Of a stretch of 64,000 nucleotides of DNA, positions 1-64,000 are shown one piece after another. Position numbers and translations under genes: made by a program. This DNA comes from Crambe crambe (taxonomy: Eukaryota > Porifera > Demospongiae > Poecilosclerida > Crambeidae). Position 1 is the first letter of the stretch, and each line of letters opens with the position of its first letter. Location: positions 1,488,001-1,552,000 of the forward strand of contig OZ004595.1 of assembly GCA_963924555.1 (NCBI GenBank). Reading direction: 5' to 3'. Under the pieces are notes generated by a model, which was not told the DNA's origin, did not search any database, and saw only the letters and a program-made list of their open reading frames with translations.

Positions 1-51
1 GGTTGTCACAGAAATAGCCGAAGGAGGGCCCAAATCAAGTTCGAAGTGTGA
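1..51 (+). CDS. C-terminal end of an upstream tandem paralogue of the mosaic matrix protein
   Basis: The first 51 bases are 17 codons ending in TGA. They match the last 51 bases of the complete mosaic gene (13681-13731) with two substitutions, and similarity continues into the 3' flank. The window therefore opens inside the last exon of a second copy of that gene. Only the C-terminal tail is visible, so nothing can be said about the rest of the copy. The offset between the two tails is 13,680 bp. Confidence 0.8.
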   Translation, partial: GCHRNSRRRAQIKFEV

Positions 52-701
52 TAAAACCTCACCCAATTTATTTTGCTTCTAGTTTTACTATAATTGTGGA
101 TAATGACCTGCTGATCTAGTATGATACTGTAATGACCTGCTGTTCTATTATAATTAGTATGATACTGTAATGACCTGCTGTTCTATTATAATATGGTGTC
201 TTACAAAAGTGTGAAGCTAATCACAAGTAAGCTATAACAACAAAAATAAAAATTTAATTGTAAACATGAATTATCTAACGAAAATTTTTCTAATTTATGG
301 TTGCATTGGTTGTATTACACTGATTGCATTGGTTGTATTACACTGATTGTGTTGTTAAATTCGTTGCAATAATTCCAAGCAAAGTGAATCGCTTTTTAAT
401 GACGATCGATGATGACCATGCAAGGCATACACTCTGCACCATATCCAGTGATCATTGTTTCAGACTTAGCTGGCTTCTACCGCTTCAAAACAATAGCAGC
501 TGCAATTATAGAATAAGGATTTTCTTTACCATATCAATGGTGGCTATTTCGGTAAACGACGATAATTGCATTATGCTCTATGGAGATTGTGCAACAAAAT
601 GGCCATGGACTGTTGACATGGTAAAAAGATGCAGCTCTATCTTCAGCATGTTGGCCTTCTTAAGATACGTATGCTGCTTTTCCATTCAATCATAAGTATA
701 G

Positions 702-740
702 GTGTTGTCCAAGCCACCCACCCAGTAACATTTTCTCCAG
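702..740 (+). pseudogene. Relic of gene B exon 3
   Basis: The bases after the tatag at 697-701 resemble gene B exon 3 (14781-14828), including the acceptor and the stretch encoding a Pro-rich linker. There is a gap and several substitutions, and no CARD exon is recognisable upstream. It supports duplication of the mosaic gene and gene B as one unit followed by decay of the gene B copy. Confidence 0.45.
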
Positions 741-1302
741 CATCAACTACATGTATAGGACATCACGGCTCTTAAGTTGCATTTTTACAGAACCAGTTAG
801 CCATCCACCTCTTTCTGTTCCCAAGATAGCATTTCCCCCATTAATTAATTATTTAAGAATGTAAGTTTGGCTGTACAAAACTAGCAATTGAAATGAGTCC
901 TTTTTTTTAATCAGTTTAATTGAAATCGTTATGATGATTATATAATGGTATTGAGTAAGTCACAATGCTTTCAAAGATGACTTTCTGGTTTTTGGACATC
1001 AAGATAGCTACTGACTGAGGCCAGTCTTTGTTTTGTGGATCTAAAAGGTAAGTATTCATGTTCACAGCTACCTAATTACCTTGGAGTTTGATATTATAGT
1101 TGAAGCCTGCCTTTTTACCCTGGTGGGCCAGGGGCTTCAATAGGGAGATAAGGAGACTGAAGGTGTGATTGGGACATGGAGTTTGTAAACATAATAATAA
1201 TTATAATACTGTAGGCTGTAGCTAATAAAGCCATTTACAATCTCAGATTCTTGTTCAGCTGACATAACATTTACAATCTAATAGCCACCTGCTCTTCATA
1301 CT

Positions 1303-1465
1303 CTGGTGATAAGATTGTTTACCTTGACTGTGTTTGTATAGTGGTTAATTTGTACATGTCTGACTTGACCTTCACTGATAATGGGAACCCTATTGTCCCT
1401 GATCTGGTTGTAGATCAGTCCACGCTCGGAGAAGTTGATCAGACCATCAGAGAGGAAATTGGTAT
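1303..1465. pseudogene. Possible RasGEF catalytic-domain relic with an internal inversion
   Basis: On the plus strand 1343-1390 encodes NLYMSDLTFTDNGNP, close to the DLTFxEEGNP signature of RasGEF domains. On the minus strand 1459-1400 encodes DGLINFSERGLIYNQIRD, close to the GLINFSKR..IxxxIRE segment that follows it in RasGEF proteins. The two halves are adjacent but on opposite strands, as if one was inverted. No open gene surrounds them. The motif match is short, so this remains tentative. Confidence 0.35.
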
Positions 1466-2271
1466 ACATTAGATATTTCAGTCACTGCAGACACTATTGG
1501 GACCCAGAATGCCCTGGGGTTATTACTTAATTACATAATTAGGGGTACATAATTTGTATTTCATTCATGAGGAATTCCACTGTATCGTTGTAGGATAAAG
1601 CTGTACAACTTTGAAAAGGTGCCTGCCCTTCATGAAAGCATAACAAAGTTCCATTTCCTGGACACTGATATTTTGTATGACATCTCCCTACAAAGAGAGT
1701 GAATAACAGCTGCTTAAAAAGACTAGATATCTCAGATTCTATTATATTTACCACTGTAAACAATAGCATGGTGCTCTGTGATTTTGCCTCATTCTTTGGA
1801 TAAAGGAAAGTGAGAGTCAGAACTCTAGCTATTTTGTCAGAATTTGTTATGAACTTTTGTGTGTGTATTCATTATTTTATTGATCAATGTTGCAATTATA
1901 TTTTATAATAATATTATATTAATTCATGAACTACATGAACTACCAATACAAGTTTTTTTATACAAGTTGTTGCTATTTTTATGTAGTTAGCTGGTAAGAT
2001 TAGTTGTTTTCGAACAGCTTGCTGATAGTTTCCACTGAATTGTAAATGATTATGTAGCAAGCTAAACTTAATGTTTTGATGCTTTCAGTTCAGTATTGTT
2101 TGCTACTCATCTTGCAGAATCTGATATTCGTCATTGGCAACCAGTCATAGTGTCGCCACGATAACTTGGAACTACACAAAAGTGGGGAAGGTTATCCAAA
2201 CTATAGTACTGGTCTGGTTAGAGTAGGCACGCGCATTGGAATTATAATGTGGGTGTGGCTCAATCGTGAAT

Positions 2272-2279
2272 TATAAAAG
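2272..2279 (+). promoter_or_regulatory. TATA-box-like site of the mosaic gene
   Basis: TATAAAAG lies 42 bp upstream of the ATG at 2322. The spacing suits a core promoter with a short 5' leader. No other core element is obvious, and the start of transcription is not known. Confidence 0.4.
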
Positions 2280-2321
2280 AAAGTCCTTTGGCGGTGCGGC
2301 TAGGCTGTGACAGTGTGAATA

Positions 2322-3942
2322 ATGCAGAACCTTCTTCTTTGCATTATACTGGTTAGCACCAGCGTAATTGCTCAACCAGGGTGAGTCGATCTCAAGCACG
2401 TCTGAGTGTAGCTGCATTCATGGATGAGCTAACTGCATGGCAGTTGCTCCATCTTATTATTCCAGACTATCTATCTATTCATTCTCATTAGTGTTATCTA
2501 CACATCAATCTTGCGACCAGCATATCGAAGAAGATCACGATCAGAAGGTTATACTACCAGTTGTGGGTTTGCGGGTTGGAGAAGATGTGGTCGGTGAGTG
2601 TAGCAGTATTAGCTACATAGTTGGAACTACTATTGTTGTTGTTGTTGTTGTTGTGTTGTTGTTGTTGTTGTTGTTTAGTACTCGGACGGTTTATTACCGA
2701 GAATATAGCCCCACATACTCTATGAGACGTGGATGTGCCAATGGATACAGCGGACCCTTTTCTGGATTTCCTTACTGCTCGCGTAAATATTTAATTTTAT
2801 GGTTATAGCTAATATATAATTACTGTAGCACGAATTAGAGGTAAGCTGGAACAATAAAATTTAAAAACCACTGAGGACTTTTTTTTTTGCTATCACTTAT
2901 TTTTGCAGCTATATGTACTCCTAATTGTGTCAATGGTAACTGCAATGCTCCGAACAGATGTTCATGTAACAGTGGATATCAAGGTGTCCTCTGCAACACA
3001 GGTAGGTAGTCTATTACAACCACTCTACCATGTCAGCTACAATGTGGGTAGTCTATTGCACTCTACCGTGTCAGCTACAATGTAGGTAGGTAGTCAATCA
3101 CTCTGCCATGTCAACTACAATGGAACTGCTGTAGTGAGATCACCTCTCCATTATGTCATTAATTAAGGCCACTTATTTTATGGACCCACAGGTGCAGAGT
3201 GTAAGTAGCTAGGTTAATAAGGAGAGAGGTCGCTTATTAATGGCCCACAGGTGCACAACAGCCTAAAGCAGGTTTCTAAAGAGATCACCTTCCTATTAAG
3301 GCTGGCCTGCAGTAAGCCTATGCTCTAAAGAGACCACCTCCCAGGTTTCACTATGCTCTAAAGAAACAACCTTAATTCTAATTATGCTTTCCCACAGGCT
3401 AAACTATACCCTATTTGGGCAAGCAAAGTAAGCCCATGCACACCGTTAGTGGAAAATAAGTAATAAGTGGACCCATTATAATGTGCAATGACAACCTTGA
3501 AAGAAGATATTTTTTTCTCTATAGATAAAAATGAGTGTGCCATTAATAAAGGAGGCTGCGATCACGATTGTACTAACACTGTGGGGAGTTTCCAGTGCTC
3601 ATGCAATGATGGATTCCTACTCAACCCAAACCAAAGGACTTGTAGAGGTAGTGCACAGTGCATGTGTGGTTGTGCTATGTCAACTTTCTATTATCCACTC
3701 ACTAGTGATCTGTTGTATTAGAGTTTGCATAGCTATTAGCCACCCAACTCATAGTCTATGTAGTACTATTATAAGAAAAATCCATCTTAGTGGCTGCTAG
3801 ACACTCATCCAGACATTGTATAGTGGAATCTACACTGACTTTTGAGATAAGGAAAAAGTGGCCTGACTAGAGAGAGATGTCCTTGTCTCAGGGGTTAGGA
3901 ACTCCCTATACCGTGAAGAAGTGCAGCAGAAATTTTGTATTG

Positions 3943-3987
<45 letters not shown>

Positions 3988-5711
3988 CGTCGTCGTCATT
4001 GTTGTTGTTGTTGTTGCTGCTGCTGTTGTTATTGTTGTTGTTGTTGATCAAGGGTGACTGCGTAATAATCTCTTGCAGATATTGATGAGTGTGTCTCGGG
4101 TAATGGTGGCTGTACCCACACCTGTACAAATACACCAGGCAGCTTCAGGTGTTCATGCAGATCAGGATACGAGTTTGAACCAGGAAGTACCACTAGTCCA
4201 ACCAATGCTGGACGCAGTTGCACAGGTCAGAGTTCACTATTGACCCAAAAAACTGACCCAAGAATTAGCAATGGTTTTCATGCAGACATAAATGAGTGCT
4301 TGACAGCAAATGGAGACTGCGAGCAAGTGTGTACTAATTCTCCTCCTGGTTCGAGGACATGCAGTTGTAACAGCGGTTACAGACTAGAGAGTGACAATCA
4401 GGGTTGTGCAGGTGAATGAGACAATATCAGATTGCAAACCAAAATTACATGGCCTCCTTTCAAGTAGCCCAACTCCAAAGCCATTTGAAAGGAGGTATAT
4501 AACTTTTGGTTTTGCTGTTCTGGATTTCATGTTGCAAGATGCAGTAACTCTCTCTGATACATCTTATCCACAAGTTTATATGGCTACAAGAGATAGTCTA
4601 TTTTTAACCACTAGTTCTGATTGGTTGTGCAGATATCGATGAATGTGCTGGATCACTGCACAATTGTACTGGAAACGCTCAGTGTGTGAATGAAATAGGC
4701 TCCTTCCGATGCACCTGCCCCAGTGGCTATCTTCTATCCAATGAAGACTTTGCCAGCTGCAATGGTCAGTATTCCCTACACTGGTAGAATATGCTATGAC
4801 TTTGTAAATACAGCTTTTTTCACTGCTTCTTAACTATAGCCATAGAATTATATTATTGTTGTTATAGTTGCTATTCAAGTGAAGTATAATAATATTGACT
4901 ACATTATTACTGCAGATATTGATGAGTGTGCTCTGGGCCTCTCAGGATGCAATCAGATATGTAGCAACACGATCGGCAGCTTCCAGTGTTCTTGTAATGA
5001 AGGATACAAACTAAGCAGTGATAATTTGACATGTGTAGGTGAGGAATAGGCTGCATAAAGATTATGATAGCAGTAGAAATAGTAGTTGTTATCCCCATCC
5101 CCCCGTAATAAAAAGATGGAAGTTTTCTCAATTAACATCTGTATTATTACTGCACAGACATAGATGAGTGTGAACTGGAAATAGACAACTGCCACCATCA
5201 CTGCACCAACACTGTGGGAAGCTTCCAGTGCAGCTGTTCAAGAGGTTTCATTCTAACTACTGATCAAGCAAATTGTGTCCGTAAGTTCTAGCTATTCTTT
5301 GTGTTAGAGTGTTGAAGATATCATTTCACGTTGCGGCTGCAGGTCAACGGTGTCCCACTTTGATTCAGCCCCTGAATGGTCGATTTCTTGGTCCCTGCGA
5401 CAATAGGACAGGTGGTATATGTGGCTTTAGTTGCAATCGTGGCTACACCCTAAGAGGCAATAGCTTGCGAGTATGTACTCCATTCTTGACTTGGACTGGA
5501 ACTGATACAATCTGTGAGCCTCTTCTTTGCGTGCCTCTAGAAGCACCAGAAAATGGAGCCATCTTGCCACCATGTAATCAAGAGTTTATGTCATCTTGTT
5601 CGATTATTTGCACCATTGGGTACAAACGTCAGGGACCAGAGAAACAAACCTGTCAACTTAGTTCCGGAGGTGTTGAATGGAGTGAAGCACCAGTCTGCAT
5701 CGGTTAGTTCT

Positions 5712-5807
<96 letters not shown>

Positions 5808-8800
5808 TTCATGATTATTTGCTATTGTATTATTCCATAACATAGAGACAAACCCTCTCTCTGCTTCATGATTATTTGCTATTGTATTATTCCATAACAT
5901 AGAGACAAACCCTTGTGACCCCAATCCCTGCGAAAACAACGGCATTTGTTCGACAGCTGAGAAGACAACTTCAGAGGAACAATCCTTTCAATGCAATTGT
6001 GATCAAACAGGCTTCGAGGGCCCCACCTGCAACAGGGGCATTGTGACCACACCTTTCATCCCAACTTTGATTGAGAATGAAATGAGCATGTTCAATATCA
6101 GTGCAAAGCCTCAGATGGATCTGGTTATTGGTCTCAGTGCTGGCCGTGCAGTGGAAGTACGACCTCGTACTTTAGTTATAAGTCGAACCAGTCCAACTGC
6201 TACCTTCCAGATGATGGGAACAAGAGCTGGACATTATGCTCTAAGATACGAACTTTCAGGATCAGTTTCTGATGGATTTGAAGTACCTGAGAATTCGCCC
6301 GTTTTGGTGTCGCAGACAAGAAATATGAATGAAATTAACCGTTACTTCAGATCAACACACAAAGAACCTGGGTTTTTAACTGAAAGTTGCTGCTCTTCAG
6401 GAAGAGTTGATTTTATGTATGGAGAATGTCCAATGTCAACGGAGAGCGTCATATTTCAGTCAACTTGCACTTGGCTTTCAAGAAGAAGTGTCAATTTTGA
6501 AACAAGTGGTATAGTCTTTGCCCAGTACAAAACATTGAGTCTCCCTCTTTCCATTAGTGGAGTGAAAATCGAATACGATGGAGAAAGTGGAGCGATTTCT
6601 AGCAGTCTCTCAGAGAGGCCCATCTCCAGCTGCAAGCAGTGTCCTGAAAATCGAGCTGGATATTCAATCAAAAACATGTGTTACCACTATCCGTTCAATT
6701 CTGGTGACGTGGAAGATTTTCTAAAATCTCGTTCTCTCGCTAATACTTACCTTGATCGCATAAAGCACATGTTTCCTTCATGGCTGTCAATTTCACTTCC
6801 CACAAGAGAAACAACTGCTATATCTTACGATGGTATTGATTTTGCAGCTCAACTAGTCGAACAAGGTGACGTCTCTGATATCAGTGGATGTGAACGCATT
6901 GTAGCAGATGATCCTGGTCTGTATGTTGTCTTACGTTACAGCCATGACTTTACGATATCTGTTGAGGGAGAGACAGCAAGATACAACTCCTCTGGTTCAT
7001 CCAATAATCTCCCTGTGTGTATTGCAGTCAATCTTTGTAAAGAAATGATGTCTCCTGTGTACCAAGCTCTTCCCTCTGTCGTGCAACCAGTGATTCGTAA
7101 GCTTCCAGTGATGGAGTCGTACAATCATGAAGGCTGGGAGTTCAGTATTGAGAGTGTGACCTTCTACAACGCCTCCAGGAATCTAACCATCTCGGAGATG
7201 TACTGGAACGGACTGAACTATCGGATGCCAGAACTTCCCGATTTCAATCTAAAGATGGTTATCACTGGTTCGATTCCTTTCACATCATCACCATGTCAAC
7301 ACCTGTCAATAGATGTGGATTTCACAGGATCACTATCACGGACTTTTCCAGATGGAGAGGTACATTGGCTTATAATTATCATATTTATTTTTAATGGTCA
7401 CATTATCCATTGTTCTCACAGAATAGAAGGGGTTATTTGAATGGTGACACCACTCTCACCATGTTGACAAAGATTGATGGAAAATCTAACAACCTATTTC
7501 TAAGTAGCAATGTACCAGCCATTCTCTCTATAGAAGGAGGTTAGTTGATCAGCTAAGTTTATCGCTTACTTTTTAGCTGCATATGAATTTTAACCAACTC
7601 AACAATGTGTACGTATGTGATTGTTATAATTATTTTATAGATAATTCTGCCAACATGTGCACTCAAGGACTCTCGCTTCGAATGAACTATATCCCACGTT
7701 CGAATCAAACCTTCTTCTCGACTCTGTTCTCCCTGGAAGAGATAACTCCTGAATGTGAGATGGATATCTTCTTGAACATCGATCATTCTCTTACGTTTCA
7801 TGGCTTGAGTATGAGCTTGAATCACGGATGTCCACGAATTCGGCTTGATCGCCTTCTTTTCTCACAGATGGACCACAGAATTCACATGAATGAGATGAGT
7901 AGTCCAATGAGCAGCTGCTACGGGGCACCCGGTCCTGAGCTTCTCATTCAAGATCGAATCATGACAATCCACTCTACCCTGAGAAATGTGAATTCTCTAT
8001 CTCTTGGTAGATTCATCACCCTCAATCAGCCAATGGAATTGCCTGCTATGACTATAGTCTATTCTGCTGATAATGCAGAATATAAAGCACGACTATATTC
8101 TGCTGTCATATCAATACTAGGTGCTATGATCAATTCCCCTATAATGCTGAGTGACGGATCGTTGAGTTTCTCATCACCTGCCATGCTGTACGATAAATAC
8201 AATGCAGAAGTTAGAGTAACAGCATCCACAAATGTTCCATGGGAAAGAATCGTATTGGATGCAAATGTTCAGCTTGGTGATGGAGAAGTAACTGATATTG
8301 AAGAGTACGTGCAAGAGTACATCAAGGAAGATGTAGTTCAAAGGGCAAGAATGAGAGAAATGAGAGCTCAAATGGCAGTAGATCGAGCAGAAGAACAACT
8401 AACTACTCTTGAAATGGAGTACTCCTTGCGAATTGAGGAGTATAGAGATGCTAATACTTCCTACCAGCAAGCTTTGAGCATGGTGGAGTCTGCGATGGAA
8501 AATCTGACCCGTGCTGAGGAAACATTTCAAAATGCAAATGATGAACTCCGGGAAGCAGAAATGGCACTCAACAATGTCTGTAAGGAAGAGGATTGCATGG
8601 ACGTGGATGTAGAGAGAGAAGAATGTACTATGTGTTACGAGAATAGGTTCACGGAAGGGAGAGTTCCTTGTTTAGTACCAACACAAGTGCTCAGGTGTTC
8701 CACTGTGGTAGCAAGAGTCATACCGAGGTACGGCTATCGTTTTGTTACATGTTGCAGTCGTTCATGCGTGAGGCTCTTCTTCATTTTCTTCTTCTCTTCA

Positions 8801-11800
8801 TGCGGAGGTTATTGTCGTGGGGTATGCAAGCTTGTACGATATTACCAAGAAGTGAGAGAGCGACGATGTCAGGATGTCACTGAACTAGTGCAATCGACTT
8901 GTCCCCAGCGAAGTTTGGATGAACGCATTCCTACACAGTGCTGCCAAAATGTTACTGTGAGTGTCGAGAACACAGAGTGCAAGGAAGAGTGCAGAAATGG
9001 TAGGGGGCTTGCAGTCCAAGGACTCCAGCAGTCAAGGGAGGACTTGGCTGCACCTTTCAGGGCACTTGAAGATGCTCGAAGAAGTTTATCCACTACTCGC
9101 AGTGTCTTATCAAGAGAAACCGTTCGCAGAGATAATGCTAGAAGGATGAGGGACCAGATCACGTCTCCACTTGAGAATGCCAGAAATGCTAAACACCTCA
9201 GCATTCAAAATAAGATGAAAATTCTCCAAGAGATAGAAAAAAACCTAAGGCTGGCAGATCAAGTTCAAGGCGTTGAAGATGGGGAGATTTTCACGGTTGT
9301 TAAAGCGTCTTTCAATGCCACAATAACTCAAGAATCACCAACTCAGGTGCTGATCTCTGTGAGATACATATCTGAGGTGTTGGAACGTAACAGAGAGGTG
9401 GTGGCTCTCTTTGACTTCACTTCATCAAGGGAGATTAATCTGCGCAAAGTTACTGAGACCATTGTTCAGGACCTGTTAAACACTTTTTCTTCGAGAGTCA
9501 GGAGATCTCTTGTTAGATTCCCAAGACAAGTTGATCAAGGAGGAGCTGAAATGGCGGAAAGACCTCAGAATCAAGTCCAATTCGAGGAAAACTGTGTAGC
9601 TTCTACACTCATAAAGAACTTCATCAAAGAATTGGAGGCAAGTCTTGAGCTATTAAAGAAGAAGAATGATGAAATACTGACCACACTGAAGGAGTCCATT
9701 CACAGACTGATGGAAAATATGGAGAAGAGAAATACTGCAGATGTAAATCTTGAAGCACTTGGAGCTTTTCTTAATGGCACAGTGAATATCTCCATGAATA
9801 TGCAGAAGGAAACGAATGATTACAAGCAATATCTCCAGCAGTTGATTGAAATAGCCACCAACACGATCAAAAATATTAATAGTTCAAGCTTTGTCATGTG
9901 GCAGACATCAACGGAAGTGCTCTATAATGATATTGATTCAGTCATTGGTTATCCATGCAGCGGATTTACTGACTGCCTAGAAGTCGTGACAGATCAAGCA
10001 GAGAAGCTTGTTGCAGATTTACCAGCTTCCCCAGGAAAGGCACGACTTGAAAGAGCACTTAAAAGATCTTCATCCGATTTGATAACATTGGCTACTTCAA
10101 TGAATTTGAGTGTACCAGATGCAATTGAAATCGTATTAGTATTCAAGAATGTCACAGAATCGAACCTCATAAACAGTTATTGGTGTAGCTCTCCTCCTGA
10201 GATTACTGAGCAACCTCCAATCCAATTCAACGTCTCTTCAAAAAGTGTCTTGATTCTGAATTGTTCTGCCAGATCTTTGCTTCCCATGACCATCCACTGG
10301 AGGAAGGAGGGGTCACCCATTCCCAACGCTCACAACTCCACATTAAGAGTTGAAAATGTGCAGCTATCAGAGAGTGGGAATTACACTTGTGTCTTCAGCA
10401 ATGCAGTTGGAGCCAACGAATCACTTGTGACTGAGGTCCAAGTGTACGAACTCCCTCAGTTCTTCTCTGTGCTTGAACCTTTGACAACAGTCGTAGGGAA
10501 TGAGAGTGGGGCATGGTTTTCCTGCAATGCCAGCGGCTTTCCATACCCTGGCTGGAAGTGGTACTTCAAATCGGACCTCTCCGATCCGTGGATTGAAATT
10601 CCTGATGAAATAATCAATGAACTGACCATCGTTTCTCCACAGTTTAAAGACCAGGGGTGGTACACTTGTGAAGCGTACAATTTTCACGGCTACAAGAGAG
10701 CGGAACCTGTGTATCTCACAGTTCTTTCCAAAACAGTCAGCCAGCTCAGCATGGGGGTTAGATTCGTGCTTTCTCTTGATACTGGTGATATATCTAGTGG
10801 ATTATTTGGTGGAAGTGGTGATGCCATCCGTTGCTCTATTGATGATCTAACAGAAATTGTTTCAGATTTTCTTACAGATCAGATTGGAATGGGCAAAGCC
10901 TCTGCTGAATCTTTGAACATCACTTTCGACTCCAGTGCTATGGAGTATTCTGTGTCTTTCATAGTCGTGAGCAAGAATGTGACAGATAATGATACTCACT
11001 CTGCTGCCTTAAACAAAGTTCAAAACCAAGCACTGCCTTCTCGTAGGGACGTGCAGCGAGTGAAGAAGTCTCTCCAAGGTGTCTTTGTTCAGAGAGAGAT
11101 TTCCCTAATGTGTAACGACCATGAGTTGGAGTTCAAGAGGAATTCTCTCAATTTTGACATATTCACATACCTCTGCCCGCGAGGACAAGAGCTAAGCTCA
11201 GACTTCCTGTTTTGTGGTGAGTAGTAATATCATAATGGCTGACTTGAAAGTTTGGCAAATACCATTTAAAATCCACCTGTACAGAGGATTGCAGGTTGGT
11301 TGAGGGAGAAGATTTGCTTATTGACATAGCTAATATACCACTAGCCATTGTTCAGAACAATAGCTAGTGGCCTCTTACGTAAACAAGCAAAGTCAACCAA
11401 CCTGCAATCCTCTGTATCAGGGAGAAAACAGTAATTTATTTCACCAGTACTGACAAGGATGTTTAATATGGTCTTACTTAACTCCCTTGTACAATTAATT
11501 CCCATAGTTAGTTGCCCTCCGGGCCAATACCAGAAGGTGACCGAAGGAGTACGAGTCTTCAATGGAGAAGGGTTGAAAGAGAAGTACCCAGTCTGTCGCA
11601 ACTGTCCAGTCAGCACATTTGCAGATGGCATGGGGAGAAGTGTGTGTCAACCATGTCCCATCTACCATCAAACTACATCCTCAGGCTCAAAATCTCCTCA
11701 AGACTGTTATGGTTGGTGACGAAATCGTTAAATTTTGTGTAATGAGATTCTCATAATAGTAGCTAATTATCAGTAACTAATGATAGGGTCCTCCCTCTTA

Positions 11801-12364
11801 TGTTATTCCTGCATGATCAAGATGATAGATGTCACTTATAGTGCATGCCATGCAGCCATTGTCCTTTGTAAGGAGGTTCTTTTCTCTTGGATCAGGTAAA
11901 AAGTGTACCAGTAACCATTGTATTTGGCTATAGTACACTAGCTATAAAAACAAATGTGTAAAAAAAAACAACAACAGCAATAACAACAACAGCAATAACA
12001 ACAACAACAACAACAACAGATAACCTAAAAATGAGTTGTTTTACACATTAGTTGTAAGTTATCAGCAGAGCTAGCTAAGTTACTAGACCACTTGTTTACA
12101 AAATTTAGTTACCATCAGATCAGTGTTGGGACTAATGCAGCAAGGAACAAAATAACAAACATGTTTACTTTTGTTGTGTGTGTAATAATGATATAGTTGA
12201 TCCTCTGCTGATCGAGTGCAGTACTGAAAGTGCTGGGAGCCAGGTTGAAATTGACTGCAAAACTAATAGGCCATCTATCTCCACCCTCTGCTCCTTTGAT
12301 GGAGGCTTGGAACACCAGTGTACGTCATCATCCTAATCAGCATGATGTATATATGTGTGACACT

Positions 12365-12396
<32 letters not shown>

Positions 12397-13731
12397 ATTT
12401 AGATACTGATTTAGCTAACATAACTTCCTTGTGGCAAAAGTAAATATCAATTGAACAGTGGATCCATGATACCACATGAAAATCTGTTGGCATGGATATA
12501 TCCACTCAAGTGAAAATTGTGGTTTGCTTAACATGCACCACAGGGTATGATTAGCAGTTGATGTATGGCTAGCCCACTTGTGACAATAGACAGCTAGCTG
12601 TGATAGATATCAAGAAAACTGTCTCACTTTATACTATGGTGGTTAACTAAAATAAATAGCTCTTCCTCAAATCAAACTGCAGGTGAATATCCAGTCGTGA
12701 TCAATGAAAGAAACGGCTTCTCCCCTGGGAATCATTCGCTGCTCTTCCACATTCGGGATAATTTGGGCTTCACAGCCAGGACCACTGTCAATTTTAAGCT
12801 CACAGATGAACAAACTATTACTAACAGTAAGAAAAATTAGCTGATAATAATTTTATGAGTGCTTACTTCACTCATGTCATTAGCATGTATTGTTACTGAA
12901 TGCTTGCTAATGGCCAGAATCCTTACAGCTAACCCACATGCAGCTTCATCTATGGTGCCTAAGCTTGGAGTACACTTTATCAACAGGAGTCCACGTGTAG
13001 GTTTGAATCGAGTGGAAGCTGACTTCATTCTGACCAGGCCAGCAGCTTCCATCACCTGTCAGTTGAAACCAGGAAGGAGAGCCAATACTGTGAAAGACTG
13101 TGAGTTTGATTATATTAGGATTCTAACAATCATGATGTGGTATTGCTGCTACTTTTTCTTCACAGGTTCGTCAGGCCATGTTTCGTACTCTGACCTTTAC
13201 CCCGGTAAGTACACCCTCCGTGTGACAGCCATCAACTATAAGAAAGAAGACAGGGTAATTATGAGAAGACGCTTTGAAGTTCCTCCTTCTTCCGATTTCT
13301 GCACCCTTCACTTGGTTGATAATGGGGTGGAGGTTGAAGCAATCACTGGAAATGTCACCATTGATTTTGATGGAGTGGGACCAGTGGAGGGGTTTCGATG
13401 TTCTCTGGACAAAGCACAATACTCACCATGTAAGAAAAAGTCAATATAGAGCATGATGCTCCAAGCTGTACTTTATGATGTGTGGGCTACTATGTATGTC
13501 CATGTATCAAATTACATCCACAAAACAAACAAACAAATAAAATGAAAAGAAAACAGCCAAACACCATTCTCTCGGCTAGAATTAATAATAATAGATATTC
13601 TCTATAATTATATAGGTATGCCACCAGTGGAATTCAGGGGTTTGATGGGAGGAGATCACACCCTGGTGATTGACCCCCAAGGTTGTCACAGAAATAGCCA
13701 AAGGAGGGCCCAAATCAAGTTCAAAGTGTGA
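2322..13731 (+). CDS. Large secreted EMI/EGF/sushi/Ig mosaic extracellular protein
   Basis: Twenty exons (2322-2380, 2492-2593, 2679-2782, 2909-3001, 3525-3647, 4079-4225, 4286-4411, 4633-4764, 4916-5038, 5158-5280, 5343-5702, 5903-7359, 7422-7539, 7641-11216, 11508-11711, 12197-12319, 12683-12826, 12929-13099, 13166-13429, 13616-13731) join in one frame to 2554 residues. Order: signal peptide (1-17), EMI-like domain (20-88), one EGF, six calcium-binding-type EGF each on its own phase-1 exon with D(I/K)xEC starts, two sushi domains, one EGF (about 498-545), an unrecognised region, coiled coil (about 1256-1339), a very Cys-rich block (about 1336-1476), two Ig domains (about 1873-2050), a GCC2/GCC3-type Cys repeat (exon 15) and an unrecognised tail. 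No transmembrane helix is seen at the C-terminus, so it is probably secreted and acts in matrix or adhesion. The function is not known. It is the downstream member of a tandem pair. Confidence 0.85.
2632..2675. repeat. (GTT)n microsatellite in intron 2
   Basis: Near-perfect GTT repeats run up to the acceptor of exon 3 (2679) and appear to serve as part of its pyrimidine-rich tract. Confidence 0.85.
3938..4046. repeat. (TTG)n microsatellite in intron 5
   Basis: About 100 bp of TTG repeats with a GTC patch in the middle, shortly before exon 6 of the mosaic gene. The reverse strand reads as poly-Asn, which is not a protein. Confidence 0.9.
5710..5804. repeat. (CT)n microsatellite before exon 12, with a duplicated acceptor
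   Basis: About 94 bp of CT repeat is followed by two copies of a 57-bp unit, each ending in CATAG followed by AGACAAACCCT. The acceptor AGs are at 5844-5845 and 5901-5902. Only the second continues in frame into the EGF; the first runs into TGA within a few codons. Confidence 0.9.
11281..11415. mobile_element. Short TA-flanked nested hairpin (Tc1/mariner-type MITE candidate)
   Basis: In intron 14 of the mosaic gene, 11281-11303 is a perfect 23-bp inverted match to 11393-11415. A second inverted pair lies inside (11338-11353 and 11355-11370, one mismatch). Trimming one base pair leaves TA on both sides, as expected for Tc1/mariner-derived miniature elements. The whole element would fold into one long hairpin. 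Confidence 0.6.
12365..12395. repeat. 31-bp poly-G run
   Basis: A homopolymer of G in intron 16 of the mosaic gene. Its true length may be misassembled. It could form a G-quadruplex. Confidence 0.9.
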
Positions 13732-13794
13732 TAAAACTTCACCAAATTTATTACAAACTATAAATTAGTGATGTTTTGTTTCTAGTTTAATATA

Positions 13795-13855
13795 CTGTAA
13801 ATTCGGGATGGTTGTCCATAAGGAATGAGAAAATAGGTAGTGGCTTATGAGGACC
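13795..13855. mobile_element. Truncated copy of the 51366 TIR element
   Basis: The left end (ctgtaaattcgggatggttg and following bases) matches the left end of the 175-bp element at 51366-51540. The right terminal repeat is missing. It lies between the mosaic gene and gene B. Confidence 0.6.
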
Positions 13856-13962
13856 TGATCCTATTATTATTAATTGATTTTAATAATTAAATTTTTATGG
13901 CCAGATCGAGGCACAGTGAACCCACCCACCATGTATGCATAGATAGCTGAGCTAACAACGAC

Positions 13963-16900
13963 ATGGCCAAGGCGGCACATAGAACTCTAATACAATGTGG
14001 ACCAAAGCTAACAAGTGAGATATCGACTATGGTACCAGCTATAGCCCGAGAGTTACTCGCCAGGAATCTCATCCCCCAGTCTGTGATGGGACAGATGAAT
14101 ACGGTAGGCATTGATGACAATACGAAGGCTTCCTGGCTAGTCGACGCAGTCACCAAGAAGATACAGAGTTTCCCAAATAAATTCGAAACGCTAATCGAAG
14201 CTTTAAAGACCAATGATTACTTGAGTGACATAGTGGAACTTCTTTTGGCCGAATATAAGGAAAGTAAGCTATAGACTATAGCTAGCTAGCTTACATGTGA
14301 ACTGTCTTGTCGATTCCTAGATGGTGGAACCATTACTGCTCCCAACCCATCTGCACAAGGTGAATATGCTAAATTCTAGCTAGTAATTAAGACATGATTA
14401 ATAGCTATTGACTCCACAAGGCTAGCAAGAGTGTAGCTTCACTTGTCAGCTACTAGCTAGATCTATTAGCTGCAGAAGAGCAATGCCTTGCTTGATTGTA
14501 TGGCCAGTAGGTGAATGATCTTACTTGATATAGTTAATGGCTTTAGTCCTGCAGGCTGGATATGAGCAATGGATCCTTTATACTAGCAGCCATTTTGTTA
14601 TTATGCTCTATGCAACAAAATGGCCACTAGCTATTGGTGTGGTAAAAATAGATGCATGCATGCTCTATAAACATCTGGCTTTTTTTTTTTTTTTTTTTTT
14701 TTTTTTTCTATCTTCAGCATGCTGGCCTTCTATAATACAGTAAATGACATTAAGTATACTATAAATGCTCAATCACATAGGTGCTTCGCCATCTGTCCAA
14801 CCCCCAGTAACACATAACCAACCTGGAGGTATGCAAATTTCATTATAGGGTAGTAATCTTTTGAGACACTAGCTATAGTGCACACACACACATTATGAGG
14901 TATGTTGCTAGCTTGTTTCCTAACCAAGTCCGATTATAGTTGTCTAAATATAATGGACTCAGTCCCCTCCTTCAAGGATTTCCCCAGTTGAGGGACGAGT
15001 CCCTTGATTGTTACCTAAATTTAGGGCTATATAGAACTGGAACTATTGAAGGACTGTCCCTTGTCATGGGAGTTTTCCTGGGTGAGGCCCCCTGGATCAT
15101 TCCTCATAATCATAAGAGCTAATAATTAGAGCTATATAACTATAGTATAAATAACCATGACAGCTATTCCAACCAACCATAACTTATTGAACCCATGCAC
15201 AGAATGAGTTTTTGTTGGTGTGTGCACAATCGTATATCTGTAGATTCCAAGCCCGAGCTTACCGACGTAGATCATCACACCGTACTCACCACTGACCTCC
15301 TGAAGGATCTCAATGCTCAGAATCTGAGGACCCTGGGTAGTGCTCTTGGTCTCTCTTATGCTCGTCAAAAGAGGTTGGCAGACCCCCTTGATGACATGGT
15401 CAGCGCATGGCTAACAGGACTAGACAATGTTGCAATTAACGGGAAAGATACTCGTAACTGGAATGACCTGATAAAAGCTCTGGAGCAGTGTCACATGGGA
15501 GGAACAGCCGCAAGAGTCAGAAGGGTAACCTAATAATTATTATTATAATGCAAAAACTAACTCATTGTCTTTACTGTTATAGCACGTTGCCAGTCTCAAG
15601 TAGAACCACAAAGACTGATGTTTACTTTTTCTTATATATTATGTTTATATTTTATGATGTTGGCATTGATTTTTCACCTTTGTATGCGTATGTGTAGGGA
15701 CTGGCACGTTATGCTTTTTTGCTTCCCTATTATTCTATTCTTTAATTCCAGCTGTATAAAGTCATTATTCTTTTTTTACTGACCATTCTTTAATTATGCC
15801 ATAGATATACTAGACTATAGTCTAGTATATCTATGATTATGCTCATAGCTGTATTGGAAAGACTACGTAAATAGCTATTTGCTATCTCAGACAAGTTTGG
15901 TCAAGTCTTAGATAATTAGACTACGTACACAGGATTGGAAACAATTATTCGCGCGCGGACCATGCGCGTTGCGCCAAATTATTGCAGCTGTTTACAGTGT
16001 GTGGTTTGTTTCTCTAAGTGTGTGGCTTGTTAGTGCTTGTATAGCTGGAGAAAACCTGATTTACAAGGTAAAATTGTGTTGTTATTGGCTAGCCAGTGCT
16101 AAGAGACCTAGCTATGATCTAGCTAGCTCTATCAGCTAGCTGGCTACTCCTAATTTACAGTGCTAGAGACCTAGCTAGCTAGCTATTAACTGAAGCTTAC
16201 ATGACCACTTCATTGAGCTTAATTGTTAGTGCTTGTATAGCTGGAGAAAACCTGATTTACAAGGTAAAATTGTGTTATTATTGGCTAGCCAGTGCTAAGA
16301 GACCTAGCTATGATCTAGCTAGCTCTATCAGCTAGCTGGCTACTGCTAATTTACAGTGCTAGAGACCTAGCTAGCTAGCTATTAACTGAAGCTTACATGA
16401 CCACTTCATTGAGCTTAATTGCTTTAACTATAGATCCTAGTGGAATTATTGTCCAAGTTTTGCAACAAATTGTGAAGACTAAGATGTTCTCTCATCCACA
16501 GAATTGTTCGAGAAATTGCTACTGCAGCTCTTGAGTGGTGCACAAATCCTTCAAGCTATGAAATGTTGAATTGCTTCTAATAAAATTACTTGACCCTCAT
16601 CCCTTAGAGAAAACACAACGAATTATGTGGGGGCAGTACCATAAAATTAGAACCACCACAGAGTTTCAGAAAATCTGAAAAGACTTTTTTTTGTCAAGCT
16701 GGTATAGCAATCACCCCTCCTGTACTAGAAAATTACAGATGTGTTAGCTATTTGAACAACAACTGCCCTATTTCAAGTGACCTCAGCTCCGCCTCCCAGC
16801 ATGATTATGACTTACGAAGAGAGTAATGCATTGCGGTATGCAGCAGGGTACATCCCAAGGGCTCTGCACAAGAGATTAAAAAGTTCCTCTCACCCTTGAA

Positions 16901-19900
16901 AGAAAATTTGATATGTTATATTGATGATTTGTTACTATGATGATGATGAAGAATCAGAGGATTGGATATAGACTTGGTCGATAGGAGATTACTCCACATT
17001 TCAAACTCCATGTATAGTTTCATGGTGGAGATGGAGAAAGAAGTTCAGAATCATTTGATAAAGCCCATTGATAACATTAAGAAAAGTATTAAAGAAGGAA
17101 TGTACAAAAATAGTCTGAAATTTCTGAGGATTGGGATGAAGAGGAGAGCAAGGTGATTGAAATGATAGTGGACCTTTGGATCACCACACGAGGCTTTGCT
17201 TTTGCTAGCTCAAAATGGCAAGTAGCTAAGAAATTGACCCAGAAAACCAAGGGCATAAGGAAGACTACTAAGACCCTCAATAGATTATCATAAAATTAAT
17301 TATTATGTAGGTATTATAATTTTATAATTATAAAGTTTCTACTGCTGATATACTAGCTTAATTTTGATGATATGGTAACACTAAAGAGTGAACAAACTGC
17401 TGTGGAATTTGGGCATTTTGAGAGTTTCACCAAAAGGTGAGGTTGGGCTCTTTCAATCTGACCCATTTAGATGGAAGTCTGTCCAGGTGATTGAAAGATC
17501 ACTGATACTAGAAGCAGGACTTGAAGATAATGGCACCTTGAGAATGTTCTTATTTCCATGTTTTTTGACACACAGTTTGCTTTTTTTCCTCCTTGGCATA
17601 GCTGTAACTAATAAATCAATGTGGATAAGTTAGCATGTACATTAGCTATAATTTTGGTCACTGCAGCTTATGGGATTGATGCTATTCCAAACTGCAGCAC
17701 TAACTTTATCAGTCAGCAAAATTTCATTGCTCATGCAACAGTGCCTTTTGTGTGAAAGAAAGCAAAAATATACACCTCCAAACACAGAAAAAGCCAGAAA
17801 GCATCAAAGATTCAGGACAAAAACATATATTATGCACACCATTCCGTATGGCAAGCATCACTCAATAACATAAACTTCATTAAAAGGACACAGGAATTAT
17901 GCCTTTGCAATGAAAGAAGAAAAAAACTTTATCCGTTGCTAGGGTGATAAAAATCTTCATGGAAAACTATTTTATGAGCAAACTAACTATACTTAAGAAA
18001 CACATTTCACATCCCTGGAACATACTCTGTAAAGTAGCCCTTTATTTGATGCTAAAACTCACCAGTTATTCTCCTTTCATGAAAAGTATACTCGAGAAAC
18101 AAGGAATAAATTTCCAATTTTCCTTCGCGCATAGCAACACGGATCGTCCGCGACGATTTGTATTAGCATAATGGGCGCACGTGAGCTGTTTCCAATCCTG
18201 TGTACGTAGTCTAATTATCTAAGGTCAAGTCATAGATATATCTATGGTCAAGTGTAGTCACGCACGCGCACACGAAATTAGCATGTAGGCACACATTTCA
18301 GGATCAACCTAGTCTGGCGTAGCCACACCCCCAAGCGCGAAGCGCGAGGTGGTCTGGAAACATTCAATACACCGAGTTGTCAGAAGTAGCAGAAAATCTG
18401 CTACTCATGAATATCATTACCTAACCACAGTGTGAACCACAGTGTACACCACAGGCATGCACAGCAGTAAGCCAACTAGACGGCTGCTAAGGAGAAACTA
18501 TCGAGTGCACTGCAGCAAATGAAGCTGCCCTGAAGTTGGGCTATCCATCACTAAGGCCTGAACAATTGGAAGTGGTGATCCAATTTTATCTGGCAGGGAT
18601 GTTTTTGCTGTGCTCCCAACTGGATTTGGGAAGAGCTTGTGTTTTGCCTTTAGCTTTAGATAAACTTACTTACTTCTTTTCTATATCTGAACCAACCGTA
18701 GGCTAGCAGATATACATCTTTACACTGCAGCTGCATATAACCACGTGTTGTTTTTATTACTTACCGCAATTACGCAGCATGACGACAAGCTGACCATAAT
18801 GGAAATTCCAATCTGACAACTCGTAGTATTGTATGTTACCAGACTCTCCCTTCGCGCTTCGCGCTCGGGGTGTGGCTGGCTACGCCAGACTAGGATCAAC
18901 CATCTTGAAGTTCACCTATTATGCCAGCATTATACTTCCTGCTTTGATAGACCTATTAGCTATTTCCAAAACTGCTGGCAGAATGTGCCAGTCCCTACGT
19001 ACGTGTGTAATTACGAGGGTGGGGCAACTATATGTTCGACTTGCCCTTCATAATTGTTCCGCCTTACCTTACTGTGGATAGCTTGAATCGACAAGTAAGA
19101 TGAGCGAGTATTTGATTGATGCTGCAGATGACAATTACAAGTAACCAGAAAGTTCCTCGAAAGCTAATCGAAGAAAATATTGCTTGAGAGTCCAAGCTTA
19201 ACAGCTGTAATAATGGAGTTGAATGCTGGTGGGTCTTTCTACATGACATGCTAGCCTCGTACCCAGGGCTTATTTCCAAAAGGAGAGGGGGAAAAATAAG
19301 GCCTGGTAGTAGTATACACTGCTTGTGCACATCCATCAGATTTTCGTGAAAATAGTAGCCATTTTGTGACACTATGCACGCACCCTTTTTCTTGTTATAG
19401 GTTCCGAGCCTGAACTTACTCAAAAACATCAAACCATACTCACCACTGAGCTCCTGAAGGATCTCAATGCTCAGAATCTGAGGTCCCTGGGTAGTGCTCT
19501 TGGTCTCTCATATGCTCATGTAAAGAGGTTGCCAAATCCCCTTGATGACATGGTTGAGGCATGGCTAAGTGGAGAAGACAATGTTGTGGACAAAGGGAAA
19601 GATACTCGCAGCTGGAATGGTCTGATAGGAGCTCTGGAGCAGTGTCACATGGGAGGAACGGCCAAGAGAGTCAGAAATGTATTGCTGGACTTAATATTGA
19701 GTTATGCAAACTCATTATTTTATCTTTACTGTTATAGCATGTTGCCAGTCTCAAGAAGGAACAGTGTCACATGGAAGGAACAACTGATGAAGTCAGAAAG
19801 GTACATACATATAGCTTAAAATAGCTACAAAATTAACTCATTGTCAGTACTGTTATTAGCGTGTTGCCAGTCTCAACAGAGGAGAGGAGCAGTGTCACCA

Positions 19901-21748
19901 CTCAGGGGGAAGAGCCGATAAAGTCAGAAGGGTAGCTTAATAACTATACAAAATTTAAAACTGACTCATTGTCTTTATAGAATATTGCCAGTTTTGAGAG
20001 TGAGAAACTGGAAAGGAAGCCTATTAGTAAGCCTAAGAGCTCACATGTAGAGAAGAAGGCTGGTGAGTCTTATGTTGACCAGCTGCATGCATATTGAAGA
20101 ACTCTTCATTATCTTTTTGTAGGGTGGGGGACTTGTGTAGGTCTGTGCATAGTAGTAGTTGTCGCTATTGCAATTGGTGGTGGATACATGTTCAAAGGTT
20201 AGTACCTATCAATCCACTTGAATCCACTCAAGTGCAGCCTTTATGGAGTTCACCAAAAGTGGTGAATACTTACTTAATACAGCTCCCTTATCATAAAATT
20301 AATGTGTGTGTTTTAGAGTATGTTAATAGACCTGCTCTTGGAAATCCAAGCAATGGTGTGCCTGGTCCTTCGGACTCTGTGAAGAAAGAAGCTTTGAAGA
20401 CTGAGAACCGAGCTTCAAAGGCAGGGGAAAGAACTGAGAGGGTGAAGGCTGTTATTACACCATTTGAAGGTTGGTGGGGAGAAAGAGTGAAAGCAGTTAG
20501 TACAGGTCGGTGAAATCTTCTCAATGATTTCAACCAAACCACTGTACTACCACCATTCATGAACCTGCATATAAAGCTTGTTCCTGGAAATGAGCTTCCA
20601 TATATAGAGGGTTTTTTTTTTTGTTTTTTTTTTTAAATTATTATTACATATTTAGTGAGTCTTATATGAAGTGTTTCACTCACTGATGAGTACACGATCA
20701 TTAGACACTATCTCTTTACATACAGGAAGTAAACTTGATGGGGGTGATAACTTTTGATAGTGTATAGTTTTAAGAGTGTCCATTACTATTCTTGTTATAT
20801 TAATAGATAGGAAGCCTGATTTGAGTTCATTGGAGCATCTAAAGGGTCCTCACAGTGATGTCCGCATTATCCGTGACAGTGGCGAGTATAGAAAACTAGG
20901 AATCTGTTTGCTTAAATTACCAAATGCAGCAGAACTAAATGACATGGAAAGAGACTGCTTAGGCAAAACTTACTGTATAAAATCATCCATTTTTGACAAG
21001 TGGTTACACGGCCAAGGAGAGAAGCCTGTGACGTGGAAAACACTGATTTATGTACTTGAAGAATGCATGCAACTGGTAGAATTGGCCAAGGATGTAAAAC
21101 TCATCATAGCATCAATACAGCAGAAAACTCCTGATGATAGATCAGCTGATGAGACACTTGCACGTGAGTATAGTATCAGGAACAGACCATTTTTTCATGC
21201 ATGCTTAGGGTCATTACTGTGATTGAATTTGGTTAGTGGAGTTATTCTTATTATTGCAGGGGCTTCCTCAACTGCTACTCCTACCTCCACTCACTCTGAA
21301 CCAACTTCAGGACAATCTGGTGGTAAACCTAGGCTCTCCTTAACTCAGCATTTTCCAATTCCATATTATTATAGCAAACGTTTTTATTGTGTAGATACTC
21401 CACAGCTTACCAGTAAGGACCATTCCACTATCTCTCACCTCCTGAATGATTTAAATCTCGATAAATTGAGATGCCTGGGTGGAGCTCTGGGATTACTGGA
21501 CAGCAATCTACAGAAGATGAGGGACCTCCTTCCGGACATGGTGTCTGCATGGCTCATTGGAGAAGACAATGTAACGAATATGGATGGAGTTGGAGATACT
21601 CGTAGTCGGGAGGGTCTAATACAGGGCCTATTGAAGTGTAACATGAAAGGAACAGCCGACAAAGTCAGGAAGGTAAGAATCTTGCACACTTCCTAGCTTC
21701 TCTAAGATTTTTATTTTTTATTTTTCTATTGTATAGAGTCTCGAGTAA
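13963..21748 (+). CDS. Gene B: CARD-like / death domain / transmembrane / death domain protein
   Basis: Exons 13963-14263, 14321-14359, 14781-14828, 19401-19678, 19738-19800, 19860-19931, 19981-20062, 20123-20197, 20317-20505, 20807-21163, 21260-21322, 21395-21672 and 21737-21748 join in frame to 618 residues. Exon 1 is a CARD-like helical domain (about 1-100) closely related to that of gene D. Exon 4 is a death domain with the usual buried Trp and a W..L..AL..C ending. The next two exons are small repeats of the end of exon 4. Exon 8 (75 nt) encodes one hydrophobic helix (about residues 295-318). A charged linker, a second death-like domain (20807-21163) and a third death domain follow. There is no signal peptide. 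An alternative exon 4 lies at 15244. The family suggests an innate immune or cell-death adaptor; that is inference. Confidence 0.75.
14680..14707. repeat. Poly-T run in intron 2 of gene B
   Basis: A homopolymer of about 27 T inserted in the segment otherwise similar to 541-690. It accounts for part of the length difference between the two copies. Confidence 0.85.
15244..15603 (+). other. Alternative death-domain exon pair of gene B (exons 4a and 5a)
   Basis: 15244-15524 is a near copy of exon 4 (19401-19678): it starts in phase 1 and ends in phase 0 like it. It is followed at 15583-15603 by a copy of exon 5 that reads HVASLK and then TAG. Because each exon 4 copy needs phase 1 and leaves phase 0, they cannot be used in series. 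Using 4a with 5a would give a short soluble CARD plus death-domain protein of about 229 residues. Skipping it gives the membrane form. 4a could also splice in frame to exon 5 at 19738. Confidence 0.6.
15800..15835. repeat. Perfect 36-bp palindrome
   Basis: The two 18-bp halves of catagatatactagacta are perfect inverted copies with no spacer. It lies in the long gene B intron, about 70 bp before the transposon terminal repeat at 15907. Confidence 0.85.
16031..16421. repeat. 196-bp tandem duplication inside the transposon
   Basis: tagtgcttgtatagctggag starts at 16031 and again at 16227, and the two units are almost identical to their ends near 16226 and 16421. High identity suggests a recent duplication. 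Confidence 0.85.
16805..17290 (+). pseudogene. Decayed transposon-encoded protein
   Basis: Plus-strand pieces in several frames read ALRYAAGYIPRALHKRLKSS, then LVDRRLLHISNSMYSFMVEM, then LWITTRGFAFASSKWQVAKK. From memory, RYAAGY.....L, (L/V)(V/I)(D/N)RGGL and RGFxxA are conserved blocks of a transposon-associated protein multiplied in sponge and cnidarian genomes. Frame breaks separate the blocks, so it is not functional. The family name is not known to me. Confidence 0.45.
18310..18892. mobile_element. 583-bp TIR element with 9-bp target duplication carrying a RecQ-like helicase relic
   Basis: Terminal inverted repeats of about 50 bp (tagtctggcgtagccacacc and following bases, including a GC-rich agcgcgaagcgcga core) flank the element. 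ggatcaacc is repeated at 18301-18309 and 18893-18901 as a 9-bp target-site duplication. Inside, 18520-18660 encodes, across one frameshift, LKLGYPSLRPEQLEVVIQF and SGRDVFAVLPTGFGKSLCFA, the start of a RecQ-type helicase domain with the Walker A motif PTGFGKS. It looks like a deletion derivative of a larger element. Confidence 0.65.
19252..19306. mobile_element. Degenerate copy of the short foldback element at 31790
   Basis: The left end tagcctcgtacccagg matches the element at 31790-31856. The right arm (ggcctggta) is diverged. It lies just upstream of gene B exon 4. Confidence 0.45.
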
Positions 21749-21946
21749 CTATAACAACTGATAACTTAATACCTTTTTGATATTAGCTATTGCACATCCA
21801 ATGCAAGCCTCTGTGATGGGTATATGCACACAAATCATGATGTATGTTATACAGGTGTAGAGGCATCTAGGAGAAGTATTTATTTTTGTAAACTGTAATA
21901 CTACCCAGGTTAAGTACCAAATAATGTAATGAAATTCATATTAATT

Positions 21947-23847
21947 TTAACTTAATCGACTCAATCTGAAAGGCGAAAGGTTGTAAGACGGAGGTTGGTC
22001 CAGAGCAAGTTCGCTTAAAATCTTGCCAATCACAGGACTCAGCTTGAACCCATGACCTATGCAGAAGTATGATTATCATCGTCATGGACCCTGTGATAAT
22101 CCCTCATGATCTTGCTCACATGAAAGATTTACGTAGCTAGCACATTTAATATAAAAAAGCTGTTTCAATCATACCTGAAAAACCTGTTCCAATAATGATA
22201 TTTGAGTGTTCAGTGTGTCTGTCCAATACTGGGTTCTCATCAGGACTCTCCTAAAAATTAGCAGAATAACCATCAAGCCCAAAATTTAAGGAGTGGTTGA
22301 GTCTTGTGAAAGTTGAGTTCAATTATTCAGCTAACGCTACAAATCTCTCTGCTGCTAGTAGAGAGAGAGAGCTCACCGTGTACATGCAAGGCTCCACTAT
22401 GCTAGGAGTAGAAGCCACTCCCTTGAAGATTCTCTTCACAAAGCCAGCAGCCACACTGATAATGGAGCTGGATGATTGGTTAGCATCACGATCATCAGGC
22501 TCTATTTCATATTCCGGACTAGGTTGAGAATGATAGAAAATCTGTGTAGCAATATCTTAAATTGATTCACACAGAATAAATCTACATTTACCATAATAAC
22601 TACTATAACTATAATAGACTATTATATTCTGCAACATTGTGGTTAGCTATAACTTATACAAGTAGAACTCTATACAGAAGGGTACACTCAATACTAACCT
22701 TGACTAGCCCAGGATATTCATGTATTGGCAAGCCATAGAATAAATATAGACGTCCTTCCTCTGTATATCGAGCCATTAATACAGGGAAATTCTTCGGAGA
22801 GTAGTCCTCAGGTGAATCAACTTTCCAGTACAAAACTTCAGCTCTCAAAATCTGCAAGTTCCGGAACATTCACGGTGAATACTATGGACTAATAACAGCC
22901 AGACACAATTCGTTTTGGCTTTGCTTCAGGCTAGTGGACCAGTGTACTACAATATAAGCAATAATTATGACTATCATCTGGTACTACGCATGTCCTTGAT
23001 AATAAATGTTACTTTAAGGACTGCCCACCTTCATAGGTATCTCTATACCAAGTGTTTTCAAGATGGTAGGTGTCCAAGCTCCAGCTGTTATCACTAGCTT
23101 TTTTGTCTTGAAATCTCCTTTGGTTGTCTTGATGGTGATCACATCACCAGGGACAATCTCGGTCACTGGATGTTCATCTCGCAGTTCTCCTCCAGCTGAC
23201 ACAAACAGTTTCTGTAAATTGTAAGTGGAATCCTTATCAAAGCTAGCTGCACTAAAGGAGAAAAGAGCTTTGGAAATCGCCATAGCACACAGCTTCAAAG
23301 TCCATGCACAATCACAACCACCTAAAGGGCTCCTTGCAGTTCAGCACCCTGAAAACCTATTTAGTAGTTTAGTTTTGTTCTTGTCTTTGTTGTTAGTCTT
23401 GTGTCTCTTGTTTTGTTTTGTTCTTTTTTTCTCTCTCTCTCTTTTTCCTTTTGTCCTTCTTGTCTCTCTTCTTACCTCTATACTCCTCTATACTCTCATT
23501 CCTACACCTATTCCCTTCTCATTGCTTGCAATGAAATTTATTAGAGAAAAAAAAAAGTACCACACCTGATAGGCAGCCAGTGCTTCTGAGGCTTGTAGAA
23601 TTCCTCCATCTTCTTCAAATACACATGTAAAATCTGACGGTACGGATATCTGGTTAGAGTACCTTTCATTGGCCTGCAGAGTGAAGTCAAGAATGTTATA
23701 CTGACTGTGAATTCCTTCACATCACCAGCACAAGTCAACTTACTTCACTAGCAGAGAAAGTTTCATGTGAAATTCCATTGCTTTCCAGACTGTCAGTTAC
23801 ACTAGTCATGACATCCTCTGAACCAAATGCCAAAATACCTGTCTGAC

Positions 23848-23911
<64 letters not shown>

Positions 23912-24269
23912 GTTATTGTATGTAGCAGCTTGTGAACCAGCTTACATGTAAAGTTGAGTATTACTAAGCTCCTCCAGTTCACTCCACATCTTAAATGCTT
24001 CATTCATCATTTTTACATAGTACTTGTGGTGATAGGCACGGCGTGTGATACGAGACCGTCCATGAGAGCTGCCACGACTGTGAAGAGCAGTAAACTACAG
24101 CAAAAAGATTTACTTCTAGTCAAATATGATCCAGCCCTTCACGCCATCATGCATTTCTCACCTGTTCCAGCAGAAGCACCTTCTTCAGTCCTGCTTTCCG
24201 GACAAGGTAGCATGCAGTGGAACTCCCCTGTATGCCAGCTCCCAACACCACAACATCGTAACAGGCCAT
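21947..24269 (-). CDS. PIPOX: Peroxisomal sarcosine oxidase / L-pipecolate oxidase, copy 1
   Basis: Nine exons (24162-24269, 23946-24094, 23744-23846, 23566-23673, 23029-23211, 22699-22851, 22377-22541, 22175-22250, 21947-22056) give 384 residues, against about 390 in human PIPOX. The N-terminus has the FAD-binding GAGIQG motif (residues 10-15), then the HSRGSSHG segment. The covalent-FAD cysteine is kept in EPCMYT (about residue 320), and [14 protein letters not shown] lies near the end. The family oxidises sarcosine, pipecolate or related N-methyl or cyclic amino acids with release of hydrogen peroxide. The C-terminus reads LSRLS, which is not a canonical PTS1. It is tandem with copy 2 and convergent with gene B (198 bp between stop codons). 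Confidence 0.9.
23849..23906. repeat. (GA)n microsatellite at the exon 3 acceptor of PIPOX copy 1
   Basis: About 58 bp, reading as (CT)n on the coding strand and ending at the acceptor AG of exon 3. The repeat itself forms the polypyrimidine tract. Confidence 0.9.
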
Positions 24270-24615
24270 GGCCTTTAATCTGGACCAACTAAGTTTTAAA
24301 CTTTAACTAACTAGTGATTGGGCATCAAAGCTATGATTTAGCTAACTATTAAATTCTGCATGCTAGCTACTCAGTCTGACTCTCTCTGTACTGTAGTGAA
24401 TCTTTACATAGTCTCGCGCGCCCAGCCAAAGGTTCTGGCCACGCGAGACAATTCAAAGTCTACTGTGGAGTCTGACCTGTGATTGTTGTAAGCATCATAT
24501 TCAGTGTGATCTTCTATTGTTTGCTGAGTCATCACAACGATGAGTGACTCATACACGTGATATCTGCGCGCGCAGCATGCAGCTCAATGGCGGGAATTTC
24601 AAATACTAATTATTA
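24270..24615. other. Spacer between the PIPOX genes: promoter of copy 1, small GC-rich foldback
   Basis: No gene. 24409-24449 holds a short imperfect inverted repeat (gtctcgcgcgcccagcc and ggccacgcgagac). 24521-24555 contains tgctgagtcat and gagtgactcat, both with a TGA(G/C)TCA AP-1/Maf-type core, near a cacgtg E-box. They lie about 250 bp upstream of the copy 1 ATG and could be enhancer sites. That role is inferred from motif only. Confidence 0.4.
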
Positions 24616-24886
24616 CTAACTTTTAAATCGACTCAGTTTGAAAGGTGACAGATTATAGGACAGAGGTTTATCCAGAGCAAGTTCACTTAAAATTTTTCCA
24701 ATCACAGGACTCAACTTGAACCCATGACCTATGCAGAAATAGGCAACTAAAGGAGAATTACACAGAGGGCATAGCATACTTTACCTGAAAACCCTGCTCC
24801 AATAATGATATTTGAGTGCTCCGGATGTCTGTCTAACACTGGATCCTCATCAGGAGTCATCTAAAAAGGTATAATATGTGAAAGTC

Positions 24887-24958
<72 letters not shown>

Positions 24959-25544
24959 CTTCAACAGTTATGCAGGCAGTGTTAGCTGCCATTTTATTAA
25001 TGGTCCATGATTTTGAGAGAATGCAGTATAGTGAAATCTATGCATTGGGATTGGTCATTGTAACTTCTCTTAGGAGGTAGCTGTATTACTGCTGGTGCAT
25101 TGAAATGTGATCATTCTTTCCTGTTAGAGGTGATTGCATGTACTTTAAAAACTCACCGTGTACATGCAAGGCTCCACTACACTAGGAGCAGAAGCCACTC
25201 CCTTGAAGGCTTCCTTCACGAAGCTTGAAGTTATACTTGCAGAGCTAGTTGGAAGGTTGGCATCACGATCATCTGGTTCAACTTGTGGACCAGAGTGATA
25301 GCAAATCTGGGAAAATCAGACTAGTAATTAGCCCCTACATATCACAGATAGGGCCGGACAACTGACCTTGACGAGCCCAGGGTATTCATGTATTGGTAAC
25401 CCGTAGAATGAAAATAGACTCCCCCCAGATGTACTTTTGCCAATAAATGCAGGAAATTTACTTGGAGAGTAATCTTCTGGTGAATCAACTTTCCAATACA
25501 AAACTTCAGTTCGTAAAATCTAAAGAGATAATTCCACACAATAA

Positions 25545-25598
<54 letters not shown>

Positions 25599-26833
25599 TG
25601 GGGGGGGGGGGCAAAAGGGGAAAAATTGCTGCTTCAGGGAAAAAAAGTAAATCTTCGTATGGGCAACAGGTTAATAATACTACACCATGCATGGCCACAT
25701 AGTAACAGTACTCCAGATCTTTAATAAAAGTTCAGTGTGCCCACCTTCACAGGTAGATCTATGCCCAGTTTCTTGAGGACAGAAGGCGCCCAAGCTCCAG
25801 CTGTTATCACTAGCTTTTTTGTCCTGAAATCTCCTTTGGTTGTCTTGATGGTGATCACATCACCAGGGACAATCTCGGTCACTGGATGTTCATCTCGCAG
25901 TTCTCCTCCAGCTGACACAAACAGTTTCTGTATGAAGAAGTGAGAGATTTTTATAAGCACAATTGCATTGGTTGTTTCAAGCATGATTCTATACTGGGAG
26001 AGTCCACAAGCCATGTTGCCATAGATATTAAACACACCTGATAGGCAGCCAGTGCTTTTGAAGCTTGTAGAATCCCTCCATCCTCTTCAAACACGCATGT
26101 GAAATTTGATGGTAGAGACAGCTGATTAGAATATCTTGCATTTGCCTGCACAAAGTACATTAGCTACTTCATATGTTACATTAGCCAGAAGCACTTACTT
26201 CAGCTGCAGGAAAAGTTTCATGTGAAACTCCATTGGCTTCCAGACTCTTGGTTACATTAGTCATGATGTCATCTGAACCAAATACTAGAATACCTGTGCG
26301 ACTAGAGATAGAGAGAGAGTGCATGTCTGTGGTAACTTGAGAGTGTAAAACCATTCATATGCAGATTTAGATACAAGGTTATCCATGGTCCTAAGGGAAC
26401 AATAAGATAGTTTGGGTGGAACAATAAGAGAGTTTGGGTGCAACTAGCAAGGGTGCATGCTCAGAAAAAAAATCAATCTCCATCACTATTAGGAGTGGTT
26501 TAATTCTTACATGTAGAGTTGAATGTTACTAAGCTCTTCCAGTTCACTCCACATTTTAAATGCCTCTTCCATCATTTTAACATAGTAGGCATAATTATAG
26601 GCACGGCGTGTGATACGAGAGCTTCCATGAGAGCTGCCACGACTGTGAAGAGCAGTAAACTAGCAGGAAGTGTGATGATTAATTTGGTCCAGGTCATCTC
26701 TGTTAGTTCATGCACCTCTCACCTGTTCCAGCAGAAGCACCTTCTTTAGTCCTGCTTTCTGGGTGAGGTAGTAAGCAGTGGAACTCCCCTGTATACCAGC
26801 TCCTAACACCACAACATCATAACAACAAGCCAT
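24616..26833 (-). CDS. PIPOX: Peroxisomal sarcosine oxidase / L-pipecolate oxidase, copy 2
   Basis: Nine exons at the same positions as copy 1 (26723-26833, 26511-26659, 26199-26301, 26038-26145, 25745-25927, 25367-25519, 25157-25306, 24785-24860, 24616-24728) give 381 residues. The GAGIQG FAD motif, HSRGSSHG and the CMYT cysteine are all present. Exon 5 is almost identical between the copies while other exons differ more, which fits gene conversion or strong constraint. Exon 7 is 15 nt shorter than in copy 1. The C-terminus is LSRFKS, again without a canonical PTS1. It is divergent from gene C, with 145 bp between start codons, so the two may share a promoter. Confidence 0.9.
24887..24957. 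repeat. (AAT)n microsatellite
   Basis: About 70 bp of trinucleotide repeat in intron 7 of PIPOX copy 2. Confidence 0.9.
25545..25610. repeat. (TTA)n microsatellite followed by poly-G
   Basis: About 54 bp of TTA repeat then a run of about 11 G, in intron 5 of PIPOX copy 2. Confidence 0.9.
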
Positions 26834-26978
26834 TTTACACAGATGTACACACCCACCACATGTTAAGTCACATGCAATTTGCATGCTCTAATTAAAAGAA
26901 AGGCATGTTAATTTTCCAGCTACGTTCAATCAATCAAAGAACTAGAAACAAACAGAGTAGCTATATATATATACCGCC

Positions 26979-29002
26979 ATGGATCCAGAGAGCAGAGCTA
27001 TGACTAAGTCCATTACCGTGATGTGCGACTTTATGCGCGATGCTGCAACTGAAGTGGCTAATGCATTTTTAGAAGAGGGTTTTATTCCAAAAGACCAGCA
27101 CAGAAAAGTGCTGAAAGACAGTGGAGAAGTGACATCCTTATGGACATCATGTTTGACTGCCAGAGCGAAGAAGAAGCCAGAGGTATTGAAGAAAATCATG
27201 GAGATTTTTCTTACAAGGATGCCAAGCTCAGAGTATGCAGTAGAAGAATTGAATCAAAACTATGGTAAAGTATAATACTGCTAGTTAGGTTAGCTGCTAC
27301 AAACTTAACAAAGCTGTGAATCTTACTCATTTTTCTTGTGCAGTTGATCTTGGTGGAGATGATCTGCTTGCAGAAATACAGGCACAGCTACAGAAAAGTA
27401 CGAAAAAGAGTAGGAGACTTGCATCGTCTAGCCAAAACCAGAGTCGTCCAGAGAAAAAGGGTAGGAATCCACTTGTCTACCTACTAGTTATAAGAGCTTC
27501 ACAGAAGCATAGCTTGATGGCTAGCAGCTATGCTCTAAAGATGAAAAAAAGGTCATAACTCATCTATGAAAATAAATCTAACCAGGCAAGCCTACATGCT
27601 CTTTTATCAGCCACACCAACTCTGTTATCTCATAGCTAGAATTATCTGCTTCTTATGAATAATTATCTTCAGGAATAACTAGCCGACCTCCAACAGCCAA
27701 CAGTGTCATTCGCTTTTTAACAGAAGAAAGTTTCCCTGCTGGAAGAGCCAGGCAGCTGGGTGCATTTTTGGATGTACCACAAGGACAGCTTGACACATTT
27801 GCAGCAAACCATCCTAATAATGCTGTTGGGGTGTTAATGGATGTCATCACTTATTGGATAGATAATGATAAACCTTCATGGGAAACTCTTGCTACTGCTT
27901 TGAAGGCATGTGGCCACAAAACGATGGCAAAGAAGATTAGAAGTAAGTAAGAAACAGTGAGGTCTGTCTGTAATGACTGGTTCACTAATTCCTCTTATCA
28001 TAGCGAATCCAGATGATAGTGATGAAGAACCTATTCAAGACTGGAATCAAGGATCAATACAGCATGTGGAAAAATCTTCAGAGAAGATGCATCACAGAAA
28101 GACTTGTAAGGATAGATATTTTTAATGATCAATAGTGACATCTTATAAAATCCTGCAGCTATAGAGAAGAACAAAGGGCCTGGGCGTGCATGTGGTAAGA
28201 GGAAAGTGTGAAATAGCCTATATTTCTTCCTCCAACATAATTATTATAGCTAAATTCTGATATTTTTTTTTCTGCAGGGAGGTGGTGCACTTTCATGACC
28301 ATATGCTTCGGGGTGGCTATAGCTTTAGGCTGTAGATATGTTATGTATCAAGGTTAGTTCTTGGCTTCAAGCAATTTATAGCTTGTTCTTCCCAAATTGT
28401 TGTTTGTTTGTATCATATTTGAATTATTAGTTAATTCATATCCGGAGTGGGACAGGGACGTCCCCATGGCCCCATACAAGCCCCCAGTCAAGAAGTCTGT
28501 GCCTCCCAATGAGAAACCCAGCACTCACCCTGGGCACACTTCAGGGTCCAGCATAAATGTGCCTAGTCCTCCACCCAATGAGAAGCCCAACATTCCCCTC
28601 CCTGATAAAGATAAGCACACCAATTCTGGTATGATATAATCTCTAGTATAAACTGTGATTACTTTTTGTTGTTGTTATTTGTTTGTTTGTTTGTGTATAG
28701 AGTGTAATGAGATAAAGGAAGAAGGTCCAGGAGTATCACTTGAAGAAACTATAAGTAAAATTGATGACAAGAGAGAAAAAATATGTAGATATCTCAATAT
28801 ATCTACTGATACATGCAACAATTTGAAGCATGGTAGCGATGGTCTCACGCCCTTCAACCTTGCAGAGTCATACATGCAACAGAACCCTATCGCCTGCTGG
28901 GAAAAGATAGTGACAATGTTGTGCAGCAAATTCAAAGATAAGAGGCTAGCTAAAACAACAGCTGATGCACATGGTGTGAATTATAACAGACATTGTCCAT
29001 AA
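26979..29002 (+). CDS. Gene C: CARD-like / death domain / transmembrane / death domain protein
   Basis: Eight exons (26979-27264, 27344-27460, 27673-27942, 28004-28105, 28159-28194, 28278-28352, 28431-28628, 28701-29002), all joined in phase 1, give 461 residues. The ATG sits in a strong context (accgccATGG). Order: CARD-like helical domain (about 1-95), basic linker, death domain (about 137-225, ending W..L..AL), acidic linker, one membrane helix on a 75-nt exon (about 271-295, same exon length as in gene B), a Pro-rich linker with two near repeats of PPNEKP, and a Cys-containing C-terminal death domain (about 365-461) ending HCP. There is no signal peptide, so the CARD is probably cytosolic. 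The stop is only 46 bp from the gene D start. Partner and pathway are not known. Confidence 0.8.
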
Positions 29003-29048
29003 AATAATTTTAGCGATTTTAATTTTTGTCAAGAAAAAAATTCGCTTC

Positions 29049-30708
29049 ATGATTCAAGTGATGGCAGCGGAATATCAGACGCTGCTAAAGTGCGGTCCAA
29101 AGCTGGTAGAAGCGATAGCTCCTTCAGTGTTGACGATAGCAGAGGATCTAGCTGCCACCAATGTCGTTCCCTCGAGCGTGATAGCAGAGATAAAGCTCCC
29201 AGCCCTAGCTGATGAGAGCAAGGCTTCTAAATTGATAGACGTTGTCAAAATGAAGGTACAAAGTCATCCTAAGCTATTCAAGGACTTCATAAAATGTCTG
29301 GAAAAACACCTCAGATTGTCTGATCTGATGAATAAAGTATGGACAACTTATGAGAAAAGTGAGACTGCATAGCATCAAGAATGACTTAATTGAGTTTTTG
29401 ATACATTTTCAGATGGTGGAGTGAGAGTGCATAAGACTGGAGACAGCTCTGGAGGTGAGGGAAAGAAAACAGGCACCGTGTTTATGGTTGAGTGGGCATT
29501 AATTAAAATAAACTCCTTTTTCTCTTCCCTGATATGCTGTTTATGATACTTTATCATAATGTGTAGCTACAGATGATGCAATCAAAGAGGCAGGACGTAG
29601 AATAGCCAGAGGTAAGTGCCTGTCTTGCACAGCCAGGATACCTTGATAGCTACTAGGTATTTTGGGTAGTTCATAATGGCAAGAATAGTTTAGGAGCCTC
29701 ATTTCTGGCATACATCAGTATAATGATAGACATGGCCCTTGTCCCTTCCTTGCAGGAGCTGTGAGTAATGCTGTCCAAAGAAGAAAGAAAGATCAGAGTG
29801 AGTGTATGCTGAACCCTTTATTCCGAAACATTGATTGTAGCTACCCTGATTGAAGTAGTAGCCATATTATGAGTAGGAGTTTGTGTACACTTAAACTTAA
29901 TCAGTCATTCATGAAGCATTTGTGACTCTCTGATTAACCGAAATATCCTTTTACCCACTGTCTTTTGATACACCAGTACAATAATAGTTATTGATTTGTG
30001 TCTCATCTATTTACAGAGAAGGAAAGTTCATTCTTACAGACACTTGCCGTGATAGCAATCTTTATTGCTGTGTTTGGGGGTCTTTTTAGTGGCTGGACCT
30101 GGGGCAAACACAATGGTGAGTGGAGTGTGTTACGGGGACATCACTTTTATAACTATTATTGATTCATTGTACCTATAGAAATGAAGGACACAGTGAAAGG
30201 TACGCTTCTCTACTGTCTATATAATATCTGATAGTATAATTAGCTGAAGTCACTTTAGGTCAGCATTGTAAAAGTTTATTGACCAATACTGTCCAAAGTA
30301 TGTAACAATTATTCACTTTGGTAAGCATTGTAGTTAGATAGAAGTCAACTTGATCCTTATGGTCACTGACACGTACTACAGACTACAGAACCATTATATT
30401 GATCACTAATAGGTTGCACAGAAATAAAAGGGAGTCGAGATGTGGGGAGGATATTGGAGAAAGTTGGTCTATCGTACGAAAAGACGTGCAGCGATATGGG
30501 CATGAGCGATAACACTTGCAGCAAGTTATTTGGTGGAGACAGAAAAGGCTTGGAATACAACACAATTGCAGTCGAGTACCTGGAACAAAACCCAAAGGCA
30601 TGCTGGGAGGACATCATCCAAATCCTCTGTCAGAATTTCAAACATATGAGGCTTGCAAGACAAGCAGCAACAAAATTCAATGTACGTAATTACGAACAAT
30701 ACTGTTAG
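29049..30708 (+). CDS. Gene D: CARD-like / transmembrane / death domain protein
   Basis: Seven exons (29049-29358, 29413-29454, 29567-29611, 29756-29797, 30017-30115, 30179-30199, 30413-30708), all in phase 1, give 284 residues. A second ATG at 29061 is also possible. The CARD-like exon matches gene B exon 1 clearly (shared CGPKL, then DESKASKLIDVVK and SHPKLF in D against the equivalent positions in B). Exon 2 starts like gene B exon 2 (NGG). Then come short charged linkers, a membrane helix (about 152-172), and a death domain (about 190-284) with cysteines at the same places as gene C (TC, CW, LC, YC at the end). It lacks the middle death domain of B and C. It looks like the minimal form of the family. 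Confidence 0.8.
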
Positions 30709-30867
30709 CCAATCAGATTGAGGACAATAATTTTTCGTACAAGTCTATCCTATCCTCCATTATACATATTATACAGTGTGTTCATCACAAGAGTGTAGTC
30801 TCATTGAATGATTATAGTTCATGTACCAGTATTGCTTTTTGAAGTTGGCTTATTCTTTTGGTCTTCT

Positions 30868-33808
30868 TCAAGTGTTGATAGTGGTACCGTCTTCATTATT
30901 CTTTTGACCTTCTTCAAGAGCCGATATCGCCATTTGTCGAGCTCCTTCGTATGTCCTAGTACCTCCAATGAACCCTCCTATGTGAACAAAGATGCATCCG
31001 TCGACCCCACACTCCTTGAACAATTCTCCTTCTCGTAAACCACGCCAGGCCAAGGGGAGACTCAATCTAAAATGTAGCAGAAGTCTACGTAAATTTTTGC
31101 TAGCCACAGGATAAATTCCTGTGCTAATTCCTGGAATTCCTCTACCGAGATACTTTGGGTCATCATTAAAAGGTGACCTTTGCTGCTGCTGTTATGTTGG
31201 GGTCATTGAAAGGTCAGAGAGGTTGCACTGCATAACCAAGCAGCACACACCCACACCATAACCATAATATTCTATGGTACAAGATTTAACATATATAGCT
31301 ATTACCTTGAGTTGAAGCTTTGAACGTCCTCAGGCACACACTATTGAAAATGTACATACACACAGAAATTCACTACTTCTACCCAAATGGGTGTGGTTTA
31401 CTCTACCTGGACTCTGTACTTTCTGTTCTGGTCTTGGTAGAGAACGTACTTGATGCTTGGTCCCATCAAGAGTTTCTTTTCAATGTCAAACAGGTGGTCC
31501 TTCCAAGGGCAAGCAGTCTCAAGGTGCATGATAGAACCACTTGAATGAACCTTCAGTAATTCAAATTAGGAATTTCAAAAAAAAGAAAGAAAAAAAAGAA
31601 AAAAAGAGAAACCTGTAGGAAACTTGATAAGGAAATTCATAGGATACACAAGGGCACAGTGTTTCTTTCCTATTCAAAACGTGCCATGTCCTTGTGTATC
31701 CTATAAAAAATGCTGTGTTTCCTTCAAGTTTCTCCCGGAAACAGAAAAGAAATTGTTTTCATCATGGTAGGGATAAATTAACACATGCCTTAGCCTCGTA
31801 CCCAGGCCTGCTTTTTTCTACCACCCCACGAAAAAAGCGGGCCTGGGTACGAAGCTACACATGCCCTATGTAGCTATATCGCGACAGAAGAATGTACTGA
31901 TCATAGAGGTTTTTCTGGAGTTCTTCACCCCTCAAATAATGGATATTTTCCTGCATTTGGTGATTCTATCATCTACTATCTCTAATTATAGGGGGCAAGT
32001 AATTTAGAAATATAATCTATTTACCGTATGCCGTTTCTGTACAGCCTCTAGCACAATATCCCTAGCAGGTAGCCACACGTCCCTGAAATATAACACCCTC
32101 TCGCGGAATTCTTTACCTACCATTGTCACAGCCTCCTCAAACCTCTCCTGCAGGAGGATGAATGCAGACATATTATCAGTGGTGACACAAAGACAAAAGG
32201 GGTTGGTATTAAATTCTTGGTGGAAGGACTGCAATGGTACACAGTGTAAAAATATATATCTTGGGGGAAAAGATTTCATATCTTTTCCCAGTAAATAGGA
32301 GGAGGAGGGAGGGAAGGTCAATCAAGTAACCCACTTTTCCATCATACGCCCCTTGCCCTCATGGACTTATAAAAGGAGAAAGGCTGAAATAATTTTTCAA
32401 CTATCTTCGCTTACATCATAGTTCTGGTCAGTGCTGTTCCAGTTTGGGTTGAGGTGGGAGACACGTGAGGATATATTGGTGGAAATCTTATACCTGTGCA
32501 ACAAAAATTAATAGAAGGTTTGATCATTCCAGAGATTGGATCAGCAGTCTCCCCGAACTTTCGAATAGGGTGTTTGAAAATCAGATACACTCCAGCAGTG
32601 TATCTGATCCATGGGGTCTTGGGGTCTTTATCCATCCAATAAAGACCCCATAACCCCATCAAGTGATTCCACTAGACACACCCCCATTAGCACACCAGTG
32701 ATTTTTCAACCTTGTGGAATTACCCCCATAGTATTAGGTTCCCATTGACTGACCTTGGTAGTCCTCGCCTGTTCTCTATGCCATTATCAATACCATCCAC
32801 CTCCTCTACAAAATTTTCATACACCTTATCGAACAACCAATCTGTCACATCAGACTCTGCTTTAGTGCCTGGAAGGGCCGGGGAAATGCTAGTGAGAGAG
32901 GGCTTGTAACATGAATCATTCGGGTAAATAAAACGCAATTCATGAAGCCAAGTAAACTGTAAGTCTATTGAATTGAATGCTCGTCATGCACTAAAGCCAA
33001 AGCAGGTGTTCCTCTCCCATAACACTATTTTGGTTTACTGCTTTTAATTCTTTAACTCTGGACTCCCTACCCTGTATAGGGTTAAACTCATAATATACCT
33101 GTAATCAATTAGATTATTGAAATGAAACTTTGTGAAATATGTGTCCCATTCCCATTCACCCCATGGAATGGGGATATGAGATATCACTGACCTGCAATGG
33201 TTGAGATGATCTGATGACCAAAGTGAAAGTAGACAAGGCCAGCACTGCTCAGCTTGGTCACCCACGGCTTCTTCCCCTTGCTAACAGTATGCATTGAATG
33301 CTCAAATGTCCTATGAAATAAAGAGTAACTATAACCTCTCTCTCTCTCTCTCTCTCTCCATACATCTCTCAATTTGGCCAACACTTACTTTTGATGATGG
33401 TCATATCTATGAAATCTTGGATCATATACTCCACCAACATCTAAAACAATATCACATTTATCGAGTTCTCTTTCATCTCTGGTACGAACAACTCTGTAAA
33501 CAACGAAAGCTAACTCAAATACAAACTGTAAAATTATGGTAAAGAATATACCGTGCATCTTTGTATTCTGGGAGTATCCTGAGCATATAACACCCTAGGA
33601 CCTCATCGCAGTGGAAAGTCCCATTATGAACACCAATTATTTTATCAGAGCAAAATTTCTTCCTCTGCGGCGGAGATTTCTCCTCCTCTTGTGTTGGCTC
33701 CTTGCTCGACATAATATGGAGACTTGCTTGATGCTGGGGGATGTAAGAAAGAAGTCTAACACTTGATTTTCTAAGAATATCATAAATCAGGGAGACTTGG
33801 CGGGACAT
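30868..33808 (-). CDS. MYG1: MYG1 family exonuclease
   Basis: Nine exons (33552-33808, 33389-33493, 33192-33310, 32754-32868, 32415-32493, 32025-32147, 31407-31550, 31306-31340, 30868-31066) give 391 residues, near the usual 376-390. The first 30 residues after the ATG at 33808 are basic and amphipathic, like a mitochondrial presequence. Family marks: [72 protein letters not shown], the 35-nt exon encoding [11 protein letters not shown], and [16 protein letters not shown]1 is a 3'-5' RNA exonuclease of nucleolus and mitochondria in other animals. It is convergent with gene D, with 159 bp between stop codons. Confidence 0.92.
31790..31856. mobile_element. 67-bp foldback element with 9-bp target duplication
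   Basis: tagcctcgtacccaggcctg and its continuation pair with the inverted arm ending ctgggtacgaagct. acacatgcc is repeated at 31781-31789 and 31857-31865. The 9-bp duplication is the same length as that of the RecQ-carrying element at 18310. It lies in an intron of MYG1. Confidence 0.7.
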
Positions 33809-34463
33809 AAACTTCAATTTTCTGTATAGAATCAGTCAAATTGCCATGCTTTTCTGATGGATCCTAGCAACCTCTGAATAATACCTGGTTTTCCCCACTA
33901 CCAACCAACCAACCAGTTCAGCATCTACTTACCAGTTTTCTCACCCTCCAAGCTCCTCCCCTCCAGGCGCGGCTCGACCTCGTGCGCATGCAGCTGTTAA
34001 TAATTTCGCGAGGGGCTTTTTACTCCAATTAATGCGCGGTAACTTTACACAAAAAAATTAATAATTCGCCTAAGGTTTCGATGACAGCAAGAAAACAGAC
34101 TATTATTGTAATGTTAAAGAATAGTGATTGCAATAATTGGTTTAAAATGATCAGTTCAAGTGAAAGATTGTACAAAGTGCTGAGTCTTGTAAATAAACAC
34201 AATATGGATGTGTAGATCAGTTGCATAGTGACAATTGAAGTCCAGTGTATTGCATTAAATATCTTAGGTCAGTAGCCATATCTAGATTTGGTATTGTTAA
34301 AAATTAAAGAAAATAAATTGGTATAATATATTCTGAGCGTTAAAAATTAAAAGAACTAATGAGTTAAAATTGATTTGTGGTCAGAATAGTTCCATGTCAT
34401 ATTAATACTTTATACAGTGTGTATTATTGTATCTGTCGGGGGAATGGGGAGCTGGCAAGTTAG
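33809..34463. other. Spacer between MYG1 and RFX
   Basis: No gene seen. It holds the MYG1 promoter (GC-rich patch with cgcgaggggc near 34010) and the 3' flank of the RFX gene. The AT-rich part at 34270-34440 has possible polyadenylation signals for RFX on the minus strand (tttatt on the plus strand), but none is certain. Confidence 0.5.
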
Positions 34464-44259
<9,796 letters not shown>

Positions 44260-44336
44260 GCGCAATCATCCACTTGTACCCACACAAATAATTAAACTTA
44301 CAGTGACAAATTAATAATAAATTTCGGATTGATAAC

Positions 44337-47300
44337 TTATGCTTGAGTGTAATAAAGTTTTTCCAGAGCAGTGTACAAGTGATGCATGTGCCAAAGATTT
44401 CTTGGAATAGGGAGTCCAGCCTCACCAAATCTCTTCCTTATTAAATTGTCCATCCATCGAATAAATTTTGAATATCTCCCTCCTTTTGGGGAGGGGTAAA
44501 TCCTCTCATATCCACCCTTGTTCACAAATTCTCTCTTGGAATCAATCAACTTTTGCAGTTCTTTAAAATCAACACAAACAATGTGTTTACTTTCGTCACA
44601 AAGTGGTCCAGGTTTGATACCAACTTTGAGCATTCCTAACTGTTTTGAGAGATCAGTGACTACAGAGGTTGGCTTGAATAAAATCTGGAGCATATCGTGC
44701 ATGAGGCCAAATTTGGTGATGGTGTATTCGTTTTTTGGATCTGGTGGGACACCCAAGCTGTGAGACAGCTGCATTGAAGGTAAGCCGTTCACCTGGAGAA
44801 AAAAAAATTGAATGTGTAATTGGAAATAAAGGTGCCCTACTTGTGTCTTAAACACAATACAGCAGAGAAAGGCAGTGGGATTATAGATACATCATCTATA
44901 CACATCATGACTGTATATAAGGCAAAGTGGGGCTATTTTGAACAGTGGGTAATTCCATATTGTTCTGAAACTATTGAGACTTCTGAGCTCAATCTACTAT
45001 GATACATAGAACATATCTTTCAAAATAGAGCTCATAAGCTCGAAAATATTTGACCATTTGAAATAACCCCGCCGTTTGGAATAGCCCAGCTTCATAATAA
45101 TTATATCTATTGTACAGTGGAGCCTGTAGACACATTATTAGAAAGGTTATTAATTATAGTTCACTTGTGAGATGTATATATACATGCTATAGCTATACTC
45201 ACATAAAGTTCTACAAAGGCTTCACCCCCCCCAACCTTTCTAAAATTATACATGCATGCATGGCCCCTTGATTATGCTAGCTTGTAATAATGATTGTTAT
45301 AATGCATCGATAGATTTTATGTGCATCCATGGCATTTATATTGAACGAGGTCACACGAAAGGTGAAGCAGGTCCACAGAATCCTCAATACAGCTAACCAC
45401 AACACAAGACCGTGGTGGAGGTCTGTGGGGGGGATCCAGAAAGTGGATACCTGGACATTATCACAACAGAAGCACACAGATACTGTGAACTAGACACCAA
45501 CCTGATTTACTATATATCCATTAAGAAGCTTTGCAAGTAGATAGTAAGTCCAGCTAGCTATAAGCACCTTCTTTATGAGCTGTTACACAATTTTGGATAC
45601 AACAACGCTAGCTATGTACGAGAGAAAGATGCACAAGAGAAAGGTCTAATTATGAGAGGAAGATGACTAGTGTAGTTTATATTATAAATATGCCAGCATG
45701 GCTGGAGTTTCCATTGTACCAGCTCTAGTTGCACACTATGCATAGCTCACGTGAGACTGTAGTAGCTGCAATAAATTTTCATGAATTGGTCCTTCAGGAA
45801 TATAATCAGTGATCTAAAATCAATCTGTTGCATTGAGATTTTGTGATTTTAAAATCCCTCAGACCTGGAAGGATTTTGATTTTTTAAAGCTTAATTTTAG
45901 AGCTTGATTTTAAAACTCCTTAGACCTGGAAGGACTTTGAGCTTAATTTTAAAGCTTAATTTTAGAGCTTGATTTTAAAACTCCTCAGACCTGGAAGGAC
46001 TTTGAGCACTTCTAGCTTTATAAACTATAATATCATAGCACATGATGTGTAATGTTTGAAATACATCCAGATTCTTCTACTCACATCATTTACTGTTTGC
46101 AATGGGCCAAGTGATATCAATAAACGTGATGTTACGTGGTGAAAGGAAGCGGCCTTATACCTTAACACATAATCACCATGACATCAGAACTGTGCGGCTT
46201 GAGTGAAATTGAGATACTCTTATTGGAAGCTATATATATATATGGCTGCCACACACAGCAAGTTGTAGAGATGCAGCTATGGGTGCTAACCACAATGAAA
46301 ATACACAAGTCCACTGATAGGCACATACCCATGAAAATGGCAGGTTTCCCTAAGTAAGAAGCCGGTTACAAACACTTAGTTACCTGGGCAACCACCATTA
46401 GCCCTAACTATAATTGTCTAGGGCCAGAGAAGTACTGTGAAGGAATTCATGGCATGACATTTATGATGCTATGGAATATAGTTGTACACTGGCCTGGGAT
46501 GGATTCAAATTAAGGAGTTTGAATCCAACAGCTAATTCATTATGCATAATTATTATTAATCAATTTTAATAACAATCACTCAAATTTATCCTTTTGATAC
46601 AATTTTAAAAATCAGTAACGAATTTCTGTACATAGCTATATTACTGTAGCTATGTATTAGCTAGTGAATTCCTACTCCCTGTATTTTCATGTTTTAACTT
46701 CCATCTTGTACAGCTTACTTATAACTTCTTCTTTTTTTTACTGCACACGTTTCTGGTGTAGCTACTACAATTTCTTCTTCATTCCTGTTAAATTAATTTC
46801 CGCCTTACTTATAATTAACTTATTTGCACATTAATTTTCTGTTGTAAATAACTTTCCCCTTCATTTATCATGTTATAAAACATCTTAACAAAATAAAAGG
46901 CTAAAATACTAGCTAGCTAGCTAAACAGTCCGCAGCAAAATAAACGTATAATGTCCTGGCTAAATGACCCTCTACATTAGCTAAAATATAATGTCTTGCC
47001 TCTACATTAGCTTTATAGGAGATAAAATAATATTATGTGCTGGCTAAATGACCCTCTACATTATAGTGGTCTCAGTATGGCCTGGAGGAAAGTTGTATCT
47101 ATGTTATTCAATCATTGACTAAAAGAAAGCAAAAGGTGACCAGTCTCACCATATTTATAGCTGAATGCATGCACAACTAGAGGTCATAGAGTTCAATGCC
47201 CTGCTGTGATAAGCCTGTAAAGTGTCTGTAATTGCTAGGGGGCACTAGCCTAGGTGCACAACCTCGTTCAGCTCCAAATTTGGTAAGGATCATTAATAAC

Positions 47301-49017
47301 GTACGCATGTAATTAACTAGCATTGTACATGCAATTTATATCCAGCAGGATCGAATTAACTGATAGCCTTGGAGGCTGAGCCAGCAAGAAAAACATGTCA
47401 CTCAAGCCACCAAGAGAGTGTTCTTCATCCTATCAGCATAATGGCTTCAAGAAAATGAAATAATAATAATATGCTAGCAATAAGCGCACCACAGACATAA
47501 TTATTATATATAATAATATATATAGTGAATCCAACTGATTGCTTAACCCCTTGCTGCACATGCACAGCGGGCAATTATTCTTCACAACCATGAGTGTTAA
47601 CCATTCTATTGTTGATATTCATAACCATAAAACTTGAGGTCATATCCTGACTAGGTCTAATCATGTGTGCACTCTGATCTGTAACTCATATGGCTGCACT
47701 AAACAGAATTCTCCTCTCTGTCTGCTGGCCTATTTTATTAAATTGATGACCTTTACCAGGGACACAATTACTATTTTTAGCTACCCACCACTTTTCATTA
47801 TCACTGACCTCGATCACATAAGGGTGCAAGTTGGAATCCAATATCACATCCACCCCCAAAAGCTGAAAGCAGCTATGGCAGTCATAACCTCCCAAATTTA
47901 GAGCAAAGTTCCTCTGGAATCGATACTCTGCTGACAGCAGTGTCAGAACAATAGCATTATTGATTCTGTCAAATACCTCCTCACTATTCACTCCAATGGT
48001 GCTAAAATGCTTTTTCAGTTTCTTAAATGTCCAAGTCAAGTTGGCAAGATGCGTATATTTCTTACCTACTGACGTGTTTGTAAGATATTGACGTTCGTTG
48101 CCACCTTTTGTAGCAGTTGAATTGTATTTGCTTGAAGCAAATCTCACCAAGCCTTCCTTGTAAATATAGGCCCTTAATGGGAGCACTGAAGTCACCAAAA
48201 TGTAGATTCTGAAATCAAATTTCTTTCCTTCAATGAGATAAGGATTAGTCAGAAGTGGCTGCACTACGAAATTGTCATAAACTTGGTGTTTACTGAGGAT
48301 CTCGTTGAAGTAATTGACTACAAATATCCCATGTCCTTCCCCTTGACCACTTGGTTTGACAATCCAGGGAGCCTTTTCCTTGTTCATCTCCTGCTCTAAA
48401 GCTTGTCTGTCTTTTGGGAGGACCCAGCAGGGGAAAGTAAATGTCTTGTTTCCTTTATATCCGCGAAGAGCTTCGCGGATTGTGTAACAAAAACCGTCTT
48501 TTCTCCACAAGATCTCCCTAATACCGTGGATTTGATTGTACTTCTGCACTCTCTGTAACTGCCGGAATGCAAACGGCTTGAGGCAATGCTTATCCTGTGC
48601 ATGTATTCCGAGACACAGGAAGACAGAAAAATCTGATAACTTGACAGGAGTTCGAAATGATGTCTCAACAAATTCGAAACTCATGTTGGTATAGGCTATG
48701 GTCCAGCCTTGGATGTCCCTCTGTGCGTAATACCTACCAAATGATATATCCTTTGCTACTGCCAGTGGTTTGGAGTGTGTATGGAAGAGCAGGCTTGACT
48801 CAATCTCCATCATTACTTGGAGTCTCATAGTGGAGTATGAATCACCAGTCAAGTTCGGGTTACTGTTCTTTAATGGTGCACTTTCATTAATGTGAATCTT
48901 GCAGTCCAACTTTGTGAGTTTTTGTCTTGCTAAAGTGATCTCTGATATAGTCCACAGAAATCCTGAGGCTGATAGTACCAACAACGCTTTCCATACTAAA
49001 GACGCGATATCAAACAT
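44337..49017 (-). CDS. Tubulin-tyrosine-ligase-like (TTLL) amino-acid ligase with N-terminal signal anchor
   Basis: Two exons (47809-49017 and 44337-44792) separated by a 3,016-bp intron give 554 residues. The junction falls inside the catalytic EVN motif: VIE ends exon 1 and VNGLPSM starts exon 2. Other TTL-domain marks are PWIVKPSGQGEGHGIFV (K221), QPLLTNPYLIEGKKFDFRIY (about 253-272), GGYDCHSCFQLLGVDVILDS, and the C-terminal GGYERIYPSP segment. TTLL enzymes add Tyr, Glu or Gly to tubulin and other proteins in the cytosol. Here the protein starts with a hydrophobic stretch (about residues 4-30) that looks like a signal anchor, has seven N-glycosylation sequons in exon 1 and several cysteines, so it may act in the secretory pathway. 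The substrate is unknown. The stop codon is 77 bp from the RFX start. Confidence 0.85.
44793..47808. other. Long TTLL intron with internal repeats
   Basis: No coding exon of any other gene is recognised. Direct repeats occur at 45840-46010 (gattttaaaactcct.agacctggaaggactttgag, three related units) and at 46950-47060 (ctggctaaatgaccctctacatta, twice). A perfect X-box lies at 46379-46392. Such a long intron is unusual next to the short introns elsewhere in the window. Confidence 0.6.
46379..46392. promoter_or_regulatory. Perfect X-box (RFX binding site)
   Basis: GTTACCTGGGCAAC fits the GTNRCC, 0-3 spacer, RGYAAC consensus of RFX proteins. It is in the TTLL intron and about 2.1 kb upstream of the RFX start codon. 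It could serve either gene; occupancy cannot be judged from sequence. Confidence 0.5.
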
Positions 49018-49192
49018 TTCTGCCTCTATTTATCTTTCCCACTTTTTGGCGCGAAGGCACAATATTGTGGGAGGGGCAGCAGTCAGCTGCAGGATACGAG
49101 CCACACCCACTATATCTTGGTATATACTACTGTTATAAGGATACAAAAGAGCTAGTGATAACAATAAAATATAATAAGTAAAAACTGGCTAG

Positions 49193-52100
49193 TTAGGTGT
49201 CATTAGGCTGCTTCAATGAGCAGAAGCCCGAGTCCTCTTCTTCAGCAGCATGTAAGCCCGAGTTTTCTTCCTCAGCAGCATGTAAGCCTGAGTCCTCTTC
49301 CTCAGCAGCATGCAAGCCTGAGTTCTCTTCCTCAGCAGCATGTAAGCCTGAGTCCTCTTCCTCAGCAGCATGCAAGCCTGAGTCCTCTTCTTCAGCAGCA
49401 TGTAAGCCTGAGTCCTCTTCTTCAGCAGCATGTAAGCCTGAGTCCTCTTCTTCAGCAGCATGTAAGCCTGAGTCCTCTTCCTCAGCAGTATTTTTTTCAT
49501 TGTCATATTGACAAGATGCAGGTGTCTCTGAGATATTATTGCACATACTTTCATCCTCAGTCTTGGGACCGAATACTGAAACAATAAGAACAATACCATA
49601 ATTATAACGCAAACCTAGTACCCACTTGATGTTCTCTCACCTTTTCCACTGTCAATAAGAAGGTAGGACCAACTGTCTTCAGGTGTAAATGTCCGATCTT
49701 TGTCCGAATACTCACTTCCCAGCATTATCTCATCTTGGGAAGAAGCACTATCATGCAGATCATTATAACCATGCGAGTACCCACTCTCATCTCGGTAAAT
49801 TTCTGTGAAAAAGTTCCTTCCACTTTTCTCATCTAATATAAACCTGATGCCAAAAGTTCTGCTTTCAGACTTGTTCAATATTTCTGTAGATGCATCGGAC
49901 TTGAGTTCTAATCGGTCGCTGTAAGTAGGATGATCCAGAATTGTATGTATGGAAGACTCTGAACTTGAGTGCATCAGTTGAGAGGTAACACCGGGAGAGG
50001 TATACTTGAAAAAATCATCATTCTTGGAGTGAAAAAAAAAAAAAAAAAAAAAAAGATGACAGCAGCAGCAGCAGCAACAACGACTATTTCCAGTACTTAC
50101 TGTATTTAGTGATGTGTGTGAAGACTGCAGAATGTAAAATTTCTTCCATCTGCAAGTGATATGTACAAAACATTGAATAACCACGTGTACATCCTCAATA
50201 ATGTTAATAACATGTCCTGCAACTCAGAAAAAAAGCCTCATAAGTGAGCCAGTGGGCTCATGCATATGTCAACTAATGTCTTGGAATGGGAATTGTACAT
50301 TACAGACTCTGCTTTGTGTAAACATCAAAATGGAAAGAATAGTACCAATTCCTATCAATTCCTGTTTTTCCGTTTAATTTTGCTTCCAGGAATCTATAGC
50401 TAACACCCACACACATTTTGAAATTAACTACTAGCAACATTTGACAGCAAGAGAGCTCAACTCTTAGCTGTTAGTTTATATGTACCAAAGCACTTAATTA
50501 GATAAGCCTAAATGCTTACCACAAGCACTTAGATAAGCCAAGCACCTAACAATCTACTTAGATAAGCCTAGCACCTCTATAACAAAAGGCTGTAGAAAGC
50601 AATCTAGCTCGATTAGTTTAATTGCTTCTATTTATTTGACTCCAGCTTTCAATGTTGTATGAAGTGGGTGCATAGTTTTCTTGAGTGAGGATAAAGGTCC
50701 AAATTAATGGTACTGTAAAAAAAAAAAAAAGAGCCTAAAATTAATTATTCAAGAATAATTGGAGTTTAGAGAAAATGTGCAGCTTAATATTGTTACAATG
50801 GAAAGGTGCACCGCCACAACACACTGAAATCTCTCATATGTCCTTGTTTGTTGGAAGTTTTTTCCAGTTCAAAGGTGAAAAATTCTCACCACTTGAGGAT
50901 GCTTATTTTTGGTGGATCGTTTATACACAAGTGGACCTTGTCTTATAGCGATCAAATCTGTACCTTTCAGTGTTCTTTCTCTTTCTCTGTGCAGCAAACG
51001 AGTAACAGAACACCACTAGACAGAGGACTACCACAAAAGTTGCAACAGCAAGTAAAATTGGTGCTACAATTGAGATAACCATTGAAGTTCCTATTTAAAA
51101 AAAGGAAAGAAAAATCTCTCAATAAGGATAATCTAAAAGTACATTGTATTCTACCAAATGAGGATAAAAGGATGGATCCCAAGTGTGTTCACTATTCTGT
51201 ATACAGTATTACTTTCAAAGCTCCAATGGAGTAGCTATCAGCTGTTGTCAATGCAATGTTATTATTAAATTCCACATGTACTAAAACAATTTGTGATAAA
51301 AACCACAAAACTTCACACATTAAAAGCAGACTGTCGTGGTTTTATGCACTCAGACTGCCTATATACTGTAGATTTCAGGATGGTTGTCCATAAGGAATGA
51401 GAAATAGGTAGTGGCTTACAAGGACCTAAGAAACCCAATCCTTTTATGTCCTATTCAATCCATGCAGTTGTGTAAACCATAGGACAAACTGTATCCACCT
51501 ATTCCCCTAACCTTTCTGACAACCAACCTGAAATCTACAGTAGTAGTTGTAATAGCACAAACTTCCAAGTTCCAATTCCTCGATACAAAGCTGTTTACTA
51601 TATGTACTTAAGAGGTTTAGTTATTATTACTGCAAGCAATATTGAATGCCTAGCATTCCCTCCCCCTAGCTTTCCTCCCACCCATCCCACTCTACCTGCT
51701 GTACTGACTTACTATCAATTAGTACTAACAGTAATGCAATCTGTCTGTTGGTCATTATTGGAAAACATAACAATCACCTTGCAAGGGTGTCCTATTAGAT
51801 GACCAATAACTACATCATTGCTATGATTAGCAGCAATTTATGTGCAGTGGGTTGAAAATAGTATTTACGATATTCCTACTGTTTCGATTGCTGGGGGAAG
51901 AAAAGAAGAACCTGGGCTATCTCTACGTATGAACTTTCTGTTGCAACTGTTAAATATAACTGTAAGATCCTTCAAGTGTACAGTGGGAACCCTCTGAATA
52001 AACCACATAGCATTGCACCATTGATCAAATATGCATCATTCTTGCAGGTGAATGAATCATGATACATCTAAGTTAGGGGTAAGTCCCTGTTGATACGATT

Positions 52101-52635
52101 CATACGACATGAATAAAGTTCACTCTAAAAGGTCAGGAGCTAATCAATATTATAATCATTCCATAAAACACTCACCAGTTACTTTGTCAGCTTGTGAAAA
52201 AGAGTCAAAAGTTGTCCTTTCTCTTGTGACACTGACAGTTGGGTGGACCACATTCAATTCAGATGGTTTAGTTGGGACAACCATGTCTGATTCAGATGGA
52301 ACCACCAGGTCTGAATGCTCTGTTAGAGTGAATGCTGTAACTATGGCGGTGGGAGTGGTTACAACCTCAAAACGTCCATTGCTAGTAGAAAGAGGAGCTG
52401 CAACTACCACAGTGGGAGTGGTTTGTACAACCTCAAACTGTCCATTGCTAGTAGAAGGAGGAGGAGGAACTGCAATAGAGATATTAAGTTCCCAAGTGGA
52501 TAGCTAGTCCCCTCCAGTCCATTAGTCAAAATAATACATCAAAATTATTCACATATTTGCATCACAGCATTAAGTTATCATTATCTCAGTAGGACTGAGA
52601 TAAAGCTAGGGCATGAGAGGGGAATCAAATAATGG

Positions 52636-52709
<74 letters not shown>

Positions 52710-53827
52710 AAGTATTGACATTATTGAATACCACTTGACATGGGATACTCCAGTCTACGTGGATGTAACCATAGAAAACCAGGGGGAGGGATGAGACTGT
52801 GCTAATTGTGCTGTGCTTTCATACATGTTCTATACACAAACCCTTTAACCCATAATAGTAATTTCAGGAAGCTAGAAACTAGCGCTATCTCGGAGACCAA
52901 TCAACACATGAACATGGAACTCGGTATCCAGCAGCAGCTTAATAAATGTACTAACTACTCAAACACCAAATGAATCAGTTAGCAATGTTTACAGTTATCT
53001 CTGATTTGATTTTTAGTTCTATTCCTGAATCGCTACCCATAGTGATTAATTACTCTCAAGGATCATTAATTTCACACAAATAATTCATCCCAATTACATT
53101 ATTGAAATGATTCGTTTTTGAGTCATCATTTTTATGGCTGTTGTTATTGTTGTTATCGTTGTTCTTACTTACAGTTTATTGTTCCAGTGCAAGTGACTGT
53201 GCTGAATATGTAAGTGAAATCAAGTATATCTGATGCACAACCAAAGTACCGACATTCCTGGCCCACTGCTGGTCTAGCTTGTTGGTCCAGTTCATGCACC
53301 AATGCAGGAGGAGTGGAAAGAGCCACAGCGACAAGCTGGATGAAGTAGAATCATTCAGTGCCAATCAATATCACTCACATAATGACAGGAAACTTAGTTA
53401 ACAGCATCGTACATTTGAGACACTTGAATTCTCACAAATGTAGTCCAATTGGATCCAATCTATGTCCTCCTGGTCTTCATCATGAGGTGTCCAGGTCAGT
53501 CTGTGCAGACTACAGTCTACAGCCAAACCCATTACACGACCTACAAAAAATAGACAAGAGATAATAACCATATCACTGCACTTGCCCATGCTGAACCATT
53601 GGTTGCAGTATAAATTATGCAACATTTAATTAGCTAGCTAGCTAGCTATGTTCTTGCTCTTTAAAAAGAATCAGTTTACCTTCTTCCCCGTAGCTACAAC
53701 TTTGATTACTGACGCATCTCAGTAGCAAGATGTGTGAGAGAATCCACAAATGAAGTTGCCAGCAGCCGATGAAATGAAATCCATTCTCCATTACTGCTGC
53801 AAAATTGACTACGCTAATTTTCAGCAT
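49193..53827 (-). CDS. Single-pass receptor 1 with DSG-repeat cytoplasmic tail
   Basis: Eight exons (53680-53827, 53413-53540, 53173-53335, 52176-52469, 50964-51090, 50101-50149, 49641-50022, 49193-49575) give 557 residues. The first exon holds a hydrophobic signal peptide (a second ATG at 53791 is also possible). Exons 2-3 encode a small Cys-containing ectodomain (motifs GLAVDCS, Y.C, then GQECRYFGC and STVTC). Exon 4 is a Thr/Pro-rich stalk with an internal repeat (STSNG(Q/R)FEVV). Exon 5 is a membrane helix (about 247-271) followed by a basic stop-transfer. The tail of about 280 residues ends in nine 10-residue repeats (EEEDSGLHAA type), the last reading DSGFCS. It is clearly paralogous to receptor 2. 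No known ligand-binding fold is recognised. Confidence 0.8.
49225..49495. repeat. 30-bp coding minisatellite (DSG repeats)
   Basis: Nine units of a 30-bp repeat in the last exon of receptor 1, encoding EEE(D/N)SGLHAA on the minus strand. The repeat is also open in other frames on both strands, which are not genes. Differences between units are mostly single substitutions. Confidence 0.9.
51091..52175. other. Receptor 1 intron between stalk and membrane exons
   Basis: Contains the 175-bp TIR element at 51366-51540. No exon or other gene is seen in the rest. Confidence 0.6.
51366..51540. mobile_element. 175-bp MITE with TA target duplication
   Basis: ctgtagatttcaggatggtt at the left is mirrored by aaccaacctgaaatctacag at the right. 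TA sits on both sides (51364-51365 and 51541-51542), as for Tc1/mariner-derived MITEs. A truncated copy is at 13795 and a diverged copy at about 59789-59930. Confidence 0.75.
52639..52705. repeat. (GA)n microsatellite in receptor 1 intron 3
   Basis: 67 bp of GA repeat, 170 bp upstream (coding sense) of exon 4. Confidence 0.95.
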
Positions 53828-53910
53828 TCCTCAATATTTATATTATAGTAACCGCCCATGAAGTATTCTGCGCATGCGCGTAAGGTAAAGAACACATTCA
53901 TGATGATATG

Positions 53911-56900
53911 CTATACTATATGATAACGCAGTCCATCTGTACTGTTGAATCCAGAGTCTTCAGTCATTACTGCCATACCAGTAGAACTGTCATAAGATGA
54001 AGAATCCAGTGAGGAGTGTCCATTGTCTTTGTCCATTTTGTGTTCATCGGTAGTTGAAACTATCACTTTATGCTGACTTTTGGAAACTTCTGAGCCTCTG
54101 TTCCTTGTATCCCTGGAGTGTGTAGAGATGTCAGATTCCTCTCTTTCATCCTGATGTATCTTCCCACCACTACTGAAAAAGCTGCAGTTTTCACAGTTGC
54201 AGTTGACATACTTTGTATCTTCATCCCAGCAACTTTGGACTAGCTGACATTTCTCTGTTCCTTTGTCCACAATATACCACTGGCCGGTTTGATCACATGT
54301 TCTACCTTCATCCTCCAAGCTGCAACAACTTCCAACTGTCGATATCTCGTCCTCGCAAGGCATTACTTCATCCCTCAGGTGATTATTAAACACAGCTCTA
54401 CCACAGGAATTGCCACTTTCACTTACACACTCAGAGTCATCTGTGCTAGCTTTGGTGCTGGGACCAGAAACACCTTGAAGGCAATTTGCCTCTGAGCACT
54501 GTGACTGTAGCTGGTGGTGGTGGGAGGGGTCATCACATGTCAATTTATGTTCATTTTCTATAGGGGCCAACCCCTCCTCGAGCTTCTTCAAGTGGAAATG
54601 GTGGCCGGGGCCGGGGACGATGAAGGTGTCTAAGATTGTGTAGACAGAAGAGGTGGAGTTTGAACGAGTCGTCAACATAACGGCAGAGGGAAGGACACTC
54701 TCATCACATATAATGTTGTCCTGTTAATATAGGAAAGGCAGAGCTAGATTAAAAATAATCACACCAGGAAATAACCAATGTTTTAAGTACAGTGAAACCC
54801 CTGAATATTGGACACACTTGGGACCTATAGCCTTTTGTCCTTTGTAGAGAGGTTATCCTCTTTTTGGAGGTTATTGGTATAAAGTTGTCCTTTGTCTTTC
54901 CACTGTAGGATAATGCTAACGATACATCTCTTATTTTCTAAGAGATTTTCCAACATAAACTTACAGTGTTGTAAGGTGAAGTGAAGTACTTTCCAGTGTA
55001 GACAGCCCTCCTACACAATTGAGAAGTAAGTCATGTTGTGAGTGATAGCTATTACAGAGCTAGACAAGATATGTGTGAGTCCCAAGTCATTTTAATAAAA
55101 TTAGTCAAAATTACATTTCTGTTGGCTATCTCGACACCAGATTAATTTACAGCACCAAAGCTACTAGTTATGGAGAGCTAATGGTAATGAAGAAATTCCT
55201 GATCATCATACTTGATTTCTACCTGAGATCCATCACATGACATTTTAATTTACCTTCTCATGCTGGAATGTTCTCTTTTGAATGCATAGAGCAAAGTAGT
55301 GAATATTATTGTAGATATCATGAAAATTAAGATCACTGGAACTGAAATGATAACTAGTAGAGTACCTAAAGGAAGAAGAAGAAAAATTAACCAGTATTAT
55401 TATTATTATTATTATTATTATGATGATGATGATGATGATGATGATGAGGATGATGATGATGATGATGTTGTTGTTGTTGTTGTTGTTGTTGTTATACAGA
55501 TTTATTATTATTATCAGATACCGTATAATGGAAATAAAGGCCTAACCATGCCTTGATTAGAAAAGCTGGGTCCGAGAATTGGAATTAATGAAATAGAAGC
55601 CTGGAGAAGATCAGAGAAGTTGGTAATAATTATCTATGTTTGGTCAGGATTTTGTTGCCATGCTACAACTAGGCCAGAGCCATCATCACTATCAGTAGCC
55701 ATGGGCCCTTATTTCTAGTCTATGCAAACAATTATGACTACTGAAATCTAATTAGCCAATTCTTGGAAGTTGGAACTGATCAAGCTCTAGATCTGAATTG
55801 CAGTGAAAAAGCACCTCCTATATGCTGCTACTAACATATGGTACTCCCTGGGACATCCTGAGCATGGGAGATATTACCATTCCACCTGGTTCTTCCCACT
55901 TGCACTGGGTGTCCCAAACTTTGAACTTACTCACTAACCCAATTACTCTGTAATTAGTCACCAAAAGGTCATCATGGAGGCAGAGGCTAGGCAGGCATTA
56001 ATTTGGCCACACTATAACTATGGCTGATAGTATGTGATAGTCCCACGCACGTAGAAATAGAATATTATTCCGTAATTTTTCTATTTCTCATGCTTTGTCC
56101 CAATCTTCTGTCCTGTGTTCTGTAATGGTTAGATTATCTCCACACCGGATTTCCACACTACGAGTTATGGTGAGCCAAAGTTTAAAAAGTGAAGCGTCTA
56201 ATATTTGATTTCTATACACTTAGGACTGTCACATGACTATATCGGAGTGATGATTTAATTGTCTTATACTGCCTGTCGTGTGTGGGCTGCTCTGCTTATG
56301 GGCAATGTATGGGCTTTATAAGTACAGCCATGTGACAGTCCCTAGAAATCACTTCAGCTCCTATAACACTACTGGATATATGTAGGGCTGAAATTTAGTG
56401 AGGAAGACAGTCCAACAATTATGAGACATAGCTATGACAGAAGTTTCATCAAAGCTTTTTAGCATAAATGACTGATTTAGTTAAAGCTTATCCAATTTCT
56501 ACCTGAGAATAATTATAACACATACATTCATACATATCATGCAACAAGTATGTCAGTCACCCCATTATCAAGGGGATGGATGTGTTCTCAAGGGAATAAA
56601 CCAGATTACATAATTGAAATGGTTATAGCTGTTCAAATACAAACTTATACAGCAGAATATCTATAATACTGGACAATATGGGGCCAGCTTTATTAGTCCT
56701 ATTAGTCTAAGAGAGGTTTCCACTCTTCAGAGATTCTGGTCTCTGAAATATGTCCCTAATAGGGAGGTATTTTATATTGCATCCTGAATAGAGAATCGCT
56801 GAACGCTATATTATGAGACCATGCAGCTATTAGAGAGGTTCCACTCTTCAAAGATACAATTTGTATTATGATTTGGTTCTTTGAAAAATGTCCCTAATAG

Positions 56901-59068
56901 GTAGGGTTTTGTTCGGCTTCACTGTGTTTGTATTCTGTTCTATAATGGTATTGTATCCATAAAAAAAATACCCTGGATTTCTTTTGTGGTTGTTTGGTTT
57001 GCTGTTGATGCTAAAAGTGGTGGTGTGACTGTAAGAGGTGACAAAGTGGCTGGAGATCGAGAGGAAGTGGCTGGAGATCGAGAGGAAGTGGCTGAGGTTG
57101 GAGAACTGACAGAAGACGATGTGGCCACAATTTGTGAAGTGAATGGGTCTGTAGATGTGGTCGCCATAATCATGCCCACATCTGTGGAGGGGGCAACTCC
57201 TGCATGTACAATAAATCAAGGAAACAGAGTTCAATGTGTAGGATACTCAAAGATTATGAAACTAGTCTGTCTGCACACATTGCTACTCTATTTCTCCTTC
57301 ACTCCAGTGTTTATCACGCTTAACAATATCAACAGGTGTGAACTTTGCATTTATCGCATGCACCTGAATATGTCGGAAGTAGCATTACAGTATTGTAATC
57401 ATGCTTTCATCACAGCTGAACCCACTACCTGACATCTTACGATATCAAAATGTGTGTGATTCCTAGTGACTCTAATGATAGCAATAACTACACATTTCCT
57501 CAAGATTTCCTTCTTGTTGTTATTATCATCTTCACCTGCAGATTATCATAAAGCTTTGAGCGATCATCATCGTTAGAGTGACTTCTAAAATTCATAAAGC
57601 ACACTGTCACATTGGGACGCATTAAGGTAGAGAGCTATTTCCATTCTGCATGTCCTCAGGGTCCTTATGTATAATTAATATATCCTTCCACCTTCCCTTT
57701 TACTACTTTATTAAAAAAACTCCCTCTACATTAATAACTATTTGCTGGTACAATGTGTTTGCATTATGTGCTGGATTCTGGCCTTTATAAGGCTCCAATG
57801 TTAGGTGAGTAGGATTGTACATCATTACCTGCTGTTCTGGTGCATGTAACGGAGTTGAACTGTTTCTTCCCATCAAATTCCACCTCTACACAACCAGAGT
57901 AGCAACATTCATGACCACCTGGTGAACGCACTTCATAATGTCCACTTGACTGGACTGGACCAAACAGAGTGTTCGCAAAAGTCATTTTCTGTGTATAATC
58001 ATTAATGCATGAAATATAACTAGCACAATGTGGGGATAAGTATCAGATTAACGAACAACTCGTCAATTATACTATCATAAATTTTCAAAGAAGTTAATCA
58101 CTACATAATCAATCCTTTCCTGGAATGATGATAGTTCAGGACACAAATTGGATTTACAGCATATCCTATGTATAACTTCTGGACACCACAAGTATCAGCG
58201 GAACTTCCGGACACACTTGGGTCCCAGCCTTTCTTATAATTATATAAAAGATTGACCCGTCCTTAATCGGAGGTTCCAGTGGGGTGATCTCTATTGAATA
58301 CTCCCATTGATAATAACATATGTATTACACTGTGGCTAGAGTATCGGCAATAAAATACAGTAGCAGCCATCCATAATTATGTGAAATATGTATATCCTGC
58401 CATGCTAGCTAGCCACTCCGTATAATATATTAGCTATCATTATCTATATTTTTCAGCTCAGTCATCCTTACTTGTGCTCCATCACAGGAGTACTGAAGCA
58501 GTATCCATTCTACACTCAGATCATTTCCAGAACTCCAGTAAATCTGTACAGGGTCACTGCTACAATTCACAGTCAGTTGGATGTTTGGATCTGTGTCTAT
58601 TTTGATATGATACATCAATAATTTTAGTAACATTCTGCAGTAGCTGTGGTTATTAGCCACATAAAGTCTCCTGCAGCACCAAATAAATTCAGCTTGCAAT
58701 GTGTAACTATAGCTACCAGGTTGAGGTGGCTATGTAGCTAGCAACTAGCTGGTTAGAAATCAGCTGATACAATCACTTAGAAGGGGAGGAGCCATAATAA
58801 TTATACCATCTTGCACCCTCCCCTATCCTACCGGTATGCCTTCACCAAACAAGCTACCCTGCTCTTTGTGCAGCTCTGGCTATGTATCTTGCTATCTTTA
58901 AGGTTCACAGTATGTCTGGATATTGGGGAATGATAGTTATATTACTGTGGGGTTGGCTCTAGCTAGACTAGACTTACTTGCATCGTAACACATCAGAGAA
59001 CTCAATTGCAGTTTCTGAGTGAACCAGAGCAGGGGGAGTAGGATCCATCGAGCATTAGAAGATAACAT
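53911..59068 (-). CDS. Single-pass receptor 2 with ITIM-like and DSGxxS motifs
   Basis: Seven exons (58978-59068, 58472-58590, 57829-57988, 56972-57199, 55254-55365, 54965-55010, 53911-54720) give 521 residues. Signal peptide (MLSSNARWILLPLLWF), then the same two-exon ectodomain as receptor 1 (LTVNCS, W.L.QYSC, then GHECCYSGC and SVTC), a Ser/Thr-rich stalk with the repeat SSRSPAT, a membrane helix (about 202-224), a basic juxtamembrane segment and a tail of about 290 residues. The tail has SVYTIL, which fits the ITIM consensus (S/I/V/L)xYxx(I/V/L), a Cys-rich middle and EDSGFNSTDG near the end, which fits the DSGxxS phosphodegron. It lies 83 bp downstream of the receptor 1 start and is its tandem paralogue. 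The role is probably signalling; the ligand is unknown. Confidence 0.8.
55366..56971. other. Receptor 2 intron with compound microsatellite and dispersed repeat
   Basis: 55396-55493 is a compound TTA, TGA, TTG repeat. 56690-56860 carries two units of the dispersed GAGGTT(T)CCACTC repeat also seen at 62080-62370. No exon recognised. Confidence 0.6.
57200..58977. other. Receptor 2 introns 3, 2 and 1
   Basis: Apart from exons 57829-57988 and 58472-58590, nothing coding is seen. 58200-58300 carries part of the dispersed GGACACACTTGGG repeat. Confidence 0.5.
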
Positions 59069-59435
59069 AGCTACGTACAAAACTGCTAGCTGGACGTGGT
59101 CTAGTATAGTGCATGCAGCCCGCCGGATAGCAAGCTATATAAGTGTTTTGTGGTGGAGGCAGTTTAACTACTTATAAGTCAAGTGGGGAAGTTTTTCCTT
59201 TTATACACGCTTGGATCACCGGCTGACTCAACAATTCATTATGTTACAACTCTTTCACTATCACTGAATGTCAATATTAAACAGTATACAATAACTGAGT
59301 GATGGATTGTTGTGATGGATTATGGTGACATGGTCTAATATTGAAGTGTAAATTGACAAGTGATTTGGCAAGTAAGATAATTCCCCCCGAAGGTGAGTCT
59401 GGGGAAAGATCTGTTTCTTCTTATAACAGGTCGAC
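59069..59435. other. Spacer between receptor 2 and RNA ligase
   Basis: No gene. It should contain the receptor 2 promoter and the ligase 3' end, both on the minus strand. No clear TATA box. Confidence 0.5.
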
Positions 59436-60842
59436 TTATTTTTGATGGAGCTTAGCAGATCTCCATGTTCTTTTCCATGATTCCTCTGTTTGCACATGCC
59501 CAGCACGGACATATTTAGCCACAAATCGGTCAAACGATTGAAGAGGGAAGCCTTCAACTGTGCGCACTACAAATCCTTCCGGAAAACATGATCCTGCATT
59601 ATGTGAAGAGTAACAATAACTGCAGTTTCACTCATGCAATCATGACTGTGGAACTCCTCTTGTGGACCCCCTGAAAAGTTTAGCCTATCCCTGTGCAATA
59701 ATGTAGATAATATCAAATAAAGACACCAGAAGATTCCCAAATAGTGTCTATATAGAGTTTTCCCATGGTAGTGTTAAAATAAAACAAGTAGGATGGTCGT
59801 CAATAATAAGGAATAAATTAAGGAGTACAGAAACCTGATTGCATCAGAAATACCATGCAATAATGTAAACCATTGGACATTACATTATAGCCATCCCCCA
59901 AATCTTATGACAACCAATTATGGAAGAGTGTGAACAAGAGGGAACCATCTAAAAGTCTCAAACAAGAAAGTGAGATTATATTCAAATGATCTGCTAATTT
60001 CTGTTTTATCAACCAACCACATTGAGACTTCTGTCCCATTCCAGTTCCAATTTCACTTTCTATCTGGTCCATACTATTAAACTGAAAAAAGAAAGAAAAG
60101 AATCACCCACTGGCTACATTATTGGATGCAAACTCACTATCTTCTTAGTCAATACAGGTACCGTGGGAACAGATATCTCATTAACCAATTCGATCACATG
60201 ATCCCAGGGCAACCAATGAGATCCATCTTCCAGGGCAGCAAATATATACAAGAAGGAATCAAGTTGGTCATATTCAATGGAGTGAATTCCAAACATATTT
60301 TCTCCAAATAACTGAATGTTGAGTGGTAGAATGTAAGAGAACTCAGCTGCAAGTTGTTTTATTGGTCCAAAAGATGGGTGGGACGCCTCTGAAGATGTGG
60401 TGCGGGCGTACACCTGAATCAGAGGATAACAGATCATCACTTATTGTTGATGACTTGACTTATATGAGTTTACTAGCTCACCAGTCATCAAACAGTCAAA
60501 CCACTGGAATATCCCAATTAGATTAAGGATTGGTAATGGAACAGAATGTGTATGGTAGTGGGTCTTGAGGATTATGGAAGTAATAAATGTCATATCTAAA
60601 CTCACTTTTCCTCTGTATATTGAGCAATTTCCTCCATCCAATTTTTCAGTCAAGACTGCTTCACTCTTCAAGAAATGAAGTTCGCTGGACTGAGATCCAC
60701 TCAATACCACATCATCATTCTGAATACCTGGAAAATAGAGCAAGAATTTAATATGAAATAATGTATATATGTACTGCTACTCCTGACCAGGGCTAAAGGG
60801 AAGGTGGGGGGTCTTGGGATACTTCAATAAACATTCAGCCAT
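59436..60842 (-). CDS. Minimal RNA ligase (nucleotidyltransferase domain only)
   Basis: Five exons (60788-60842, 60606-60727, 60138-60413, 60018-60081, 59436-59593) give 224 residues. The N-terminus KYPKTPHLPFSPG and the following motifs fit the DRB0094-type RNA ligase family: motif I TEKLDGGN (catalytic Lys in KLDG), ARTTSSEASHPSFG, LFGENMFGIHSI, WLPWD, PTVPVL, motif IV EGFVVR and motif V VAKYVR, then GHVQTEESWK. Enzymes of this family adenylate themselves and seal nicked or broken RNA. There is no added repair or binding domain. It is head to head with RFX copy 2 (start codons 291 bp apart). Confidence 0.88.
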
Positions 60843-61133
60843 TTTTGGTAAAGATCGTCATACAAGCTTAACAGGAAGTGACATGCGCATTGCATACATT
60901 CTTCTGCATCATGTCCTGGTTTCCCGGACCACCGTATCCGGGACAACTACTGAGTTATTTCCAATCCCTAGAGCTAAATAGCTATAAAGAGCCTTGTGAT
61001 AATCCAACTTCGTCTCTCCAAGGACCCGTAGCTACAGCATCGAACTGATCCCCCACTCAGAAGTTTCGATCGCGGTCTTTCATTCGTGTTACGAAGTAAA
61101 AGTTGATAGTCTTTGTGTTCATGCCAAGACGTG
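60843..61133. promoter_or_regulatory. Shared promoter region of the RNA ligase and RFX copy 2
   Basis: 291 bp between divergent start codons. It contains a near-palindromic tcccggaccaccgtatccgg segment (60921-60942) and a run near 61020 with no TATA box. Co-regulation is inferred from the layout only. Confidence 0.45.
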
Positions 61134-63990
61134 ATGGATTGCTACCCGGGGCAACCGACCCTCCAGCAGTCTGTGGAAGAGATGAGAGATGGGAGTTATG
61201 AAGTACATCATGAAACAGGTGATCCTTGGCGATCTAAAGTGATGGTAGCTAACAATAATTTATAAAGCTGGTTCTAGATTGAAGCTAGCTAGTGGCTGAG
61301 AGCATAACTGTATGGACTGAGGTACTAATTGACAGTAAGGATGATAAAACTATTTATTCTCATTCCTCTGTGCTTTTTCTGTGTCCCTGGCAGCATGCAA
61401 CTCGTATTACTCCAGTTGTTTTATGATAACACTTTTTCTCTTATAATTATCACTTTGGGTGTGACAGGTCTGTCATAACAGAGTGACTCTTTTCCCTCTA
61501 GCTAAGAGCAATCAATTCTTCAGCTTTTTATTTTAAAATTGTACATAGATATAAAAATAGGACGCTGCTATTAAAGCTCAGATATGATCAGCCAGTCATG
61601 ACCATGGTAACCATGAATACTGTAAATGTTGTGAGGCATATGATCACCATGGAGACTCCTTAGTTACTGTTGTTTTTTCTATCAATGCAATGCATGCAAG
61701 GTACAGGAAACTCTTTTGAGTCCTCCGAACTATACACTATGAGATCGAGACAACTATGGGCTGGCCACTGATTATACTGTTAGGCATAGCAGTTTTGAAA
61801 GCCGTGGCTGTGTTCAATACTCCACCTTTTTTTTTTCTTAAGGGGGTTGTCGAGTCAACCATTGCATGATTGAATGAAAAGTACCCTTTTAGGTGATTAT
61901 AATTATTATGCTCTGCTCTGTACCTCATTAACTCCAGTTATTTTAATGTATCTGATTCTTAGATAAGGGTGCAGCGGCTGGTTTTGATGTGGACATAGTC
62001 GCTCTCAAGCCCCACTCCACTCAAGCTATTGTGTCATGGCAAGTGTATAAATTATAATAGAACCAGTGGATACTTTGAGACCAGCTATTTAGAGAAGAGG
62101 TTTCCCCTTTTCAAGGTCAATTTATATTGGCAGTATGATTTGGTTCCTTGAAAAATGTTTTGTATTGCGTCCTGAATATAAAGAGTTTGCTAAAGGAGGT
62201 TCCACTGGGTGAGATATCATTAAAGTGGAACTTCTCAGTGTGGATGCTTTTAGGACCAGAAAAAAGGTGGCCTGAGTAGACCTCATTTCAGGGGTTACGT
62301 TATCCCAGTGATCAAAGAAATTCCTGATTGTAAAGGTATTTGCAACTTGGACGAGTCCACATATTATATAGGTTCCACTGTATTTCTGTTACATAATTAT
62401 GACATATCATGCATATCACACATTGTGTAGGTTGGAGAAGACATATCATTATGAGGAAGGCATATGTTTACCTCGTAGCACCATCTATGAGCATTATATG
62501 GACTTCTGTAGTCGTCACCAACTACAGCCGGTCAATGCTGCTAGCTTTGGAAAGGTGAGCACAGAGTGTCTCCCTTTACCTTATATGGATATCGTTATGT
62601 ACACTACCTAGCTGTACAAATAACATCTCCGGAGACGCCTAGTTAGAGAGGGTGGCCTCATTTCAGGGGTAGATTTGTGTATATTGGAAAAGCAATCACT
62701 TGTGGTATTCTGTAGATAATTCGTCAGCAGTTTCCATCATTGACAACACGGAGACTAGGAACTCGTGGTCAGTCCAAGTAAGTTGTACATAATAATGCAA
62801 TGATGGGTTATGGTATATTGTGTGCTGTGGGGTCATAGTATACTGTGCATTCGGGTCATTGTATACTGTGCTGTGGGGTCATAGTATACTGTGCATTTGG
62901 ATCATAGTATACTGTGCATTTGGGTCATTGTATACTGTGCTGTGGACTGTACAGTGGGGTTGTAGTACATTGTACTGCTGCGATAAGTTATAGCATTGGA
63001 GTCATAATATATTACTATGCAGTGTTAAACATTCTTGTGCATCCAGGTATCACTACTACTCAAGCCCAGCTCCAGGTACTATACTGAAGATTACGTCCAA
63101 AAGCAACAGCACCAAGGGTGAGCCCCTGTTAATTCTAGTTATATTGGATTCATAATTGTATTGATTGATACAGGGTCACCACTAAGAAAGAACCAGAGGG
63201 GAAAAAGGTAGATATTGATTGTCTCATTATAGTGACTCTTCAATGCTCTTATGGGGTGGGAATTTATTCAGTCTATTCAAAGACTGGTTAGAATAGAGTT
63301 TCCACTTCGTATTAAAGCATCTATTTCCCACTGTTTTATGGTTTAAGGTACATGCCTACTACGTCACGAAGGAGAAACCACCAAGTGCTGTCCTACCAAA
63401 GTTCCCAGATGTGAAGAACCTGAACTTGACAGCTGCTGATTCCCTGCCCAGAGAGAAGCTGCACACTTTTATGGTGATGTACAGGACCCACTGTCAACGC
63501 ATCTTAGACAGCATTGTCAGAGCTAACTTTGATGAGGTGAGCTAGTTAGGCCTGTGGGGCCCATAATTATTTCAGTGGAACCTCAAATATTTCAGTGGAA
63601 CCTCAAAAATAATATGGACACACTTGGGACTCGGCCTTTTATCCTTGAGGTTATTTTGTATAGAGTGTATATACAAAGGTACTTTAAAATTGTCCTTTAA
63701 TTGTTGAGAGTTTGTCTTTCAGAATGTCCTTTATCGAAGGATATATATAATTATTCGAAATCATTATGAAATTGGTCGACTAATCCCCAGTTTTATTTCT
63801 TCTCTGTCTCATCTCTTTTTGTTTAGGTGGAGAACTTTCTGCTGCATTTCTGGCAAGGGATGCCTCCTCATCTAGTTTCAGTTTTGGAGACCGAGCTGGT
63901 GGTGGATTTAGTGGCAGTGTGTGACATGACCCTGTACAAGGCCATATCCAGTGTATTTGTCACTACTCCACTTCAAAACATCCCAGAAAA
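61134..63990 (+). CDS. RFX: RFX family transcription factor copy 2 (3' end beyond window; possible frameshift)
   Basis: Exons 61134-61218, 61963-62038, 62431-62554, 62716-62777, 63047-63117 (or 63070-63117), 63174-63207, 63348-63536 and 63827-63990 follow the RFX fold and continue past the window. DNA-binding domain: [44 protein letters not shown]. Exon 2 ends in a GC donor (tcatg/gcaagt) where copy 1 has GT. After SKYHYY the frame must shift to continue into [19 protein letters not shown] and all later exons. An alternative acceptor AG at 63068-63069 would restore frame but remove the conserved YHYYG. Downstream, [19 protein letters not shown] and HFWQGMPP match copy 1 strongly. Confidence 0.75.
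62080..62370. repeat. Dispersed GTGGAACC-type repeat
   Basis: This intronic segment resembles 56690-56860, with related pieces at 3838-3920, 54791-54860, 58200-58300 and 63570-63740 (shared phrases such as ggacacacttgggac and agtggaacct). It looks like an interspersed repeat family without a visible open frame. Confidence 0.5.
62811..62950. repeat. Minisatellite of about 20-25 bp units
   Basis: Irregular units built on gtatactgtgcatttgggtcat and gtatactgtgctgtggggtcat, at least six copies, in an intron of RFX copy 2. Confidence 0.8.
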
Positions 63991-64000
63991 GTAAGAATAA

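Follow-up and report, generated by a model that had tools for sequence, protein, structure and literature searches.

Clustered genes in the sponge Crambe crambe predicted to encode CARD-like proteins with a mid-protein membrane helix and, in two of them, a six-cysteine domain that may be a death fold outside the cell

Death-fold domains are familiar as cytosolic signalling adaptors and, to our knowledge, death-type domains are not normally found outside the cell. The TNF-receptor family, p75NTR, NRADD and UNC5 are single-pass receptors whose death domain signals through clustering. These are type I proteins with a death domain in the cytosol only, no CARD and other folds outside. MAVS has an N-terminal CARD and a tail anchor at its extreme C-terminus. 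The proteins encoded by the three genes described here (B, C and D) resemble it in their N-terminal CARD-like domain with a predicted membrane tether and differ by the 114 to 304 residues that follow the helix.

Sponge NLRs (CARD-NACHT-LRR and Death-NACHT-LRR proteins) carry CARD and Death modules at the N-terminus (PMC12909245). B, C and D share modules of these kinds but differ by a predicted membrane helix that is followed by another death-type domain. Neither NACHT nor LRR was matched by Pfam in C, D or the scanned domains of B. In Amphimedon, an expansion of death-like/TRADD-N proteins comprises 357 members, for which the available text names no membrane helix combined with an outer death domain (PMC8195603). 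TRADD-N was not recognised by Pfam in the scanned pieces of B, C and D. The same source describes, in its accessible part, DED-TRADD-N receptors of Crassostrea virginica with a cysteine-rich extracellular domain, one helix and an intracellular death-superfamily module (PMC8195603). This is the layout proposed for C and D, but in reversed orientation (N-terminus outside) and with an outer domain that the accessible part does not describe as a death fold. Dysidea avara TR154561_c0_g1, listed among genes whose expression changed on exposure to microbial patterns, combines Ig domains with a CARD (PMC6208332). It is like B, C and D in joining a sponge CARD to receptor-type domains and differs in having Ig domains in place of an outer death-type domain. 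In the open-licence literature, no account was found of a death domain described as luminal, secreted or part of an ectodomain, or of an extracellular CARD, and the papers retrieved for an extracellular death domain are cancer reviews by title; this does not imply absence from print. B, C and D are put together from immune modules already known in sponges, in an arrangement that appears to be a new variation.

The window analysed was a stretch of 64 000 nucleotides. Models of genes B, C and D could be built from the sequence on the + strand at 13963-30708, where an earlier note had placed a cluster of three genes; all exons of B, C and D given below are on this strand. All 22 introns are GT-AG and 21 are in phase 1, in agreement with the nearly uniform phase noted earlier. 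The model of C has eight exons (7/7 introns in phase 1), that of D seven (6/6) and the one used for B ten (8/9). The sole exception is the phase 0 intron between the B death-domain exon dd2 and the next exon. With a scoring matrix built from genes B, C and D themselves, the dd2 donor scored 1.5 and the other 21 donors 6.3-11.4. The introns of C and D are short (53-219 nt) and their exons stop-free throughout; the two genes are separated by 58 nt only. Between B and C, minus-strand genes were seen by eye. A home-made exon scorer for gene chaining, trained on B, C and D themselves, was dropped as evidence. It regained most exons of C and D, trimmed the C death-domain exon and added one D exon; in B and at L054 and L055, which hold the nearest relatives of the B/D N-terminus, it strung doubtful exons together.

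The first exons of B (13963..14263, ATG at 13963, donor GTAAGC) and D (29061..29358, ATG at 29061) encode CARD-like domains with 37-38% identity. That of C (26979..27264) is strongly diverged and was linked to the B/D family by hhalign (95.6%). The D exon matched Pfam CARD below the cut-off (E=0.026, 15.0 bits against a curated 23.9). No Pfam CARD match at E<=1 was obtained with the full D protein, B exon 1, C exon 1 or full C. The B/D family occupies 114 places in the genome at E<=10, of which 24 (D included) are at E<=0.001. Its alignment was made from 19 of 30 fetched loci. The other eleven (L026, L027, L030, L033, L034, L037, L038, L040, L041, L043 and L045) were excluded manually, as near-duplicates, for a stop in one case and for brevity in the rest. 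Pfam CARD was found at E<=1 in three of the 19 aligned members. Genome-wide, Pfam CARD matches 42 places; three of these coincide on the same strand with weak members of the B/D family (E=0.03-0.33), and one of the three passes the cut-off together with its neighbours. Against the PDB, the family profile retrieved RAIDD only at E=1.3, ranked below a PAH-type protein (E=1.6e-4) that was taken as a chance match or a common helix pattern. By these sequence comparisons, which uphold the earlier reading of the first exons as CARD-like, the N-termini of B, C and D are homologous to recognised CARD sequences.

Hydropathy was calculated as the 19-residue Kyte-Doolittle mean, and topology was read from hydropathy and charge counts rather than with a trained predictor. 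In B, C and D alike a single hydrophobic window dominates, with a mean of 2.43 in B (exon 20123..20197), 1.67 in C (28278..28352) and 2.36 in D (30017..30115). Near the N-terminus no comparable window was found by this measure (maxima of 0.83, 0.64 and 1.26 in B, C and D, respectively). The single mid-protein helix, the lack of a signal peptide and the helix exon of 75 nt in B and C were thereby all recovered; the helix exon of D is 99 nt long. In C, the charges flanking the helix are +4/-1 on its N-terminal and +1/-3 on its C-terminal side; in D they are +6/-2 and +2/-2. The N-terminal side is more positive, clearly so in C and D and by a small difference in B. Flanking charge points to a cytosolic N-terminus for C and D and weakly so for B. 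With an internal helix, no signal peptide and a positive N-terminal side, C and D fit the type II pattern and are read as single-pass proteins that would have the N-terminus inside and the C-terminus outside. The donor context of the B helix exon (TTCAAAG/GTTAGT) is that of the helix exon at C6, where a copy of part of gene C was found, and is close to that of gene C (TATCAAG/GTTAGT). Given this similarity and a VAIAIG-like core, the helix exon looks related among B, C and the C6 copy.

In gene C, exon 1 is followed by a linker exon (27344..27460), a death-domain exon (27673..27942), a second linker (28004..28105) and a basic linker (28159..28194) before the helix, then by a proline-rich stalk exon (28431..28628) and the last exon (28701..29002, stop at 29000). 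The linker and stalk exons of C and the linker exons of D are GT-AG and in phase 1. The stalk motif EWDRDVPM resembles EWERNVPM of the C6 copy. The pre-helix death domain matched Pfam Death below the cut-off (E=4.9e-4, 20.6 bits against 22.6) and has 62-73% identity to sequences at 27 places in the genome, none of them listed near the C6 copy. In gene D, linker exons (29413..29454 and 29567..29611) and a basic linker (29756..29797) precede the helix, and a short linker (30179..30199) leads to the last exon (30413..30708), which is open to its stop. A local profile of eight hand-picked death domains (including that of C and dd2 of B) retrieved THOC1, FADD (E=2.3e-9), CRADD, p75NTR and others from the PDB. 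Its top rows were designed repeat proteins in which no stretch passes alone, and these were taken as artefacts.

The most telling feature of C and D, absent from the earlier note, is the six-cysteine domain at their C-terminus. It is encoded at five places in the genome, and all six cysteines are kept at four of them. The C domain is 39% identical to that of D and 69% to that of the C6 copy. In the four fully conserved copies (C, D, C6 and C21), a hydrophobic helix and a linker precede the domain. At C6, the helix, linker and six-cysteine exons of C are found in the same order and phase and are open to the stop. The helix of the fully conserved C21 copy is divided between two exons, with ambiguous flanking charge (+3/-1, +2/0). 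At the fifth place (C21:2486313) only three of the six cysteines remain, with no helix established. For the six-cysteine exons of C and C6, dN/dS is near 0.80, which indicates weak purifying selection on that pair. Since six cysteines are conserved behind the helix in C and D, the domain is suggested to face the outside of the cell. Helix, linker and six-cysteine domain would form a shuffled cassette attached to different inner modules.

Whether this domain is a death fold was addressed by profile and structure comparison. In a search of 1367 ORFs (the window and the fetched loci, a set rich in death domains), death-domain exons of three distinct types were the only matches above inclusion outside the family. 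Genome-wide, the best non-family match was also a death-domain exon (E=0.0185; itself Pfam Death at 5.2e-4), and the conserved CWE motif aligns with the tryptophan of the (S/T)W motif found in death domains. With hhalign, the family reached 76.7% against death domains, in an alignment containing a death domain picked by the six-cysteine search itself, and 0.4% against the CARD family. Without the search-picked domain (seven death domains; the C5 domain and B dd2 dropped, one from L006 added) the value was 8.5%, with a score of 20.3. None of 200 shuffles reached this score (best 15.2), but the reversed profile gave 19.1, so the 76.7% result was not leaned on alone. The last domains of C and D and the three genomic relatives have no Pfam Death match at E<=1, and the family profile found no death domain in the PDB up to E=10. 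The AlphaFold2 model is all-helical, with six helices of at least four residues, and of low confidence (mean pLDDT 61.6, pTM 0.45; residues 2-21 and 42-57 below 50). A death fold in this domain is, by sequence profile and model, supported but not proven. The profile checks proposed earlier for each domain gave sub-cut-off hits for the pre-helix Death exon of C, for the B exon dd1 and for the D CARD exon, and no Pfam Death match behind the helix. The structure check yielded helices at low confidence; the death-fold reading of the C-terminal domain in C and D draws on profile evidence, one control of which is unfavourable, and on this model.

Gene B is built differently. Two linker exons (14321..14359 and 14781..14828, both GT-AG, phase 1) follow its CARD-like exon. 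The death-domain exons dd1 (15244..15524; Pfam Death E=0.036, 14.6 bits, cut-off 22.6) and dd2 (19401..19678, weak donor) are 76% identical. Both are entered in phase 1 and left in phase 0, so they can be alternatives only and are not joinable in frame. An exon-like short repeat piece preceded by AG lies behind dd1 (15583..15603), reading HVASLK and then a stop, and the 4572-nt stretch preceding dd2 contains repeated DNA. Two optional short repeat exons, open in phase 0, lie at 19738..19800 (resembling the ends of dd4 and dd2) and 19860..19931. A basic linker (19981..20062, GT-AG, phase 0 in and 1 out) leads to the helix. Behind it are a linker (20317..20505, alternative donor at 20469), the death domain dd3 (20807..21163), another linker (21260..21322, GT-AG, phase 1) and the death domain dd4 (21395..21696), which reads through to a stop at 21694 and leaves the gene end uncertain. 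A local death-domain profile that includes B's own dd2 matched dd3 (E=9.6e-4) and dd4 (E=5.8e-6); at E<=1, Pfam gave nothing for dd3 or dd4 and no Death match for dd2. The death domain reported before the helix in B and C is a sub-cut-off Death match in C and a weak one in dd1, to which dd2 is tied by its identity.

Copies of dd3 (88-90% identical) are present at four other places in the genome. Identity between dd4 and dd2 is 52%, and a dd4 copy at C18:734588 is 88% identical. At C18:733184-734995, a hydrophobic exon, a linker exon (C18:733566-733760, 78% identical to that of B and with a donor of the 20469 type preserved) and dd4 (94% at the DNA level) follow in the order of B, with dd3 absent. 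The post-helix death domains of B do not have the six-cysteine pattern. B is a mosaic of another kind, assembled from ordinary death-domain exons that were copied recently. With its small charge difference, no cysteine pattern and copied exons, B is not the same kind of protein as C and D, and a single family of B, C and D was rejected since B has no six-cysteine domain.

C and D were tentatively read, with a confidence a little short of even, as type II CARD receptors that carry a divergent disulfide-braced death domain outside the cell, the outer module being a shuffled cassette. The N-terminal CARD, accompanied in C by a death domain, would be cytosolic. The divergent death domain, with up to three disulfides, would lie beyond the helix and stalk, outside the cell or in an organelle. 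It may bind a ligand or its own kind and so cluster the receptor. The CARDs brought together in this way could then nucleate a CARD-type signalling assembly, as other CARD receptors do. A likely task would be innate immune or self/non-self recognition. What the sequence itself displays is open exons with splice sites, similarity to CARD and death domains, a helix, a charge bias, conserved cysteines and the helix-then-domain order in four copies; joining of the exons in one mRNA, membrane insertion, disulfides, a ligand and signalling are inferred from it. The fuller proposal, in which death folds occupy both faces of the membrane, the outer one, in a disulfide-braced secreted form, binding ligand or self-assembling, the inner CARD relaying the clustering and the helix-stalk-domain unit being shufflable, was considered less probable. 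For C and D, the two-sided arrangement claimed earlier is favoured by charge, the six cysteines and the order at C6, while the fold identity of the C-terminal domain is weakly tied. For B, a second locus keeps helix, linker and dd4, against the small charge difference and missing cysteine pattern. B may be a related mosaic arisen by the same shuffling, in which a two-sided use of its ordinary death domains is less certain.

Three other explanations were weighed. C and D may be type II receptors whose six-cysteine domain is another disulfide-braced, ligand-binding helical ectodomain that merely resembles a death domain. The absence of Pfam Death matches in C, D and the relatives, the near-equal reversed profile once the search-picked domain is removed, the low-confidence model and the PDB search all fit this explanation, which would abolish the death fold outside and leave the receptor reading in place. 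It was judged unlikely, as the above-threshold matches outside the family are death-domain exons only (in a set rich in them), the best genome-wide match is a death domain and CWE aligns with the (S/T)W tryptophan. A cytosolic role for all death folds, in CARD/death adaptors or scaffolds whose helix exon is optional or not inserted, was considered less probable still. The helix exons of B, C and D are all multiples of three and phase 1-1, so that skipping preserves the frame, and the post-helix domains of B are ordinary death domains. The stop behind dd1 would yield a soluble CARD-death isoform. In many sponge proteins, up to three death-like domains (at least one) stand at the N-terminus ahead of a variable C-terminus, and the C-terminal domains listed for them are, as interpreted here, of intracellular types (PMC8195603). 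Against this explanation, the charge bias of C and D suits a signal-anchor, the helix exons of B, C and the C6 copy look akin, and the domain that follows the helix retains the six-cysteine pattern.

The gene models might also be composites, in which CARD/death exons and helix plus six-cysteine exons belong to separate or decayed units of a fast-shuffling region and no two-sided protein exists. Individual exons have indeed been copied elsewhere, dd3 and dd4 not to the same places, the 27 relatives of the C death domain are not listed near the C6 copy, and dN/dS for C and C6 is near 0.80. The 58 nt between C and D, the stop behind dd1, the weak dd2 donor and the repeated DNA upstream of dd2 point the same way. 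This explanation was given the lowest chance, a small one, because the introns of C and D are short and GT-AG with stop-free exons, and because the helix-linker-six-cysteine order recurs in frame at C6 and the helix-linker-dd4 order of B at C18.

If the type II reading of C and D with a death fold outside is true, a disulfide-bearing death domain joined to a cytosolic CARD would make the death fold an ectodomain, that is, a death-superfamily domain adapted to extracellular life. One fold family would then both sense and signal across the membrane, with a simple route for clustering to pass through it, and a receptor class would be added to the immune and self-recognition repertoire of early-branching animals. 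Related loci were inspected for similar arrangements. At L054 a hydrophobic exon lies 3.7 kb beyond the CARD-death exons, and L055 contains Ig-type exons; neither could be tied to the CARD gene and both were set aside. At L061, a member of the B/D family is located about 4.5 kb upstream of a NACHT exon (E=1e-23) on the same strand.

The genome searched comprised 143 Mb in 119 contigs, the window being positions 1488001-1552000 of contig C18; unprefixed coordinates are window positions. The genome abounds in NLR-, CARD- and death-type exons and has compact genes, which we take as signs of a demosponge. Three candidate receptor genes with GT-AG introns were modelled on the + strand: B (13963 to about 21696), C (26979-29002) and D (29061-30708), whose proteins are, as modelled, 577, 461 and 280 residues long. 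Their exons are nearly all phase 1, as the earlier note had claimed (8/9 introns in B, 7/7 in C and 6/6 in D). Introns are 53-219 nt long in C and D and reach 4572 nt in B. C and D lie head to tail with 58 nt (29003-29060) between the C stop and the D ATG, and are possibly carried on one polycistronic or read-through transcript. B and C are separated by two similar minus-strand gene copies (22300-26840), which we take to be sarcosine-oxidase-like FAD enzymes, so that the three receptor genes do not strictly adjoin. Immediately 5' of B and in the same orientation lies a large gene (2300-13730) in which exons of EGF-like, sushi-like and Ig-like type were seen by eye, along with an apparent signal peptide.

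Each of the three proteins contains a single strong hydrophobic stretch, and no comparable stretch was found near the N-terminus of B, C or D; hydropathy agrees with the claim of one mid-protein helix without a signal peptide. Charges were counted in the 15 residues on each side of the helix. They were +4/-1 before and +1/-3 after the helix in C, +6/-2 and +2/-2 in D, and +3/-1 and +2/-1 in B. In C and D this asymmetry favours an N-terminus on the inside; for B it is little guide. The helix exons of B, C and the copy of C on contig C6 are alike by eye, with a VAIAIG or VAIALG core and a TCAAAG or ATCAAG/GTTAGT donor context, and look related.

C and D end in exons that show 39% identity and have six cysteines in common. 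Searches with both delimited a family of five genomic places (C, D, C6:5128130, C21:3304993 and C21:2486313), four with all six cysteines intact and a fifth retaining three. A hydrophobic helix and a linker precede this six-Cys domain in all four intact copies; at C21:2486313 no helix was made out. In the C6 copy (locus L049) the helix exon (6071-6139), linker (8511-8561) and domain (8629-8930) match C in order and phase and stay open to the stop; in the C21 copy an intron splits the helix. Cysteines kept behind a signal-anchor-like helix would be as expected of an outer domain with putative disulfides. The C and C6 domain exons (pS 0.173, pN 0.142, dN/dS about 0.80, 99 codons) contain no stop and retain all six cysteines; such a ratio would correspond to weak purifying selection or a mixture of constraint and change, and neither proves nor excludes function. 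Between C and D silent sites are saturated, the frame and cysteines nonetheless being intact. On the minus strand of the C21 locus L050 (about 3790-2220), an Ig domain (Pfam Ig_2, E=4.1e-7) lies between a death domain and the helix and six-Cys exons; the same interval holds an NLR winged-helix-like fragment (NOD2_WH, E=0.0058, below cut-off), preceded by a stretch that contains a stop. The motif GDVETNPGP, presumably 2A-like and ribosome-skipping, occurs at L050 minus 4660-4683 and at locus L056 minus 2203-2226; one of the two is in an exon about 0.2 kb ahead of a death-domain exon of the C21 six-Cys locus.

The C-terminal domain of C and D had been described as a death domain. The best genomic match of the C domain outside its family was a death-domain exon at C5:5850936 (E=0.0185; twin at C5:6161423), which itself matches Pfam Death (E=5.2e-4). 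A five-member six-Cys profile was compared with 1367 ORFs of at least 60 residues from the window and all 64 fetched loci, which are rich in death domains, having been obtained via CARD, death or six-Cys queries. Outside the family, only death-domain exons exceeded the inclusion threshold: the C5 pair, L057:5966-6487, and L052:2932-3225 with its twin in L053; among them only L057 was obtained independently of the six-Cys search. By hhalign the family matched death domains at 76.7% and the CARD family at 0.4%. With a death-domain set lacking the C5 domain the value was 8.5%, and the true score (20.3) compared with 19.1 for the reversed profile and 15.2 for the best of 200 shuffles. A death-domain profile without the C5 domain matched the D exon at E=0.049 and the C exon only at E=0.69. 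Pfam Death gave no match for the six-Cys domains, and a PDB profile search with the family, taken to E=10, returned no death domain. AlphaFold2 modelled the two window sequences as all-helical (helices 13-31, 35-39, 50-60, 62-76, 80-90 and 94-97; mean pLDDT 61.6, pTM 0.45), the model being good only from residue 61 onward. The profile matches and the all-helical form of the model speak for a death fold; the Pfam and PDB searches, the reversed-profile control and the low confidence of the model speak against it. On balance, we consider that the six-Cys domain probably has this fold.

The claim of CARD-like N-termini is borne out by family and profile links, and not by the Pfam cut-off. The first exons of B and D are of one kind (37-38% identical) and belong to a family with 114 genomic places at E<=10, 24 of them, including D, at E<=0.001. 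Pfam CARD matched 3/19 family members, among them the D exon (E=0.026, below cut-off), and did not match the full D protein or the B exon. Three of the 42 genomic Pfam CARD places overlie weak family members on the same strand: C15:1102371 (family search E=0.05), C15:1144877 (E=0.03) and C1:1679672 (E=0.33), the last exceeding the CARD cut-off together with its neighbours. From these faint matches and shared places, we conclude that the B/D exon is a diverged CARD. The C first exon had no other genomic match below E=0.35 and joins the B/D family by profile (95.6%). Locus L055 (1198-6905) holds a close relative of the B/D exon; downstream of it, in the same orientation, come first a death-domain exon (profile E=5.2e-13) and next Ig-type exons and a helix. 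This exon series, a putative single gene, recalls a Dysidea gene that combines Ig domains with a CARD and is listed in PMC6208332 as differentially expressed upon exposure to microbial patterns.

The claim of a death domain before the helix is supported for B, with two exons read as such (dd1 and dd2), and for C, whose domain matches Pfam at E=4.9e-4, slightly short of the cut-off. The C domain has at least 27 relatives elsewhere at 62-73% identity (150/277 candidates scored). Of the 27 listed, 16 are packed in a minus-strand cluster at C18:2195845-2390300, apparently a recent expansion of this exon.

The architecture of C and D is supported by sequence. Both would insert as type II signal-anchor proteins, and the outer six-Cys domain, carried in C on a proline-rich stalk, would bind either a ligand or like domains. 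Clustering would gather the cytosolic CARDs and seed a CARD assembly recruiting downstream CARD proteins; we infer ligand and signalling from known CARD receptors. The outer module may be constant and the inner modules exchanged, as no relative of the C death domain was found near the C6 copy among the 150/277 candidates scored, and the upstream exons of the C21 copy include a death domain, an Ig domain and a NOD2 winged-helix-like fragment, in a putative single gene. Sponge NLRs with an N-terminal CARD or Death domain are described in PMC12909245. PMC8195603 reports 357 NCOA6-clade TRADD-N proteins in the Amphimedon genome, most types having one to three N-terminal death-like domains, then TRADD-N and a variable C-terminus, and oyster receptors built of a cysteine-rich outer domain, a helix and an inner DED. 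In the open-licence literature searched, no death-superfamily domain was found described as lying outside a membrane. The modules are known, and their arrangement is new to us.

Gene B was judged separately because its exons appear to move independently of one another and its charge evidence is poor. The claimed death domain behind its helix is plausible, its sidedness less certain. Pfam did not match the two exons concerned, dd3 and dd4; the local death-domain profile, which includes dd2, did (E=9.6e-4 and 5.8e-6), and both are read as ordinary death-domain exons. Copies of dd3 (88-90%) lie at C12:5829535 and three C18 places, and one of dd4 (88%) at C18:734588. The series at C18:733184-734995 contains a 54-nt hydrophobic exon, small exon-like pieces, a copy of the B linker (78%) and the dd4 copy (94% DNA), and lacks a dd3 copy; the order of helix then death domain is therefore not unique to B. 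Before the helix, dd1 and dd2 are 76% identical (dN/dS 0.75). Each is phase 1 in and phase 0 out and they would thus be mutually exclusive in one message; the donor of dd2 is weak. An exon-like piece after dd1 (15583-15603), a copy of a short repeat exon, reads HVASLK and then a stop, so that dd1 may yield a short soluble form; this suggests either that a CARD-death isoform is truncated here or that the first duplicate has decayed. The 3.9 kb between dd1 and dd2 (15530-19400) contain repeated DNA, with a 25-nt word at 16044 recurring at 16240 (flanks similar by eye) and what is presumably a helicase-like fragment near 18491-18706. The interval looks like a transposon insertion.
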